From: Abyssibacter profundi
GTDB taxonomy: Bacteria > Pseudomonadota > Gammaproteobacteria > Nevskiales > OUC007
DNA: 64,000 nt
Assembly (NCBI RefSeq): GCF_003151135.1
Contig: NZ_QEQK01000011.1
Coordinates: 1-64,000, forward strand
Reading direction: 5' to 3'
Shown here: positions 1 through 64,000 of the stretch, one piece after another
Layout of the letters: each line of letters starts with the position of its first letter
Numbering within the stretch: position 1 is the stretch's first letter
Notes under the pieces: generated by a model
What the model was told of the DNA's origin: nothing
Databases searched by the model: none
What the model saw: only the letters and a program-made list of their open reading frames with translations
Made by a program: the position numbers and the translations under genes

Positions 1-1
1 C

Positions 2-109
2 GACTGGTTCAACAACCGCCGCATCATGGAATCGATCGGCAATGTCCCGCCGATCGAGCGCGAAGCGGCTTACTATTCACAGATTGAGGGTCAGGCGATG
101 GCCGCCTGA
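2..109 (+). CDS. IS3-family transposase OrfB, C-terminal 35 residues (partial)
   Basis: Reading from base 2 gives DWFNNRRIMESIGNVPPIE and continues to a TGA at 107-109. The W-F-N-N-x-R-x-x-x-x-I-G-x-x-P-P pattern is the conserved tail of the rve integrase domain in IS3-family OrfB proteins, which carry out DDE transposition. Only the end is visible, so activity cannot be judged. No competing frame fits the family. Confidence 0.8.
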   Translation, partial: DWFNNRRIMESIGNVPPIEREAAYYSQIEGQAMAA

Positions 110-120
110 CTCAAACCTAT

Positions 121-148
121 GAGCCTCCGGGATTCCCGGGGCGGTTCA
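121..148. repeat. IS3-family right terminal inverted repeat
   Basis: The 28 bases run from GAGCCTCCGGGATT to a GGGGCGGTTCA end, so the reverse complement begins TGAACCGCCCC, the usual outer end of the IS51-like group of IS3 elements. It lies 11 bases after the transposase stop codon, the expected place. Confidence 0.65.
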
Positions 149-459
149 CTGTGCTGATAATCATTTGCGCTGTAGTGCTGATGGCAACCAGGATGATCAA
201 CGTGCGTATTGCTTCAGCAGTCGTCGCGGGCAGCGAAAAGGCGATGGTGATCGTGTTCACAAGTTGACGCGAGCCGCCTTGGCGTAACAAAGTTGATGCC
301 ACCATTGCGTCGGGTCGATATCGGGCCTTGATTGCTGGTCATGCCGACGGCAGTGGCGATTCAATCCTCCAATGGCCAACGCTTGGTGATCGAGACCAGC
401 TCCACTGTCTCAAAGTAGTCGAATACGGATGCTGCCCATAGCAATGATTGCATCGGGGA
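149..459. other. Intergenic region, no recognisable gene
   Basis: This 311-base stretch lies between the IS end and the 3' end of the alpha/beta hydrolase gene. The only open frame (minus strand, 117-305) runs into the IS terminal repeat, has a hydrophobic composition and no family resemblance I recognise. It may be the stub of a gene cut by the IS, or chance. No tRNA, strong hairpin or promoter stands out. Confidence 0.5.
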
Positions 460-1383
460 TTACATCTGATGGCATTTGGGTGAGGTGGCATGCCTTACCG
501 CGTTGCTGACCGCGTCCGGTTGCTCCATGGGCAGGAAATGGGTCGTCCCGGCCAGGGCGCTCACCTGTGCCATCGGTAGCACGGTGCGCAGGCGTTGGCG
601 TGCCCGGTGCGAGAAGGTTGATGCGCGATCAGCAGCCAACACGATCACCGGGCACTGCAGCCGACGGATGCCGGGCCAGGGATTATGTTCGGTATGGGCA
701 AAGGTGGTGCTCTCCCATTCGGGCGGGCAGGCCAGGCGAACACGGTCCCCACTCTGCACGAGGCCATGCTGGACGTAGGCTTCAAGCCAGGCTTCGGGCC
801 AGGTCTTGAAGCCGCCGCGGCCACGGAAATTGTCAAGGGCTGCGGCATGCGAGTCGAACTCCCGGCGCCGGCGTGCGGCACCGGCTGCCAGCGCAAACCG
901 GTCGGACCGGCGCAGCAGTTTGGCCAGCCACAACTGCCAGCCCTGCCAGCGATCCAGGATTACGGGTTCCGCCAGAATCAGGCCCCGCACCATCTCCGGC
1001 CGCCGGGCCGCGGCCATGATGCTGGTGGTGGCGCCGATGGAATGGCCGGCCAGCCAAACCGGCTCATCCAGGCTCTGTAGCCAGGCGGTGAGGTCCTGGT
1101 AGTAGGTTTCCCAGCCGCGGAATGTCGCCATGTCCGCCGCCCCGGCGCTGGCGCCGTGGCCGCGCATGTCCCAGGCCAGCACGTTGCAATCGCGCGCCAA
1201 CTCGTCGAGCAGCGGTTGATAAAGGCGGCCATGGAAGCCCGTCGCATGCGCCCAGTGCAGGGTGGGACGCCCTGGCGTATGCGGCCAGCGCCACAGGGCG
1301 ATGTCCTGGCCGTCTGGGGCGGTGAATCCGTCGCGCTCGATCACGCGGGGCGTCTCAGTAGGATTTGGGCAGGCCGAGGACAT
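460..1383 (-). CDS. Alpha/beta-fold hydrolase
   Basis: The 307-residue protein has the alpha/beta-hydrolase order: an oxyanion-loop segment HATGFHGRLY near residues 46-55, a WDMRGHGAS strand-turn at 71-79, the nucleophile elbow GHSIGA with Ser115, an acid candidate Asp252 and the base His282 in GTTHFLP. It should hydrolyse an ester, lactone or thioester in the cytoplasm; the substrate cannot be told. No signal peptide is seen. Its start overlaps the end of the acyl-CoA dehydrogenase gene by 29 bases, so the two are probably one transcript, and a role in side-chain or ester catabolism is a reasonable inference. A shorter start inside the overlap is possible, since the first ~15 residues are poorly conserved in type. 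Confidence 0.8.
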   Translation of the reverse strand: MSSACPNPTETPRVIERDGFTAPDGQDIALWRWPHTPGRPTLHWAHATGFHGRLYQPLLDELARDCNVLAWDMRGHGASAGAADMATFRGWETYYQDLTAWLQSLDEPVWLAGHSIGATTSIMAAARRPEMVRGLILAEPVILDRWQGWQLWLAKLLRRSDRFALAAGAARRRREFDSHAAALDNFRGRGGFKTWPEAWLEAYVQHGLVQSGDRVRLACPPEWESTTFAHTEHNPWPGIRRLQCPVIVLAADRASTFSHRARQRLRTVLPMAQVSALAGTTHFLPMEQPDAVSNAVRHATSPKCHQM

Positions 1384-2539
1384 GTTCGCCGATGTAGTTG
1401 AGCAGCATTTCGTTGTTTATGGGCGCAATCTCCATCAGCCGGGCGGAGGGCCATAGCGTGATGATGTCGTAGTCCCGGTCGAACCCGTAGCCGCCGTGGG
1501 TTTGCAGCGCGGCCTCGACGGCCTTGACCGCGGCGCGCGAGCCCAGCAATTTGGCCATGTTGGCGTGGGCGCCGGCATTGCCGCCCGCATCGAAGGTCGC
1601 GGCGGCCTGAATCATCATCAGCCGCGCGGCCTCAAGTTCGGCCTTGGCCTCGGCCAGGCGATGCTGCAGGGCCTGGTAGCTGCCGATGGGTACGCCGAAG
1701 GGTTTGCGCTCGTTGGCGTAGGCCACGGCCTTTTTCAGCGCGTAGTTGCCCAGGCCCACGGACATGGCGGTCACCAGCAGGCGTTCCGAGTTCAGGGCCT
1801 CGAACATGCCGGCCAGGCCCTGTCCCGGCTGGCCGATCAGGCGGTCCGCTTCAAGTTTGACCTCATCGAAAAACACCAGGTACTGACGCTCCGGCCAGCC
1901 GACGTCGATATTCAGGGGCTGCAGTTCCACGCCGGGCGCGTCGGTATCCACCACGAACAGTGACATGCCCTCGGTGCGGCGCTCGACCTCGCCCGCCTTT
2001 TGCGTGCGGGCGACCACCAGCATGCGGTCGGCGTCCGCCGCGCCGGAGATAAACACCTTGCGGCCGGTCAGCCGGTAGCCGTCCCCATCCTGTGCCGCCA
2101 GCGAGGACATCGCGAAACTGTTGGTGCCGGCATCCGGCTCGGTAATGGCGAAGCACAGTTTTTCCGCGCCGCTGATGGTCGGTTTGACGAAGCGCTCGAT
2201 CTGCGAGGGCGTGCCCTGGCGGATGATCGGCACGCGCGCGAAGCCGGTCAGGAGCAGCATGGGCAGCACCAGTCCGGCCTCGGCCAGGGTTTCCATCAGC
2301 GCAACGAGTTCCACCTGGCCACCGCCGCTGCCGCCCAGTTCGTCGGGGATGGTGATGCCAAGCAGGCCGTATTCGCCCAGCGCTTCCCAGGCTTCCTGCG
2401 GGAAGCGGTGGTTATCGATGCACTCGCGCATGTATGCCCGGCTAAAGCCCTCGCTCACGCTGCGGGTGGCCTCGCGGACGTCACGCATGCGCTCGGCCAC
2501 GCTGGCCTGAGCGAATTCAATTTCGGCTGCTGCACTCAT
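1355..2539 (-). CDS. Acyl-CoA dehydrogenase family protein
   Basis: The 394-residue protein has the full acyl-CoA dehydrogenase layout: an alpha-helical N-terminal domain, the beta-domain FAD/substrate segment CFAITEPDAGTNSFAMSSL, then GRKVFISGA, and a C-terminal helical domain with HGGYGFDRDY. The end, RLMEIAPINNEMLLNYIGEH, is typical of a subfamily seen in terpenoid and alicyclic-acid pathways rather than classic fatty-acid FadE. It would oxidise an acyl-CoA to the enoyl-CoA using FAD and electron-transferring flavoprotein. The ATG at 2539 has a GAGGA ribosome site 9 bases upstream. It is followed with a 29-base overlap by the alpha/beta hydrolase and preceded by a broken thiolase-like gene in the same direction. 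Confidence 0.88.
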   Translation of the reverse strand: MSAAAEIEFAQASVAERMRDVREATRSVSEGFSRAYMRECIDNHRFPQEAWEALGEYGLLGITIPDELGGSGGGQVELVALMETLAEAGLVLPMLLLTGFARVPIIRQGTPSQIERFVKPTISGAEKLCFAITEPDAGTNSFAMSSLAAQDGDGYRLTGRKVFISGAADADRMLVVARTQKAGEVERRTEGMSLFVVDTDAPGVELQPLNIDVGWPERQYLVFFDEVKLEADRLIGQPGQGLAGMFEALNSERLLVTAMSVGLGNYALKKAVAYANERKPFGVPIGSYQALQHRLAEAKAELEAARLMMIQAAATFDAGGNAGAHANMAKLLGSRAAVKAVEAALQTHGGYGFDRDYDIITLWPSARLMEIAPINNEMLLNYIGEHVLGLPKSY

Positions 2540-2556
2540 TGTCTATTTTCCTCGTG

Positions 2557-2795
2557 TCATCGTTCTGGGATGACCAGGTTGCGCTGAACGTTGCTGCGCA
2601 ATTGGGAGGTGTAGTTCAGCGATTCCTCGTCGTTCACGGCTTTGAGCAGGTCTGAAACGGCCCAGCTGTGGAGAGCCACAGTGAATGTTTGCCAAAGTTC
2701 CAGCCCACGCCACTGACCACAGCGCGGCCGTCAGGCTCGGGCGCGGTGATCTGGCCGGCACCGACCAGTACCGGCGTATTGCGATCTGGCGTCAT
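2557..2795 (-). pseudogene. Deletion scar: thiolase-like gene start joined to an unidentified 3' remnant
   Basis: A start codon at 2795-2793 overlaps the stop of the upstream thioesterase as ATGA, the coupling used throughout this operon, and opens a frame beginning MTPDRNTPVLVGAGQIT. That is the N-terminal signature of SCP-x/Ltp-like thiolases. Family resemblance then fails and the frame stops at 2634-2636 after 53 codons, whereas a thiolase has about 400-500. A different frame on the same strand runs to a TGA at 2557-2559 and ends SNVQRNLVIPER, a coherent but unrecognised protein tail. I infer that a deletion fused the head of a thiolase gene to the tail of another gene. No functional product is expected. 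Confidence 0.55.
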
Positions 2796-3283
2796 TGTTC
2801 ATCCTTGGACATACCGCTGGGCGCGGCATCGAACAGCAGTTGCACCCGCCCATGGGCGACAGGTGATTGAGCTCGATGCTGCCAGCAGGTAACGTGGACC
2901 AACGTTGTGCGCCGTCCCTGGCGGACGATTTCGGCGGCGGCGTAGGTGGATCGCGCCCGCGCGGAACGCAGGTAGTCCACGTTGCAATCGAGGATGCGCG
3001 GGCTGCGAGCCTGTGCGTCGCGACTTTGCGCGGCGACGCGCGCCGTGATCTCGATCAACCCACCGATCACGCCGCCATGCAGGGCCGGCAGCATGATGTT
3101 GCCGATCAACGCATCGCGATAAGGCAAATGGACTTCAATGGCGGTGTCGTTCCGCTGGACTTCGAGCCCAAGGTGCCGCGCGTAAGGAATGCGCTCCAGC
3201 AAGCTCTGCCAAGTGGCCCGCGTATCGCCGTGCACATCTTGGGCGGGCATCCTTGATGACACTGGGCCGGCTGCCTCGCTCAT
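2792..3283 (-). CDS. Hotdog-fold (PaaI-like) thioesterase
   Basis: The 163-residue protein carries the hotdog signature LPALHGGVIGGLIEITA around residues 66-82, with the His-Gly-Gly and the following acidic residue used by PaaI/YigI-type acyl-CoA thioesterases. It probably releases free acids from CoA, perhaps to relieve CoA trapping during degradation. The start overlaps the previous thioesterase stop as ATGA at 3280-3283, and its own stop overlaps the thiolase-like start the same way. It is therefore the second of two adjacent hotdog genes in one coupled operon. The N-terminal ~25 residues are outside the fold. Confidence 0.78.
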   Translation of the reverse strand: MSEAAGPVSSRMPAQDVHGDTRATWQSLLERIPYARHLGLEVQRNDTAIEVHLPYRDALIGNIMLPALHGGVIGGLIEITARVAAQSRDAQARSPRILDCNVDYLRSARARSTYAAAEIVRQGRRTTLVHVTCWQHRAQSPVAHGRVQLLFDAAPSGMSKDEQ

Positions 3284-3765
3284 GCCGCATTGCCCTGCGA
3301 AGCCTTCGACTCGAAATGCCTGCCTTGGGTAGCGCGCATGAAGGTGGCATTACCGATAGCCACCGGCCCATCCAGTCCCTCGGAAAATACCTGGCAGCGA
3401 ACGAACGCAACGTCATCGGACCAGTGATGACAGCGGGCAGAGGCCATCAGGGCACGTTCTCTACCCGCCGGCCGGAGGTAATCCATGCGCAAATCCAGCG
3501 TGGCTATGGGTGTCAACTCCTGTATCGCGGCGAATACCGCCAACCCGCAGGCCGAGTCCACCAGTGAAAACAGTACGCTGGAACAGAGCTCGTCGGCTGC
3601 ATCGTCGGCGTGCAAATCAGGCCCCGGCACCAGTCGCATGCGGACTTGATCTGCTTCCATCGTCAGTACCTGCATCCCGAGATCGCGGCTGTGGGGCACC
3701 TGCTCGCCAAACTGCCGCGCCACAGCGACAGGATCATGGCCCGCCACGCCGTCTGTCCCGGCCAT
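3280..3765 (-). CDS. Hotdog-fold thioesterase, second paralogue
   Basis: A 161-residue protein beginning MAGTDGVAGHDPVA. The fold is supported by the helix segment LCSSVLFSLVDSACGLAV and the strand TLDLRMDYLRPA, matching the layout of the neighbouring thioesterase. The usual HGG is replaced by an E-L-C-S-S stretch, so the active site may differ or this copy may be a partner subunit. I chose the ATG at 3765 because it overlaps the transglutaminase stop as TGATG. The open frame extends much further upstream to 4215, but that part has the composition of a frame shadow. Two different hotdog proteins encoded side by side often form heteromers or act on successive intermediates. Confidence 0.72.
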   Translation of the reverse strand: MAGTDGVAGHDPVAVARQFGEQVPHSRDLGMQVLTMEADQVRMRLVPGPDLHADDAADELCSSVLFSLVDSACGLAVFAAIQELTPIATLDLRMDYLRPAGRERALMASARCHHWSDDVAFVRCQVFSEGLDGPVAIGNATFMRATQGRHFESKASQGNAA

Positions 3766-4463
3766 CAGCCCTGAGCCCTGTCCTGTTCCATCTCTGCTGC
3801 CATGTCGCCGCTCAGTGCATCGGGCGCAGCCAGCAGACGCGGGTAATGTTTTTGATAAGCAGCAGCCAGTTCGGCGTAGGGAAGATCGTCGCGCGAGCCG
3901 TGATCGGTCAGATACTGCATGTGGCGGCGCCCGGCGGTGTCGAACTCGTGCATCAGCGCATGCTCGCGGCCATCGAATTCCAGTGCCTTGACGCCAAAGC
4001 GTTCGCACAGTCCGATGTTGAACGCCGGGGTGGCCTTGATCCAGCAGCCGCCCAGCCACAACTCGGTATAGCCGTGATAATAGAAAATGTCTGTCTGCAT
4101 CAATGCCAGCAGGCGTTGGCTGGCCAAGTGGTTTTTCACATCCGCAAAGCCGATGCGAGCGGGTATGCCCGCAGCCCGGGCGCAGGCCGCCAGCAACACA
4201 GCCTTGGGTACGCAATAGCCGCGGCCAGCAGCCAGCGTTGTGCTGGCGCGCAACCTGTCAGGCTCCAGCGAGAATGCGTAGGGGTCGTAGCGGATTTCGT
4301 CCCGGATCGCATAGTAAAGGCGGATGGCGCGCTGCCGGTCATTGCCTTCCCCGGCGCGGTTGCTGGCGAAGTCCTGAATGTCGGGGTGCTCGCTATCAAC
4401 AAAATCGCCGGGTGCCAGGTACTCGCGGGTGTCTGCATTCATGTAAATGTTCTTTTGCTTCAT
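3765..4463 (-). CDS. Transglutaminase-like cysteine protein
   Basis: Transglutaminase-core proteins have a Cys-His-Asp centre. Here the Cys is in GRGYCVPKAVLLAACARAAG (Cys84 from this start) and the His in YYHGYTELWL (His130), followed by WIKATPAFN. Such bacterial proteins are often hydrolases or amide-bond enzymes of unknown substrate. The frame is open back to 4589, but the direct-repeat element and predicted -10 at 4524-4583 lie inside that extension, so translation must begin later. ATGs at 4511, 4463 and 4442 are possible, none with a strong ribosome site. It heads an operon coupled by TGATG to the two thioesterases and should be controlled by the adjacent AraC protein. Confidence 0.7.
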   Translation of the reverse strand: MKQKNIYMNADTREYLAPGDFVDSEHPDIQDFASNRAGEGNDRQRAIRLYYAIRDEIRYDPYAFSLEPDRLRASTTLAAGRGYCVPKAVLLAACARAAGIPARIGFADVKNHLASQRLLALMQTDIFYYHGYTELWLGGCWIKATPAFNIGLCERFGVKALEFDGREHALMHEFDTAGRRHMQYLTDHGSRDDLPYAELAAAYQKHYPRLLAAPDALSGDMAAEMEQDRAQG

Positions 4464-4523
4464 AGCGTCGGCACCCGCGACCGGGCGGAGACGACCGCCG
4501 AAAAATGCCATTCCAAAGCCGTC

Positions 4524-4583
4524 ACAGTAGGTGGGCGGCGCGAAGCCGGCGAGGACATTTATTGACAACACGGGGGCATTTGA
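4524..4583 (-). promoter_or_regulatory. Putative AraC-type operator and promoter of the transglutaminase operon
   Basis: Read on the minus strand, 4583-4551 contains AAATGCCCCC, then TTGTCAA, then AAATGTCCTC, two direct half-sites whose starts are 21 bases apart. The same arrangement, 29 of 31 bases identical, precedes the ferredoxin operon at 5688-5718. A -10-like TACTGT lies at 4529-4524, the same distance (21 bases) from the second half-site as CACTAT in the other copy. Direct half-sites two helical turns apart, the second abutting the -35 position, are typical of AraC-family activation. Confidence 0.6.
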
Positions 4584-4613
4584 AGACACAGCCCTCGTTT
4601 TGAGGGGCGGTGA

Positions 4614-5657
4614 CTAGCCTGAATTTCGTCGATACTGTTCGGGCGGAACAGCGAACCAGCGCTTGAAGGCACGCCTGAAACTTGCGGTGTCGTGGTAGTT
4701 CATCAGCGCCGCAATGGCTTCGACGGACATTGGGCTGTCGCGCAGATAGTCTGCTGCCTGGCGGGACAGAATCTCCTCGCGAATTTTTCGAAAGCCGCTG
4801 TTTTCCTGTTTGAGCTTGCGCGCAAGGGTGCGTTTGCTCATGAACAGGGCGGCTGCCGCTTCTTCTTCACTGAGCGTGCCTGGTGGATGAGACAGCATCA
4901 TTTTCTTGAGCCGGGTCTGGTAGTCCGGTTCACGGCTCTGCAGACGAGCGAGCATGGACTCGCACTGCTGCAAGGCCAGTCCGTAGTTTTCACTGTTGGC
5001 AGAGACGTTCGGCAGCCTGCACAACGCCATGGGAAATCTTAGTTTCAACTGATCGCAGCCAAAGTAAATGCGGCCGGGCAAATACGCCGGGTAGTTGGCT
5101 CGGTAAACCGGCGCCGGATGGGCAAAATAGGCTTCGGCCTCATCCAAGGGCCGGCCGGCGATGAATTCGCCGGTTGCAAAAAATGCCTTAACCGCCGTAT
5201 CCGCCAAGCAACGCGCAACGTCCTCATCCATCGGCACCTGGAAATCCAACAAGCACTCCATGTGATCTTCCGTCTGTTGCAAGCGCAAGTGGATGAAGCT
5301 CGCGCGCGTGGGCAAGAATTTATGAAACGCGTGGAGGGCGGTGAGCAAGTCAGGGCTGCTGCAAACGGCAAACCCCATCGCGCCGTGTGTGGCCGGTGTC
5401 AGGCGCTCACCCAGGCGCAAACCGAAGTCCGGCTGGCCGGACAGCGTCAGTGCGTTGCGCAAAATCTGAACCTGCTGGGTTGGCGTAAGCAGGCTGTCAT
5501 CATTCAGGAATTGTTGAGTGCCAACGCTGGTGCCGTGCAACAGTTTAGGTAGTTGTCGCGCGGTCAGCCCCAGTTCACGGGCGATCAGCCGTGAGTAATT
5601 CGACGGGATGTCGGCCTCGGAGTTTTGCAAGCCAGCCACTTGTCTGGTCATGTTCAT
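4614..5657 (-). CDS. AraC-family transcriptional regulator (arabinose-binding-like N-domain type)
   Basis: The 347-residue protein has the large N-terminal ligand-binding domain of the OruR/ArgR-like AraC group (about residues 20-210; segment THGAMGFAVCSSPDLLTAL) and a C-terminal double helix-turn-helix (about 250-345), with LFMSKRTLARKLKQEN as the first recognition region and MNYHDTASFRRAFKRWF as the second. It should bind DNA at direct repeats and respond to a substrate or intermediate. It lies between two copies of the same direct-repeat element, one in front of the transglutaminase operon and one 31 bases upstream of its own start codon, facing the ferredoxin operon. Activation of both operons and control of its own gene are likely but inferred. 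Confidence 0.88.
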   Translation of the reverse strand: MNMTRQVAGLQNSEADIPSNYSRLIARELGLTARQLPKLLHGTSVGTQQFLNDDSLLTPTQQVQILRNALTLSGQPDFGLRLGERLTPATHGAMGFAVCSSPDLLTALHAFHKFLPTRASFIHLRLQQTEDHMECLLDFQVPMDEDVARCLADTAVKAFFATGEFIAGRPLDEAEAYFAHPAPVYRANYPAYLPGRIYFGCDQLKLRFPMALCRLPNVSANSENYGLALQQCESMLARLQSREPDYQTRLKKMMLSHPPGTLSEEEAAAALFMSKRTLARKLKQENSGFRKIREEILSRQAADYLRDSPMSVEAIAALMNYHDTASFRRAFKRWFAVPPEQYRRNSG

Positions 5658-5687
5658 AAGCTCCCATTGCTGACTTTGAGTGTCTTT

Positions 5688-5745
5688 AAATGCCCCCGTA
5701 TTGTCAACAAATGTCCTCCCTGGAGGGTGGGCATACAGTCACTAT
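5688..5745 (+). promoter_or_regulatory. Putative AraC-type operator and promoter of the ferredoxin-CYP153 operon
   Basis: AAATGCCCCC at 5688-5697 and AAATGTCCTC at 5709-5718 form a direct repeat with a 21-base period, separated by GTATTGTCAAC. A -10-like CACTAT stands at 5740-5745, giving a start near 5752 and a leader of about 26 bases before the ferredoxin ATG at 5778. The element matches the copy at 4551-4583. No good -35 is seen, as expected for a promoter needing an activator. Confidence 0.6.
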
Positions 5746-5777
5746 GAGTTGCAGTTAAAAACGACAGGAAAAGTGCA

Positions 5778-6098
5778 ATGGGCAAAATGACCTTTGTTGA
5801 GCACGACGACACCGAACATGTCGTGGAATTCAAGGCTGGCGCCTCACTGATGCAAATCGCTGTGGATCACATGATTCCCGGTATTGATGCGGACTGTGGG
5901 GGGGAATGTGCTTGTGGCACCTGCCACGTCATCGTTGCCGACGCGTGGTACGACAAGACCGGCGCGCCGGGTGATGAGGAACAACAGATGCTGTCCATGA
6001 CCCCGGAGTTGGCAAAAACCTCGCGTTTGGGCTGCCAGGTTCAAACCACCGAGGCGATGGATGGCATGAGCGTTCGTCTGCCCGAATTTCAGATGTAG
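5778..6098 (+). CDS. [2Fe-2S] ferredoxin, adrenodoxin/putidaredoxin type
   Basis: The 106-residue protein has the C-x5-C-x2-C cluster motif (Cys40, Cys46, Cys49; an extra Cys44) in DCGGECACGTCH and the fourth ligand Cys86 in RLGCQV. This is the P450-donor class of plant-type-fold ferredoxins. It would carry single electrons from the ferredoxin reductase encoded at 9308-10540 to the CYP153 enzyme encoded 15 bases downstream. Length is normal. A close paralogue with the same Cys spacing and the same C-terminal RLPEFQM lies at 19904-20224. Confidence 0.93.
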   Translation: MGKMTFVEHDDTEHVVEFKAGASLMQIAVDHMIPGIDADCGGECACGTCHVIVADAWYDKTGAPGDEEQQMLSMTPELAKTSRLGCQVQTTEAMDGMSVRLPEFQM

Positions 6099-6113
6099 AT
6101 ATTGGAGGACACA

Positions 6114-7526
6114 ATGTCAACAGAATTGCGGACAAGTGATGTAGTCCAGACCAAGCTGGTCAACGCCACATCCAGAGTGGTGCCGATGCACCTGCAGATC
6201 CGGACACTCAAGATGCTGGTGCGGGCAAAGAAGACGGTTATCGGCCCGCGGCGCCCTCCCGTTCACTTTCAGGAAGCGCCCGCTCCCGATGTCAAAACAC
6301 TAGCGCTCGAGGACATCGACACCAGCAACCCCTTCTTGTACCGGCAGGATCAGTGGGGCGCCTATTTCAAGCGGCTGCGTGACGAGGCACCGGTGCATTA
6401 CCAGAAAGATAGCCCCTTTGGCCCGTTCTGGTCGATCACGCGCTACGAGGACATTCTGTTCGTGGACAAGCATCACGAGCTGTTTTCCTCCGAGCCGCTC
6501 ATCGTGCTGGGCGACTTCCCGGAAGGGATGCCCGTGGAGATGTTCATTGCGATGGACCCACCCAAGCACGATGTGCAGCGCCGTTCGGTCCAAGGTGTGG
6601 TGGCACCGCAGAATCTGAAGGAAATGGAGGGGCTCATCCGTCAGCGCACCGGTGAAGTGCTCGACAGTCTGCCGCTGCACGAGGCCTTCAATTGGGTGCC
6701 GACGGTATCGAAGGAGTTGACGGGTCGCATGCTGGCCACGCTGCTGGATTTCCCTTACGACGAGCGTCACAAGCTGGTCGACTGGTCGGATCGTTTGGCC
6801 GGCACCACAGCAGCGACCGGAGGCGAGTTCGACGATGAGGAGAACATGTTTGACGCCGCCGCTGACATGGCGTGGTCTTTTTCCCAGCTATGGCGCGACA
6901 AGGAGGCACGACGTGCAGCCGGTGAAGCGCCTGGCTTTGATCTGATCAGCTTGTTGCAGAGCAGCGACGAGACCAAGGACATGATCAATCGTCCGATGGA
7001 ATTCATCGGCAATCTGGCGCTGCTAATCGTTGGCGGCAATGACACCACGCGGAACTCAATGAGCGGCGGCGTGCTCGCCCTGAATCAGTTTCCCGAGGAA
7101 TTCGCCAAGCTGAAGGCCAACCCGGGGCTGATTCCCAACATGGTCTCGGAAATCATCCGCTGGCAGACCCCGCTGGCGAATATGCGCCGCGTAGCCACGC
7201 AAGACGTTGAACTGCGCGGCCAGACCATCAAGAAAGGTGATCGCGTATTGATGTGGTACGCCTCGGGCAACCGGGATGAACGCAAATTTGACAACCCTGA
7301 TGATCTGATCATCGACCGTAAGAACGCGCGCAACCATATTTCGTTTGGCTATGGCATCCACCGTTGCATGGGTAACCGTCTGGCCGAATTGCAGTTGCGC
7401 ATCCTGTGGGAAGAACTGCTCAAGCGCTTCGACAGCATCGAAGTTGTGGGCGAGCCCGAGCGGGTGCAGTCGAACTTCGTGCGCGGCTATTCCAAGCTGA
7501 TGGTCAAGCTGACGCCCAACGCTTGA
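6114..7526 (+). CDS. Cytochrome P450, CYP153 family (terminal hydroxylase)
   Basis: The 470-residue soluble P450 has the I-helix GGNDTTRNSMSGGV, the K-helix E-x-x-R in SEIIRWQTPLANMRR, and the haem loop FGYGIHRCMGNRLAE with Cys418. WQTPLA, the WYASGNRDER segment and the QSNFVRGYSKLMVKL ending are characteristic of CYP153 enzymes, which hydroxylate terminal carbons of alkanes, limonene or fatty acids. The ATG at 6114 is preferred over an in-frame TTG at 6102 because GGAGG stands at 6104-6108. Ferredoxin lies just upstream; the alcohol-oxidising GMC gene follows after 18 bases. The actual substrate is not shown by sequence, and a non-alkane hydrophobe is possible given the neighbours. Confidence 0.92.
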   Translation: MSTELRTSDVVQTKLVNATSRVVPMHLQIRTLKMLVRAKKTVIGPRRPPVHFQEAPAPDVKTLALEDIDTSNPFLYRQDQWGAYFKRLRDEAPVHYQKDSPFGPFWSITRYEDILFVDKHHELFSSEPLIVLGDFPEGMPVEMFIAMDPPKHDVQRRSVQGVVAPQNLKEMEGLIRQRTGEVLDSLPLHEAFNWVPTVSKELTGRMLATLLDFPYDERHKLVDWSDRLAGTTAATGGEFDDEENMFDAAADMAWSFSQLWRDKEARRAAGEAPGFDLISLLQSSDETKDMINRPMEFIGNLALLIVGGNDTTRNSMSGGVLALNQFPEEFAKLKANPGLIPNMVSEIIRWQTPLANMRRVATQDVELRGQTIKKGDRVLMWYASGNRDERKFDNPDDLIIDRKNARNHISFGYGIHRCMGNRLAELQLRILWEELLKRFDSIEVVGEPERVQSNFVRGYSKLMVKLTPNA

Positions 7527-7544
7527 GGCGCGGTTTCATTCAGC

Positions 7545-9167
7545 ATGGCATCTGAACAATTCGATTATGTGGTGGTCGGCGGCGGCTCGGCCGGATGCGT
7601 TGTGGCCAATCGCCTGTCCGAGAGCGGCCGCCATTCGGTGTTGCTGCTCGAAGCCGGCCCGGAGAGCCGCCGTAATCCATTCGTGAACATGCCGCTGGGC
7701 TTTCTGCAGCTGATGTTCAGCCGCCGCTTCAACTGGCAGTTCAATACCGAAGCGCAGCGTCACATGCACGACCGTGCGTTGTTCCAGCCGCGGGGCAAGA
7801 TGCTAGGCGGTTCCAGCGGTATGAACGCGCAGGTATATATCCGCGGCCATGCTTGGGATTACAACGAATGGGCACGGCTGGGTTGCGATGGTTGGTCATA
7901 CGCCGACGTGCTGCCGTATTTCCGCAGGTCAGAACATTTCGAACCGAAGGTTGCCCTGTATGACACGGCATTCCATGGTTGGGGCGGCCCACTCAATGTG
8001 GCCGAGAGGCGCTATACCAATCCGTTGAGCACGGCATTCGTCGGCGCGGCGGCGCAGGCGGGGTACCGACGCAATCCGGATTTCAACGGTCATGAGCAGG
8101 AAGGCGTGGGTTTTTACTACGCGTACCAGAAGGACGGCGCGCGCTGTAGCAATGCGCGCGCCTATCTCGAACCCGCAGCACGACGTTCCAATCTGACTGT
8201 CCGCAGCTGCGCGCAGGTTACCCGCGTGCTGCTCGAAGGTACCCGTGCTATCGGGGTCGAATATCAGGGCCGGAAAGGGCTGACGCAGGTTCGTGCCGCG
8301 CGCGAAGTTGTGCTCTGCGGCGGCGCGTTCAACACGCCGCAGCTATTGATGCTGTCCGGGGTCGGCCCGCGCGAGGAACTGGCCCGGCACGGCATCAAGC
8401 TGCGTCATGCACTGGAAGGTGTGGGGCAGAATCTCCAAGACCATATCGACGTGTTCGTGCGTGTCAAAGCACGCAGCCGCCAGAGCATCTCGTTGCATCC
8501 GAGCTACTGGCCCAAGGCCCTGTGGGCGCTGCTGCAGTACCTGATCGGCCGCCGCGGTGTGCTGTCGAGCAATGGCGCCGAAGCCGGCGGATTCATTCGC
8601 TCCAGGCCGGACGAGCCGATACCCGACCTGCAACTGCACTTCGCACCCATGCTGTACGCCGATCACGGGCGGGACCTGAAGACCGCCATGAGCGGCTACG
8701 GCTATGCGGTGATGATCTACGGACTCCGGCCATCGTCGCGTGGCCGCGTCGGCCTGCACAGCGCAGATCCGTTCGCGCCGCCGCTGATCGATCCGAACTA
8801 CATGGCTGAGGCTGCCGACGTTGAGCGACTCGTACGCGGGGTACGCCTGGTGCGCAACATCCTGGCGCAGTCGGCTTTCTCCCCGCACCATGAAGTCGAA
8901 ATTTCTCCGGGGCCGAAGCTGCAGAGCGACGACGACCTTGCGGACTGGGCGCGGCGCAGCGGGGAGTCGGCGTATCACCCGGTCGGCACGTGCAAGATGG
9001 GCGTCGATCCGATGGCGGTGGTCGATCCGCGTCTACGCGTGCATGGCCTGCAACACCTGCGGGTGGTCGATGCCTCCATCATGCCCACACTGATCGGAGG
9101 CAACACCAATCAGCCGACGACCATGATTGGAGAGAAGGGCGCGGCGATGCTGCTGGAGGATGCGTAG
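7545..9167 (+). CDS. GMC-family FAD-dependent alcohol dehydrogenase (AlkJ-like)
   Basis: The 540-residue protein shows the GMC layout: N-terminal FAD-binding VVGGGSAGCVVANRLSE with the acidic end LLLEAGPE, the PROSITE-1 region GKMLGGSSGMNAQVYIRG, PROSITE-2 GGAFNTPQLLMLSGVGP, and the catalytic C-terminal part with His in YHPVGTCKMG and Asn in GGNTNQPTTMIGEK. It resembles choline/alcohol dehydrogenases such as AlkJ that oxidise primary alcohols to aldehydes and pass electrons to the respiratory chain. Its place after CYP153 fits oxidation of the hydroxylated product. Specificity is inferred from position only. Confidence 0.9.
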   Translation: MASEQFDYVVVGGGSAGCVVANRLSESGRHSVLLLEAGPESRRNPFVNMPLGFLQLMFSRRFNWQFNTEAQRHMHDRALFQPRGKMLGGSSGMNAQVYIRGHAWDYNEWARLGCDGWSYADVLPYFRRSEHFEPKVALYDTAFHGWGGPLNVAERRYTNPLSTAFVGAAAQAGYRRNPDFNGHEQEGVGFYYAYQKDGARCSNARAYLEPAARRSNLTVRSCAQVTRVLLEGTRAIGVEYQGRKGLTQVRAAREVVLCGGAFNTPQLLMLSGVGPREELARHGIKLRHALEGVGQNLQDHIDVFVRVKARSRQSISLHPSYWPKALWALLQYLIGRRGVLSSNGAEAGGFIRSRPDEPIPDLQLHFAPMLYADHGRDLKTAMSGYGYAVMIYGLRPSSRGRVGLHSADPFAPPLIDPNYMAEAADVERLVRGVRLVRNILAQSAFSPHHEVEISPGPKLQSDDDLADWARRSGESAYHPVGTCKMGVDPMAVVDPRLRVHGLQHLRVVDASIMPTLIGGNTNQPTTMIGEKGAAMLLEDA

Positions 9168-9307
9168 GCCGGTAGTGGCTGAGCCCCGTGTGTGGCGTCG
9201 CGCGGGGCGGTTGGCGGCTCCACACTACGCAACCTGGCCCCGCACTCGTTCCAATTGGCATCTCACGGACCAAACTTCCGATTTCAAACGACAAAAACAG
9301 AGAGACT

Positions 9308-10540
9308 ATGGCGAACACTGAAAAGGATGTGACTGTCATCATTGGAGGCGGGCACGCGGCAGGCGCGCTCATGACCACCTTGCTGCAAAAGAACTATCAA
9401 CAGGCGGTGGTTCTGGTGGGCGAGGAGCCCCATCCGCCCTACCAGCGACCGCCGCTGTCCAAGACCTATCTGGCGGGAGATGTTGATCAGGAGTCGCTGT
9501 ACATGAAGTCGCGTTCAGTGTTCGACGATGCGGGCTACCAGCTGCGGCTCGGGGAGCGCGCCGGGCACATTGACCGGGACGACAAGACCATCACGCTGTC
9601 GGACCAGAGCACGCTGAAATACGGCCAACTCGTCCTGGCCACCGGGTCTCGAGTTCGACGGCTGAACGCGCCAGGGGCCGACTTGAAAGGCCTTCATTAT
9701 CTGCACGACATGGCGGACTCGGATGCCCTTCGTGAACAATTCGTCACGGGCAAACGTCTGGTCATCGTCGGCGGCGGCTATATCGGCCTGGAGGTGGCCG
9801 CCACCGCCGTCAAGTCTGGCCTCAAGGTCACGGTGCTGGAAGCTGCCGAGCGGCTCATGCAACGCGTCACAGGCCCGGAGATCTCTGCGTTCTTTTGTGC
9901 CAAGCACCGAGCTGCGGGAGTGGAGGTGCGCCTGGGTACGGCGGTCACCGGCTTCGAGGCCGGTGACCACGGTTACGTGGCCGGCGTCACACTGGCCGAC
10001 GGCACGACGGTCCCGGCCGATCTTGTGCTCGTCTCAGTCGGCATTACACCGGAAACCGCGCTGGCCGAAGCCGCCGGCCTGCCATGTGACGACGGTATTC
10101 TCGTGGACGAATATACGCGCACTGGCGATCCCGACATCCTTGCAATCGGAGATTGCACCCGCCACAGAAATCTTTTCTTTGAACAAACGCAGCGGATGGA
10201 GTCAGTCGCCAACGCGGTCGATCAAGCCCGTACCGCGGCGGCGACCTTGATGGGGCAGGACAAGCCCTACGATGCCGCACCCTGGTTCTGGTCCAATCAG
10301 TATGACGTGCGCCTGCAGATGGTGGGCTTGTCCCAAGCGCATGATGAGCGGGTCGTTCGCGGCAAGCCCGGGGACGAGACATTCGCCGTGTTCTATCTGC
10401 GCGAGGGCCATCTTATCGCCGTGGACGCGGTCAATCTGCCCGTAGCTTTCATGGTGGGCAAGAAACTCGTCTACCAGCGCAGGAAGGTCGATGCGCATGC
10501 CTTGCGTGATCCGGAAATAGAATTGAAGTCCTTGATCTGA
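9308..10540 (+). CDS. NAD(P)H:ferredoxin reductase (FAD, rubredoxin/putidaredoxin reductase type)
   Basis: The 410-residue protein has two dinucleotide folds: FAD binding VIIGGGHAAGAL at the N-terminus and NAD(P)H binding VIVGGGYIGLEVAATAV in the middle, then ILAIGDC, the second FAD motif. PPYQRPPLSKTYL is typical of class I P450 ferredoxin reductases. It passes electrons from NAD(P)H to the [2Fe-2S] ferredoxins. It is the only reductase gene here, so it may serve both ferredoxin/CYP153 pairs. The start at 9308 (MANTEKDV) is set just before the fold; the frame is open to 9188, but that part is unlike the family. A 140-base gap separates it from the GMC gene. Confidence 0.92.
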   Translation: MANTEKDVTVIIGGGHAAGALMTTLLQKNYQQAVVLVGEEPHPPYQRPPLSKTYLAGDVDQESLYMKSRSVFDDAGYQLRLGERAGHIDRDDKTITLSDQSTLKYGQLVLATGSRVRRLNAPGADLKGLHYLHDMADSDALREQFVTGKRLVIVGGGYIGLEVAATAVKSGLKVTVLEAAERLMQRVTGPEISAFFCAKHRAAGVEVRLGTAVTGFEAGDHGYVAGVTLADGTTVPADLVLVSVGITPETALAEAAGLPCDDGILVDEYTRTGDPDILAIGDCTRHRNLFFEQTQRMESVANAVDQARTAAATLMGQDKPYDAAPWFWSNQYDVRLQMVGLSQAHDERVVRGKPGDETFAVFYLREGHLIAVDAVNLPVAFMVGKKLVYQRRKVDAHALRDPEIELKSLI

Positions 10541-10742
10541 AGCAGACACAGATTCCCTGCAGAAACTTGGTGCCCCTCCGCGTCATGACAGGAGAGGTCC
10601 GGGCACTACCCGTTAATCAGAGCAGGGTCGCGTCCATCGAGCTGGCAGCATGACGGGTGCAGCTTGGCTGGGGATGCGCGGGGACAAGGCTCAGGTTCTT
10701 GTTGGGTGCAACGGTGCTGCGGTACGTGATGGTCCCGTGCTC

Positions 10743-10845
10743 TTAAGGAAACACTGATCTATTCGCACGGCTGCGCCGGACGCCTTGCAGGCGAAGCTCT
10801 TGGGACTCGAACGCGGTTCGCGCGAATAGATCAGTGTTTCCTTAA
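10743..10845. mobile_element. Palindromic MITE-like element with TTAA duplication
   Basis: GGAAACACTGATCTATTCGC at 10747-10766 is repeated as a perfect inverted copy at 10822-10841, and both outer ends carry TTAA (10743-10746 and 10842-10845), so the pairing arms are 24 bases. The 55-base core has no coding capacity. A TTAA duplication fits the YTAR target of IS5-group elements, so this may be a non-autonomous derivative of one. The right TTAA contains the TAA stop of the AraC gene on the minus strand, so the insertion left that protein's end intact. The large hairpin could also end transcription in both directions. Confidence 0.7.
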
Positions 10846-11876
10846 CTTTGCGACTCGAGACAGTCGCGTTGATACTGGCGCGGAGACATGCCCTCAAGAC
10901 GTCGGAACGCGTGCGAAAAATTGGCTGGATCGCTGTACCCCAAAGAGTAGGCAACCGATGATACGCTCCGGCAACCTGTGCTCAGGCGTTCCTTGGCGAC
11001 AGCATGTTGGATGGAGCTGTGCAAAGCTCTGAAACTCGTACCCTCTCGCTTCAAGTAGCGATTCAGCGTGCGCGTGGAGATGTTCAACATGTTGGCCAGT
11101 TCCTCCATCGTCGGAAGGCGGTCGCTGACTTCACGCATGGTCATTGACACCCAGTCGGCGAATTGCCCGATTCGCGCGAACTCCGCCACCTGTGCCTGAC
11201 ATCTGGCCTCGGCAACTTTCAGGGAGTTGGTGTCGGCCATGGTCAGTGGCAAGTTGGCGAAGTCATGATCGTATGACAAGCGCACGCCGGGTGGCCCCTC
11301 TACTCCGAAGTGAAAATCGGTGCGTCGATACTGCTCGTACCATGCAGCATGCGCCGGCCGGGGCATCGACATACTGATGCGATGAGGAATGACCTGCTGG
11401 TCAGAGAGGTCGTTGAGCTCGTGATAGGCCGCCATCGCGATGGTTTCAAGATGAAAGTTCAAGCAATGATTGCTCATGGCGCAAACTGGTGTGAAATGAA
11501 GCACCGAGCCTGACGGGTGATACAGGTAGCGCAGCTGGAAGCTGGGCATAACCAACCTGAAGTAACGACCAACAAAGCGCAGTGATTCGGCCAGAGTGGC
11601 GCTGCTGAGCATGCCGAAACCGACAATGCTGTGTGACCCCACGGTCAAGAGGCGGCCCAACTCGGCGCCAAGCTCGCTTCGTCCGGTTCGTTCGCTCAAC
11701 TCGACCAGCACTCGGTCGACTTGCTCGAACGGAATCATCGCATCCGGCGTTGTCAGCAGCTCGTCTGGGATGCCGGCCTCGGTGAGCACCAAGGCAATGT
11801 CGATGCCCTCGCCAACCAACAGGTCCGCCAAGCGCAAGTAGTACCGCAGTGGAACCTGCATTACTTGTCCGCTCAT
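10842..11876 (-). CDS. AraC-family transcriptional regulator, second
   Basis: The 344-residue protein has an N-terminal ligand-binding domain of the same AraC subclass as the first (residues ~15-200; SHSIVGFGMLSSATLAESLRF) and a C-terminal double helix-turn-helix with ELANMLNISTRTLNRYLKRE and YSLGYSDPANFSHAFRRLEG. I start it at the ATG at 11876 (MSGQVMQVPLRYY); the open frame extends to 12275, but the added part looks non-coding and would cross the divergent promoter region. It stands divergent from the MMPL/DUF1329/DUF1302 operon, so control of that operon is the natural inference. Its stop codon lies inside the target duplication of the palindromic element. Confidence 0.88.
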   Translation of the reverse strand: MSGQVMQVPLRYYLRLADLLVGEGIDIALVLTEAGIPDELLTTPDAMIPFEQVDRVLVELSERTGRSELGAELGRLLTVGSHSIVGFGMLSSATLAESLRFVGRYFRLVMPSFQLRYLYHPSGSVLHFTPVCAMSNHCLNFHLETIAMAAYHELNDLSDQQVIPHRISMSMPRPAHAAWYEQYRRTDFHFGVEGPPGVRLSYDHDFANLPLTMADTNSLKVAEARCQAQVAEFARIGQFADWVSMTMREVSDRLPTMEELANMLNISTRTLNRYLKREGTSFRALHSSIQHAVAKERLSTGCRSVSSVAYSLGYSDPANFSHAFRRLEGMSPRQYQRDCLESQS

Positions 11877-12017
11877 CCACAAAAACCTGTGATCACTGTG
11901 TTCCCGAGTCGCATCGAAGCCTAGGCGTGTGGGCCGAACTGGCCAGAATTCACAAGACCTTGGCATTACATCACAAGAACGGTGCGGCCAGGTAGTCCAA
12001 TCTGCATCACATAAGGT

Positions 12018-12044
12018 CGCAGCCATGCCGTGTCGGTGGCTGCG
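12018..12044. promoter_or_regulatory. Inverted repeat between the second AraC gene and the MMPL operon
   Basis: CGCAGCCA at 12018-12025 and TGGCTGCG at 12037-12044 form a perfect 8-base inverted repeat, arm starts 19 bases apart. It lies in the 259-base divergent region, 91 bases before the MMPL start, a possible operator. No direct repeat like that of the first AraC regulator is seen. Two CATCACA heptamers (11969, 12005) are also present but 36 bases apart. Confidence 0.3.
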
Positions 12045-12135
12045 GGAGGAGACCAACACCCGAACGCTTGGCGCATGCGCATTGGCAATTGTGACGGGGC
12101 GTTTCGGTAGTTGGTCATAACAACGAGGAGGCCGT

Positions 12136-14742
12136 GTGCACGATTCACGCAGTGCGTTTGCCCAGCTATTCATCCGGCTGACGGAGCCGTTGATTTTCAG
12201 CAAACGCTGGCTGACTTTGGGGGTAATGGGGGTGCTGACGGTTCTGCTTGCCTGGCAGGCTGCCCAGTTGCGCATCGACGCGGGCTTCGAGAAGCAAATT
12301 CCGCTCGAGCACGATTACATCAAGATCTACAAGAAGTACGAGCAGGAGTTTGGTGGCGCAAATGTCACGCTGGTGGCACTGCGGCAAACCGGCCCGGAAG
12401 CGGACATATACACGCCCGAATTCATGGCGTCGTTGCGCACTCTGACGACTGCGGTGTTCTACATGCCAGGCATGGATCGCTCTCGCGTGAGCTCGCTGTT
12501 CACGCCCAACGTCCGTTATCTGGAAGTCGTAGAGGGCGGCTTTCGCGGTGGCAATGTTGTGCCGGCAGACTTCAGGCCCACGCAGGAATCTCTGCAGCGG
12601 GTTCGCGCGAATGTCGAAAAAGCCGGCATTGTCGGTCGCCTCGTTGGTAACAACCACGATGCGGCCATGGTTTATGGGGAGTTGCTCGAGCGGCACCCGG
12701 TTACGGGCGAACGGCTCGACTATGTGGACACCGCGCACCGGCTCGAAGAGGTGCGCCGGCGATTTACTCGTCAAACCAAGTTCGAGTTGCGTTTGATCGA
12801 GCCACGCGATGGCCTGCCTGCCGGGCATGTGGTCGCCACGCGATATCACGATCCGCGCGGTTTGATGTTCCGGTTCGAGGACTTCGAGTACGAGATCACC
12901 GGTGCGGATGGCGGGACGGTCGATCGCACCGTGAAAGGCGGCGCGCTGGAAGTTGTCGAGCTCGATAATCCGGATTACAACCCGAATGTCGATGTTCACA
13001 TCATCGGCTTTGCCAAGGCGGTTGGCGACATTGCTGATAGCGCCATCGAGGTGTTCTCGTTCTTCGGCCTGACCGTGTTCCTGGTTTTTCTGTTGCTGGC
13101 CTACTACTGCGGGTCGCTGAAAGTGGCGCTGTTGCCAACGGCTTGCGGAATACTTGCGGTGGTTTGGGAGCTCGGGCTGCTGCACCTGTTTGGGTACGGG
13201 CTGGACCCCTTTGCCGTGCTGATGCCGTTCATCGTGCTGGCAATCAGCACATCGCACGGCATTCAAATCACCAATTTCTGGCTACTGGAATCGGCAGACA
13301 ACGGCCTGGGGGCTTTTGACGCGGCTGTCGCGACCTATAGGCGCCTCGTGATTCCAGGCATCTCGGCGCTGGCCACCAATCTCGTGGGCTTTGGCACCTT
13401 GTTGCTCATTCCCATCGACATCATTCGCGAAATGGCGCTCAACGCCATGTTCGGGCTGGTCGCCATCATTTTGTGCAAGAAAGTGCTGCTGCCGTGCCTG
13501 CTGACCTTCGCGCACCTCAAAAACCCGGGCAAGTTCCGCGAACACCAACACCGACGGGACCGCGTTCTCGACCCAGTTTGGCACAAGCTGGCCAAGATCA
13601 CGGACCGTCCGGTCGCGGCGATTGTGCTGCTGGCCGGTGCGGCCTTGTGGGCAGGTGGTCTGTATGTCGCGCAGGATCTGAAGATCGGTGAGTTGCATGA
13701 CGGCGTACCGGAGTTGCGCCCCACGTCGCGCTATAACGTTGATTCCGCCCAGATCGTCAATGACTTTTCGATCGGTGTGGATGTGCTCAAGGTTGTCGGC
13801 GAAGGCACGGCAGATGGCTGCATCGAACACGACATCATTTCGCTGATCGACCGCTTCGGATGGCGCATGGCCAATACCGATGGCGTGCAGTCCACGCTGT
13901 CGCTGCCCAAGCTGCAACGGCAAGTATTCAACAGTTATGTGGAGAGCAACCCCAAGCTCAACGCGCTGCCGCGAGACAGCGCTGCACTGGTCGTTACGGT
14001 TCAGCCGTTTCCCAGTTCAACCGGCTTGTTGAACAAGGATTGCAGCGCCATTCCCGTGTTGGTTTTCACGCAAGACCACAAGGCTGAAACCATCGACCAC
14101 ATCATCGAGAGCATCGAAGCATTCATGGCGGAGCTGCCGCCTGATGCGCCGGTCAAATTCAAGTTGGCTACAGGCAATGTCGGCGTCATGGCTGCCGTCA
14201 ATGACGTGATCGAGGACACCGAGGCCACGGTGCTGATTTGGTTGTTCCTCGGAATCGGTCTCTGTGTGTTTCTGTCCTTCCGCAGCTTGGCCGGCCTGGT
14301 CTGTGTACTCGTGCCATTGGCTTTGGTCCACGTGGTGTCCTACGCGGTCATGGTCTGGCTCGAGATCGGCGTGAAGTTTTCTAATCTCGCCGTGGCGGCG
14401 TTCGCCGCGGGCATTGGTGTGGACTACGGCATCTACATCTACAGCATTCTGGAAGAGAACGTGATCGAGAAGGGCATGCGGCTGCGCGAAGCCTATGCCG
14501 ACACGCTGCACCAGACCGGCAAGGCCGTGATTTTCACTGCCGCCACGCTCGCCGCGACTGTGTGCACGTGGATGTTCTCGGAACTCCAGTTTCAAGTCGA
14601 TATGGGCATCTTGCTCACGATGATGTTCATCGCCAACGCATTTGCAGCGGCGCTGCTGTTGCCCGCGTTTGCGGCATTTTTGCTGCGCCCGAAGGCCCGC
14701 TCGGCTGACGAGGGTGCGGCAGCTGTAGCGGCGACCCAATGA
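12136..14742 (+). CDS. MMPL/RND superfamily transporter (HAE-3 type)
   Basis: The 868-residue membrane protein has the two-fold RND plan: a first transmembrane helix near residues 20-35, a large periplasmic loop (about 40-300), a helix bundle from ~305 to ~460 with VFLVFLLLAYYCGSLKVAL, a second periplasmic loop, and a final bundle (~690-855) with AAFAAGIGVDYGIYIYSIL. Proteins of this size belong to the hydrophobe/HAE-3 group, working without a dedicated fusion protein and moving lipids, hopanoids or other hydrophobes across or from the inner membrane. The GTG at 12136 has GAGGAG six bases before it. It heads an operon with DUF1329, DUF1302 and YCF48 genes, a set found next to catabolic genes for hydrophobic compounds. 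Import versus export is open. Confidence 0.88.
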   Translation: MHDSRSAFAQLFIRLTEPLIFSKRWLTLGVMGVLTVLLAWQAAQLRIDAGFEKQIPLEHDYIKIYKKYEQEFGGANVTLVALRQTGPEADIYTPEFMASLRTLTTAVFYMPGMDRSRVSSLFTPNVRYLEVVEGGFRGGNVVPADFRPTQESLQRVRANVEKAGIVGRLVGNNHDAAMVYGELLERHPVTGERLDYVDTAHRLEEVRRRFTRQTKFELRLIEPRDGLPAGHVVATRYHDPRGLMFRFEDFEYEITGADGGTVDRTVKGGALEVVELDNPDYNPNVDVHIIGFAKAVGDIADSAIEVFSFFGLTVFLVFLLLAYYCGSLKVALLPTACGILAVVWELGLLHLFGYGLDPFAVLMPFIVLAISTSHGIQITNFWLLESADNGLGAFDAAVATYRRLVIPGISALATNLVGFGTLLLIPIDIIREMALNAMFGLVAIILCKKVLLPCLLTFAHLKNPGKFREHQHRRDRVLDPVWHKLAKITDRPVAAIVLLAGAALWAGGLYVAQDLKIGELHDGVPELRPTSRYNVDSAQIVNDFSIGVDVLKVVGEGTADGCIEHDIISLIDRFGWRMANTDGVQSTLSLPKLQRQVFNSYVESNPKLNALPRDSAALVVTVQPFPSSTGLLNKDCSAIPVLVFTQDHKAETIDHIIESIEAFMAELPPDAPVKFKLATGNVGVMAAVNDVIEDTEATVLIWLFLGIGLCVFLSFRSLAGLVCVLVPLALVHVVSYAVMVWLEIGVKFSNLAVAAFAAGIGVDYGIYIYSILEENVIEKGMRLREAYADTLHQTGKAVIFTAATLAATVCTWMFSELQFQVDMGILLTMMFIANAFAAALLLPAFAAFLLRPKARSADEGAAAVAATQ

Positions 14743-14764
14743 GCAGTATCCATCAGTGCCTAAT

Positions 14765-14778
14765 GCGCCTCGAGGCGC
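14765..14778 (+). other. Intercistronic palindrome before the DUF1329 gene
   Basis: GCGCCTCGAGGCGC is a perfect 14-base palindrome in the 71-base MMPL-DUF1329 gap. Twelve bases after it comes ACTAGAACGATG (14791-14802), a 12-mer repeated before the DUF1302 gene at 16242-16253, also downstream of a hairpin. It may affect transcript stability; there is no U-run for termination. Confidence 0.3.
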
Positions 14779-14813
14779 GCAAACGAATCCACTAGAACGA
14801 TGAGGAGAAAAGC

Positions 14814-16184
14814 ATGACCATGATCCACAAATACACCGTGGCCTGCGTGGCAGGCGCAGTTCTGGCTGCCGCTGGCATGCCTGCCAGCGCAGGCGTATCA
14901 GCCGAAGAGGCCGCAAAGCTTGGCAAAGAGTTGACGCCGGTGGGCGCCGTTCGGGCAGGCAACGAGGCCGGCACGATTCCGGAATGGACTCCGGCTGAGC
15001 AGGCCGGAGAGCTCAAGGGCTGGTTTCCGCAAGACCCGTCCATCGCCGATGAAAAGCCGATGTTCACGATTACTGCGGCCAACCTCTCGGAACATGCCAA
15101 CAAGCTTTCGGATGGGCACAAGGAACTGCTGAGGCGCTTCCCCGACAGCTACAAGATGATGGTTTATCCATCGCACCGAAAGGTCAATTTTCCGGACGAG
15201 ATCAAGGAGGCGACGATCAAGAACGCGACCCGGGCCTCGCTGGAAGGCGTGGACAACCCAAAGGGAGCCTATCTCGGATTTCCGTTTCCGATTCCACAGA
15301 CGGGTGCCGAGCCCGTATGGAATCATCGGGTGAAATGGCGTGGCAATGTCATCAGGCGCTTCAACAACCAGATGATCGTCCAGCAGGACGGGTCGTTCGG
15401 CTTGACCAAGATTGTCGAGGACGTCTTGTTCTACTACGCCAACACCGACATGGACAGTCCACCTGAGCTCAAGCCGGGTACGGATTTTCTGCGCTACCTG
15501 TCCGAGACCCTGTCGCCGCCACGGATCGCCGGCACCTACATCCTGGTGCATGAAAAAGCCGGCTTCGGCACGGAAGGGCGTTCGGCCTGGCTGTATGCAC
15601 CCGCACTGAAGCGGATCCGTCGGGCGCCGGCAGTGTGCTGTGACAACCCCTACGAGGGCACCGATGGTCACCAGTTTTACGACCAGGTTGATATGTACAA
15701 CGGTGTGCTCGAGCGCTTCACCTGGAAGCTCAAGGGCAAGGCGGAAATGTACGTCCCCTACAACAGCTACAAGATTGCCACGCCCCCCACCACGTACGAC
15801 GACATCGCGTCGCCCAACCACGTCAACCCCGAACTGCCGCGTTACGAGTTGCATCGCGTCTGGGTGGTCGAGGCCAACAACAAGGAAGACCAGCGCCACA
15901 CCTTCAGCAAACGCGTCATGTACTTCGACGAAGACAGCTGGAATTTGGTGGCGATCGACAACTATGACCACGAGGGCAAGTTGACGCAGTTCCAGGAAGG
16001 ACACCTGGTCCCGTATTTCAACAATCTGTCGGTCACCACGCACGTAGAGACCATCTACCACCTCAATTCAGGGCGTTACTTCGTGACAGCAATGATCAAT
16101 GAGGACGAGCCCTATGACGGCACTGTGCGGCTCACGGACAACACCTTCGAGCCGCGAACGATTCAGCGCAAGGCTTCGAAGTAG
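14814..16184 (+). CDS. DUF1329 family outer-membrane-associated protein
   Basis: The 456-residue protein has a Sec signal peptide (VACVAGAVLAAAGMPASA, cleavage near 25) and then the DUF1329 body, a lipoprotein-carrier-like beta fold; GRSAWLYAPALKRIRRAP and YDQVDMYNGVLERFTWKL are the conserved segments. These proteins resemble LolA/LolB-like carriers and are almost always encoded beside DUF1302 proteins. A role ferrying a hydrophobic molecule through the periplasm is inferred. GAGGAG lies six bases before the ATG. A 14-base palindrome, GCGCCTCGAGGCGC at 14765-14778, lies in the upstream gap. Confidence 0.88.
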   Translation: MTMIHKYTVACVAGAVLAAAGMPASAGVSAEEAAKLGKELTPVGAVRAGNEAGTIPEWTPAEQAGELKGWFPQDPSIADEKPMFTITAANLSEHANKLSDGHKELLRRFPDSYKMMVYPSHRKVNFPDEIKEATIKNATRASLEGVDNPKGAYLGFPFPIPQTGAEPVWNHRVKWRGNVIRRFNNQMIVQQDGSFGLTKIVEDVLFYYANTDMDSPPELKPGTDFLRYLSETLSPPRIAGTYILVHEKAGFGTEGRSAWLYAPALKRIRRAPAVCCDNPYEGTDGHQFYDQVDMYNGVLERFTWKLKGKAEMYVPYNSYKIATPPTTYDDIASPNHVNPELPRYELHRVWVVEANNKEDQRHTFSKRVMYFDEDSWNLVAIDNYDHEGKLTQFQEGHLVPYFNNLSVTTHVETIYHLNSGRYFVTAMINEDEPYDGTVRLTDNTFEPRTIQRKASK

Positions 16185-16203
16185 CAGCGCCAGATGGCGA
16201 GGT

Positions 16204-16225
16204 CGGTGCCTGAGCCCAGGCACCG
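16204..16225 (+). other. Intercistronic hairpin between DUF1329 and DUF1302 genes
   Basis: CGGTGCCTG at 16204-16212 pairs perfectly with CAGGCACCG at 16217-16225 around an AGCC loop. No run of T follows, so it is more likely a stability or processing hairpin than a terminator. It lies 58 bases before the DUF1302 ATG. Confidence 0.4.
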
Positions 16226-16282
16226 GCCATTGCCCGACAAAACTAGAACGATGTCCGTGCATTTCGGGGAGGAGAGCAACCC

Positions 16283-18766
16283 ATGAATATTCCGAATCGC
16301 ATCCGCGCAACAGCCTGCATGGTGGTTGGCCTGATTGGCTGGTCAAGCAATGCAGCGGCAATCGAGTTCGACTTCGATCTGCTTGGCGAGAATTTCTACG
16401 GCGTACTGAACAACACCGTTACTTTCGGCGCTGCCTGGCGCATCGAGGAGCGAGATGACTTTCTGGTCGGCAAGTCAGCACTGAATCCGGACCTGTGCAC
16501 AGCACAGTTTCAGAGCTGTCAGGGCTTGCACCGGACGCAGAATTTTCCGTCGGAACGACTGGCAAACGCGCCTGGCATGGCATCGCTGAACTTCGATGAC
16601 GGCAACCTCAACTACGACAAGGGCGATATCACACAGGCGCCACTGAAGTTGTCTCAGGACGTCAAGATCGAATTTGGCGGCGGACAGTACGGCTTCTTCT
16701 TTCGTGGCATCGGCATATACGACTACGTCAATTACGAGGACTTCGAAGAGACGCGCGCCAACCTGATTACAGCAGAGAATGTCGATCGTGTCGGTATTAC
16801 TGATCAGCCGACCACCGGCAATCGGTACGCCGAGCAAACCTTCGGTCCGGGTGAGCCAACCACCCTGATTCGTGACAAGGCAGAGGCCAAGGAAATCGGG
16901 CTGCGCTATGACCTGCTGGACGCCAATTTCTTTGCTTTCCCGGTCATCGGAGATCGTGAGTACGTGTTTCGCGTGGGCAAGCAGACCGTGAACTGGGGGC
17001 AGAGCACAGTCGCCGTCATCAACAGTGTCAATCAGGCGCAGCCGGTCAACGCCAACAGCCTGTACCGGCTGGGATTCGGCCTGCTTGAGGAGCTGTTCGT
17101 GCCGGTGGGCATGGTTCGCGGCGCGACGAATTTCGGCGACCTCGGGGTCGAGGTGTACTACCAGTATGAATGGGAGCCCATCGAGATTCCGACACCAGGC
17201 AGCTACATGTCATTTGTCGACATCGGGACCGACAATTTGCGAGACACCGTGCATATCTCGTTCGGAGGGTCCGCGGACGACCCGGACAACGTGGGTACGC
17301 TGCTCAACAGTCCATTGGCACAAATCACGCCAACCACGCTCAACATCGACCGCCGCCCGGATGTGGATGCGCGAGACAGCGGCCAGTACGGCATTGCGTT
17401 TAAGTACTTCGCCGAAGGGATCAACAACGGGACTGAGTTTGGTGCCTACTTCATGAACTATCACTCCAAGCTGCCCTACGTGAGCTTCTATGCCACCGAT
17501 GCATCCTGTGCGCGGGCCGAGGGCAACGCGGCTGGTGCCAATGCCACCAACACCACGGAATTTCTGGGTCTCTGTCCCAACCTGCCGGTGGCCTTCGAGC
17601 CAGGGCGCTCGCAATTGCTGACGGACGCTGTTGCCTTGATCGCTCAACGGCCGGGCATTGCTGCCGACTTGGGTGGGGACCTCCTCGGGCTGGTATCGGG
17701 CCTGGTCGGTGATCCCTCGCAACCGCTCTCGGATGCGCTTCCCCTGGATTCATCGGCAGTCCAGGTCGAGTACCCGGAAGACATTCGGATGTTCGGCCTT
17801 GATTTCAACACGACGTTTGGCGAGTACGCGTTCCAGGGCGAAGTGTCGTATCGCCCGAACGTGCCGTTGCAGGTGGCTCTGATCGACTTGGCGTTCGCGG
17901 CCTTCGGGCCGACCCTGACGCGATGCCACGACGAAAGCTTGGGTTGCGCCGGGGCGCAGGCCGGGCTGGGCTTTGATGAGGCGGGGAACTACGTTGTGTA
18001 TGACGGCAATGACCATGTCGATGCCCAAGGCAACAACCCGTACCCGGACACCGTAAACTTGTTGGTCGGTGCCGCGCCCGGTTCTGCGCGGTCTTTCCCC
18101 AACTTCATAACCACGTTTCGAGGTGGAACCGTTGGCGAGAATGCGCCAAACAGCTACATCCAGGGCTGGATCCCCGGCAAGGTGGCGCAATACAACCTCG
18201 GCGCGACGCGTGTGCTGGGTGCATCGGAGAACTGGATCTTTGCAGACCAGGTGATTCTGCTGTACGAGTTGGCCGCCACGCATGTGTTGAACATGCCCGA
18301 CTTCGACCAACTGCAGATCGAAGGCCCGTTAACCGCGACCACGCATGCCAGTGCGGGTGCGAACGGCAGTGGGGCCGACGGATCGCGGCTGGCCTGTGCT
18401 GGCAACCCCAGTTGCAGTGTCGGCCCGGATGGCTTGCGCTTCAATCCCTTTCAGGCGCCGCGCAATGCCTTCGCCGACGCATTCTCGTGGGGATATCGCG
18501 TGGTGGGGCGGCTTCGCTATGAAAGCTTGGTCCCCGGTGTGGCATTGCAACCATTGTTCATCTGGCAGCACGACATCCAAGGCAACGCTCCCGGGCCGGC
18601 CGGCAATTTTGTCCAAGGACGCAAGACTTTCAACCTGCTGCTCGAGGCCACATACCGCCGACGCTACTCAGCGACGATTGCCTACAACGCATTCTTCGGT
18701 GCCGGCGAAAACAACCTGTACCAGGACCGTGACAATCTCGGCTTGTTCCTCAAGTACCAGTTCTGA
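16283..18766 (+). CDS. DUF1302 family outer-membrane beta-barrel protein
   Basis: The 827-residue protein begins with a signal peptide (ACMVVGLIGWSSNAAA) and then has the aromatic-rich alternating strands of an outer-membrane barrel. The DUF1302 marks are EFDFDLLGENFYGVLNNTVT at the start, REYVFRVGKQTVNWGQS in the middle and a terminal YQDRDNLGLFLKYQF ending in Phe, as expected for barrel assembly. It probably forms the outer-membrane channel of the hydrophobe system with the DUF1329 carrier and the MMPL protein. A strong GGGGAGGAG ribosome site precedes the ATG. It is longer than many DUF1302 proteins owing to loops with Cys pairs (for example DLCTAQFQSC), probably extracellular. Confidence 0.9.
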   Translation: MNIPNRIRATACMVVGLIGWSSNAAAIEFDFDLLGENFYGVLNNTVTFGAAWRIEERDDFLVGKSALNPDLCTAQFQSCQGLHRTQNFPSERLANAPGMASLNFDDGNLNYDKGDITQAPLKLSQDVKIEFGGGQYGFFFRGIGIYDYVNYEDFEETRANLITAENVDRVGITDQPTTGNRYAEQTFGPGEPTTLIRDKAEAKEIGLRYDLLDANFFAFPVIGDREYVFRVGKQTVNWGQSTVAVINSVNQAQPVNANSLYRLGFGLLEELFVPVGMVRGATNFGDLGVEVYYQYEWEPIEIPTPGSYMSFVDIGTDNLRDTVHISFGGSADDPDNVGTLLNSPLAQITPTTLNIDRRPDVDARDSGQYGIAFKYFAEGINNGTEFGAYFMNYHSKLPYVSFYATDASCARAEGNAAGANATNTTEFLGLCPNLPVAFEPGRSQLLTDAVALIAQRPGIAADLGGDLLGLVSGLVGDPSQPLSDALPLDSSAVQVEYPEDIRMFGLDFNTTFGEYAFQGEVSYRPNVPLQVALIDLAFAAFGPTLTRCHDESLGCAGAQAGLGFDEAGNYVVYDGNDHVDAQGNNPYPDTVNLLVGAAPGSARSFPNFITTFRGGTVGENAPNSYIQGWIPGKVAQYNLGATRVLGASENWIFADQVILLYELAATHVLNMPDFDQLQIEGPLTATTHASAGANGSGADGSRLACAGNPSCSVGPDGLRFNPFQAPRNAFADAFSWGYRVVGRLRYESLVPGVALQPLFIWQHDIQGNAPGPAGNFVQGRKTFNLLLEATYRRRYSATIAYNAFFGAGENNLYQDRDNLGLFLKYQF

Positions 18767-18797
18767 TCTGTCGGCCATGATTCGAGGAGAATTCACA

Positions 18798-19841
18798 TTG
18801 AAAATAGCCCCACAAACGTCCCTTGGGTGGCTCGCGCTGCAATGTCGAGCCGGTCTGATCGGGGCGGCCGTGATCGGCTCGGCCACCCATGCCAGTGTGC
18901 CGGAGGGAACCGCACCAGCTGAAACCGCAGTCAAGTCCGTCAGCACGTTGTTGACGGATATCGTGAAAACCGGTGACCAGTACGTGGCTGTCGGCTGGCG
19001 CGGCCACATCCTGCGCTCGGACAATGCACGTGACTGGCATCAAGCGAAGGTCCCGGTGAACGTGTTGCTCACCGCGGTGGAATTCGTGGACCCGCTTCGG
19101 GGCTGGGTTGTCGGGCACGATGGGGTCATCCTGCACACGACCGACGGGGGCGAGCAATGGGTCGTCCAGCAATTCAACCCGGGCGCATCAGCACTGCTCG
19201 ACGTGATGTTTTTCGACGCATCCAATGGCATCGCCGTTGGAACCTACGGTGCGATGTTCAGTACCAGCGACGGAGGCGTGACCTGGATCAGGTCCGAGAA
19301 CGCACTGACCGAAGAAGGCTTTCACTTCAACGACCTGACGCGCTTGGGGAATGGAGCCGTTCTGGTGGTTGGAGAATTCGGGACTTTGGCTATTTCCACA
19401 GACGCCGCGGCCACATGGTCTGCCGTGGATTCTCCTTATGACAGCTCCTTGTTTGCAGCGGCCCCGCTGGGTGACCGCGGTGCCGTGATCGGCGGACTGC
19501 GCGGTAATCTCTTCGTCACGCGCGATGTCACAAGCGGGGAGTGGGCGCGCATCGACAATGCCGCCAAGCAGTCCATATTCGGTCTCACCCCGCTGGGCGA
19601 TCAGCGATACGCCGTTGCGGCGCTCAATGGCACGCTACAAGTGCTCGATGGCCGCACACTCAAACAGTTGACGCTGGACAAGGCCAAGGCGGGCATTCCA
19701 CCTGCCGAGCCCTCAGGCCCACCCTATGTATTAGTGCTGTCCGACGATGTAGATCGAGAACTGGGGGCTTTTGTACGAGCCCTTCCGCTCGGGAGTGGGT
19801 TGTTGACAGTTGGTGACGCGGGTGTCCGCTACTGGCGATGA
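18798..19841 (+). CDS. YCF48/BNR-like beta-propeller protein, secreted
   Basis: The protein has repeated photosynthesis-assembly-factor (YCF48)/BNR motifs such as GHDGVILHTTDGGEQWVVQ and GTYGAMFSTSDGGVTWI, giving a beta-propeller, after an N-terminal signal sequence. I favour the TTG at 18798 (347 residues, MKIAPQTS) because GAGGAGA lies seven bases before it; an ATG at 18777 is the alternative. Proteins of this type accompany DUF1302/DUF1329/MMPL genes and probably act in the periplasm as an assembly or binding factor. It follows DUF1302 after 31 bases and precedes the second ferredoxin gene. Confidence 0.82.
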   Translation: MKIAPQTSLGWLALQCRAGLIGAAVIGSATHASVPEGTAPAETAVKSVSTLLTDIVKTGDQYVAVGWRGHILRSDNARDWHQAKVPVNVLLTAVEFVDPLRGWVVGHDGVILHTTDGGEQWVVQQFNPGASALLDVMFFDASNGIAVGTYGAMFSTSDGGVTWIRSENALTEEGFHFNDLTRLGNGAVLVVGEFGTLAISTDAAATWSAVDSPYDSSLFAAAPLGDRGAVIGGLRGNLFVTRDVTSGEWARIDNAAKQSIFGLTPLGDQRYAVAALNGTLQVLDGRTLKQLTLDKAKAGIPPAEPSGPPYVLVLSDDVDRELGAFVRALPLGSGLLTVGDAGVRYWR

Positions 19842-19903
19842 AAATTCGCTGAACCATTCACGCGGTTTGCGAAGCGAGAACTCACGGACCTAGGAGAGAA
19901 CCA

Positions 19904-20224
19904 ATGGGAAAAATCACTTATATCGAGCACGACAACACTGAACACGAGGTGGAACTCGTGGTTGGTTCGACGCTGATGGATACAGCCGTCAACAACGCGG
20001 TGCCCGGCATTGACGGCGACTGCGGTGGGGCATGCGCATGTGGAACCTGCCACCTCATCGTGTCGGACGAGTGGCTTGGCCGACTCGGCGAGCCTGGCAG
20101 CGATGAACTGCAACTACTCGACATGACGCCGGAGCGTTGCAAAACATCTCGCTTGGGGTGCCAGGTTGAAGTGACAGAGGCGATGGACGGCCTGATCGTT
20201 CGACTGCCCGAATTCCAGATGTAG
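19904..20224 (+). CDS. [2Fe-2S] ferredoxin, second copy
   Basis: A 106-residue paralogue of the ferredoxin at 5778-6098 with the same ligands (Cys40, Cys46, Cys49, Cys86), the same length and the same RLPEFQM end. It has an extra Cys in MTPERCKTSR. It is expected to donate electrons to the CYP153 encoded 17 bases downstream, using the reductase at 9308-10540, since no second reductase gene follows. AGGAGAG stands 8 bases before the ATG. Confidence 0.93.
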   Translation: MGKITYIEHDNTEHEVELVVGSTLMDTAVNNAVPGIDGDCGGACACGTCHLIVSDEWLGRLGEPGSDELQLLDMTPERCKTSRLGCQVEVTEAMDGLIVRLPEFQM

Positions 20225-20241
20225 CCAGTGGAGGCACAATC

Positions 20242-21621
20242 ATGAACATCCATACACGCACAATGAATACGGTCGCCCGTGTGGTGCCGATGCACCTGCA
20301 GATCAAGGGTGCACATCTATTCTACAAGGCTAGGACCAAGGTGTTCAATACGCCCGAGTTTCCGGCTTTCGTTGAAGAGCCCGTGCCAGATGTGTCAACG
20401 CTGGCCCTTGAGGACATCGATGTCAGCAATCCGTTCCTGTTCCGGCAGGACAAGTGGCGTTCTTATTTCAAGCGTCTGCGTGATGAAGCGCCCGTTCACT
20501 ACCAGAGGAACAGTCCTTTTGGTCCGTTCTGGTCGGTCACACGCTACGAGGACATCCAGTTCGTGGACAAGCACCACGAACTGTTTTCGGCGGAGCCGTT
20601 CATTGTCCTAGGCGAACCCCCTGACGAGCTGACCATCGAAATGTTCATCGCCATGGACCCGCCCAAGCACGATCAGCAACGTCGCGCTGTACAGGGTGTT
20701 GTGGCACCCAAGAATCTCAAGGAGATGGAGGCGCTGATTCGTGAACGGACTCAGGATGTGCTCGACAACCTCCCGGTCGATGAGCCATTCGATTGGGTCA
20801 ACAATGTTTCCATCGAATTGACCGCACGCATGTTGGCGACCTTGCTCGATTTTCCCTACGAGCAGCGTCGGCAACTGGTGTATTGGTCCGACCTGGCCGG
20901 TGGGGGCGCAGAAATCACTGGGGGAGAAACCGATACCGACCTGCTGTTCGAAGGCATGTCCGACATGGCCAAACAGTTCTCGTTGCTCTGGCGCGACAAG
21001 GAAGCCAGGTTGGCCGCAGGGGAACAGCCAGGCTTTGATCTGATCAGTCTCATGCTGAGCAACGACGACACCAAGGACCTGATCGACCGGCCGATGGAGT
21101 TTCTTGGGAACCTGGCCTTGCTAATCGTGGGCGGCAACGACACCACGCGAAACTCCATGAGTGGCGGTGTGTATGCACTGAACCAGTTTCCGGACGAGTT
21201 TGCGAAGTTGAAGGCCAACCCGGACTTGATACCCAACATGGTGTCCGAAGTGATTCGCTGGCAAACGCCACTGGCTTACATGCGGCGAGTTGCCAAGCAG
21301 GATGTTGAGCTCAATGGCCAGTTGATACGCAAGGGTGACAAGGTGGTGATGTGGTACGCATCGGGCAATCGTGACGAGCGCGCGATCGAGCAGCCAGATG
21401 ACCTGATCATCGACCGCAAAGGCGCACGCAATCACCTGTCTTTCGGCTTCGGCGTGCATCGGTGCATGGGAAACCGCCTTGCCGAACTGCAGTTGAAGAT
21501 TCTGTGGGAGGAACTCTTGCAGCGTTTCGACACGATTGAAGTGACTGCTGAGCCCGAACGCGTGCAATCGAACTTCGTTCGTGGTTACTCGAAAATGATG
21601 GTCAAGTTGGGTTCCAAATAG
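20242..21621 (+). CDS. Cytochrome P450, CYP153 family, second copy
   Basis: A 459-residue paralogue of the first CYP153. It keeps GGNDTTRNSMSGGV, the E-x-x-R helix SEVIRWQTPLAYMRR and the haem loop FGFGVHRCMGNRLAE with Cys408, and ends QSNFVRGYSKMMVKLGSK. The N-terminus is 11 residues shorter than its paralogue. The body is visibly very similar, with differences in the substrate-facing F/G region (DLAGGGAEITGGETDTD against DRLAGTTAATGGEFDDE). The two enzymes may thus differ in substrate or hydroxylate different positions. GGAGG lies 8 bases before the ATG. Confidence 0.92.
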   Translation: MNIHTRTMNTVARVVPMHLQIKGAHLFYKARTKVFNTPEFPAFVEEPVPDVSTLALEDIDVSNPFLFRQDKWRSYFKRLRDEAPVHYQRNSPFGPFWSVTRYEDIQFVDKHHELFSAEPFIVLGEPPDELTIEMFIAMDPPKHDQQRRAVQGVVAPKNLKEMEALIRERTQDVLDNLPVDEPFDWVNNVSIELTARMLATLLDFPYEQRRQLVYWSDLAGGGAEITGGETDTDLLFEGMSDMAKQFSLLWRDKEARLAAGEQPGFDLISLMLSNDDTKDLIDRPMEFLGNLALLIVGGNDTTRNSMSGGVYALNQFPDEFAKLKANPDLIPNMVSEVIRWQTPLAYMRRVAKQDVELNGQLIRKGDKVVMWYASGNRDERAIEQPDDLIIDRKGARNHLSFGFGVHRCMGNRLAELQLKILWEELLQRFDTIEVTAEPERVQSNFVRGYSKMMVKLGSK

Positions 21622-21771
21622 GGGTGTGCCAGCCTGAGGCATCGGGCTGAAATTTGCCGCCAACGGTTATTCGCCAATCGCCTTTGTCATTGCCAGCATG
21701 GGAGCGACTGCCGTCCAGGCTAGGTAGCAACCTCAATTTCGTTGGACCGCGCACGCTGAGAAGGCACACTC

Positions 21772-23436
21772 ATGAGCAATTCGAACCACGACTATGACTA
21801 CGTCATCATCGGGTCTGGCTTTGGCGGCAGCGTGTCGGCCTGCCGGCTGACCGAAAAGGGCTACAAAGTAGCCGTGCTGGAACAGGGGCGGCGCTGGACG
21901 CCCGACAAGCTGCCCAAGACCAACTGGAGGTTCTGGGACTACCTGTGGATGCCGTTCCTGGCGATGAAGGGATTTCTGAGCCTGCGCCTGTTCCGGCACG
22001 TCATGATTCTGCATGGCAATGCGGTCGGCGGCGGTTCGATCACGTATGCCCAGACCCTGTTGGTGCCGCCGGATTCAGTGTGGCGCGATGGCAATTGGGC
22101 CGGGCTGGATGACTGGCAAGGGCAGATGCCCGAGCACTACGCCGAGGCGCAGCGAATGCTGGGGGTGACCGAAAACAAGCGCCCAGCCGCAAGCGACGCC
22201 AAGCTGCTGGACATGGCCAAGGCCGCCGGTGTCGAGGACAGTTTTTACTACACCAATGTCGGCGTATTCTTCGGCGATGATGGTGATGAACCAGGCGCAG
22301 AATATCCCGATCCTTACTTCGGCGGCGACGGCCCGTCCCGCAGATCCTGTATTGGCTGTGGTGCCTGCATGGTGGGGTGTCGGCATGATGCCAAGAACAC
22401 GCTGGACAAGAATTACCTTTATCTGGCCGAGAAGCGCGGGGCCGAGGTGCTTGCTGAGACGAGGGTTGTGGACGTCAAACCGCTGAACGACAAGGCAGAT
22501 GGCAGCGACGGCTACGAGATCACCACGGTCCCGGCGTTTGCCCGCTTTTTCGGCAAGCGCAGTACGATCACATCGCAGAATGTGATATTTAGCGCCTCAT
22601 CGCTGGGCACCCAGGCGTTGCTGTTCGATCTCAAGGATCGAGGCTCGTTGCCCAATATTTCTGATAGCCTCGGCAAGCGTGTGCGTACCAATTCCGAGTC
22701 GATACTCGGCGTACGCTATCCCGGTACCGAGGAAGATCTGTCCAGAGGTATTGCAATCGGTTCGGGTATTTATATTGACGAGCACACCCATATCGAGGCG
22801 GTGCGCTATCCTGCTGGCTCGAACCTGATGAGCGGACTGTTCACCGTGCTGACGGGTGGCCGGGCAGGGCCGACGCGAATCGTGTCTTGGCTGATCGCCA
22901 TGCTCAAACTGATCGTCACGCGGCCGATCGCTGGCATCCGGGCAGTCCTGCCTTACCGGTGGTCGCGCGAGACCGTGATTTTCTTGGTCATGCAGACCAT
23001 TGACGGGCATATCAACATGCGCTGGCAGCGGCCTTGGTATTTCCCATTCACCAAGAAGCTCACCACGCATGGCGATCGGATCCCGACTTTTATACCCGAG
23101 GCAAACTCCTTTACCGAAAACGCCGCCAAGGCTACCGGCGGAGTAGGCCTGTCGACGATTAGCGAGATTGCTTTCAATGTGCCAATGACTGCCCATTGCA
23201 TGGGCGGTTGCGCAATGGCCGAGTCACCAGATCGAGGCGTGATCGACGCGCAGAATCGGGTGTTCAACTACCAGAATTTGTACGTCGTGGACGGGTCGAT
23301 GCTGAGCGCCAATCTAGGCGTTAACCCGTCGCTTACGATTGCCGCACTTGCCGAACGGGCTATGAGCTTTATTCCGGCAAAGGGTGAACATGGCTGCAGT
23401 GATCGGCTTGGGCGTGAACTAGGAGAGGTGGCATAA
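21772..23436 (+). CDS. GMC-type FAD oxidoreductase (cholesterol-oxidase-like) with a Cys4 motif
   Basis: The 554-residue flavoprotein has FAD binding VIIGSGFGGSVSACRLTEKG at the start and the cholesterol-oxidase-like C-terminal order TAHCMGGCAMAESPDRGVID then YVVDGSMLSANLGVNPSLTI. Between them is SCIGCGACMVGCRHDAKNTL, a C-x2-C-x2-C-x3-C pattern (Cys193, 196, 199, 203) like that of [4Fe-4S] ferredoxins. A similar Cys-rich stretch is known in this flavoprotein subgroup; whether it binds a cluster is inference. It probably oxidises a secondary or cyclic alcohol and differs clearly from the AlkJ-like enzyme at 7545. GAGAAGG lies 7 bases before the ATG. Confidence 0.85.
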   Translation: MSNSNHDYDYVIIGSGFGGSVSACRLTEKGYKVAVLEQGRRWTPDKLPKTNWRFWDYLWMPFLAMKGFLSLRLFRHVMILHGNAVGGGSITYAQTLLVPPDSVWRDGNWAGLDDWQGQMPEHYAEAQRMLGVTENKRPAASDAKLLDMAKAAGVEDSFYYTNVGVFFGDDGDEPGAEYPDPYFGGDGPSRRSCIGCGACMVGCRHDAKNTLDKNYLYLAEKRGAEVLAETRVVDVKPLNDKADGSDGYEITTVPAFARFFGKRSTITSQNVIFSASSLGTQALLFDLKDRGSLPNISDSLGKRVRTNSESILGVRYPGTEEDLSRGIAIGSGIYIDEHTHIEAVRYPAGSNLMSGLFTVLTGGRAGPTRIVSWLIAMLKLIVTRPIAGIRAVLPYRWSRETVIFLVMQTIDGHINMRWQRPWYFPFTKKLTTHGDRIPTFIPEANSFTENAAKATGGVGLSTISEIAFNVPMTAHCMGGCAMAESPDRGVIDAQNRVFNYQNLYVVDGSMLSANLGVNPSLTIAALAERAMSFIPAKGEHGCSDRLGRELGEVA

Positions 23437-23745
23437 AGCAGTGCGCTCGCGCCTTGTTTCGCATCCATACGATTGGCTGAACCAAACCGTTAAGCCCGCG
23501 GTGTGCCACAGGTTTGGCGTACTCCAGACAACGCTCTTGCCAGATCGTTGCCTGGCATCCCGCCCGGCTTCGAAATAAAGCACGCGCCGCTTTCGGTCGC
23601 AACCCAAGAGCTGATTGTCACGTCAGCATTTCGACATGCATTGCTGCAATTTGATTGACTCGCTCTCGCTTGGTTTGGATTTTACCTTCTCAGCCAGATA
23701 GAACCGCCGCCAGCGGCGGACGTTGGGCAGCTTGGAAACACAGTG
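23437..23745. other. Intergenic region before the nuclease gene
   Basis: The 309 bases hold no coding frame that resembles a protein. An A/T-rich part (about 23630-23690) may hold a promoter for the nuclease gene, with TTGATT at 23651, but no convincing -10. A small GC hairpin, CCGCC/GGCGG, lies at 23704-23719. Confidence 0.4.
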
Positions 23746-24383
23746 ATGTATCAACTCGCTGGCACCGTAGGCTTGTTCATGCGGTTTCTGGCACCCGCCG
23801 CGTTGGTGTTGGCCGCACTGATGTCTTGGATCGCCAACCGCAAGCGTGCGTCGCTGCTTGAGCGGACTAAGCAACGCGGCGAGTCTGAGCCCCTGCTCAA
23901 CCTGAGCTGGAAGCAATTCGAGAGCCTAGTTGCTGCCCATTTCGAGCAGAAGGATTACCACGTCACCCTCACCGCCGCTGGTGCCGATGGCGGGGTCGAT
24001 GCCGTGGCCAAGAAGGATGGCGAGACTTTTCTACTCCAGTGCAAGCAGTGGCGAGCGACCCAAATTAGTGTCGGCGTCGTCCGAGAACTGTTTGGCGTGA
24101 TGGCCGCCCAAGGCGCGACCGGCGCATACGTCGTCTCAGCAGGCCCATTCACAAGGCCAGCGGTGGAGTTCGCCGAGGGGCGCAATTTCGAAATCGTCGA
24201 CGCGAACGAGATTGTGGGCACCGTAAAACGTCCTACTGCGGCGCCGGCCGTAGTACTGCCGACCTGCCCCAAGTGCAGCGCTGAAATGGTGAAGCGCACC
24301 GCTAAGCGTGGTGCGAATGCGGAAAACCAGTTCTGGGGGGCACAAGGTGCCCAGAATGCCGAGGCACCGCGCCAATTCCTTAG
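23746..24383 (+). pseudogene. Membrane-anchored Mrr-type restriction endonuclease, frameshifted in the zinc ribbon
   Basis: The reading frame begins with a hydrophobic helix (FLAPAALVLAALMSWIA) and then has the Mrr_cat nuclease core: AADGGVDAV with the catalytic Asp and FLLQCKQW with the Q-x-K motif (residues ~80-110). A C-terminal topoisomerase-type zinc ribbon follows, starting CPKCSAEMVKRTAKRG. After NQFWG the frame is lost at a run of six G (24335-24340). One extra base would continue as TRCPECRGTAPIP and stop at 24381-24383, restoring the last Cys pair. As it stands the frame runs on to 24678, across the tRNA-Phe gene. Either a real mutation or a sequencing error is possible. The nuclease core itself is intact. 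Confidence 0.7.
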
Positions 24384-24498
24384 GCGAATTCGCTCAATTC
24401 AGGCATATCTTTGCTCATCTGCCTATTCAGGTATAACCCTTCCTGAGCGCAAAGTTATGTGCCAATCCACATCAGGGGCAGGGGGCTGGCTAAAAAGA

Positions 24499-24574
24499 TG
24501 GTGGCCAAGGGCGGAATCGAACCACCGACACGAGGATTTTCAATCCACTGCTCTACCAACTGAGCTACTTGGCC
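24499..24574 (-). tRNA. tRNA-Phe (GAA)
   Basis: The minus strand folds as a full cloverleaf: acceptor GGCCAAG/CTTGGCC, D-arm with AGCTCAGTTGGTAGAGC, anticodon stem-loop GGATTGAAAATCC with GAA, T-arm GGTTCGATTCC, and an encoded CCA. It follows yggX on the same strand, an arrangement common in gammaproteobacteria. Its 3' end faces the accessory block at lower coordinates, the side where integrative elements enter. Confidence 0.97.
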
Positions 24575-24673
24575 ATCAGGCTGACGCGAGTTCGAGCGGG
24601 CCGGTTGGTGATCCGCAGTTCGAACGGGGCTGCGGTCGACAAAAGGCTGGGTCGAGCGTCGCAGCGGTGGCGT

Positions 24674-24702
24674 ATTAAAGCGGTAAGCGCCTCAAAAATC
24701 AA
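24674..24702 (-). promoter_or_regulatory. Promoter of tRNA-Phe
   Basis: On the minus strand TTGATT (24702-24697), a 17-base spacer and TTTAAT (24679-24674) form a good sigma-70 promoter, giving a leader of about 90 bases before the tRNA. The -35 box overlaps the yggX stop codon. Confidence 0.55.
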
Positions 24703-24970
24703 CCGTCTTCTGCCGGGGGTGTGTAGCCGGTTTCGGCCAGTTCGCCCCCGAAGAAGAACTTTTCCATTTCCTGCATCAGAAAGTCGCGTGCCTTGGGGTC
24801 GGCCAATGGCAGCCGGTATTCGTTGATGAGCATGGTCTGGTGTGACAGCCACTGCGCCCAGGCATCGCGGGAGATCTGGTCGTAAATCCGTTGCCCGATC
24901 TCGCCAGGCAGTGGGGGGCGGTCCAGGGCGGGCAGCTCGGCATCGAGTTTTGCGCAATGCACGGTACGGG

Positions 24971-24974
<4 letters not shown>
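24699..24974 (-). CDS. yggX: Probable Fe(II)-trafficking protein YggX
   Basis: The 91-residue protein is full length for YggX and shows [20 protein letters not shown] with the single conserved Cys7, then the helical [17 protein letters not shown] and [15 protein letters not shown]. YggX protects iron-sulfur clusters and labile iron from oxidation. Its start overlaps the mutY stop by ATGA (24971-24974), the classic mutY-yggX pairing, which makes sense as MutY carries a [4Fe-4S] cluster. Confidence 0.96.
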
Positions 24975-25970
<996 letters not shown>

Positions 25971-25999
<29 letters not shown>

Positions 26000-26519
26000 T
26001 TCCTTCAGAGGTCTGTACGGCTTCCTGTTCCAGTTTGCGGCGGATGACCCAGGGGCCGATCACCGGAGGGACCCAGAAGTCAGGTTCGATCTCGGCTGTA
26101 AACGACAGGCAGGTCCGCTGCTCGCAAGGCCAGATGCGCCAGTTGGCAAGGCCGTAGCGGAGATTGCTTTCGTCCGGCCGGACGTGCGCGCTAACCGAAC
26201 CGCCATTCGCAGCGGGGGCGAGTTCCATGTCCTGCACTTGTTCGAGCAGCTTGCAGAACCACAGCACGCACACACGGACATCGGTTTCCAGCACGGCCTT
26301 GTGAGTCGATGGCTGGTGGCGGATGGTCGCGCGTTGTACCGCCGGGTTGATGGCGGGGAGCTGATCGAACTGCGTCAGCACGGCGTAGGCATCCGACGGG
26401 CTGCTATCGAGCTGGACGGTCATGGCCACAGTGTGCCGACTGCCGACATGCTCGACCTGCAGTGATTGGACATCGGCGGCCGTGGCCTGGGTCGAGAGCA
26501 GGGCGCTAGCCGCCCCCAT
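25971..26519 (-). CDS. SRPBCC-fold (polyketide cyclase/COQ10-like) exported protein
   Basis: The 182-residue protein begins with a short hydrophobic stretch (MGAASALLSTQATAADV) that looks like the end of a signal peptide, followed by a START-like fold: SPSDAYAVLTQFDQLPAINPAV and a C-terminal helix VIRRKLEQEAVQTSEGIERLA. Such periplasmic SRPBCC proteins bind hydrophobic ligands; no enzyme residues are evident. The start is uncertain: the ATG at 26519 gives a short signal, and a CTG at 26546 would give the longer LNKPRLNLL leader. It overlaps the end of asmA by 14 bases. Confidence 0.7.
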
Positions 26520-28722
26520 CAGCAGGTTCAGTCGTGGTTTGTTCAGTGCTCTGGTCCGTTCCGCGCTGGAGGAAATCCCCAAGCCTGTCGCGGAGTTTCT
26601 CACGGGCACGCTCTTTCTCTGCTTCAACTTTCTCTTCCAGCCGTGCCCTTTCCTCTTCAGCCTTTTGCCGCAGTTCCTCTTTCTCGGCCTCGATACGTTC
26701 ATCGGCCTCGGCCCTGAGCAAACTCTTGACGTCGACACGCACCTTGGGGCTGGTCACCGGGCCGGTCACCGTGACCGGAATGGGTTTGCCCACGAGTGCA
26801 TCCAGCCGTGAGCCCCCGGGGGCGGCTGTCAGCACCGGGTTCAGCTGGTAGTCCAGTTCCATGGACACCAGATTGACCGAGCCTTTTGCTGCGAGCGTGA
26901 ACTGGTCTGCTCCGGCACTGAAGTCGGTGGTCTTGGCGACGCCGTTCTTCAGTGTCATGGATCCGCCAAACCGGTTAAAGCGGGTTTCGCCACCGGCCTG
27001 CGCTTCGGTGCTTTCTCCGCGCAGCTTGGACTCGGCAGCGGTGAGAACGCGACTGATGTCGATGCCTTTAATGGCACCATCTGACAGACCGAATTGGAGT
27101 GTGCCGCTGAGATGGCGGCGCAGGTCACCCACCGTGCGCCCCTGGCTGGTGAGGTCATACGTCACCAGGCCCTTGCCCTGTAGCCAGTCCTTGTCCACCA
27201 GATCTTGCAGTAGATTCCCGAATAGCAATTCATCCAGCGACCCCTGGAAGCGGTAGGTGGGCGATGCGTCGGCGGCGCCCGCCACCCGGTTCTCGATACT
27301 GACATCACCGCCATAGGCCTTGGCGGTCAGAGATTGCTGTAGCGGCTGGCCGGGCTTGCCCTGCACACGCAAGGTGGCGTCATTAAATGTCATCCCCGAC
27401 GCCTGCAATTCGGCGATGGCAAATCGGCCGTCGACGTTCAGACCGGCCAGGACATCCAATGGCAGTTCAATCTCGTTGATGTCGCCACCCTGGGGTTCGT
27501 CGGTGTCGGTGGTCTCTGGCGATTCGGTGGGCGGGGGTAGGTACCGATCCAGGTTGATGCGATCGACGTCGAGATCAAAGGCCAACGCCTGGCGCTCAAA
27601 ATCCTGGACACCGGCCGTGCCGGTCAGGGTTGTGTCGTCGAGCGTCAGTGTGAGCTGGCGAATCTCCGCCGATGTACCGCCGGCGCTAAAGCGCGCATCC
27701 AGCGTGGCCGACTGCAACACCGAATTGTCCTCGGTCGCAGGGGGTTCGATCGCCAAGGCGCGCAACACGCTGCGTGGATTGAAGCGTTCGGCGACGAGCT
27801 GCCCCGATAGCTGGGGCGCTTCGCCGTTGAGCTCGGTGGCGTCCGCGGTTCCTTTCAGGGTGATCCCGGCGGCTTGCACCGTCAGTTCGGTGAGCTTGGC
27901 CACCCCGGCAGGTTGATCGAGCTGGGCGCTGGTGGCCACGGTGAACTGCTGCTTGCCGGCCGGTACTGCGTCGCCCTCGGCGGTGCCTTCCAGGCGCAGA
28001 TTGTCCAGCGTGAACTGGCCGGCATCCGTGTCGGCAGCGAGCTTTGCAACCAGGTCAATGGTCAGCGTCGTTGCCGGCTGCGACAGCGAAACCACGAATC
28101 GGCTGGACACGGGGATCGGGTGGGTGGCGTTGGCTGAAATGCGCCCCGTGGACAGGCTGAAGTCCGACAGCGCGACACGCTGGCCGGTGCTGTCATCACG
28201 CCAGGTAACCGCCGCATCGTCGATTTCGATGGCTTCGACGGCCAAGTTCGTGATTTCGAATCCGGTCTCGGTCGAGGGGGCGGGCGGTTCTTCAGGTTCT
28301 GTGTCCTCCGCCTCGGAGGCGGCGATCAGGTCATCCCAGTTCGTCTGCCCCGATGCATCGCGCGCCAGGTTCAGGCGCATGCCATCCAAACGCACGGTGC
28401 CGATCTGGATCTGCTTATCGAGCAGGGGCAATAGTCGAATGCTGACCCCGAAATAGCCGATCTCGGCAAAGGGGTCTGGCCCGAATCCCTCCGCATTGCC
28501 CAGCACCACATCGTTGGTCTCGACACCGAGCCAGGGGAAGATCGACAGCTCCAGGTCACCGCGCATTGCAAGATCGCGACCCGTTTCCTCTTCGACGATG
28601 CTCTCGATCTCGGCGCGGTAGTCATTGGGGTCGAAAGTCATCACGAGACCGACGGCGGCTACCACCACCAGGGTGACAAACAGTCCGAGGATGACGAGTG
28701 CGATTTTCAGCGGTTTGGCCAT
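26506..28722 (-). CDS. asmA: AsmA family inner-membrane-anchored protein
   Basis: The 738-residue protein has one N-terminal transmembrane helix (IALVILGLFVTLVVVAAVGL), then the AsmA/TamB-like domain (FDPNDYRAEIESIVEEETGR ... LSIFPWLGVETNDVVLGNAE) and the AsmA_2 repeat region to about residue 640 (KGLVTYDLTSQGRTVGDLRR). It ends with a charged coiled coil (~670-715, rich in EKEELRQKAEEERARLEE). AsmA-like proteins form bridge-like grooves that move phospholipids to the outer membrane. The coiled-coil tail is more marked than usual. It heads the minus-strand run leading to mutY and tRNA-Phe. Confidence 0.88.
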   Translation of the reverse strand: MAKPLKIALVILGLFVTLVVVAAVGLVMTFDPNDYRAEIESIVEEETGRDLAMRGDLELSIFPWLGVETNDVVLGNAEGFGPDPFAEIGYFGVSIRLLPLLDKQIQIGTVRLDGMRLNLARDASGQTNWDDLIAASEAEDTEPEEPPAPSTETGFEITNLAVEAIEIDDAAVTWRDDSTGQRVALSDFSLSTGRISANATHPIPVSSRFVVSLSQPATTLTIDLVAKLAADTDAGQFTLDNLRLEGTAEGDAVPAGKQQFTVATSAQLDQPAGVAKLTELTVQAAGITLKGTADATELNGEAPQLSGQLVAERFNPRSVLRALAIEPPATEDNSVLQSATLDARFSAGGTSAEIRQLTLTLDDTTLTGTAGVQDFERQALAFDLDVDRINLDRYLPPPTESPETTDTDEPQGGDINEIELPLDVLAGLNVDGRFAIAELQASGMTFNDATLRVQGKPGQPLQQSLTAKAYGGDVSIENRVAGAADASPTYRFQGSLDELLFGNLLQDLVDKDWLQGKGLVTYDLTSQGRTVGDLRRHLSGTLQFGLSDGAIKGIDISRVLTAAESKLRGESTEAQAGGETRFNRFGGSMTLKNGVAKTTDFSAGADQFTLAAKGSVNLVSMELDYQLNPVLTAAPGGSRLDALVGKPIPVTVTGPVTSPKVRVDVKSLLRAEADERIEAEKEELRQKAEEERARLEEKVEAEKERAREKLRDRLGDFLQRGTDQSTEQTTTEPADGGG

Positions 28723-28840
28723 GCAACTTCCCTGTGCAAAACGACGTGATCGGGCAGCGGCGCCCGGGGCTTGGAGGGTACCAGCGCCGCAGAGTTCCGG
28801 TGTGGTTGTGTGGCCAGCGCGGCGACTGGCTCACTGTGGC

Positions 28841-28870
28841 TTGACGACGGCGCAGGACTCGGGCCAACTA
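28841..28870 (+). promoter_or_regulatory. Possible promoter of tRNA-Gly (CCC)
   Basis: TTGACG at 28841-28846 and a weak -10, CAACTA at 28865-28870, with an 18-base spacer, are followed by a GC-rich stretch (CGCGCG) typical of stringently controlled tRNA promoters. The -10 is poor, so confidence is low. Confidence 0.35.
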
Positions 28871-28902
28871 CGCGCGTTGCCTAGTCGGGCACCGTTTGTG
28901 AT

Positions 28903-28976
28903 GCGGGTGTAGTTCAATGGTAGAACGGCAGCTTCCCAAGCTGCATACGTGGGTTCGATTCCCATCACCCGCTCCA
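28903..28976 (+). tRNA. tRNA-Gly (CCC)
   Basis: A complete cloverleaf of 74 bases: acceptor GCGGGTG/CACCCGC, anticodon stem-loop GCAGCTTCCCAAGCTGC with anticodon CCC, T-arm GGGTTCGATTCCC and an encoded CCA. A second tRNA-Gly (TCC) with the same acceptor and T-arm lies at 57170-57243. Confidence 0.96.
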
Positions 28977-29003
28977 CTTATCCCCTTGATCGTGTCTCCA
29001 CTC

Positions 29004-29537
29004 ATGTCGAACCGCGTCCGAGACGGTCTGCTGGCAGTTGTCGTTACCCTGGCATTGGCGGGCTGCGGGCATCAGGAACCGCCGCTGAGCCGGATGTCGG
29101 AATTGCAGATGCCGCCGGATGACTTTGCCGGCGTGACGCATGTTGAGGTCTACGGCAACTCTGATGATTTGGCGGGTGAGACCGGCAGCGAGGCGGTTGG
29201 GGCAGCGCTGCAACGGCTGAAGATTGCGGGTGCGGCACAGTACCGATATCTCTCGATTGAGCCCGCTGGAACGACGTTTCGGGTCAAGGTGGACCTGTTT
29301 ACCAGCGAAGCCGATGCCAAAGAGGCGTTTCGTGGTCGTCACTTACCCGAGGCGCTGGCAATGACCGAGTCACTTCCACTGGGTGATGATGGCTTTATCG
29401 TCGAGTCGATCTACGCAGGGGTGCGCAGTGGCCGGGTGACGATTGAGGTGCGCGCGGTTCCGCCGGACGCCCGATTGCGGCCTTTTGTCACAGCTTACGC
29501 GGCGTTTCTCGCCGACATCCGGGCCGGGAAACGCTAG
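29004..29537 (+). CDS. Small lipoprotein of unknown function
   Basis: The 177-residue protein has a lipoprotein signal peptide with lipobox LAGC (cysteine near residue 22), then a soluble domain with no motif I recognise; VTHVEVYGNSDDLAGETGSE and YRYLSIEPAGTTFRVKVDLF are its regular parts. It lies 27 bases after tRNA-Gly, so it may share that promoter. The start at 29004 is chosen because the signal peptide begins there; the open frame upstream crosses the tRNA. I do not assign a function. Confidence 0.65.
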   Translation: MSNRVRDGLLAVVVTLALAGCGHQEPPLSRMSELQMPPDDFAGVTHVEVYGNSDDLAGETGSEAVGAALQRLKIAGAAQYRYLSIEPAGTTFRVKVDLFTSEADAKEAFRGRHLPEALAMTESLPLGDDGFIVESIYAGVRSGRVTIEVRAVPPDARLRPFVTAYAAFLADIRAGKR

Positions 29538-29636
29538 CGTTCAATTGCTCCGGGGAATATAGTCCCAACTTAACGTTGAATCAGCGGCAGCATGTTCTTG
29601 GCCTGTGCTGTCGCCCGCATTGACCTGGGGACCCCC

Positions 29637-32438
29637 ATGAAACTGATCGACTCCCGGCGCCTGCTGGTTTGCGCCGCCCTTTCGATTTCGGGAGCCGCAC
29701 TGGCATCCGAGCCACCCTCACACGATGTCACGGTGCCCACCGTGCCTGGCGACACCATTACGCTGGAGTGGACGGGCGTTGTTCCTGCGGGGGCTTCGGG
29801 TGCCGCGACCAATTCCTGCATCGTGGGCAGCACCACGGTCGAGGATGGTCATATCGTCAATCTGACGGTGCCGGAGGGCTTGTACGATTCGGTTGCCGTA
29901 ACGGCGAACTTCACCATTGCCTGGGAAGAAGCGGGTTCGGACCTCGTGCTCACCGTGAACTACGAGGGCGCGGAGGCCGCATCCAGTGATGGCGGCACGC
30001 CATCGGAAACCGTGGTGCTCAACAATCCGGCGCAGGGCGAGTTTGATGCACGCGGATGCTCATTCGCGGCCGTTGTTGATACGCCGTACACGGGGACACT
30101 CACGTTAACAGCGGTGCCGCTGGGCGGTGGTGTCGGTAGTTCCCCTGAAGCCGGGACGGGTAATGCAGCCGGTCTGGCCCCGCGTTTCCAAACCTATGCG
30201 CCGGACTATCCGAAGCTGGGCTTTGGCATGTTTGGCGGCGAGGCGACGATGGACGTCAACGTGAACACCGGCAGCCTGTTCTATATCGGCTTTCTGGAGA
30301 CGCTGCGTCTGCAGCTGGATGAAAGCACTTCGCCTGCAGGTGAGACCTGGGAGAACAAGAGCGGCACGCTGAACAGCAAGACGACCTCCGACCCGATCCT
30401 GGTTGCCGACCGTGACACCGGGCGCGTCTTTGCCCAGCAGTTGATCGTGGGTGAGGGCAATAGCCTGTCCGAATTCACCGATGATGATGGCGAAACCTGG
30501 ACCCCCGGTGGCGGTGGCGGCATTCGCTCCGGCGCGGATCACCAGTCACTCGGCGTGGGCCCTTATCCGGCCGATACGCTGATCCCGCATCCGCTGTATC
30601 CCAATGCGGTTTACTACTGTTCGCAGGATATCGCGCTGGTGTTCTGCTCGCGATCGGATGATGGCGGCCTGACATTTGGTCCCGGCGTGCCGATCTACAC
30701 CCTCGCCGAATGTCAGGGGCTGCACGGTCACGTCAAAATTGCGCCCAACGGGATCGTCTACCTGCCGGTGGCGGGTTGTCCTTCACCCATCGTCGATTCG
30801 GCCAACTCGGTACCGGCGGTTGTGGTCTCGGAAGATGCCGGTGTGACCTGGGAAATTCGGCCGATCACCACAGCCGAACTCGGCTCCGGTGGGCACGGCT
30901 CGGACCCCTCGGTGGCCATTGCTGACGACAACACCGTGTACTACACGTACATGGACGCCCGAAACGGCGAGCCCCATATCGTTCGCTCGCTTGATAACGG
31001 CGTGACCTGGGAACGCGACGTGAACCTCGGTGCCTTGGCGGGCATCACAGCTGCGGAGTTCCCGGCGACGGTGGCTGGCGATGGCGATCGAGCGGCGGTG
31101 GCCTTCTTCGGCACGACGTTTACCGGGGACGGCGATCCGAATGGTGAGGCATTCCCCGGCGCGTGGCATTTGTACAATGCCTCCACCTTCGATGGCGGTC
31201 AGACTTATCACGTCGTGAACGTGACGCCGAACGATCCGGTCCAGCGTGGTGGGCTTTGCAGCGGCGGGTTCTGCCGTAATTTGCTGGATTTCTTTGACTC
31301 GGTCATCGACCCGGAAGGCCGCATCCTGATCTCTTACGAGGATGGTTGTATCGGCGGTTGCCCGAACGGCTCACACCCGACGTTCTCGGATCAAGCCGTG
31401 ATCGCTCGCCAGGAAGGTGGGCCGCGGATGTTCGCAGCCATGGACCCCGTGGAACCCGCAGCGCCGCGTGCACCGCGCGTGGAAGGCTACCGCAACGAAG
31501 TCTTCGCCTACATCGAGTGGCCGGCTCCGGACAACGGCGGCGCCGAGATTACGGGCTACACGATTTATCGCGGCACGGCGTCCGGCAGTCTGGCTGTTCT
31601 GGCCACCACGGAGAAACAGCGCAGTTTTGTCGATGAGGGGCTGGACGCGGAGACCACCTATTACTACGCGGTTGAAGCGACCAACGCGCAGGGCAGCAGC
31701 GGGCTGGGGAACGAACTCGCGTTGGCCATGGGCGACAACGCCATCGATCAGCAGGCGGGCTGCGCCTTGCCGGGCATCCAGATGGCGATTGACCGGACGC
31801 TCGAGCCCGAAGCCCAGCCACCACAGCGCGACCTCACGGGCGTGTTTGTGGCGGAGCCGGAGGCTTTGCCAGGCACGCTGGCGTTCAACCTGCCCACGGT
31901 GGCCGCGGTACCGCCGGAGCAGGGGGGTGATCGCTTTTATGTCTACTTCGACGTGGCACCCGGAGGCGAACGCTTTGAACTTCGCGCTGTAGGCGACGGT
32001 TTGGGTGGTGTGGCCTCGGGCGTATTCCGCCAGATCCCGGATCCGACTACCGGCAATCTGGATGGTGTCGAGCAGATTGGTGAACTCACGTCTGACAGTG
32101 TGTTTAACACCGATGGCTCGGTCACCATGGTGGTGGAAAAAGCCTTGTTGGGTATCGAGCAGGGCGACACGTTATTGCAGATTTATGCATCGACGCTGCC
32201 GGGTGCGGCCGGTTCGAACATCCTGACCGAAGAGGCGGGCTACTTCGACTACACGCTGGTCGGCAATGATTACTGCTCACGCGGAGGGTTGCCGGTGCCG
32301 CCCGTGACGGTGACACCGGTGGATCCAGGAACGCCTTCCGGTGGTGATCAGGCCGCGACGGGTGGTGCCGGTGGCGCGCTTGGACTCTGGCTGCTGGCCG
32401 GTCTGGGTGGGCTGGTATTGCGACGCCGCCGGATCTGA
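29637..32438 (+). CDS. Secreted sialidase-fold (BNR) protein with Fn3 domain and GlyGly-CTERM anchor
   Basis: The 933-residue protein starts with a signal peptide (LLVCAALSISGAALA). It contains BNR/Asp-box repeats (SDDGGLTFG, SEDAGVTWE, SLDNGVTWE) forming a sialidase-like propeller at about residues 190-590. A fibronectin type III domain follows (about 610-700; GGAEITGYTIYRGTASGS). The C-terminus has a Gly-rich stretch, a hydrophobic helix and Arg residues (GLWLLAGLGGLVLRRRRI), the GlyGly-CTERM signal processed by rhombosortase for surface display or type II secretion. True sialidase catalytic residues are not evident, so a binding or structural role is as likely. A strong terminator follows. 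Confidence 0.75.
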   Translation: MKLIDSRRLLVCAALSISGAALASEPPSHDVTVPTVPGDTITLEWTGVVPAGASGAATNSCIVGSTTVEDGHIVNLTVPEGLYDSVAVTANFTIAWEEAGSDLVLTVNYEGAEAASSDGGTPSETVVLNNPAQGEFDARGCSFAAVVDTPYTGTLTLTAVPLGGGVGSSPEAGTGNAAGLAPRFQTYAPDYPKLGFGMFGGEATMDVNVNTGSLFYIGFLETLRLQLDESTSPAGETWENKSGTLNSKTTSDPILVADRDTGRVFAQQLIVGEGNSLSEFTDDDGETWTPGGGGGIRSGADHQSLGVGPYPADTLIPHPLYPNAVYYCSQDIALVFCSRSDDGGLTFGPGVPIYTLAECQGLHGHVKIAPNGIVYLPVAGCPSPIVDSANSVPAVVVSEDAGVTWEIRPITTAELGSGGHGSDPSVAIADDNTVYYTYMDARNGEPHIVRSLDNGVTWERDVNLGALAGITAAEFPATVAGDGDRAAVAFFGTTFTGDGDPNGEAFPGAWHLYNASTFDGGQTYHVVNVTPNDPVQRGGLCSGGFCRNLLDFFDSVIDPEGRILISYEDGCIGGCPNGSHPTFSDQAVIARQEGGPRMFAAMDPVEPAAPRAPRVEGYRNEVFAYIEWPAPDNGGAEITGYTIYRGTASGSLAVLATTEKQRSFVDEGLDAETTYYYAVEATNAQGSSGLGNELALAMGDNAIDQQAGCALPGIQMAIDRTLEPEAQPPQRDLTGVFVAEPEALPGTLAFNLPTVAAVPPEQGGDRFYVYFDVAPGGERFELRAVGDGLGGVASGVFRQIPDPTTGNLDGVEQIGELTSDSVFNTDGSVTMVVEKALLGIEQGDTLLQIYASTLPGAAGSNILTEEAGYFDYTLVGNDYCSRGGLPVPPVTVTPVDPGTPSGGDQAATGGAGGALGLWLLAGLGGLVLRRRRI

Positions 32439-32458
32439 GGCGTTCGGACCTGTAAACC

Positions 32459-32488
32459 AAAAAGGGCCGCTGTTCAGCGGCCCTTTTT
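32459..32488. terminator. Bidirectional intrinsic terminator
   Basis: AAAAAGGGCCGC, a TGTTCA loop and GCGGCCCTTTTT form a perfect 12-base stem with A-run and T-run at its ends. It lies between two convergent genes (ends at 32438 and 32506) and should stop transcription from both. Confidence 0.92.
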
Positions 32489-32505
32489 GGTGCGGCCTGA
32501 TGAGG

Positions 32506-33591
32506 CTACTGGCCAGTGGTGAAGAAAGCCCAGGCCTCTCGTGCGCCTTCCACGTCTCGATTCTGGCGACCGAAAACGGGAATAAACACCGAAGCGGTTG
32601 CAAAGTCGTGATCCTGGCTGGGGATGTAATGCCCCCCGCCGTTGACCTGATACCAAAGTACCGGGGCGGAGCCGGCTTGACCGGTGTACAGCATGCGCGT
32701 GATCGTGCTGCCGTCATCGGGGTTGGTGTCGGGTAGGTCGCCCGCTTGCGCCGGCGTTGGGTTAGCGCCGTTGGCCTGAACCCAGAAGGCCACGGTGTCT
32801 TCGGTGCCGGTTTGAGGCGTCAAGGTGCCGGATAGTTCGCTGGCCATGAGCACGGGGTCGAGCGTGCCATTGACGATCATGGTCGGCACCGGGGTCTCCG
32901 GCGTCCCGCATTCTGCCCCGACTTCTAGTGTTGCCGAGAACGCCGCGATGCCGGCAATACGCGACGATAACTCGATCGCCACGCGGTAGGAGAACTTGCC
33001 GCCGTTGGAGCCGCCCGTGGTGTAGATGCGTTGGTCGTCGATGCCTGCTGCGACGAGGGCATCCAGCAGGGCATCGACAAAGGCGATGTCATCGCCCTGG
33101 CCGGAGATGGGGGAGGCGCCGCAATTGTTCCATGTCTGCATGTCCCCGTCGGGCGACCCGGTGACCAGATTCGAACCATTGGGTGCGACGAGTACCACGC
33201 CTTCTTCCTCGGCGATTTCCAGCCACTCCTGGTTGGCACCGCCGCTTTCGCTAAACGGCGTGTCGGAGTTCTGTGTCGTGCCGTGGAAAATGATGACCGC
33301 GGGCAGCCCAGCCAGCTTGCGGGACTTGTTGTCCGTGGAGCTCGGCGCGTAAATCACGAAGCTGCGTTCTTCGCCGTCGACGGTCAGTGTCTTCTCGGTC
33401 GGTACGCCGGAATCGACTTCCCCGATGGGGTCGGAGGGATCACTCGGGTCGGTGGGGTTGCCCGGATCGTTCGGGTCACCTGCCACCGGATCGCTGCCGC
33501 CACCACCACTGCTACAGGCCGCGAGCAGCAGCGCTGCAAGCAGGGCGAAGACAGGGCCTAACGGCCCAGAGCGAACAGTGTGCGTGGTCAT
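32506..33591 (-). CDS. PHB-depolymerase/feruloyl-esterase-like lipoprotein (LpqC type)
   Basis: The 361-residue protein has a lipobox LLAAC near residue 26, a low-complexity linker of Asp/Pro repeats (about 38-57, DPNDPGNPTDPSDPSDP) and an alpha/beta hydrolase domain. FHGTTQNS holds the oxyanion region, TTGGSNGGKF the nucleophile Ser, and GGGHYIPSQ the likely catalytic His. This is the LpqC/poly(3-hydroxybutyrate) depolymerase-like esterase family acting outside the cytoplasm on polyesters or aryl esters. The His segment GGGH and the GSNGG elbow support an active enzyme; substrate is open. The linker would hold the domain away from the membrane. Confidence 0.82.
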   Translation of the reverse strand: MTTHTVRSGPLGPVFALLAALLLAACSSGGGGSDPVAGDPNDPGNPTDPSDPSDPIGEVDSGVPTEKTLTVDGEERSFVIYAPSSTDNKSRKLAGLPAVIIFHGTTQNSDTPFSESGGANQEWLEIAEEEGVVLVAPNGSNLVTGSPDGDMQTWNNCGASPISGQGDDIAFVDALLDALVAAGIDDQRIYTTGGSNGGKFSYRVAIELSSRIAGIAAFSATLEVGAECGTPETPVPTMIVNGTLDPVLMASELSGTLTPQTGTEDTVAFWVQANGANPTPAQAGDLPDTNPDDGSTITRMLYTGQAGSAPVLWYQVNGGGHYIPSQDHDFATASVFIPVFGRQNRDVEGAREAWAFFTTGQ

Positions 33592-33607
33592 CGGGAATCC
33601 CCCCAGT

Positions 33608-33651
33608 CAGTGGTGCGGTGCGCGGTCGCGCGCCGGAACATTGCACCACTG
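33608..33651 (-). other. Inverted repeat in the esterase leader
   Basis: CAGTGGTGC at 33608-33616 and its inverted copy GCACCACTG at 33643-33651 flank 26 bases that are themselves GC-rich. It lies in the 136-base gap just upstream of the esterase start and could fold in the mRNA leader or be an operator. Confidence 0.3.
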
Positions 33652-33727
33652 AGGGGAGGGCTCGAACCACGGCAGACCCCATGCACGGCAACGTGCGACA
33701 TTGCCGTGATGCCGCGTCAGACTTCTC

Positions 33728-36700
33728 CTACAAGTCCTTGAGCGGCTTCGGGTCGGCGTGTAGGAACCCCTGTTGATACACCACGCCCAACTCTCGCAGG
33801 GTCGACGATTGCTCCTGGGTTTCCACGCCTTCGGCAATGGTCTCGATGCCCAGCTCCTTGGCAATGTTGACCTGGGCTTCGATCAGTGCCCGATCAACCG
33901 GGCTGTCGGGGCTGGCTTGAACAAACCGCTTGTCGACTTTGAGCAGGTCGACTGGCAAATCCCGGAGGTAGGCGAAGGAGGACATGCCGGTCCCGAAATC
34001 ATCCAGCGCAAAACGGCAGCCAAGCTTGCGCAGCGACTTGATGAAGTGGACGGCCTCGGCGATGTATGAGACCGCCGCTGATTCGGTGATTTCGAATAGC
34101 AGCTGCGCGGGGTTGATGCCGGCCTGCTCGATTTCATCCAGCACGTAAGCGGTGAACGTTGCGTCGCCCAGGCTTTGGCCGGACAGATTGATGCCAATGC
34201 GGATCGATTCCGAATTCAGTGCCGCGAGCTGCCGCAACGCATGATGAACCACCCAGCGATCAATGGCCGTCATGAGGAAATATCGCTCTGCGGCCGGCAA
34301 GAACTCGCTGGCGACCATCGGCGGAGCGCCGTCGTCGACAGGCATGCGGAGCGTCAATTCGAGATAGAACGGCTCGTCGCTACCGCGCTGCTCGGACAAG
34401 ATGACCGGCTCGAAGTAGAAGACGAATGTGTCCTGTTCCAGCGCGTTGGTGATCTGCGGAAGCAGATCGGTCTCGTCGTGGCGCTGGCCATGCGACATGT
34501 CTTCGCCGCTATAAACACAGACCTGGTTGCGGCCGCGTTGCTTGGCTGCGTAGCAGGCCGCATCGGCCTGGCTCATGACGGTGGGGATACTGGCACTGCT
34601 CTGGTCGATGGTCACGATGCCAATACTGGCCCCGACCTGGAACGACCGTCCATGCCACTTGAAGTCCAGTTCGTTGAGCGCGGCGATCGCCTCAGAGGCA
34701 ATGTGCTCGGCCCGTTCGACGGTGCAATGCTCGAGCAGAATGCCGAATTCATCGCCGCCCAGGCGGGCCAGCATGTCGGACCGCCGCAGTTTCTGCCCCA
34801 GCAGCTCCGAAAGCTGCTTAAGCAGCTCGTCGCCTGCCGCATGACCGCAGGTGTCGTTGATGACCTTGAATCGATCCAGATCGACGAAGCACATGACGTG
34901 CTGCTCCTCGTGACGGCCTGCGCCGAGGATGAGCTGGTGCAGCCGGCGTTCGAACTCGGTGCGATTGACCAGGCCGGTGAGCGCATCATGCGTCGCCTTG
35001 TACGACAGCTCCCGAGCCAACATGCGCTCGTCGCTGACATCGCGGAATACCAGCACGGCGCCGGTCATCTCGCCCTGGCTGTCCTGGATGGGGGCTGCGG
35101 AGTGGTCAATGGGGATGCGTAGGCCGCTTTCGGAGACCAGTGTGGCGTCAGGGTCGGCGTCTTCCACCAGGCTCTTGGTACGCAGGCACAGCTCGATAGG
35201 GTTGGGCAGCGGGCGCTGATCGGTACTACGCACCACGCGGTAAACGTTGAACAGTGACTTGCCCTGCGCCTTGGTCAGCGCGGTGCCAATGAGATCTTCT
35301 GCGGTGGGGTTCATGTATTCCACGCGCCCCTCTAGGTCCGTGGTAATCACCCCGTCGCCGATGGACCGCAGCGTGACCTCGACGCGCTCCTTTTCATCGG
35401 AGAGCGCCTGCACCAGTGAGGCGCGATGCTTGTCGTCCTGCTCGTTGCGATACGCCAGCGACAGCAGATCGGCCACGCCGCTTAGCGTGCTGTACTCGAA
35501 CTGCGTCCACTCGCGTGATGCTTCGGATTGCAGCGACAGCACGCCTAGCAACTCTTCGTGAACGACCACCGGCACATCCAGGGTGGTGGCCAAGGTCTGC
35601 TGGGGTATCAGCAGCTCCCAGGGCAGGGGCGTGGCTTCCCAGGCCGCAGGCGTGCGCGCGCGCACCATCGCCTGGTGGGCAAACTTGTCGCGCTCATTGC
35701 CGTGGATGGTCGTCACCTGTGTCGGCTCCGTACCTTCCGGTCGGGCGCGCGCCGTGACCGCCGCATAGTGCGGTGTGACGGCGGCGTAGGCGACGCGGCA
35801 GTCGTCGAAGACAACGGACAGGCTTGCGACCGCCTGCTGGATCACGTCTGCCGGAGCTGTATCCGTGGCGACCAGTCGCGAAAGCTCGCTGATCAGTCGC
35901 AAGCGCGTGAATTCTTCCGATAACTTGCGCTCACGATGCTTTGCGGTGTGGATGTCCACAACCTGGGCAATGACGTAGGGAGCGGTGTCTTCAAGTTCCG
36001 TCGTCGCGGCCATGGTGATGCTGACCCAGCGTGATTGATCGGCCGTGACCAGTTCTGCTTCCAGTCGGGCGGCGTCCGAATCATTGCCACGCAGGCTCTT
36101 AAGCGCGCCTTCGATGCCTTTTTTCTGTCGGCTGGTAAACAGGGTGTTGAGCGGCTGGCCGATCAGGCTATCCATGTCCCGGCCGACCAGGGCGGTTAGT
36201 GCGGCATTGGCAGAACGGATAGTGCCATTGGCTTCGGTGATAATCATGGCCACCGCGCTGTGCTCGAAGGCCACGCGGTAGTAAGCCTCGCGATCCGCCA
36301 GGGCCCGGGCTGTTCGTCGCTCCTCGCTGATCTCCATGAACGTGATGACGTGCCCGCCAAAGGTCTTTTCGCTGTCCTTGTAGCGGCTGGAGTGCACCCG
36401 CCAGGTGCGACCGTCATCGGACTCCAGTGTCACCGAGGCTTCATCCTCGTCGCCGGTGAGTTTGGCGAGTCCGGCGCCCAATTGCTTGAACTGGACGGTC
36501 CAGCCGGCGCTACGGATGTTGGCGCTTTCCTTGATGGACCCGAGTTCGAGCACTGTACTGGCCGCGCTGTTGTAGCGACGAATGCGCTGGTTCTCGTCGA
36601 GCACGATCAGCGGAAAGTTCAGCGTCTCCTTGATGATCTCCAGGTCGCGGGCCGTGCCCGCCAGCTCGTCACTCTTGACGGCCAGTTCGTCGTTGACCGT

Positions 36701-38875
36701 CATCAGCTCTTCGTTGGTGGATTGCATCTCCTCATTGGAGGTCTGCAATTCCTCATTCGTGGACTGCAGCTCTTCGTTGGACGACTGCAGCTCCTCGTTC
36801 AGGCTTTGCAACTCTTCGTTGGCTGATTCGACTTCCTCCAGCACGGTCTGCAAATGCAGCCGTGTGGTGGCCAGCTCGCGTTCGAGTTCGTTGGCAATGG
36901 CATTGCCGGTGTCGTCGTCGCCCCGGCCGGCGCCGTACGCCTCATCTTCCCGGATATGGAACGCGATGATGACGTAGCGCACGTCATTAATCGTGGTCTG
37001 ATGGACCGAGGGCGAGAACGCAATCATCTGATTGTCTTTCTCGATGGTGTAGGTGCCGCCTTCCACGCTGCTGCCCTCGCTGCGGCAGCGGAACACCATC
37101 GCGCGGACCTCCGCCAAGATCGGCGCGGCGAGTAAATCGAACACGCTCCACTGCGTCGGCCCGGATGGCAGTCCAACAAAGGGCGAGACATCGCCGATGA
37201 CGTGCACCGGGCGGTTCGCGTCATCAATCACCACCGAGGGTGGCGCAAACAGCTTGACGGCTGCTGAATGCACCGCATTTGTCAGCGCTTCGGCTTGGCT
37301 GTCGACGCGCTGGCGTTTGGTGGCGGGTGTCCGCGGTGTGGGGTCGAACGCCGAGCGCAGCTGGGCGTCCTCGGCCCGTGCGCCCTCAACGCGGCGGTAG
37401 ATACGAGCCCGCGCATCGATGGCCGAGTACAGCTCGCCGTACTTGTCGGGCGTCTCGGACTTGCCCAGGAAGAGGATGCCATCCTTGTTGAGGGCGTAGT
37501 GGAATATCCCGAGCACCCGTCGCTGCGACTCGGGCGAGAAATAAATCATCACATTGCGGCAGGTGATCATGTCCATCCGCGAGAACGGTGGATCGTCGAT
37601 CAGGTTCTGGGTTGCGAACACCATGCGCCGGCGCAGCAGCTTGGAGGCGTGATACTCGTCCGACACGTGCTCGAAGTAGCGGTCACGCAGCTCTTTTGGA
37701 ATGGGCTCGAGGGCCGCGGCGGGGTAGATACCTCTCCGTGCCACATCGACGACCTCGCGCTTTAGATCGCTGACAAAAATCATGAAGTCCGGGGCGTCCG
37801 GCTGACCGCGCCGTGCCTCGGCAAGAAGAATCGCCAGCGAATAGGCTTCCTCGCCGGTGGCGCAGCCCGCCACCCAGCATCGCACCATGTCGGTGGAGGG
37901 GCGGTCCGTCATGACCTCCTTCACCGCTTTGGCCATCGCCTTGAACGCACCGGTATCGCGGAAAAAAGCAGTGACCGGGATCAGCACATCCGAGGCGAGT
38001 TGCCGGGCCTCGCCCTCATCGTTGTCCAGCAGGTCGCAGTAGTCGTCCAGCGATGCGGCCGAAGACATCCCGATACGGCGACGAATTCGGCGAAGCACCG
38101 TGCCGCGCTTGTAGTTGTCCAGCCGCAAACCGGTCTTGCGGCGCACGATGCGGCAGACCCGCGTGTAATCGTCGTCCAGATCACGGTTGGGTAGTTCGTG
38201 TAGAAACAGCCCGCCAGTGCTGCGCCCGATGGTGTCCAGGCGTCGACCGATCTCGGCCGGGGTGCTGACCGAATCGGCACAGCCGGTTCGGATGGCCGCG
38301 CGCGGCATGCCGTCGTATTGCGCGGTGTCTGGGTCTTGTACGAGCACCACACCGCCTGCAGCCTTGACCGCCTTGGCGCCCGTGCTGCCGTCCTGCCCGG
38401 TGCCGGAAAGGATGACCGCGACACAGCGTTCATCGCAGCTGGCCGCGATTGAGACGAGGAGCCGGTCGCCGGAGGGATGCGCACTGGTATCCGGGTCAGG
38501 CTTGCGCAATCGGATGACGCCACTTTGAAAGACAGCATCGCGATCAGGTGGCACGACATAGATTGTGCCGGCCGCCGGGCGCATGCCCGTCTTGGCCGTT
38601 TCGACCTTGCATTCCGTACAGGCCGCAAGCAGCTCGGGGAGCTGGCTATGATGGGTCGGCGAGACGTGCTGCGTGATCATCACGGACGCGCCGACCAATT
38701 GATCCAGCTCGCCACATAAGGCCTTGAGGGCCGCCAGACCGCCGGCAGAAGCCACCACGCCAATCATGACCGGGTAATCGGGCGTGGTGCTGCCCTGGTC
38801 GTTCTCGTCGATTCCGTTCTGTTGTTTAGCCACGCACGATCCGTTGAAGTCCGCCGCGCCGAGGTCCGGCGACAA
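33728..38875 (-). CDS. CheB-CheR-PAS-GAF-PAS-GGDEF-EAL fusion signalling protein
   Basis: A 1715-residue soluble protein. Order: CheB methylesterase (~35-215; Ser43, His70, Asp162 in SGTGQDG); CheR methyltransferase (~235-495; GCATGEEAYSLAILL, NVMIYF); a linker; a coiled coil of repeated NEELQS units (~680-735); PAS (~745-850); PAS (~865-980); GAF (~995-1145); PAS (~1160-1285); GGDEF (~1290-1450; intact GGDEF at 1373-1377, I-site RRSD five residues before); EAL (~1470-1715; Glu1506, Asn1563, Glu1595, AspAsp1625-1626, Lys1646, Glu1682). All catalytic motifs look intact, so it could demethylate, methylate, make and degrade c-di-GMP. There is no transmembrane helix and no receiver domain. No chemotaxis genes are near, so it acts as a stand-alone switch. 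Confidence 0.9.
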   Translation of the reverse strand: MSPDLGAADFNGSCVAKQQNGIDENDQGSTTPDYPVMIGVVASAGGLAALKALCGELDQLVGASVMITQHVSPTHHSQLPELLAACTECKVETAKTGMRPAAGTIYVVPPDRDAVFQSGVIRLRKPDPDTSAHPSGDRLLVSIAASCDERCVAVILSGTGQDGSTGAKAVKAAGGVVLVQDPDTAQYDGMPRAAIRTGCADSVSTPAEIGRRLDTIGRSTGGLFLHELPNRDLDDDYTRVCRIVRRKTGLRLDNYKRGTVLRRIRRRIGMSSAASLDDYCDLLDNDEGEARQLASDVLIPVTAFFRDTGAFKAMAKAVKEVMTDRPSTDMVRCWVAGCATGEEAYSLAILLAEARRGQPDAPDFMIFVSDLKREVVDVARRGIYPAAALEPIPKELRDRYFEHVSDEYHASKLLRRRMVFATQNLIDDPPFSRMDMITCRNVMIYFSPESQRRVLGIFHYALNKDGILFLGKSETPDKYGELYSAIDARARIYRRVEGARAEDAQLRSAFDPTPRTPATKRQRVDSQAEALTNAVHSAAVKLFAPPSVVIDDANRPVHVIGDVSPFVGLPSGPTQWSVFDLLAAPILAEVRAMVFRCRSEGSSVEGGTYTIEKDNQMIAFSPSVHQTTINDVRYVIIAFHIREDEAYGAGRGDDDTGNAIANELERELATTRLHLQTVLEEVESANEELQSLNEELQSSNEELQSTNEELQTSNEEMQSTNEELMTVNDELAVKSDELAGTARDLEIIKETLNFPLIVLDENQRIRRYNSAASTVLELGSIKESANIRSAGWTVQFKQLGAGLAKLTGDEDEASVTLESDDGRTWRVHSSRYKDSEKTFGGHVITFMEISEERRTARALADREAYYRVAFEHSAVAMIITEANGTIRSANAALTALVGRDMDSLIGQPLNTLFTSRQKKGIEGALKSLRGNDSDAARLEAELVTADQSRWVSITMAATTELEDTAPYVIAQVVDIHTAKHRERKLSEEFTRLRLISELSRLVATDTAPADVIQQAVASLSVVFDDCRVAYAAVTPHYAAVTARARPEGTEPTQVTTIHGNERDKFAHQAMVRARTPAAWEATPLPWELLIPQQTLATTLDVPVVVHEELLGVLSLQSEASREWTQFEYSTLSGVADLLSLAYRNEQDDKHRASLVQALSDEKERVEVTLRSIGDGVITTDLEGRVEYMNPTAEDLIGTALTKAQGKSLFNVYRVVRSTDQRPLPNPIELCLRTKSLVEDADPDATLVSESGLRIPIDHSAAPIQDSQGEMTGAVLVFRDVSDERMLARELSYKATHDALTGLVNRTEFERRLHQLILGAGRHEEQHVMCFVDLDRFKVINDTCGHAAGDELLKQLSELLGQKLRRSDMLARLGGDEFGILLEHCTVERAEHIASEAIAALNELDFKWHGRSFQVGASIGIVTIDQSSASIPTVMSQADAACYAAKQRGRNQVCVYSGEDMSHGQRHDETDLLPQITNALEQDTFVFYFEPVILSEQRGSDEPFYLELTLRMPVDDGAPPMVASEFLPAAERYFLMTAIDRWVVHHALRQLAALNSESIRIGINLSGQSLGDATFTAYVLDEIEQAGINPAQLLFEITESAAVSYIAEAVHFIKSLRKLGCRFALDDFGTGMSSFAYLRDLPVDLLKVDKRFVQASPDSPVDRALIEAQVNIAKELGIETIAEGVETQEQSSTLRELGVVYQQGFLHADPKPLKDL

Positions 38876-39216
38876 CCCGCTGAGAAGTGAGCGCTACTGT
38901 GCCACCACACCTCAATTAGCGCTATCGCCCATCAGATTGAGCGCGGCCGCTGGACTGAGACGGCACGGTTTCTGCTAGCTGCCGCGGGTATGTCCTTCGG
39001 GGATCATCCACATGGATGAAACCAGGGGGGTGGGTGTGCTGGCGAACGCGTGCGTGTGCTCGGGGAAATTGCAGCGCGGTTATGTCGTTATGACGCTTTG
39101 TTGACGCTTCGCTAAACGCGGGGCTAGTCTACGGCCGAACCGCTGAGGTCGGACCTCGTCGGGAAGCATAAGTTCAAAGGCACAAAGCCTGAATAAACTC
39201 CATGGAGAAATACTCA
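38876..39216. other. Divergent intergenic region between the fusion kinase-like regulator and the TonB receptor
   Basis: The 341 bases separate divergent genes and hold no coding frame. The receptor promoter is predicted at 39101-39130. A T/G-rich stretch and GGGGGGTGGGTGTG (about 39026-39039) stand out but have no assigned role. No promoter for the minus-strand fusion gene is clear. Confidence 0.5.
39101..39130 (+). promoter_or_regulatory. Predicted sigma-70 promoter of the TonB-dependent receptor gene
   Basis: TTGACG at 39101-39106 and TAGTCT at 39125-39130 with an 18-base spacer, giving an mRNA leader of about 80 bases. No Fur box-like A/T-rich palindrome is seen, so iron control is not supported. 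Confidence 0.5.
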
Positions 39217-41892
39217 ATGCTCAAGCGTGACGAAAACTCGCGCGGAATGCTGAAGCTCAATCCGCTGTCTGCAGCGATTGCAGCGGCGTTTGCATACGCA
39301 GCAGCTCCGCAAGTAGCAGTGGCTCAAACCGACGATGGGGCCGAAGACGAAGAGGCCGTAGACCTTGGGGAATTCGAGGTCACCGGTTCGCGTCTGGGTC
39401 GTGCCGACATCGAAGGCGCGTTGCCGGTCGCGGTCATCGACCGGGCCGACATCGAACGCAGTGGCTTTACCTCGGTGGGTGAGCTGCTTCGCAACACCAC
39501 GTTCAATACCTTTGGTGCCTTCCGTGCCCAGTCCGGTAGCTCCGCCCAGTCGCTGGTGTCGGTTTCGCTGCGTGGCCTGGGTTCCGAGCGTACCCTGGTC
39601 CTGATCGACGGTCGTCGTGCGCCCAAGGCGCCGTTTGCCCCGTCTGCGCAGGACTTGAATGCTGTTCCGATCGCGGTCGTTGAGCGCATTGAAATCCTGA
39701 AGGACGGTGCTTCGGCCATTTATGGTTCCGACGCCATTGCCGGTGTGGTGAACATCATCACCCGCAAGGACTTCAGCGGCACTCAGATCACGTACCAGGA
39801 TCAGACCACGGCCCGCGAGGGCGGTGACAGCCGCGGCGGTCAGATCACGTCGGGTATCTCGGGTGAGAAAGGCAACATCGTGTTCGGCGCATCGTTTTTC
39901 GAACGCGAGATCATCTTTGCCCGCGACAGCCTCTACAACACGCCGGGTGCGAGCTTCTTCTCGAACAACTTCTCCTACCTCGGCCTGCTGGAAGGTAACG
40001 TCAGCCCTGACTTCAACGACGCTGACGGTGACTACTTCGACGACGACACCGGGTTCTTCCTGTACGAAGCTGTGCCTGGTGGCTGCCCGAACCCCACGCC
40101 GGGTTACTTTGCCTATCCCATTGGGGTCGACGATCCCAGCGGCGATCCGGTCAACCTCTGTGGTTACGACTTCACTCTGGTATCTGCTGACGAGGCCGAA
40201 ACCGGCAGTCAGGGCCTGTTCGTACAGGGTAATTACCAGTTCTCGGACAACTGGGGTGTCAACGTCAACGCCAGCATCACGCGTGCAACGTCCTTCGGTC
40301 GTTACGCACCGTCGCTGAACGACGTGCAGATCGCGGTTGATGCCAACAGCCCGAACAACCCGGTGGGTGAGGATTTGTTCCTCTACCATCGCTTTGCCGG
40401 TCTGGGCCCGCGCGACAACAAGACTGATGCCAATGTTTACGACGTGAGCGGTATCTTTTCGGGTGTCGTCGGTCCCGTGGATTTGGACATCGGCGTGCGA
40501 CACAACGAGTACCGGTTCTACGAGCTGGGCAGCAACTACGTTGTGATTCCGATTGCCGAACAGTTCATCAACGATGGCTCGTATGACATCTTTAATCCGG
40601 CGGGCAACCCGGACGATGTCCTCAACGCCATGAAGGCAACTGTCACCCGTGATTCCAAGTGGATCACCGACGAGGCCTTTGTCGAAGCGTCGATGGACTT
40701 GTTCGACATGGCGGGCGGCACGTCGGCTGCTGCGGTGGGCTTGGAGTACCGTGAGGAGTCATACTTCGACCAGTACGATTCGCTGCAGGAAGCGGGCGTC
40801 ATCGGTGGTACAGCGGGCAACTCGGCCGGTACCGACCGTCGCGTGAAGTCGGCCTTCTTCGAAATGTTCATGCCGGCGATCGACTCCCTCGAAGTCACGC
40901 TGTCGGGTCGTTACGAGGACTACAACGATTCCGGTACGAACTTCGCGCCGAAGCTGAGTGCTCGTTACCAGCCGCTGTCGAACATGACGGTTCGCGCTTC
41001 CGTCGGTCAGGGCTTCCGTGCCCCGACGCTGGACGTGATCAGCCAGTTGCCGACCCCGTCGGCCGAGTCGATCAACAACGACCAGGCCACCTGTGAAGCG
41101 GCCGGTGGCACCTTCAGCGGCGGTACCTGCTCGACGTCGCAGCAGGTCAGCACCATCATCCTGGCCAACCCTGAACTTGAAGCCGAAGAGTCGGATCAGT
41201 ACGCGGTTGGCTTTGCCATGGATGTGACGTCGTGGTTCAACTTCTCGGTGGACTACTACCACATTAAGATCGATGAACTGATCAGCTTCATCTCGCCTGG
41301 TGACATCGTGAACCGTCTGGCGGCTGGCGACCCCATCCCGGCTGGACTGGGTGTTGAGCGTCAAGCTCCCTCCAACCGCATCGTGCGTGTTGTGGCTGGT
41401 TTCGCTAATGACGGTGAATTGGAGACCGACGGCATCGATGTGTCCATGGACTTCAATTTTGCAGTCCCGGGCAACCTCGGCACGATTAAGTCGCACCTGG
41501 AAGCTACGCATGTTCTGAGCTACGAGCAGGATGGAGGGCGGAACCAGGCCGGTGATCCCGGTGCACCCGATCTGCGCGTGACGTTGGACAATGCCTGGAC
41601 GTTTGGTCCGGTGACGGCCGCGATTAACGGCAACTACATTTCTGACTACGCGCAGGGTGTGGAAGACGGACGCCAGACCGGAAACGTGCCTTCCTACACC
41701 ACGTGGGACGTGCAGGTTGGTTATGACATTCCGTTTGTCGACGGCACGATCGCACTGGGTGCGCTCAACGTCTTCGATCGTAACCCGCCGGAAAGCTCGG
41801 CCGGTACGGATGGTCAGGGTCGTAACTACAACTTCGACCTCTACGACCAGTACGGTCGTCAGCCGTACGTGAAGTACACGCAGCGCTTCTAA
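39217..41892 (+). CDS. TonB-dependent outer-membrane receptor
   Basis: The 891-residue receptor has a signal peptide ending near PQVAVAQ, a TonB-box-like EFEVTGSRL, and a plug domain with VSVSLRGLGSERTLVLIDGR and ILKDGASAIYGSDAIAGVVN. A 22-strand-type barrel follows, with the usual GQGFRAPTLDVISQLP segment, ending in a terminal Phe (YVKYTQRF). It should import a ligand too large for porins using the TonB complex encoded 6 kb downstream. The ATG at 39217 has GGAGA eight bases upstream; an in-frame ATG at 39202 overlaps that site. The plug type (GSRL, DGRRAP) matches receptors for oligosaccharides or peptides rather than classic siderophore receptors, but the ligand is unknown. A terminator follows. 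Confidence 0.93.
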   Translation: MLKRDENSRGMLKLNPLSAAIAAAFAYAAAPQVAVAQTDDGAEDEEAVDLGEFEVTGSRLGRADIEGALPVAVIDRADIERSGFTSVGELLRNTTFNTFGAFRAQSGSSAQSLVSVSLRGLGSERTLVLIDGRRAPKAPFAPSAQDLNAVPIAVVERIEILKDGASAIYGSDAIAGVVNIITRKDFSGTQITYQDQTTAREGGDSRGGQITSGISGEKGNIVFGASFFEREIIFARDSLYNTPGASFFSNNFSYLGLLEGNVSPDFNDADGDYFDDDTGFFLYEAVPGGCPNPTPGYFAYPIGVDDPSGDPVNLCGYDFTLVSADEAETGSQGLFVQGNYQFSDNWGVNVNASITRATSFGRYAPSLNDVQIAVDANSPNNPVGEDLFLYHRFAGLGPRDNKTDANVYDVSGIFSGVVGPVDLDIGVRHNEYRFYELGSNYVVIPIAEQFINDGSYDIFNPAGNPDDVLNAMKATVTRDSKWITDEAFVEASMDLFDMAGGTSAAAVGLEYREESYFDQYDSLQEAGVIGGTAGNSAGTDRRVKSAFFEMFMPAIDSLEVTLSGRYEDYNDSGTNFAPKLSARYQPLSNMTVRASVGQGFRAPTLDVISQLPTPSAESINNDQATCEAAGGTFSGGTCSTSQQVSTIILANPELEAEESDQYAVGFAMDVTSWFNFSVDYYHIKIDELISFISPGDIVNRLAAGDPIPAGLGVERQAPSNRIVRVVAGFANDGELETDGIDVSMDFNFAVPGNLGTIKSHLEATHVLSYEQDGGRNQAGDPGAPDLRVTLDNAWTFGPVTAAINGNYISDYAQGVEDGRQTGNVPSYTTWDVQVGYDIPFVDGTIALGALNVFDRNPPESSAGTDGQGRNYNFDLYDQYGRQPYVKYTQRF

Positions 41893-41913
41893 ACGAACCG
41901 CAGCAAGGCAGTG

Positions 41914-41945
41914 CACAGGGCCCGAAAGGGCCCTGTGTTTTTTGG
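41914..41945 (+). terminator. Intrinsic terminator after the receptor gene
   Basis: CACAGGGCCC, a GAAA tetraloop and GGGCCCTGTG make a perfect 10-base stem followed by a TTTTTT run. It separates the receptor mRNA from the methyltransferase-sulfotransferase genes, though read-through may occur since the next ATG is only 21 bases after it. Confidence 0.92.
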
Positions 41946-41965
41946 GGCAGATAAATCGTGATGAT

Positions 41966-42952
41966 ATGACCGCGGCGGGCGCAGCTGATCCGGGTTGGAG
42001 CCAATACTGGGCGCAGGGGCATTTGCACTCCTGCCCCACCACGTTTTCGGGTTTTTACGGGCCGCAGACGCAGGCCCTGTGGCAGCGCTTTGCGAGTCGG
42101 CTGGGGCCGGCAGACCGGGTGCTGGAATTGGGCTGCGGCAACGGTGGGTTGTTGCGGTTTCTCGCCGGTCAGTTTGAAGTCGGAACAGAGCCCACATTGA
42201 TCGGCGTGGATGCTGCACAGCTGAATCCAACCGGGCAGGTCGGTGATGAGGGTGCCGGCGCAACGCCGCGTTTTACCCTGCATTCAGAAACACCATTCGA
42301 TGCGCTGGAGCCGACGGCCGAGTTCACCGGGTTGATCAGTCAGTTTGCCTTCGAGTATGGCGCCACGGAATCAGCCTGGGATGCTGTCGAGGGAGCCGTC
42401 GCGCCGCAGTGCAACCTGTGCTGGGTGCTGCACAAGCAGGGCTCACGACTGCAGCGGGTGGCTCAGGACGAGTGCGTGGTGTTACGCACGCTGCTTGAAC
42501 CCCAGGGCGTCCTCGAACGTGCTGCGCAGATGCTGCCGCTGTTGTTGCAAGCAGCCACCCCGGCCGGGCGTCAGGCGCTCAACAGCAGCCCGGCTGCGGT
42601 CGCTACGCGGTCACATTACAATGCGGCGGTTGCCGGTCTGATGGAGCAGGCACGTGCGCTGACTCATGGCGGCTACGCAGAGGAATCGCTGCAACAAATC
42701 TCCGTGCTGTTGGGCAGCGTTCCCCAGTTGGGACGCGCGCGGGCCGAGACCGAACTGCAGCAACTGCGGTCTGGTCTGGTGGCTCACCTGGCGCGGCTGG
42801 ACGCCCTATGTGCATCGGCACTCGATGCGCAGGCTATCGAACAGTACCGGGCGCGACTCGAGCGTCTGGGTTTCCGGTCCATCACAGTCTCCACGCTGTC
42901 GGAGCAGGGAGAAGAGATGGGCTGGGTCTTAGAGGGTTTACGTGAACAATAA
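41966..42952 (+). CDS. Class I SAM-dependent methyltransferase-like protein
   Basis: The 328-residue protein has the motif I of class I methyltransferases in VLELGCGNGGLLRFLAGQF near residue 52, followed by an acidic strand end GVDAAQ, then a helical C-terminal half (about 170-325) with no recognised domain. The substrate is unknown. Its end overlaps the TPR-sulfotransferase by 11 bases, so the two are coupled. It starts just after the receptor terminator. No clear ribosome site precedes the ATG at 41966. A modifying role on the same molecule as the sulfotransferase is inference. Confidence 0.7.
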   Translation: MTAAGAADPGWSQYWAQGHLHSCPTTFSGFYGPQTQALWQRFASRLGPADRVLELGCGNGGLLRFLAGQFEVGTEPTLIGVDAAQLNPTGQVGDEGAGATPRFTLHSETPFDALEPTAEFTGLISQFAFEYGATESAWDAVEGAVAPQCNLCWVLHKQGSRLQRVAQDECVVLRTLLEPQGVLERAAQMLPLLLQAATPAGRQALNSSPAAVATRSHYNAAVAGLMEQARALTHGGYAEESLQQISVLLGSVPQLGRARAETELQQLRSGLVAHLARLDALCASALDAQAIEQYRARLERLGFRSITVSTLSEQGEEMGWVLEGLREQ

Positions 42953-44759
42953 TTCTCAGACGGCGCCAGCAGGTGCTGGTGCACAACGTATCGCGACCGC
43001 GTTTGACCTTTATCGGCGTGGCGAATTGGACCGAGCCAGGGAGATCTTCTCGGAGTACATGCACGACCCGGCGCTGGGTACCGATGCCCGGCGCGGTCTG
43101 GCCGTCATCGCTTGGCAGCGTCGTCAGCCGGACAGCGCCATTCAGTTGCTGATGGAAGCGGTGCGCCTCGCGCCTGATCATTCGGATGCGCGTGCCGATC
43201 TGGCGTTGACGCTGATGATGGCTGGCCGGCTTGAGGAGTCACTGGAACATTGGCAGCGGCGACTGGAGCTGGCCCCGAAGGATGCAGCGGCATGGCACAA
43301 CTTCGGCAAGGCGTTTGTTGACTTGAAGCGCTATGGGGAGGCCGCCGGCGCGTTCGAGCAGGCATTGACGCTCGATCCGAACTTGGTGGGTACGTATATG
43401 ACTTACGCCCGGGCCATGCAGGCAGCGGGTGACTGGTCGAAAGCGGAGGATGTGTGGCGCCGGGCCTTGAAAGTGCCGGCTGCCGAGCAGGCTGGCTACA
43501 TCGGGTTAACGGGATTGCTGTTCAAGCGTGGCCGCCTAGATGAAGCTTTGGAGGCTTATCGTCAGGGCGTGATCCGTTTCCCCGAATCGCCGGATCTGCG
43601 GCTTGGTTTCGCCCAGTTGCTGGAAGATTTTGCGGACAAGGCGGGCGCCGAGCGTGAGTATCGTAAGGTGCTGGCGCTGGATGCAGGCGCACCCATGGCG
43701 CTGGAGGGGCTGCTGACGCTCCTGCGTGGTGATGCCCTTGACGACGACCTGGCGGCGGCGCGTGCGCTGCTGGCAGATGACCAGCAGCCACCAAAGGCTC
43801 GGGCCAATGTTGGATTTGGATTGGGCAAGGCGCTGGATGCCAAGGGGGACGCGGCCGCGGCGATGTCGGTCTGGGCGCAGGCCAACGCGGCACGCCGGGA
43901 ACAGGCCGGACCTTACGACAGGGAGACGGGCAGCCAGTATATCGATCGGCTGATCGAGGCCTTTTCCCCAGAATTTCTCTCGCAGTCGCGGCTTTGGGGG
44001 GTGGACGATCCGCGGCCCGTCTTCATCGTGGGTATGCCCCGCAGTGGGACATCTCTGGTCGAGCAGATTCTCGCCTCGCATCCGGATGCGTACGGGTACG
44101 GAGAGCTGCCGGACATTCCGAAATTGGCCAAGGCCCTGCCGGCACGGGCGAACTCTATCCAGCGCTGGCCTGAGGTCGTGGCGTCGTTGAACCCGGAGCT
44201 CACCCAGCAAACGGCCATGCGCTACCTTGGGGCGCTCATGGAGCGCAAGCGGGTCAGTGCTGGTCGGCTGATTGACAAGGCGCCGATGAATTACCACTAC
44301 GTCGGTTTAATTCTGACGCTATTCCCCAACGCCCATGTCATCTGGTGTCGACGTGATCCGCGCGACATCGGTGTTTCGATATACGGCGAGAACTTCGGGC
44401 TTGCGCAGAAATACGCCACGGATTTGTCCGACATTGGTTTTTATATTCGGCAGTACGCGAGGCTGATGCGGCACTGGCAGGCGCACCTCGGTGAGAGGAT
44501 GCATGTCTGCGAGTATGAAGCGATGGTGTCCGATCCCGAGCAGCAGACCCGAGCTCTGGTGTCGGCTGTCGGGTTGCCGTGGGATGATCAGTGCCTGCGT
44601 TACTACGAAGATGAGCGGCCTGTCCTGACACCCAGCCGCTGGCAGGTTCGTTCGCCGATATACAAGGCTGCAGTCCAGCGCTGGAAGCGTTACGGAGATG
44701 CCTTGAACCCCCTGATTGATGCGTTAGGCGATGAGCTGGAGGGCTACGACAATGGCTGA
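42942..44759 (+). CDS. TPR-repeat sulfotransferase
   Basis: The 605-residue protein has N-terminal tetratricopeptide repeats (about 20-320; AWHNFGKAFVDLKRYGEAAG, AEDVWRRALKV) and a C-terminal sulfotransferase domain (about 355-600). The 5'-phosphosulfate loop VGMPRSGTSLVEQIL starts near residue 363, and the 3'-phosphate motif is VIWCRRDPRDIGVSIYGENF. It would transfer sulfate from PAPS to a hydroxyl or amine on a molecule held by the TPR scaffold, as in bacterial protein-tyrosine sulfotransferases, though the acceptor is unknown. It starts with a GTG inside the methyltransferase gene and overlaps the 2OG oxygenase by 8 bases. Such proteins are often encoded beside TonB-dependent receptors. 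Confidence 0.85.
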   Translation: MNNNSQTAPAGAGAQRIATAFDLYRRGELDRAREIFSEYMHDPALGTDARRGLAVIAWQRRQPDSAIQLLMEAVRLAPDHSDARADLALTLMMAGRLEESLEHWQRRLELAPKDAAAWHNFGKAFVDLKRYGEAAGAFEQALTLDPNLVGTYMTYARAMQAAGDWSKAEDVWRRALKVPAAEQAGYIGLTGLLFKRGRLDEALEAYRQGVIRFPESPDLRLGFAQLLEDFADKAGAEREYRKVLALDAGAPMALEGLLTLLRGDALDDDLAAARALLADDQQPPKARANVGFGLGKALDAKGDAAAAMSVWAQANAARREQAGPYDRETGSQYIDRLIEAFSPEFLSQSRLWGVDDPRPVFIVGMPRSGTSLVEQILASHPDAYGYGELPDIPKLAKALPARANSIQRWPEVVASLNPELTQQTAMRYLGALMERKRVSAGRLIDKAPMNYHYVGLILTLFPNAHVIWCRRDPRDIGVSIYGENFGLAQKYATDLSDIGFYIRQYARLMRHWQAHLGERMHVCEYEAMVSDPEQQTRALVSAVGLPWDDQCLRYYEDERPVLTPSRWQVRSPIYKAAVQRWKRYGDALNPLIDALGDELEGYDNG

Positions 44760-45426
44760 GGTGCCATTTCAGATTTCACCTGCTTTTGCAGTCCCGTTCG
44801 TTCAAACCCAGCTGCCAGGTGCCGACTCGCTGAATCCAAAGCTCAGAGCGCTGTTTCTGAGTCGTGAGGCAGAAGGGGCGGTTTACGCGAACATCAACCC
44901 CACCATGCAGATCGATCGGAATTTGTTTGAGAGTCGATTCGATTTGTTTCATTGGGACGATGTGAATGTCGGCACCTTGCGCGATTTTTGTACCGCTGCG
45001 GTGTTTCGCGCGGTCGCTGAACTGAACGGGTACGACCGTGAGCGCGTGTCCCGGCTACGGATGTCGGCAGACGCGTGGTTTCACATCACCCGTCAGTCCG
45101 GTCAGTTCGGCATGCACAATCACCCGATGGCGACCTGGAGCGGGATTTACTGCGTGGATTCGGGCTATCCCGATGGGAGTCCCGTGGAATCCGCGCGGGT
45201 GCAGTTCATGCACCCGGTGCCGGGTGCAGGCTCGTTCTCCGATATGTCGGTGGCCAACATGCGAGCTCCTTGGTCTAACCGTCATAAGGAAATCGCGCTG
45301 GAGCCAGGGCAGTTGGTGTTATTTCCCTCCTGGCTGATGCACCAAGTGCTGCCATATCGGGGGACTGGGGAGCGGATTACCGTTGCCTTCAATGCCTGGT
45401 TTAAGGATTTACCCGAAGCAGCCTAA
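44752..45426 (+). CDS. 2OG-Fe(II) oxygenase family protein (TIGR02466/PF13759 type)
   Basis: The 224-residue protein has the iron-binding region FGMHNHPMATWSGIYCV, with His122 and His124, and the distal His197 in FPSWLMHQVLPY followed by GERITVAFN, whose Arg would bind 2-oxoglutarate. This is the putative 2OG-Fe(II) oxygenase family that is repeatedly encoded next to TPR-sulfotransferases. It should hydroxylate a side chain or small molecule; the acceptor is unknown. The ATG at 44752 has GGAG 10 bases upstream and overlaps the sulfotransferase stop by 8 bases, so the three genes form a coupled unit. An earlier ATG at 44731 would include that site and is unlikely. Confidence 0.82.
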   Translation: MAEVPFQISPAFAVPFVQTQLPGADSLNPKLRALFLSREAEGAVYANINPTMQIDRNLFESRFDLFHWDDVNVGTLRDFCTAAVFRAVAELNGYDRERVSRLRMSADAWFHITRQSGQFGMHNHPMATWSGIYCVDSGYPDGSPVESARVQFMHPVPGAGSFSDMSVANMRAPWSNRHKEIALEPGQLVLFPSWLMHQVLPYRGTGERITVAFNAWFKDLPEAA

Positions 45427-45485
45427 GTCGGCATGGGTGGCTGGCATGCTCCATGCGTGTACGCCCGCCTGCGTCCCGGTCTGTG

Positions 45486-45543
45486 CTGACCGGGGCATCG
45501 ACTGTGGTACGCTCCGGCGTAACCATGAGGCGCGATCGCGCCT
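45486..45543 (+). promoter_or_regulatory. Predicted promoter and 16-base palindrome before the TonB2 operon
   Basis: CTGACC at 45486-45491 and an extended -10 TGTGGTACGCT, hexamer TACGCT at 45508-45513, with a 16-base spacer, suggest a promoter. Downstream, AGGCGCGATCGCGCCT (45528-45543) is a perfect 16-base palindrome, a possible operator or a leader hairpin. The next gene starts at 45577 with AGGA eight bases before it. Confidence 0.45.
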
Positions 45544-45576
45544 TGTCTGATATGACCCTTTTTTAGGATGACTTGT

Positions 45577-46353
45577 ATGAGTGACATGACTGCTCAGCGC
45601 CTCATTATTGGTGTTGTTGCGTCAGGCATGCTGGGGCTTGCCCTTCCGGCAGCAGCCAGCACGGCAACCGTGAACCGTGTGATTCAGACGCAGGTTCAGG
45701 CTGAACGCAATGCGAAAGGCACCCAGCGCCAGATCGACAATCTCGACGATGAAACGCAGGCCATTGTTGCGGATTATCGGGCCACGCTGATCGAGATCGA
45801 CTCGCTCAAGAGCTATGTCGCACAGCTCGAACGCCAGGTTGCGGCACAGCAGGAAGAGATCGGCTCCATCGAGGAGCAGCTTCAGCAGATCGAGTCCACC
45901 AATCGCGGTGTGTTGCCGCTGATGGAGGACATGATCACGGCGCTGGATCAGTTTGTGGCGCTGGATGTGCCCTTCCTGCCGAAGGAGCGCAGTGATCGCG
46001 TCGCCGAATTGGAAACGCTGATGTCACGTGCGGACATCTCTACGGCCGAGAAGTACCGCCGCATTCTCGAGGCCTATCAGATCGAGATGGAGTTCGGCCG
46101 GAACATCGAGGCCTACCAAGGTGAGTTGGGTGATACCGGCCGCGAGGTGGACTTCCTGCGCGTCGGTCGTCTCGCCCTGCTGTACTCGACCCCGAACGGT
46201 GAAGAGTTCGGCTACTGGAACAACGAATCCCGCCAGTGGGTGGTCGATTCGGATCTCGAAGACTTTGTGACGGATGGGCTGAAGATTGCGCGTAAGCAGT
46301 CACCGCCGAATCTCATGCTCATGCCCGTTCAAGCACCGCAGGAGGCCAACTAA
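45577..46353 (+). CDS. DUF3450 family periplasmic coiled-coil protein
   Basis: The 258-residue protein has a signal peptide (ASGMLGLALPAAAS) and a long coiled coil (about 30-110; QLERQVAAQQEEIGSIEEQL), then the DUF3450 globular part with GRLALLYSTPNGEEFGYWNN. DUF3450 proteins are encoded immediately before TtpC/ExbB in TonB2-type clusters and probably support the energising complex in the periplasm. Stop and next start overlap as TAATG. The start at 45577 fits AGGA upstream; the ATG at 45568 overlaps that site. Confidence 0.85.
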   Translation: MSDMTAQRLIIGVVASGMLGLALPAAASTATVNRVIQTQVQAERNAKGTQRQIDNLDDETQAIVADYRATLIEIDSLKSYVAQLERQVAAQQEEIGSIEEQLQQIESTNRGVLPLMEDMITALDQFVALDVPFLPKERSDRVAELETLMSRADISTAEKYRRILEAYQIEMEFGRNIEAYQGELGDTGREVDFLRVGRLALLYSTPNGEEFGYWNNESRQWVVDSDLEDFVTDGLKIARKQSPPNLMLMPVQAPQEAN

Positions 46354-47729
46354 TGCACGGTCAGATTACTCGCGTGGCCGCCTGCCTGATCGGCGCTGCC
46401 AGCATGCTCGCGGCGCCCCATGTTGGTGCGCAGGCCAAGTCGCTGGATGAGCTGCTGCAGCAGACCCGCGCAGCTCGCTCGGCAGAGAACAAAGAGAACG
46501 AACGTCGGATCCAGGAGTTCCGCAGTCAGCGCAATCAGCAGGCCGCGCTGCTGAAGCAAGCCAAGGCCGAACTGGCCGCACTGGAGCGCCGGGCTGACGA
46601 GCTGTCGACCACCTTCGATCAGAACGAAGAGACGCTCGCCGAACTCGAGACCACGCTGACCAATAAGTCCGGTGCGCTGGGTGAGATGTTCGGTGTGGTG
46701 CGCCAGGTTTCGGGTGATGTTTACTCCGCCGCTCAGAACTCGATGGTCACGGCCCAGCTGGGCTCTGAGCGAATGGAATTCCTGGGTGATCTTGCCGAGT
46801 CCAAACGGCTGCCCTCGATCGCCAAGCTGGAACAGCTTTGGTTTGAGATGCAGCGTGAGATGACCGAGTTGGGCAAGGTGGTGCGCTTCGACGCCACAGT
46901 CGTCGAGGGCGACGGTGAGCAAGCGACCAAGCCGGTCGTGCGACTGGGTACCTTCACCGCTGTGGTTGATGGCGAATTCGTCACCTACGAAACCGGTGTC
47001 GAAGGCAAGTTCCGCAAGCTGCCCAAGCAGCCATCTGCGAGCTACCTCTCTGTGGTTGAAAACTTCGTCGAGCAGTCCAGCGGTTATCACACCATGGTGG
47101 TCGATCCCAGTCAGGGCACGCTGCTACGCGCCAAGATTCAGGAGCGCAACCTGATCCAGCGTGTGATGGAAAGCGAGGGCGGCATGATCGGTTGGCTGAT
47201 CATCGGTCTGACCGTGATTGGTCTGTTGATCTCGCTGCTGAAGTTCCTGTCGCTGGGTGCACTGAGCGCCAAGATCGCAGGGCAGAAAAAGAACATCGGC
47301 GAGCCGAAGGACAACAACCCGCTGGGTCGTGTGTTGCAGGCGTACTACCAGGATCCAACCGCCGATACCGAAACCATCGAACTGCGCATGGATGAAGCGG
47401 TACTCAAGGAGACCCCGGCGGTGGAACGTGGGTTGTCGATCATTAAGATTCTGGCAGCCATCGGTCCGCTGCTCGGCTTGCTCGGCACCGTGACCGGCAT
47501 GATCCAGGTGTTCCAGTCGATCACCCTGTATGGCACGGGCGATCCGAAGCTGATGGCCGGCGGTATCTCGCAGGCCTTGATGACCACCGTGCTGGGTCTG
47601 GTGATGGCGATTCCGCTCATCCTGATCCACAGCATGCTGGCCAGCCGCGCCAAGGGGATCATCCAGACGCTGGACGAGGAGTCCGTGGGTCTCATCGCTG
47701 AGCACAAGGGCTCCAATGCTGCAGCTTGA
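46353..47729 (+). CDS. TtpC-like MotA/TolQ/ExbB proton channel with periplasmic N-terminal extension
   Basis: The 458-residue protein begins with a signal-like segment (LIGAASMLAAPHVGAQA), a periplasmic coiled coil (~30-115) and a globular part. A MotA/TolQ/ExbB domain (~265-450) follows, with transmembrane helices in GWLIIGLTVIGLLISLLKF, IGPLLGLLGTVTGMIQVF and LGLVMAIPLILIHSML. This matches TtpC of the Vibrio TonB2 system, which forms part of the proton-driven complex and links it to the envelope. It pairs with a second, short ExbB encoded 14 bases within its end. The LGTVTGMI sequence is the conserved channel region. Confidence 0.88.
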   Translation: MHGQITRVAACLIGAASMLAAPHVGAQAKSLDELLQQTRAARSAENKENERRIQEFRSQRNQQAALLKQAKAELAALERRADELSTTFDQNEETLAELETTLTNKSGALGEMFGVVRQVSGDVYSAAQNSMVTAQLGSERMEFLGDLAESKRLPSIAKLEQLWFEMQREMTELGKVVRFDATVVEGDGEQATKPVVRLGTFTAVVDGEFVTYETGVEGKFRKLPKQPSASYLSVVENFVEQSSGYHTMVVDPSQGTLLRAKIQERNLIQRVMESEGGMIGWLIIGLTVIGLLISLLKFLSLGALSAKIAGQKKNIGEPKDNNPLGRVLQAYYQDPTADTETIELRMDEAVLKETPAVERGLSIIKILAAIGPLLGLLGTVTGMIQVFQSITLYGTGDPKLMAGGISQALMTTVLGLVMAIPLILIHSMLASRAKGIIQTLDEESVGLIAEHKGSNAAA

Positions 47730-48237
47730 GCCATTTGCGTCGATTCTGGACTTCCTGGAAAACGGAGGTCCGATCGTCTGGATCCTGCTGTTCGTGGCAA
47801 TCGGGCTCTGGAGCCTGATCATTGAGCGCCTGCTGTTTGTGAGCTTCACGTATCCGAAGCTCAAGCAGGCGGCAATCGAGCAGTGGGACCAGCAGGCGGA
47901 CCGACGGAGCTGGTTGTCCAAAGGGCTGCGCGCTCGTCTGATATCGGAAACTTCGAAATCAGTGGCGCGCTCGGTCCTGACCATCAAGACGCTGGTGGCG
48001 CTTTGCCCGATGATCGGGCTGCTCGGCACTGTGACCGGCATGGTGTCCGTCTTTGACGTGATGGCCATTTCTGGCACGGGGAATGCCCGGGCGATGGCAT
48101 CCGGTGTCTACCGCGCAACACTGCCGACCATGGCTGGCATGGTGGTGGCGTTGTCCGGCATTTATTTCAGCGTGCAGCTCGAAAATCTAGCCAAGCGTGA
48201 GCGACGCGAGCTAGAAGACGAGCTCGGCTCGCATTGA
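47716..48237 (+). CDS. exbB: ExbB proton channel subunit
   Basis: The 173-residue protein is a short MotA/TolQ/ExbB-family member: an N-terminal transmembrane helix GGPIVWILLFVAIGLWSL, then LVALCPMIGLLGTVTGMVSVFDV and a last helix TMAGMVVALSGIYFSVQL. It forms the pentameric proton channel with ExbD, driving TonB. The start overlaps the TtpC-like gene by 14 bases. A second ExbB-type protein next to a TtpC-like one is the mark of TonB2 systems. Confidence 0.9.
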   Translation: MLQLEPFASILDFLENGGPIVWILLFVAIGLWSLIIERLLFVSFTYPKLKQAAIEQWDQQADRRSWLSKGLRARLISETSKSVARSVLTIKTLVALCPMIGLLGTVTGMVSVFDVMAISGTGNARAMASGVYRATLPTMAGMVVALSGIYFSVQLENLAKRERRELEDELGSH

Positions 48238-48252
48238 TCGAGGAATACGAAC

Positions 48253-48660
48253 ATGCGTCGTAGAGCGAGTTCGCAAGAGGAAGAAGCGGCTATCGACATG
48301 ACACCGATGCTCGACATCGTGTTCATCATGCTGATCTTCTTCATCGTGACCACCTCCTTTGTGAAGGAGGCCGGTATCGATGTCAGCCGTCCGAACGCCA
48401 GCACCGCTGAGCGTAAGGAGGCCGGCAACATCCTGATCGCCATCCGTTCCAATGGTGATGTGTGGATTGACAAGCGTCAGGTGGATATTCGCTCGGTGCG
48501 TGCGAATGTCGAAAGACTGCATGCCGAGAACCCGGAGGGCGCCGTCGTGATCATCGCAGACAAGGCCTCCGAAACCGGACGTTTTGTCGAGGTCATGGAT
48601 CAAGTCCGACTGGCCGGTGTCGAAAACGTGTCAATTGCCGCTCAAGAGCCCGGCAGCTAA
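48253..48660 (+). CDS. exbD: ExbD biopolymer transport protein
   Basis: The 135-residue protein has the single transmembrane helix with the essential Asp, in DMTPMLDIVFIMLIFFIVTT, and a periplasmic domain (about 45-130; VWIDKRQVDIRSVRANVERL). It is a partner of ExbB in proton-driven TonB energising. Length is normal. It lies 15 bases after exbB. Confidence 0.93.
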   Translation: MRRRASSQEEEAAIDMTPMLDIVFIMLIFFIVTTSFVKEAGIDVSRPNASTAERKEAGNILIAIRSNGDVWIDKRQVDIRSVRANVERLHAENPEGAVVIIADKASETGRFVEVMDQVRLAGVENVSIAAQEPGS

Positions 48661-48692
48661 CGGGCGCCTAGAGCCAGGCGACAGGAAAAGAC

Positions 48693-49313
48693 ATGCGAAG
48701 ACTCGGAGCAATCGGATTGGCGGTGGTCGTTGCCGTTGGTCTGTTCTGGATGATGCACGCCCTCGTGTATCTCAGTGGCGGTGATCTGGCCAAGCGGGAA
48801 GACCTGGGCGGGATCGACTTTGTACGCCTGAAGCGTCAGGAAACGCTTCAGGAACGTGAGCGCCGCAAACCGGAGAAACCACCACCGCCGAAGAAGCCGC
48901 CGCCGCCGCCGAAGCTGAAGTCCGTGCAGACGCCGAAGCCGCAGCAGCAGCCGCAGCAGATGAACTTGCCGAACCTCAACCTGCCGACCAATATCGGCGG
49001 TGGGCCATTCTTGGGGACTTATAGTGCGGGACAGACGTCCGGTAGTTCGCAGGCGGTGCCGTTGGTCCGGATCCAACCCCAGTATCCCAGGCGTGCGGCC
49101 CGAGCCGGGACCGAGGGATACGTCACCATGTCATTGGTGATCAATCCGGATGGCACGGTGCGGGACGCGAAGGTGACCGACGCGAGTCCGCGTGGGGTAT
49201 TCGAGCGGGCAGCGATCGCTGCGATTCTCAAGTGGAAGTTCAAGCCGAGAATTATCGATGGCCAGCCCGTTGAGCAGTCTGCGACGCAGACCCTGAACTT
49301 TACGTTGAACTGA
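48693..49313 (+). CDS. tonB: TonB energy-transducing protein
   Basis: The 206-residue protein has an N-terminal transmembrane helix (GLAVVVAVGLFWMMHALVYL) and a periplasmic Pro/Lys-rich spacer of about 35 residues (KPPPPKKPPPPPKLKSVQTP). The C-terminal TonB domain (~120-205) contains YPRRAARAGTEGYVTMSLVI and AAIAAILKWKFKPR. It transmits proton-motive force from ExbB/ExbD to TonB-dependent receptors, most plausibly the one at 39217. It is a short TonB2-type protein. Its stop overlaps the next start by one base (TGATG). Confidence 0.92.
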   Translation: MRRLGAIGLAVVVAVGLFWMMHALVYLSGGDLAKREDLGGIDFVRLKRQETLQERERRKPEKPPPPKKPPPPPKLKSVQTPKPQQQPQQMNLPNLNLPTNIGGGPFLGTYSAGQTSGSSQAVPLVRIQPQYPRRAARAGTEGYVTMSLVINPDGTVRDAKVTDASPRGVFERAAIAAILKWKFKPRIIDGQPVEQSATQTLNFTLN

Positions 49314-50551
49314 TGACAATGGTTAAGACATTACCGGCATTGGTAGGGGCTGTGTTGCTGGGCACGCTGGCGGTTTCACCGTCCGCGCAGGCCCAGACCG
49401 ATTGCGAGAATCCCCGCGAAGCATCCGGGTCGCTCACGGAGTTCACCTACCGCCGTCTCACGCGTATCCAGGAAGACATTGCGGAAGAGAAGTACAACGA
49501 TGCGATTGAGGGTGTGCGCGAACTGCTGCCCAAGATCAAGCGCAACGAGTACGAGCAGGCACTGGTCTATCAAACGGAGGCCTTTGCCTGGGCATCGCAG
49601 GACAACTACCGGAACGCGATCCCGGCATTTCGCAAGGCGATCGAGCTGAATGCGCTGCCGCAGGCTCAGCACGAGCAGATGCTGAACAACTTGGGGCAGT
49701 TGTATTACGCAGTCGAGCAGAAAGACGAAGCCATCAAGTACTTGCTGCGTTATCTCGATGAAACTTGCAGCGATCCGTCTCCTGATGCCTACATCCTGAT
49801 CGCAAGCATCTACGTCGACAAGAAGCAGTACGCCAAGGCCCTCCCCTTTGTGGATCGAGCCATACGCTCCAAGAAGGATGTGCCCGAGACTTGGTATCAG
49901 CTCAAACTCGCGATCCATTACGAGCAAAAGCAGTTCAAGCCCGCTGCTGAAACGCTGGTCAAGTTGATCTCCCTGCATCCGATCAAAGAGGATTACTGGA
50001 AGCAGTTATCAGGCGTCTTCCTTGAGATGAAGGATGACCCGGAGTCGTTGGCTGTACTTGCGCTGGCCGGACGCCAGGGATTTCTGGATACGGAACGTGA
50101 GCTGGAGAATCTGGCGAATGTGTACCTGTTCCTTGAGATCCCCTACAAGGCTGCGGAAGTGCTCCAACGCGGGATGGAGCAGGGCATCATCAAGCGTGAT
50201 CTTGATTCGCTGGAGAAGCTGGGCACCGCTTGGCAGCTGGCACGCGAGAACGCCGAGGCGCTGGAGGCTTATACCGCCGCTGCGCCGCTGGCTTCCGATG
50301 GTCGCATCTGGTTCCGTCTTGGTCAGATTTACATCGACGATGAGAACTGGACCAAGGCCGAGGAGGCGCTGAAGAATGCGCTGGCCAAGGGTGTCGATGA
50401 TCGGGGTGAAGTGCAGCTGATGATGGGCGTCGCCGCCTGGAACCAAGGGCGCACAGAAGAAGCCCGGCAGGCGTTTCTGGCCGCACGCAACGATAGTTCT
50501 ACCAAGTCTCAGGCGCAGGCCTGGCTCGCGCACTTGGCTGCAGAAGGCTAA
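49313..50551 (+). CDS. TPR protein of the TonB2 cluster
   Basis: The 412-residue protein has a signal peptide (ALVGAVLLGTLAVSPSAQA) and tetratricopeptide repeats along most of its length (AIPAFRKAIELNALPQAQHE, EQMLNNLGQLYYAVEQKDEA, GRIWFRLGQIYIDDENWTKA). Such periplasmic TPR proteins close TonB2 clusters and probably scaffold the complex or its receptor. The ATG at 49313 overlaps tonB's stop; an ATG at 49319 is possible. OppA follows after 20 bases, so the transcript may continue. Confidence 0.85.
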   Translation: MTMVKTLPALVGAVLLGTLAVSPSAQAQTDCENPREASGSLTEFTYRRLTRIQEDIAEEKYNDAIEGVRELLPKIKRNEYEQALVYQTEAFAWASQDNYRNAIPAFRKAIELNALPQAQHEQMLNNLGQLYYAVEQKDEAIKYLLRYLDETCSDPSPDAYILIASIYVDKKQYAKALPFVDRAIRSKKDVPETWYQLKLAIHYEQKQFKPAAETLVKLISLHPIKEDYWKQLSGVFLEMKDDPESLAVLALAGRQGFLDTERELENLANVYLFLEIPYKAAEVLQRGMEQGIIKRDLDSLEKLGTAWQLARENAEALEAYTAAAPLASDGRIWFRLGQIYIDDENWTKAEEALKNALAKGVDDRGEVQLMMGVAAWNQGRTEEARQAFLAARNDSSTKSQAQAWLAHLAAEG

Positions 50552-50571
50552 AGAACCTTCGGGGGGAGACC

Positions 50572-52173
50572 ATGCGACGCGCAATACATGCGCTCGTGGC
50601 GAGTGTTGTCTTGGTTCTGGGTGCCACCCAGGCAATGGCGGTGGAGCTGGCCGCCGAACAGGTGCTTCGCAAGGGCAACGGGGCTGAGCCTCAGACACTC
50701 GACCCGCATAAGGCCGAGGGCGTGCCCTCGTCGAATATTCTTCGCGACCTCTACGAGGGATTGACTGGCGAAGCACCCAACGGGGACATCGTCCCTGGCG
50801 CAGCGGAATCCTGGACCATTTCGGAAGACGGGACCGTTTACACCTTCCGCCTTCGCGAAGCGGCGCGATGGTCGAATGGTGACCCGGTGACGGCGCAGGA
50901 CTTCGTGTTCGGGCTGCGGCGCAGCGCCGATCCGATGACCGCCTCCAAGTACGCTCAGATTCTGGCGCCCATCGAGAACGCCGAACGTGTGGTGGCAGGC
51001 AAGCTACCGGTCGAAGAATTGGCGGTTCGTGCGCTGGATGATCTCACCGTTGAGATCCGCCTAAAGGCACCCACACCGTATTTTCTGGGCTTGCTCAATC
51101 ACTCAAGCACCTACCCGGTGCATCGCCCCAGCATTGAAGAACACGGCGACAAGTTCTCGCGACCGGGTAACTTGGTGGGCAATGGTGCTTACGTGCTGAG
51201 CGAGTGGGTTGTGCAATCTCACATCGTGCTGGAGCGCAACCCCCAGTACTGGGATGACGACAACACCACGATTAACACGGTCTACTACTACGCCACCGAG
51301 GATCAGTCATCGGAACTCAAGCGCTATCGCGCCGGTGAATTGGACTACACCTATGACGTGCCGGTGTCGCAGGTCGCCTGGATTCGCGAAAATCTCGGTG
51401 ACGAATTACAGGTGTCAACCTACCTGGGTGTGTACTACTTTGGCTTCAATGTCACCAAGCCGCCGTTCAAGGACAACGTCAAGCTGAGACGGGCCTTGTC
51501 GATGGCCATTGATCGCCAGGTGATCTGCGACAAGATCGTTAAGTTGGGCGAGCAACCGGCTTACGGATTTGTCCCGCCCGGGATTACCGGTTACGAATCC
51601 CAGGTGGCGGACTACGCCGATTTGGACCGGGAGGCCCGGTTCGCTGAGGCACGGCGCCTATACCGGGAAGCCGGATACTCGGAAGACAATCCGCTGCAGG
51701 TGGAAATTCGCTACAACACTCACGAAAACCATAAGAAGGTTTCGCTGGCCGTGGCGGCCATGTGGCGCGCCGTGCTGGGGGTTGATTACACGCTGATTAA
51801 CGAAGAGTGGAAGGTGTTCCTGCAGACGCGCAAGCTGAAGCAGGACACCGAGGTGTTCCGCGCGGGCTGGATTGGCGACTACAACGACCCGTACACCTTC
51901 CTGGAATTACTGCACTCCAAGCATGGCATCAACGATTCCGGGTACAACAATCCGGAATACGACGCGCTACTGGCCGAGATTGCCGTGCAAACGGATATGG
52001 CCAGACGCGCCAAACTGATGGAGCAGGCCGAGCGGATGTTGCTGGCTGATCAGCCCATCATGCCGATTTACTACTACGTCGAAAAAGGCTTGGTGAAGCC
52101 CTACGTGGACGGGTTTGTGTCCAACATCATGGACCATCACTACACCAAGCACTGGCGCATCCTGGCGCATTGA
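50572..52173 (+). CDS. oppA: Oligopeptide ABC transporter, substrate-binding protein
   Basis: The 533-residue protein has a signal peptide (LVASVVLVLGATQAMA) and the SBP_bac_5 fold: LRKGNGAEPQTLDPHKAEGV, then ILRDLYEGLTGEAPNGDIVP, LRRALSMAIDRQVICDKI and the C-terminal ADQPIMPIYYYVEKGLVKPY. OppA binds oligopeptides in the periplasm, including cell-wall peptides. A GGGGGGAG ribosome site precedes the ATG. Followed by complete oppBCDF. Confidence 0.93.
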   Translation: MRRAIHALVASVVLVLGATQAMAVELAAEQVLRKGNGAEPQTLDPHKAEGVPSSNILRDLYEGLTGEAPNGDIVPGAAESWTISEDGTVYTFRLREAARWSNGDPVTAQDFVFGLRRSADPMTASKYAQILAPIENAERVVAGKLPVEELAVRALDDLTVEIRLKAPTPYFLGLLNHSSTYPVHRPSIEEHGDKFSRPGNLVGNGAYVLSEWVVQSHIVLERNPQYWDDDNTTINTVYYYATEDQSSELKRYRAGELDYTYDVPVSQVAWIRENLGDELQVSTYLGVYYFGFNVTKPPFKDNVKLRRALSMAIDRQVICDKIVKLGEQPAYGFVPPGITGYESQVADYADLDREARFAEARRLYREAGYSEDNPLQVEIRYNTHENHKKVSLAVAAMWRAVLGVDYTLINEEWKVFLQTRKLKQDTEVFRAGWIGDYNDPYTFLELLHSKHGINDSGYNNPEYDALLAEIAVQTDMARRAKLMEQAERMLLADQPIMPIYYYVEKGLVKPYVDGFVSNIMDHHYTKHWRILAH

Positions 52174-52212
52174 TGACGTGCGCCCACTCTTCGCAACCGA
52201 TGGTCTGAAGCC

Positions 52213-53136
52213 ATGCTGAGCTTTGCCCTCAAACGGCTGACAGCTGCCATACCGACGCTGCTGGTGCTGATCACGTTGGCCTTTTTCATGATGCGTCTGG
52301 CGCCGGGCGGGCCATTCGACCTCGAAAAACCCGTTCCTCCCGAAGTTCGCGCCAATCTGGATGCCGCTTACGGTCTTGATAAGCCTTTGCTGGTCCAATA
52401 CGCGAACTATCTTGGCGATGTGTTGCAGGGCGATCTGGGGCCGTCGTTTCAATACGTTGACTACTCGGTCAACGAATTGATCGCACAGGGGTTCCCGGTC
52501 TCGCTGAAACTGGGCATCTCGGCAATGATTGTCGCCGTCGTGTTTGGCTCGCTGTTCGGGATGATCGCCGCCATGCGGCAGAACTCGGTAACCGATTACA
52601 GCATGATGACCGTCGCCATGACGGGAATCTCGATTCCGAACTTTGTCGTGGCCCCTTTGTTGATTCTGGTATTCGCGGTTGCGTTGGGCTGGCTGCCGGC
52701 GGGCGGGTGGAACAATGGCGCCTGGCCCAACATGGTGCTGCCGGTCATCGCATTGGCCCTGCCACAGGTGGCCTACGTGGCGCGCATCATGCGCGGCAGC
52801 ATGATTGAGGTGCTGCGCTCGAATTATCTGCGGACGGCTCGCGCCAAGGGACTACCGATGCGACAGGTGATGCTGCGCCATGCGCTAAAGCCTGCCTTCC
52901 TGCCGGTTCTGTCGTATCTCGGCCCGGCCACCGCAGGGATCATCACCGGGTCGGTGGTGATGGAGCAGATCTTCTCCATCCCCGGCTTGGGTCGCTTCTT
53001 TGTCCAAGGCGCGCTGAACCGTGACTACACGCTGGTGCTCGGTGTGGTGATCTTCTACGGCGCATTGATCATCGTGTTCAACTTTTTGGTGGATCTGCTC
53101 TACAGCGTGCTGGACCCGAAGGTGCGTGCCCAATGA
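52213..53136 (+). CDS. oppB: Oligopeptide ABC transporter permease OppB
   Basis: The 307-residue membrane protein has the N-terminal helix AIPTLLVLITLAFFMMRL and the BPD_transp_1 domain with the EAA loop YLRTARAKGLPMRQVMLRHA, and LGPATAGIITGSVVMEQIFS near the end. It pairs with OppC to form the channel. Its stop overlaps oppC as ATGA. Confidence 0.95.
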   Translation: MLSFALKRLTAAIPTLLVLITLAFFMMRLAPGGPFDLEKPVPPEVRANLDAAYGLDKPLLVQYANYLGDVLQGDLGPSFQYVDYSVNELIAQGFPVSLKLGISAMIVAVVFGSLFGMIAAMRQNSVTDYSMMTVAMTGISIPNFVVAPLLILVFAVALGWLPAGGWNNGAWPNMVLPVIALALPQVAYVARIMRGSMIEVLRSNYLRTARAKGLPMRQVMLRHALKPAFLPVLSYLGPATAGIITGSVVMEQIFSIPGLGRFFVQGALNRDYTLVLGVVIFYGALIIVFNFLVDLLYSVLDPKVRAQ

Positions 53137-54038
53137 CCACACAAGCCGCACAAGACGTATCGGACGTGCTCGATGGCGATGAGATTGTTCAGGGGCGCAG
53201 CCTATGGGTAGACGCCTGGCGACGGCTGCGCCGCAATCGGGCTGCGGTGACCAGTCTGGTGATCTTGGTGTTCATGCTGCTGCTGTGTTTCGTGGGGCCG
53301 CTGGTCGCGCCTTACAGCTTTGATGCGGTGGACTGGGACAAGGTGGCCACTGCCCCCAGCCTGAGTGACGGTCACTGGTTCGGCACGGATTCGGTCGGGC
53401 GTGATTTGTTCGTACGGACCTTGGTGGGCGGGCAGATCTCGCTGCTGGTCGGAATCGTCGCCACGGCGGTCAGCCTGTTAATCGGCACGGCCTGGGGTGC
53501 GACCGCCGGCTACCTGGGTGGTCGGGTCGACGCGGTGATGATGCGCGTTGTCGACATCCTCTACGCATTGCCGTTCATGTTCCTGGTCATTCTGTTAATG
53601 GTGCTGTTTGGTCGCAACATCGTGTTGATCTTTGTGGCCATCGGCGCGATTACTTGGCTGGACATGGCGCGAATCGTCCGGGGGCAGACGCTGACGCTAA
53701 AGGGCAGAGAGTTTGTCGAGGCGGCACAGGCCATGGGCGTGAGTACCCGAAACATCATCCTGCGGCACGTCGTTCCTAATTTGCTGGGTGTGGTCGTCGT
53801 GTACGTGACGCTGACGATCCCCCGGGTCATTCTGGTGGAGTCTTTCCTGAGTTTTCTGGGCCTGGGGGTGCAGGAGCCGTCCACGTCTTGGGGGGCGCTG
53901 GTGAATGAAGGCGCTCGTGAGATGGAGTCATCCTGGTGGACGCTGGCATTCCCGGCGAGCTTCTTGGCCATCACGCTGTTCTGCTTCAACTTCGTCGGGG
54001 ACGGGCTGCGCGATGCCCTGGACCCCAAGGATCGGTAG
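53133..54038 (+). CDS. oppC: Oligopeptide ABC transporter permease OppC
   Basis: The 301-residue permease has the OppC N-terminal segment WRRLRRNRAAVTSLVILVFM and HWFGTDSVGRDLFVR, six transmembrane helices, and an EAA loop FVEAAQAMGVSTRNIILRHV. SFLSFLGLGVQEPSTSWG is characteristic of OppC/DppC. The start overlaps oppB by four bases. Confidence 0.95.
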   Translation: MTTQAAQDVSDVLDGDEIVQGRSLWVDAWRRLRRNRAAVTSLVILVFMLLLCFVGPLVAPYSFDAVDWDKVATAPSLSDGHWFGTDSVGRDLFVRTLVGGQISLLVGIVATAVSLLIGTAWGATAGYLGGRVDAVMMRVVDILYALPFMFLVILLMVLFGRNIVLIFVAIGAITWLDMARIVRGQTLTLKGREFVEAAQAMGVSTRNIILRHVVPNLLGVVVVYVTLTIPRVILVESFLSFLGLGVQEPSTSWGALVNEGAREMESSWWTLAFPASFLAITLFCFNFVGDGLRDALDPKDR

Positions 54039-54041
54039 CCC

Positions 54042-55019
54042 ATGCTTTTGACGGTCGACAACCTGGGTGTACGGTTCACGACGGAAGACGGCGTGGTGGA
54101 TGCCGTCAACGGCCTGAGCTTCGAGCTGGATGCCGGTGCCACCTTGGGCATTGTGGGTGAATCTGGCTCCGGTAAGAGTCAGACCGCGCTGGCGATCATG
54201 GGGCTGCTGGCGGCCAACGGACAGGTCACAGGCTCTGTTCGATTCAAGGACCAAGAGCTTGTTGGTGCGAGTCAGCGGACCATGAACCGCATCCGCGGCG
54301 CCCATATCGGAATGATTTTTCAGGATCCGATGACCTCGCTCAATCCCTATCTCAAGGTCAGCACCCAGATGGCTGAGGTGCTGGTGCGACATCGTGGAAT
54401 GGGACGCCGAGAGGCGGTGCAGGAGTCGATCAAAATGCTCGACGCCGTGCGAATCCCCGATGCGAAGAATCGGGTGCATCGCTACCCGCATGAGTTTTCG
54501 GGTGGGATGCGCCAGCGCGTCATGATCGCCATGACGTTGCTGACCCGGCCCGAGCTGTTAATCGCCGATGAGCCGACAACCGCGCTCGACGTGACGGTGC
54601 AGGCGCAGATCCTCGACCTGCTGTCCGATTTGCGAACCGAGTTCGGCGTGGCCGTCATCATGATCACGCACGACCTTGGGGTGGTCGCCGATTTATGCGA
54701 TGACGTACTCGTGCTGTACGGCGGTCAGATCATGGAACATGCCAGCGCCCGGACGCTGTTCAAGGGGCCGACGCACCCGTATGCGCGAGGTTTGTTGGAT
54801 TCCATCCCGAGTTTGGAGTCGGTGCACCAATCGGAATTGGTGGCGATCCCTGGCAATCCGCCGGACTTGCTCCATCTGCCACCCGGCTGCCCCTTCGAGG
54901 CGCGCTGCGCCTGGGCGCACGAATCCTGCGTAGCGCAGCGGCCTGCGTTGGTGACCGTCGACGGGTCTGATCACCGCCGCGCCTGCCACGCGGATGTTCA
55001 AGAGGTACGTCCCACATGA
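54042..55019 (+). CDS. oppD: Oligopeptide ABC transporter ATPase OppD
   Basis: The 325-residue ATPase has Walker A GESGSGKSQ, the signature FSGGMRQRVMI, and Walker B LLIADEPTTALD followed by the H-loop ITHDLGVV. The C-terminal oligo_HPY region has Cys residues in GCPFEARCAWAHESCVAQRP, which bind a [4Fe-4S] cluster in some OppD/DppD proteins. It lies three bases after oppC and overlaps oppF by four. Confidence 0.95.
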   Translation: MLLTVDNLGVRFTTEDGVVDAVNGLSFELDAGATLGIVGESGSGKSQTALAIMGLLAANGQVTGSVRFKDQELVGASQRTMNRIRGAHIGMIFQDPMTSLNPYLKVSTQMAEVLVRHRGMGRREAVQESIKMLDAVRIPDAKNRVHRYPHEFSGGMRQRVMIAMTLLTRPELLIADEPTTALDVTVQAQILDLLSDLRTEFGVAVIMITHDLGVVADLCDDVLVLYGGQIMEHASARTLFKGPTHPYARGLLDSIPSLESVHQSELVAIPGNPPDLLHLPPGCPFEARCAWAHESCVAQRPALVTVDGSDHRRACHADVQEVRPT

Positions 55020-55993
55020 GTCGGCCCCTGCTGTCACTGCGTCAGGTCAAGGTGAGCTTTCCGATCGCCACCGGAATGCTCTCCAAGCCGAAGACGCTGC
55101 ACGCTGTTAACGGAGTGAATCTGGATTTACATCCGGGAGAGACACTCGGGGTAGTTGGCGAATCCGGTTGCGGAAAATCCACCTTGGCCCGGGCGATTCT
55201 CGGCCTGGTGCCAACCGCGGCCGGCAGCATCAGCCTGCTGGGCAAGGAACTGACCACGCAGTCGAGCGGCGACTGGCAACGGACTCGACGTGATTTACAG
55301 GTGGTTTTCCAGGATCCGCTTGCTGCTTTGAATCCGCGCATGACCGTGGGCGAGATCATCGGAGAGCCCCTGGGTGTGCATGAGCCAGGGCTCACCAAGG
55401 AAGCCCGACGTGAGCGCGTGCGGGCCATGATGAAGCGCGTCGGCCTGCTCCCTAACCAGATCAATCGCTACCCGCACGAATTTTCCGGAGGTCAGTGTCA
55501 GCGCATCGGCATCGCCCGGGCGCTGATTCTGGAGCCGAAGGTCGTGATCTGTGATGAGCCGGTCTCGGCATTGGATGTGTCCATCCAGGCGCAGATCGTC
55601 AATTTGCTGATCAAGCTGAAGCATGAGATGCAGCTGTCATTGGTGTTCATCGCCCACGATCTAGCTGTTGTCCGCCACATCAGCGACCGGGTCATGGTGA
55701 TGTATCTCGGCAAGGTGGTCGAAGTGGCTGATGCTGAGGAGTTGTACCGCAAGCCGCGACATCCGTATTCCCGGGCTTTGCTAAGCGCGATCCCGGTGCC
55801 GGACCCGGATCACGAACGCGAGCGTGAATCAAAATTCCTGCGAGGGGAATTGCCATCTCCGCTGAATCCGCCATCGGGCTGCGCGTTCCGAACCCGTTGT
55901 CCGATCGCTGATGCCAAGTGTGCGCAGGATGAGCCAGGACTGCGGTCTGTCGACGGAGGCGCGGCCCATGCCGCGTGTCATTACGTAGGGTAG
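55016..55993 (+). CDS. oppF: Oligopeptide ABC transporter ATPase OppF
   Basis: The 325-residue ATPase has Walker A GESGCGKSTL, the signature FSGGQCQRIGIARAL, Walker B VVICDEPVSALDVS and the H-loop IAHDLAVV. A C-terminal oligo_HPY region with GCAFRTRCPIADAKCAQDEP follows. It forms the heterodimeric motor with OppD. Start overlaps oppD (ATGA). The next gene begins 4 bases after its stop. Confidence 0.95.
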   Translation: MSRPLLSLRQVKVSFPIATGMLSKPKTLHAVNGVNLDLHPGETLGVVGESGCGKSTLARAILGLVPTAAGSISLLGKELTTQSSGDWQRTRRDLQVVFQDPLAALNPRMTVGEIIGEPLGVHEPGLTKEARRERVRAMMKRVGLLPNQINRYPHEFSGGQCQRIGIARALILEPKVVICDEPVSALDVSIQAQIVNLLIKLKHEMQLSLVFIAHDLAVVRHISDRVMVMYLGKVVEVADAEELYRKPRHPYSRALLSAIPVPDPDHERERESKFLRGELPSPLNPPSGCAFRTRCPIADAKCAQDEPGLRSVDGGAAHAACHYVG

Positions 55994-55997
55994 GGCG

Positions 55998-56951
55998 ATG
56001 GCCGATTCGTTGTTGACCCGCGCCGAACTTCGGCAGCGGTTTGTGACTGCAGCGACCGAAAAGTTCGCCGCCAACGTGCCGGACTTTGCGGCCTTGCGAC
56101 GCCTGGTCAATGACCGAGGCGGGGTCTTTGTAAACGACCATGCGGCAGTTCGCATCGCTGATCCTCGCGTCACGGAGTTGTTGGTTCGGGTTGCTGCGCT
56201 CTTGGACCTGTTCCCCGATCGGCGCTACAGCTTTCCCGCGAAGAAGTTGGAGTCGTTTGACCTGCAAGTCCCCGGCGAGGACGCATCCCAGTTCAAGCTG
56301 TTTGTTAGCGAAGTCGATATCGACGCCTTTCCTCCTGAGGCTGAGGATGCGATCAGAGAGGACGCTGAGATTAACTGGGCGGCCGCAGATTACCAGGCTC
56401 TCATCGAGCGGGTAGAGCAGGCGGAATCCGCCGGGGGGCTGGTCAGCTCTGACGCGGACGCATTGGTGCAAGCGGTGGTCGAGGGGTTGCTCACCCGTTC
56501 CGGCCCACCGATTCGACGGGCCGTGCTTGAGCAGGTTGCCGCCGTGTCCGGTGAGGCCGCCAGTGCACTCGCGCTGGGGGCTGACTTCAATCATGTCACG
56601 ATCGACGTGTTGGCCGCTGGCTACACGGGCATTGAGGCCATGGTGGCCGATATGCAGGCCCGCGGCTTTCGCATGCTACCCGCCATACAGGGCGCCCCCG
56701 GGACGAAGCTTAGACAGACGGCGACCATGGCCGCCACCATGCCGACACCTGTGCTGGAAGAGGATGGATCCATCGGACACGCACAGACCGAAAAGCAGTT
56801 TGTGGAGATCATCGAGCGATCAACGGTGCCAGATGAGTCCGGTCGGCCAAAATTGGCATCAAACGGTGAGCCGTTGATTTACAAGCATTTTCTGGCAGCT
56901 AACGCGGAAAAAATCTTTGATGCCGCATCGACGCGTGCAGGTTTGTCTTGA
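55998..56951 (+). CDS. DUF1338 protein, 2-oxoadipate dioxygenase/decarboxylase (HglS-like) family
   Basis: The 317-residue protein matches the DUF1338/HglS vicinal-oxygen-chelate-like family. Ligand candidates are His48 with Arg52 (VNDHAAVRI, the H-x3-R spacing of HglS), His199 in GADFNHVTIDV and Glu270 in EKQFVEIIER. HglS converts 2-oxoadipate to D-2-hydroxyglutarate with Fe(II) and O2 in D-lysine catabolism. It is smaller than HglS (about 460 residues), as in the short DUF1338 group, whose substrates are less clear. It follows oppF after 4 bases, so peptide uptake and amino-acid use may be linked. Its stop codon overlaps the -35 of the tRNA operon promoter. Confidence 0.78.
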   Translation: MADSLLTRAELRQRFVTAATEKFAANVPDFAALRRLVNDRGGVFVNDHAAVRIADPRVTELLVRVAALLDLFPDRRYSFPAKKLESFDLQVPGEDASQFKLFVSEVDIDAFPPEAEDAIREDAEINWAAADYQALIERVEQAESAGGLVSSDADALVQAVVEGLLTRSGPPIRRAVLEQVAAVSGEAASALALGADFNHVTIDVLAAGYTGIEAMVADMQARGFRMLPAIQGAPGTKLRQTATMAATMPTPVLEEDGSIGHAQTEKQFVEIIERSTVPDESGRPKLASNGEPLIYKHFLAANAEKIFDAASTRAGLS

Positions 56952-56976
56952 CGGGGGAGTGTCCGATCACGACAAT
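56948..56976 (+). promoter_or_regulatory. Promoter of the tRNA-Tyr/Gly/Thr operon
   Basis: TTGACG (56948-56953), a 17-base spacer and GACAAT (56971-56976), followed by a GC-rich discriminator (CCGCGC), fit a stringently controlled sigma-70 promoter 12 bases before tRNA-Tyr. The -35 contains the TGA of the preceding DUF1338 gene. Confidence 0.55.
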
Positions 56977-56988
56977 ACCGCGCTCCGC

Positions 56989-57073
56989 GGAGGGGTACCC
57001 AAGCGGTCAACGGGAACAGACTGTAAATCTGTCGGCTCAGCCTTCGCAGGTTCGAATCCTGCCCCCTCCACCA
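56989..57073 (+). tRNA. tRNA-Tyr (GTA)
   Basis: An 85-base class II tRNA: acceptor GGAGGGG/CCCCTCC, anticodon stem-loop CAGACTGTAAATCTG with GTA, a long variable arm (GTCGGCTCAGCCTTC), T-arm CAGGTTCGAATCCTG and an encoded CCA. First of the Tyr-Gly-Thr group. Confidence 0.97.
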
Positions 57074-57169
57074 CTTCACCTGATAAATCGGGTGAAATGG
57101 CATTGAGCTTCCACCTTCCGGCACTGTGATCAGAAGACTGGTTCACTCGATGCGGGAACGCCTGGACAG

Positions 57170-57243
<74 letters not shown>

Positions 57244-57279
57244 GATTCGTGAGACTGACGCGAACCTGGACCACAAATT

Positions 57280-57355
57280 GCCCACCTAGCTCAGTCGGTA
57301 GAGCACACCCTTGGTAAGGGTGAGGTCGCCGGTTCGATTCCGGCGGTGGGCACCA
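57280..57355 (+). tRNA. tRNA-Thr (GGT)
   Basis: A 76-base cloverleaf: acceptor GCCCACC/GGTGGGC, anticodon stem-loop CACCCTTGGTAAGGGTG with GGT, T-arm GCCGGTTCGATTCCGGC and CCA. In related genomes tufB follows directly; here it does not. Its 3' half is repeated, degenerate, about 180 bases downstream. Confidence 0.97.
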
Positions 57356-57585
57356 AATCCAAAACGCAATCGCGACCGGTCTTTCCGCGCCTGACGTTCA
57401 AGTGCAGCGAACCGGCGACCTCCCCCTGAGTCAGGGGGTGGCTCGCGTTAGCGAGTCGGGGGTGTGGAAGCCTCACGCCTCAAGGCGTTTGGGCGCGTAG
57501 CGGCCGAACGCCAGTTCGATGCTGGCGATGGGCGCTCAATCCGAAACGCAATCGTAGCCGGATCTTCGCCCCTGAGGTTCGGGTG
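57323..57585 (+). repeat. Degenerate tandem copy of the tRNA-Thr 3' half and its flank
   Basis: 57323-57404 (T-arm and acceptor of tRNA-Thr plus the next ~50 bases) and 57504-57585 align base for base with few gaps. Shared parts include GTTCGAT, GGCG.TGGGC, AATCC.AAACGCAATCG and CCTGA.GTTC. The second copy has lost the acceptor pairing and the CCA (GGGCGCT instead), so it is a pseudo-tRNA fragment. The pair occupies the place where tufB normally stands. Confidence 0.65.
57422..57455 (+). repeat. REP-like double hairpin
   Basis: CCCCCTGA-G-TCAGGGGG (57422-57438) and CTCGC-GTTA-GCGAG (57442-57455) are two adjacent small palindromes, followed by GTCGGGGGTG. The look is that of an extragenic palindromic unit. 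Whether it recurs elsewhere in the genome cannot be told from this window. Confidence 0.45.
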
Positions 57586-57666
57586 GCGCGCGCTGCGTCT
57601 GTGGTCGGTGCCGGCCTAATTTTCACCGCCTGAGACCGGCGGGTGAAAAAACCCGAAAACAGGGGC

Positions 57667-57694
57667 TTTCAATCCGGCGCTGACGGGGTATAAT
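57667..57694 (+). promoter_or_regulatory. Promoter of the tRNA-Trp-secE-nusG operon
   Basis: A perfect TATAAT at 57689-57694 is preceded by TTTCAA at 57667-57672 (16-base spacer) and followed by a GC-rich stretch (CCGCGCCC). It lies 25 bases before tRNA-Trp. Confidence 0.65.
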
Positions 57695-57719
57695 CCGCGC
57701 CCTTTCGCCGGACGCGTAT

Positions 57720-57795
57720 AGGGCAGTAGCTCAATTGGTAGAGCGGCGGTCTCCAAAACCGCAGGTTGGGGGTTCGAGACCCTCCTGCCCTGCCA
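57720..57795 (+). tRNA. tRNA-Trp (CCA)
   Basis: A 76-base cloverleaf: acceptor AGGGCAG/CTGCCCT with discriminator G, anticodon stem-loop GCGGTCTCCAAAACCGC with CCA, T-arm GGGGGTTCGAGACCCTC and an encoded CCA end. It lies 34 bases before secE and is probably co-transcribed with it. Confidence 0.97.
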
Positions 57796-57829
57796 TCCGA
57801 CGGTTGGCTGGCCCTGACACTGGATCTCA

Positions 57830-58210
57830 ATGAGTTCGAACGAAACAACATCCGGTTCTGCGCTGGATAACGTGCTGATTTTGCTTGCCGTTCTTGTGCT
57901 CGGCGGCGCCATCGGCGCGTTCTACTATTTTGAAACGCAGTTCAACGTTGCGATCCGAGTGGGTGGGCTGCTGCTCGCCATCGGCGCAGCCGTGGGCATT
58001 CTGATGCAGACCCGGGCGGGTCGCACCATGTGGGCCTACGTGCGCGGCTCGCGTGTCGAGCTCCGTAAGGTGGTATGGCCGACGCGCCGCGAAAGCATTC
58101 AGACCACGCTGCTGATTCTCGTCGTTGTGCTAATCCTCGGTGCCTTTCTTTATGGCGTTGATGCCGTCCTGCTGTGGGGCGTCAAGGCTCTCACCGGCCG
58201 GGGGGCCTAA
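57830..58210 (+). CDS. secE: Preprotein translocase subunit SecE
   Basis: The 126-residue protein has three transmembrane helices, the gammaproteobacterial long form: NVLILLAVLVLGGAIGAFYY, VGGLLLAIGAAVGILMQT and TTLLILVVVLILGAFLYGVD. The conserved amphipathic VELRKVVWPTRRESIQ precedes the third. It clamps SecY in the translocon. Next gene nusG begins 3 bases after its stop. Confidence 0.95.
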   Translation: MSSNETTSGSALDNVLILLAVLVLGGAIGAFYYFETQFNVAIRVGGLLLAIGAAVGILMQTRAGRTMWAYVRGSRVELRKVVWPTRRESIQTTLLILVVVLILGAFLYGVDAVLLWGVKALTGRGA

Positions 58211-58213
58211 GCC

Positions 58214-58747
58214 ATGAGCAAGAAATGGTACGTGGTTCACGCCTATTCTCAGTATGAGAATCATGTTCGCAAAGCGCTGATCGATCGCATCGAGCGCGCT
58301 GGCTTGACCGATTTCTTCGGCGACATTCTGGTCCCGACCGAAGAGGTGGTCGAGATTCGCGAAGGTCAGAAGCGCACAACCGAGCGCAAGTTCTTCCCGG
58401 GTTACGTTCTGGTCCAGATGGAGATGAACGACGAGACCTGGCATCTGGTGAAGTCAGTGCCGAAGGTGCTCGGGTTCATTGGCGGCACCAGCGACCGCCC
58501 GGCTCCGATCTCCGATCGCGAGGCTGACCAGATTTTGAACCGTGTCGAAGAGAGCGTCGACAAGCCCAAGCCAAAGACATTGTTCGAGGCGGGCGAAGGT
58601 GTCCGCGTGACCGACGGGCCGTTTGCCGATTTCAACGGTGTGGTCGAAGAAGTCAACTACGAGAAGAACCGCTTGCGGGTCTCCGTGCTGATCTTTGGCC
58701 GCTCCACGCCGGTCGAATTGGAATTCGGGCAGGTCGAAAAAGCTTAA
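58214..58747 (+). CDS. nusG: Transcription termination/antitermination factor NusG
   Basis: The 177-residue protein has the NGN domain ([40 protein letters not shown]) and the KOW domain ([20 protein letters not shown]). It couples RNA polymerase to Rho and the ribosome. Length is normal for the gammaproteobacterial protein. Confidence 0.97.
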
Positions 58748-58875
58748 GCGGTTAGCCGTGAGCGCAGGTCAGGACGATTCGATGGTCCTGGTCTTTGTGA
58801 TTCGCGGGTGACCTTAATCCCGGGGAGGCAGCGGCGCTGCCGATTGGACCCGCCTTGAAAAAGAGGTAGAACACC

Positions 58876-59307
58876 ATGGCCAAGAAGATTACGGCCTACA
58901 TCAAGCTGCAGGTACCTGCAGGTAAGGCAAACCCGTCTCCGCCGGTCGGTCCTGCACTGGGCCAGCATGGCGTGAACATCATGGAATTCTGCAAGGCGTT
59001 TAACGCCCAGACGCAGAGCGTCGAGCCAGGCTTGCCGACGCCCGTGGTGATCACGGTTTACGCCGATCGCAGCTTCACCTTCATCACGAAGACGCCGCCT
59101 GCATCGATCCTGATCAAGAAAGCCGTCGGCATCAAGTCTGGCAGCCCGACCCCGAACACCAAGAAGGTCGGCAAGATCACGCGCGAGCAGCTTGAAGAGA
59201 TTGCCAAGACCAAGTGGCCGGATCTCAACGCAGCTGACATGGACGCAGCGGTCCGCACGATCGCCGGTTCGGCGCGTGCGATGGGCATTGAGTCGGAGGG
59301 CGTTTAA
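58876..59307 (+). CDS. rplK: 50S ribosomal protein L11
   Basis: The 143-residue protein shows [20 protein letters not shown] and [20 protein letters not shown], the L11 hallmarks. A 128-base leader separates it from nusG and has a GC-rich hairpin-forming stretch before AGAGGTAGAACACCATG. It leads the rplKA pair, normally regulated by L1 binding to the leader. Confidence 0.97.
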
Positions 59308-59310
59308 GTC

Positions 59311-60006
59311 ATGGCGAAACTGACCAAGAAGCGCAAGCTCATTCTCGATAAGGTCGAGCCGGGCAAGGTGTATCCCCTGGATGACGCGCTGGATATCCTG
59401 CGCGAACTGGCAACTGCCCGTTTCAGCGAATCCGTGGATGTGTCCGTCAACCTGGGCATTGATGCGCGTAAGTCTGACCAGGCTGTGCGTGGATCGACGA
59501 TTCTCCCGAGCGGAACCGGTAAAGACGTTCGCGTCGCCGTGTTCACGCAGGGTGCCAACGCCGAAGCCGCCAAGGAAGCCGGTGCCGATGCCGTCGGCAT
59601 GGACGACCTGGCCGAAGCGATGAAGGGTGGCGAGATGAACTACGACGTGGTCATCGCCAGCCCCGATGCCATGCGCGTTGTCGGTGCCCTGGGCCCGGTG
59701 TTGGGTCCGCGTGGCCTGATGCCGAACCCGAAGACCGGTACCGTGACGCCGGATGTGGCGACTGCGGTGAAGAATGCCAAGTCGGGTCAGGCGCGTTACC
59801 GCACCGATAAGGCGGGCATTATTCACTGCGCCATTGGTTCGGTGAAGTTCGATAACGCCGCGTTGACGGAGAACCTGAAGGCGCTGATGCGTGACTTGCG
59901 CAAGGCCAAGCCCTCGGCGTCCAAGGGCGTGTACTTCAAGAAGGTCACCCTGTCGACGACCATGGGTCCCGGCGTGGCGATCGATCATTCGGGTCTGTCC
60001 GACTGA
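59311..60006 (+). CDS. rplA: 50S ribosomal protein L1
   Basis: The 231-residue protein has [20 protein letters not shown] and [20 protein letters not shown], the L1 signature. It is also the translational repressor of the rplKA transcript. It starts 3 bases after rplK. Confidence 0.97.
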
Positions 60007-60020
60007 TCCAGTTAGAACGG

Positions 60021-60275
60021 TCCCGGCGGGCAGCCCGCCGGGATCGACCAATTTTGATGGCGACACCTGCAGAAGTCGTGCAGGTGGATCCGTCAAAGAC
60101 CGTGACGTGTCCCTGTAACGGGACTTAATGGGGAGACCCGGCGCACGCAGACGGTGTTGCCTGACGCTAGTGATAGCGGAAAGGCCACCGAACGGGTTGC
60201 GAAGTCTGCAACCCATTAGGGCCGACACCACAACCGTGGTGTCGGGAGTTCGATGCAACCAGGAGTGTGTTCCAA
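60021..60275 (+). promoter_or_regulatory. L10 (rplJ) mRNA leader with autoregulatory hairpins
   Basis: The 269-base gap before rplJ holds several stems: TCCCGGCGGG/CCCGCCGGGA (60021-60043), CACCTGCA/TGCAGGTG (60064-60086), GTCCC/GGGAC (60109-60124), GGGTTGC/GCAACCC (60194-60214) and a perfect 10-base stem CCGACACCAC/GTGGTGTCGG (60222-60245) 15 bases before AGGAG. This matches the position and complexity of the L10 leader, to which the L10-L7/L12 complex binds to repress translation. The first stem could also partly end the rplKA transcript. Confidence 0.65.
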
Positions 60276-60803
60276 GTGGCACTAAGACTGGAAGACAAAA
60301 AGGCCCTGGTCGCAGAGGTCAACGAGGTTGCCAGCAAGGCGTTTTCCGCCGTGGTGGCAGAGTACCGTGGACTGACTGCCGGTGAGATGGACGAACTGCG
60401 CAAGAACGCCCGTGAGGGTGGTTCGTACTTGCGTGTCGTCAAGAACACCTTGGCAAAGCGCGCGTTGGCAGGCACTGAGTTTGAGTGCCTCAACGACACG
60501 CTGGTCGGCCCGCTGGTATTGGGTTTCTCGCTGGAAGATCCGGGTGCCGCCGCGCGCGTCATCAAGGACTTCAGCAAGGGACACGACAAGCTCAAGGTCA
60601 CGGCGGTTTCCGTCGGCGGCCAGAGCCTGCCGGCCTCTGATCTCGCCCGTTTGGCGGACCTGCCCACTCGCGAGCAAGCCCTCGGCATGCTGGCTGGTGT
60701 TCTCCAGGCTCCGATTGCGAAGTTCGTTCGTACCCTGGCCGAGCCGCAGGCGAAGCTGGCACGTACGTTCGCAGCTGTTCGCGATGCCAAACAGGCTGCC
60801 TGA
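60276..60803 (+). CDS. rplJ: 50S ribosomal protein L10
   Basis: The 175-residue protein starts MALRLEDKKALVAEVNEVAS, as L10 does, from a GTG at 60276 with AGGAG 10 bases before it; the earlier in-frame GTG at 60267 is too close to that site. The mid segment GGSYLRVVKNTLAKRALAGT is the rRNA-binding region and the C-terminal helix binds L7/L12 dimers. Confidence 0.96.
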   Translation: MALRLEDKKALVAEVNEVASKAFSAVVAEYRGLTAGEMDELRKNAREGGSYLRVVKNTLAKRALAGTEFECLNDTLVGPLVLGFSLEDPGAAARVIKDFSKGHDKLKVTAVSVGGQSLPASDLARLADLPTREQALGMLAGVLQAPIAKFVRTLAEPQAKLARTFAAVRDAKQAA

Positions 60804-60846
60804 GCCTTTTCACGACCCACTAGTATCAACGTTTTAGGTAACGACA

Positions 60847-61227
60847 ATGGCAGTTAGCAAAGAAGACATCCTCGAAACCATTGCCAACATGTCCGTGATG
60901 GATGTGGTGGAACTGATTTCCGCGATGGAAGAAAAGTTCGGCGTGTCCGCCGCCGCCCCGGTTGCCGTGGCCGCTGGCCCGGCTGCTGGTGGTGACGCCG
61001 CCGCTGAGGAAGAAAAGGACGAGTTCGACGTCGTCATGACCAGCTTCGGTGACAACAAGGTCGGCGCCATTAAGGCTGTCCGTGCCATCACCGGTCTTGG
61101 CCTCAAGGAAGCCAAGGAAATGGTTGAAGGCGCTCCGGCGACCGTCAAGGAAGGCGCGTCCAAGGACGAAGCCGAAACCATCAAGAAGCAGCTGGAAGAA
61201 GCTGGCGCCAAGGTCGAGCTCAAGTAG
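60847..61227 (+). CDS. rplL: 50S ribosomal protein L7/L12
   Basis: The 126-residue protein has the N-terminal dimer domain ([20 protein letters not shown]), an Ala/Gly/Pro hinge and the C-terminal factor-binding domain ([20 protein letters not shown]). It forms the stalk with L10. Confidence 0.97.
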
Positions 61228-61325
61228 TGAGTTTGACGCCAAGCGTCATGGCCACTTCGAGCTTCGCTTCGATAGTTGGTCAGTCTGCGATTGGCTAGGC
61301 CCTCGGTCTAGTGGTCGTAGCCGGC

Positions 61326-61357
61326 AAAGGCTGGTGGCCTTAGGGTCACCGGCCTTT
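61326..61357 (+). terminator. Attenuator or processing hairpin between rplL and rpoB
   Basis: AAAGGCTGGTG pairs with CACCGGCCTTT (one U-G pair) around a 10-base loop, within the 262-base rplL-rpoB gap. There is only a weak T-rich end, so partial termination or RNase III processing, as at the E. coli site, is more likely than full termination. It would lower rpoBC relative to ribosomal protein expression. Confidence 0.6.
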
Positions 61358-61489
61358 CGCCGTTGAATTTCATCCGTTGCGCATGGCGCGTAGCGGATGC
61401 GGCGGGGCAGGTGGTCTGCCCGGCTGCAAAGAGGTGACCACGCAAAGCGGTTTGTGTGGCACAACCGGGTCCGTTAGTCGAGGTAACGC

Positions 61490-64000
61490 ATGGCTTACTC
61501 GTTCACCGAGAAGAAGCGAATTCGCAAGGATTTCCGCAAGCTGGAATCCACGCTGGAAGTCCCCTTCCTGCTCGCGACGCTGATCGATTCCTATCGTCAG
61601 TTCCTGCAGGTTGAACTGCCGCCGGAGCAGCGGCAGGCCACCGGGCTGCACGCAGCCTTTAATTCCATCTTCCCGATGACGAGCTATTCGGGCAGTGCTG
61701 CGCTCGAGTATGTGAGCTATCGGCTCGGCAACCCTGTGTTTGATGAGCAGGAATGCCGTATCCGTGGCATGACCTATTCCGCGCCGCTGCGCGTGGTCGT
61801 TCGCCTGGTCATCTACGATAAGGATTCCAAGACGAAGACCGTCAAGGATGTCCGTGAGCAAGAGGTCTACATGGGCGAACTGCCGCTCATGACCGACCAC
61901 GGCACGTTCATCATTAACGGCACGGAGCGCGTGATTGTCTCGCAGCTGCACCGTTCGCCGGGCGTGTTCTTCGATCACGACAAGGGCAAGTCCCACAGCT
62001 CGGGCAAGTTGCTCTACTCCGCACGGGTCATTCCGTACCGTGGCTCCTGGCTGGACTTCGAGTTCGATCCGAAGGACAACCTGTACGTTCGGATCGACCG
62101 TCGTCGTAAGCTGCCAGCCACGATCCTGTTCCGTGCGCTGGGTTACGACAACCAGCAGATGCTGGAGATCTTCCACGAAACAGCGCTGTTCCACCTGTCG
62201 AAAGATGGCGCTGAGCTGGAGCTGGTGCCTGAGCGTCTGCGTGGCGAAACCGCCGCGTTTGATATCAAGGCCGGCAAGGAAGTGATCGTCGAGGAAGGCC
62301 GTCGCATCACGGCGCGCCACATCAAGCTGCTCAAGGATGCAGGCGTCGATCGTCTGGAAGTCCCCGAGGAGTATCTGATCGGTCGCACCGTGGCCCGTCA
62401 CGTCATCGATCCGGAAACCGGTGAGGTGCTGGTCGAGGCCAATGCCGAGATCATTCCGGAGACGCTGGAGACCCTGCGTGGTGCCGGCGTGACCGACCTG
62501 CCGGTGCTGTACACCAACGAAATCGACAACGGTCCGTATATCTCCACGACGCTGCGGGTGGATCCGTCTTCCACGCAGCTTGAAGCATTGGTGGAAATCT
62601 ACCGGATGATGCGTCCGGGTGAGCCGCCGACCAAGGATGCGGCCGAGAGCCTGTTCGACAACCTGTTCTTCAACCCCGAGCGCTACGACATCTCCGCCGT
62701 TGGCCGGATGAAGTTCAACCGCCGTTTGGGGCGCGACGAAGTCACCGGCTCGCCGGTGCTGTATGACGCGCAGTACTTCGAGGGCAAGAAGGACCAGTTC
62801 TCCAAGGATCTGGCCGAACAGCTGGGCAACACCTCCGATGTCATCGACGTGGCCAAGGAGATCATTGCCATCCGTAATGGCAAGGGTCAGACGGATGACA
62901 TCGACCACCTGGGTAACCGTCGTATTCGTTCGGTGGGTGAGATGGCCGAAAACGCGTTCCGCACGGGCTTGGTCCGTGTCGAGCGTGCTGTGCGCGAGCG
63001 TCTGGCGTTGGCCGAATCTGAAGGCCTGATGCCGCAGGAGCTGATCAACGCCAAGCCGGTTGCGGCGGCGATCAAGGAGTTCTTCGGCTCCTCACAGCTC
63101 TCCCAGTTCATGGATCAGAACAATCCGCTGTCGGAAGTCACGCATAAGCGTCGCGTGTCGGCCCTCGGCCCGGGTGGTCTGACCCGCGAACGTGCAGGCT
63201 TTGAAGTCCGCGACGTGCACCCGACCCACTACGGTCGTATTTGCCCGATTGAAACGCCGGAAGGCCCGAACATCGGTCTGATCAACTCCTTGGCCGTGTA
63301 TGCGCGGACCAACGAATACGGCTTCCTCGAAACGCCTTACCGCAAGGTCGTCGACGGCGTGGTGACGGATGAGATCGAGTATCTATCGGCCATTGAAGAA
63401 GGTCGTTACGTCATCGCCCAGGCGAACTCGATTCTGAGCGAGGACAAGACGTTTGTTGCGGATCTGGTGTCTTGCCGATTCCAGAATGAGTTCACGCTCA
63501 TGGCGCCCGAGAAGGTCCAGTACCTGGACGTCTCGCCGCGTCAGATCGTGTCGGTCGCCGCGGCATTGATTCCGTTCCTTGAGCATGACGACGCCAACCG
63601 CGCGCTCATGGGCTCGAACATGCAACGCCAAGCCGTTCCGTGTCTGCGTGCAGAGAAGCCGCTGGTCGGCACCGGTATCGAGCGCCGTGTGGCCGTTGAC
63701 TCCGGCGTGGCCATCACCGCGCGTCGTGGCGGTGTGGTCGATAAGGTCGATGCGTCGCGCATCGTGATTCGTGTGAATGATGACGAAACCATCCCGGGCG
63801 AACCGGGTGTCGACATCTACAACATGATCAAGTACCAGCGTTCCAACCAGAACACCTGCATCAACCAGCGTCCGCTGGTGAAGCCGGGTGACAAGCTGGA
63901 GCGTGGCGATGTGGTGGCCGACGGCCCATCAACCGACCTGGGCGAGCTGGCGTTGGGCCAGAACCTGCAGGTCGCGTTCATGCCGTGGAATGGTTACAAC
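61490..64000 (+). CDS. rpoB: RNA polymerase subunit beta (partial, N-terminal 837 residues)
   Basis: The frame starts at the ATG at 61490 ([15 protein letters not shown]) and stays open to the window end, about 60 percent of a usual 1340-1370-residue subunit. It has the RNA_pol_Rpb2_1 domain, the lobe domain, the rifampicin region [20 protein letters not shown] followed by [20 protein letters not shown], and the conserved [20 protein letters not shown]. The rifampicin region reads as wild type. Codon use is that of the neighbouring ribosomal genes. Confidence 0.98.

Follow-up and report, generated by a model that had tools for sequence, protein, structure and literature searches.

Overall organization of the locus

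The window, a 64,000-nucleotide stretch of the Abyssibacter profundi genome (contig NZ_QEQK01000011.1, positions 1 to 64,000), contains a TonB-dependent receptor (TBDR) gene followed by the genes of three enzymes, an energizing complex and a peptide importer (Table 1). The receptor possesses both a plug (PF07715) and a barrel (PF00593) above the cut-off values, which identifies it as a TBDR, while a Pfam search of the window receptor detected no STN signaling domain, which sets it apart from transducing receptors of the FecA type. The three enzymes are a methyltransferase (MT), a TPR-sulfotransferase (ST) and a PF13759 oxygenase (OX), the genes of which overlap at 42942–42952 (MT/ST) and 44731–44759 (ST/OX). 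The energizer genes (45568–50551) encode DUF3450, TtpC-type, ExbB, ExbD, TonB and TPR proteins, which is the order of TonB2/TonB3-type systems. This arrangement is as described in the original prediction, which had placed three overlapping enzyme genes between a TBDR and its energizing complex, but had overlooked the importer, the hairpin behind the receptor gene and the Asp/Asn-hydroxylases that belong to the module in relatives. The importer (50572–55993) is a complete OppABCDF set, with a PF00496 binding protein, two permeases and two oligo_HPY ATPases, and corresponds to an oligopeptide importer. As the full Opp set begins only ~20 bp past the energizer, the receptor, enzymes, energizer and importer form a single row of 15 genes on the + strand. 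The window is best explained as a complete trans-envelope peptide import locus with a TBDR, its own TonB2/TonB3-type energizer and OppABCDF, in which the ligand is presumably a peptide.

Table 1. Features of the locus from the receptor gene to the peptide importer
Feature	Position	Strand	Evidence
TBDR, plug and barrel, member of the enzyme-linked superclade	39202..41892	+	PF07715 79 bits, PF00593 137 bits; tree
Terminator-like hairpin in the receptor/MT gap	41913..41943	+	11 bp stem and T run; z -3.1
Predicted class I SAM-dependent MT with helical insertion	41966..42952	+	fold; 12 invariant positions; module-specific family
TPR and sulfotransferase domain PF13469 (ST)	42942..44759	+	145.7 bits; PAPS motifs, Glu388/Lys446 intact
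PF13759 2OG-Fe(II) oxygenase (OX)	44731..45426	+	65.5 bits, cut-off 27
DUF3450 protein (TtpB type)	45568..46353	+	268 bits; PMC6957404
TtpC-type MotA/TolQ/ExbB protein, N-terminal coiled region	46353..47729	+	domain search
ExbB	47716..48237	+	
ExbD	48253..48660	+	
TonB	48693..49313	+	
TPR protein (TtpD type), last energizer gene	49313..50551	+	PMC6957404
OppA-like peptide-binding protein	50572..52173	+	PF00496; start ~20 bp past the TtpD-type gene
OppB-like permease	52213..53136	+	
OppC-like permease	53133..54038	+	
OppD-like ATPase	54042..55019	+	oligo_HPY domain
OppF-like ATPase	55016..55993	+	oligo_HPY domain

In Vibrio, the TonB2 and TonB3 operons contain ttpB (DUF3450), ttpC, exbB, exbD, tonB and ttpD (TPR) (PMC6957404). 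The six energizer genes of the window share this order and these domain types, and the TonB3 operon likewise starts with a receptor gene; however, the Vibrio operons are described there in the context of iron, and the passages on them mention neither modification enzymes nor Opp genes, both of which are found in the window. The OppABCDF genes also differ from the known importer in standing in one row with an outer-membrane receptor and an energizer. The parts of the locus are known families, and its energizer and importer are known systems; as a whole, it is a TonB-dependent uptake locus. No description of this combination or of an exchangeable enzyme set was found in the literature searched, which covered few subscription papers.

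Analysis of the receptor/MT gap revealed a terminator-like hairpin with a T run, ending about 20 nt before the MT start. Such a hairpin is present in 27/27 superclade receptors whose next gene encodes an enzyme (the window and 26 other loci), starting 17–42 nt past the receptor stop codon, and also in 25/35 other superclade receptors, compared with about 1% of shuffled sequences. Its sequence varies among loci while the stem is retained. The hairpin is a probable attenuator, and its position suggests that readthrough likely accounts for expression of the enzymes, at a level below that of the receptor. On the other side of the receptor gene, positions 39085–39160 are shared with a same-genus genome (L041) and contain TTATGTCGTTATGAC, then TTGACG and TAGTCT; this conserved stretch is likely a promoter with an operator. 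A divergent 1715-residue hybrid signaling protein (33728–38875; CheB/CheR-like, PAS and GGDEF-EAL regions by eye) adjoins the receptor in both genomes.

Features of the three enzymes

The catalytic domain of ST has protein-tyrosine sulfotransferases (TPSTs) as its best solved relatives, ahead of much weaker matches such as CurM. The structure of ST was predicted with a pLDDT of 94.2; its TPR half resembles the TPR superhelix of OGT and the other half resembles tick TPST (8w5z), with about 23% identity between ST and TPST. Residues R367, G369, E388, D445-K446, R471 and D475 are invariant in 27 homologues and align with TPST. ST retains the PAPS motif (PRSGT), and its Glu388 and Lys446 match in position the catalytic Glu/Lys pair of TPST1/2 and tick TPST. 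In contrast to ST, TPSTs are membrane enzymes of the secretory pathway and lack TPRs. The sulfotransferase of a sister MAG named Abyssibacter is 69% identical to ST, and a scan of genome contigs gave two relatives only. A second superclade receptor is encoded in the same genome (L077:1-2026, contig C2), with a sulfotransferase gene ~8 kb away.

OX belongs to the PF13759 family, and its His129, His131, His204 and Arg215 align with the iron and 2OG ligands of the solved structure 2rg4. The MT showed only weak Pfam matches below the cut-offs, while its predicted structure (pLDDT 91.8) has a class I fold with a long helical insertion and no close solved relative. Twelve positions are invariant across 18–19 aligned homologues, and an alternative TTG start at 41942 is possible. 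A search by fold for a specific function of the MT gave matches to class I enzymes in general only (TM about 0.4). As no signal sequence was apparent on reading the MT, ST and OX sequences, all three enzymes should be cytoplasmic.

Recurrence and exchange of the enzyme cassette in relatives

To determine co-localization in same-order genomes, we scored the distance to a TBDR for the best ST homologue of each genome and for PF13759 enzymes, using the counts at 5 kb. At this distance, a TBDR accompanies the ST homologue in 19/30 genomes (2.15 expected) and the second class of PF13759 enzymes in 16/39 (2.7 expected). The housekeeping PF13759 class scored 0/7. At 1 kb the counts fall to 7/30 for ST (0.99 expected) and 6/39 for OX (1.15 expected), because the enzymes of one cassette displace each other more than 1 kb from the receptor. 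Of the 13 non-self loci inspected from a search of 274 Gammaproteobacteria for the MT family, 7 have a TBDR about 6 kb away or less, and one more adjoins a DUF3450/TonB operon. Long PF05118 genes (≥400 residues; those checked with Pfam have TPRs) start within 8 kb of a superclade receptor in at least 18/29 cases against 0.23 expected, and OppA lies within 15 kb of such a receptor in at least 22/86 cases against 0.85 expected, both counts being lower bounds from related genomes with non-independent events. Short PF05118 genes near a superclade receptor numbered 0/59 among the matches listed (0.4 expected). Co-localization of the enzymes with the receptor thus far exceeds chance, bearing out the claim that TPR-sulfotransferases and PF13759 enzymes recur beside such receptors; the methyltransferase belongs with them.

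Phylogenetic analysis placed the receptors in one TBDR superclade that is paired with changing enzyme sets. The MT-ST-OX set of the window is also found in loci L040, L041 and L044, while L043 and L045 carry MT, ST and an Asp/Asn-beta-hydroxylase (AspBH, PF05118). Other loci combine TPR-OX with AspBH (L082, L086, L089), several STs with AspBH and AspBH-ST fusions (L074, L098, L106, L166, L171), OX-MT-ST-ST (L143), OX-MT-AspBH (L147), or OX and MT with an OGT-like TPR-GT41 enzyme (L145); a PF13640 oxygenase is a further enzyme type. The enzymes vary between loci, and the receptor stays as the constant partner. PF05118 hydroxylases, whose TPR-containing forms adjoin the same receptor superclade in relatives, are absent from the window genome. 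The fusions lie at L074:12119-14011 (confirmed with Pfam), L166:1834-3669 and L171:15195-17036 (both HMM matches), and the TPR-GT41 gene (OGT/SPINDLY-like, L145:1244-3280) is 37 bp from its superclade receptor, with PF13759 and MT genes alongside. In many relatives (L063, L068, L074, L075, L088, L104–L106, L162, L166 and L169), the cassette adjoins ribosomal-operon genes (rpsD, rpoA and rplQ families), a fixed chromosomal address. Recurrent neighbors of the superclade receptors are OppA/OppB or POT transporters and M2 and S9 peptidases, suggesting that these receptors probably import peptides.

Comparison of the window with L041 revealed an island of divergence at 39202–45426. The flanks are well conserved at the protein level (79% identity for the upstream gene and 83–99% for the energizer) and align at 75–79% nucleotide identity. 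Residues 1–255 of the receptor are 81% identical, while the barrel is only 52% identical, and the enzymes are 30% (MT), 50% (ST) and 56% (OX) identical. The L041 barrel shares more identity with the barrel from another family (63%) than with that of its congener (52%), whereas its energizer is nearest to that of the congener (86–93% versus 53–54%). This single comparison fits a model in which the barrel and enzymes were replaced, or co-diversified rapidly, while the locus itself stayed in place; the boundary lies just past the plug. Because ST and MT in this same-genus case show roughly the same distance to every comparison group, we infer, rather than prove, that the barrel and enzymes may have been exchanged by joint transfer.

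Potential target of the enzymes

Recurrence of the cassette, its exchangeable enzymes and the protein-modifying enzymes found as nearest structures all support the original prediction of a modification system that is linked to the receptor and acts on a polypeptide. The resemblance of the catalytic domain of ST to protein-tyrosine sulfotransferases and of its TPR part to OGT suggests that the target is probably a polypeptide. The enzymes found in the module of relatives (TPR-Asp/Asn hydroxylase, PF05118-ST fusion, TPR-PF13759, PF13640 oxygenase and TPR-GT41) are likewise protein-type modifiers. A precedent for such a pathway is FlmG of Caulobacter, the TPR domain of which binds flagellin, which is glycosylated in the cytoplasm before export (PMC7591256). 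Like FlmG, ST has an N-terminal TPR domain, which in FlmG picks out the exported protein to be modified in the cytoplasm; however, the FlmG catalytic domain is a glycosyltransferase acting on flagellin and is not homologous to the PF13469 domain of ST, so the analogy would be one of function only.

We propose the co-encoded receptor itself as the target, a guess to which we assign a probability of roughly 0.4. In the proposed mechanism, the enzymes encoded between the receptor and energizer genes would modify polypeptides in the cytoplasm. The TPR domain of ST would dock the protein target, and its catalytic domain would move sulfate from PAPS, most likely onto tyrosine, while the PF13759 enzyme would hydroxylate and the MT methylate the same target. 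The receptor would be modified before or during Sec export, and the groups on its extracellular loops may tune or protect ligand binding. The attenuator-like hairpin fits a high dosage of receptor and a low dosage of enzymes. Arguing against this target, 27 of the 63 superclade receptors have no such enzyme nearby, indicating that modification would be unnecessary for the receptor fold, and none of the Tyr, Ser, Asp, Asn and Arg columns clearly follows enzyme presence. The acidic tyrosine loop DADGDYFDDD of the window receptor was considered as a sulfation site and rejected, as the loop is not conserved.

Alternatively, the enzymes may act on the ligand: a ribosomal peptide encoded elsewhere would be sulfated, hydroxylated, methylated and exported, and would return through the receptor and Opp in the manner of a metallophore or pheromone. 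The oligopeptide importers adjoining the receptors, the peptide-type enzymes and the joint variation of barrel and enzymes are all consistent with this, and an importer into the cytoplasm would also deliver the ligand to the enzymes. We nevertheless consider it doubtful, as the cassettes contain no exporter or leader peptidase and the enzyme sets are more varied than one product class suggests. No conserved small precursor ORF, which a RiPP cluster would have close to its enzymes, was found in the cassette gaps of 42 loci, and the cassette cores of the window, L043 and L044 have no unexplained gap of more than 60 bp. The candidates in the gaps were discarded as shadows of ribosomal or larger genes or as unrelated ORFs. 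For the same want of a precursor or export gene, the earlier suggestion of a sulfated signal made here and then imported found no support, and the oligopeptide importers point to peptide uptake instead. Three points lead us to prefer the receptor over the ligand as the target: its constancy as a partner, the failure to find a precursor peptide, and the precedent of FlmG.

Another exported or envelope protein, such as OppA, the DUF3450 protein or a surface protein, could be the target, with the linkage to the receptor reflecting shared regulation. The energizer and OppA are co-encoded in the window, and a TPR enzyme such as FlmG can find its target throughout the cytoplasm; but this is unlikely given that many enzyme cassettes have a receptor and yet no energizer or Opp genes. 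Slightly more unlikely still is the tailoring of a non-peptide metabolite imported or recycled by the receptor. Some members of the PF13469 family and of the class I methyltransferases are small-molecule enzymes, and the MT fits no specific characterized class, but TPR domains occur in three enzyme families, ST is nearest to TPST, scaffold-building genes are absent, and the alternative enzymes of the module are GT41 and Asp/Asn hydroxylases. That the enzymes are chance passengers of an ordinary receptor, to which the enzyme-free superclade receptors might point, is highly improbable: the co-localization statistics largely refute it, barring strongly biased sampling, and the association recurs across families of Gammaproteobacteria.

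More broadly, we tentatively suggest that outer-membrane peptide receptors may be tailored covalently by exchangeable TPR-guided sulfotransferase, hydroxylase, methyltransferase and glycosyltransferase cassettes; the barrel and enzymes would evolve or move together, as a unit, against a constant plug and energizer. If so, bacteria would have dedicated, swappable enzymes that decorate their nutrient receptors (or peptide ligands) post-translationally with sulfate and hydroxyl groups, and such receptors would be the bacterial equivalent of peptide receptors with sulfated tyrosines. Covalent modification would join the ways in which TonB-dependent receptors acquire specificity, and TPR-sulfotransferases and PF13759 enzymes would gain a substrate class. 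The link to a peptide importer makes the modification idea directly testable.
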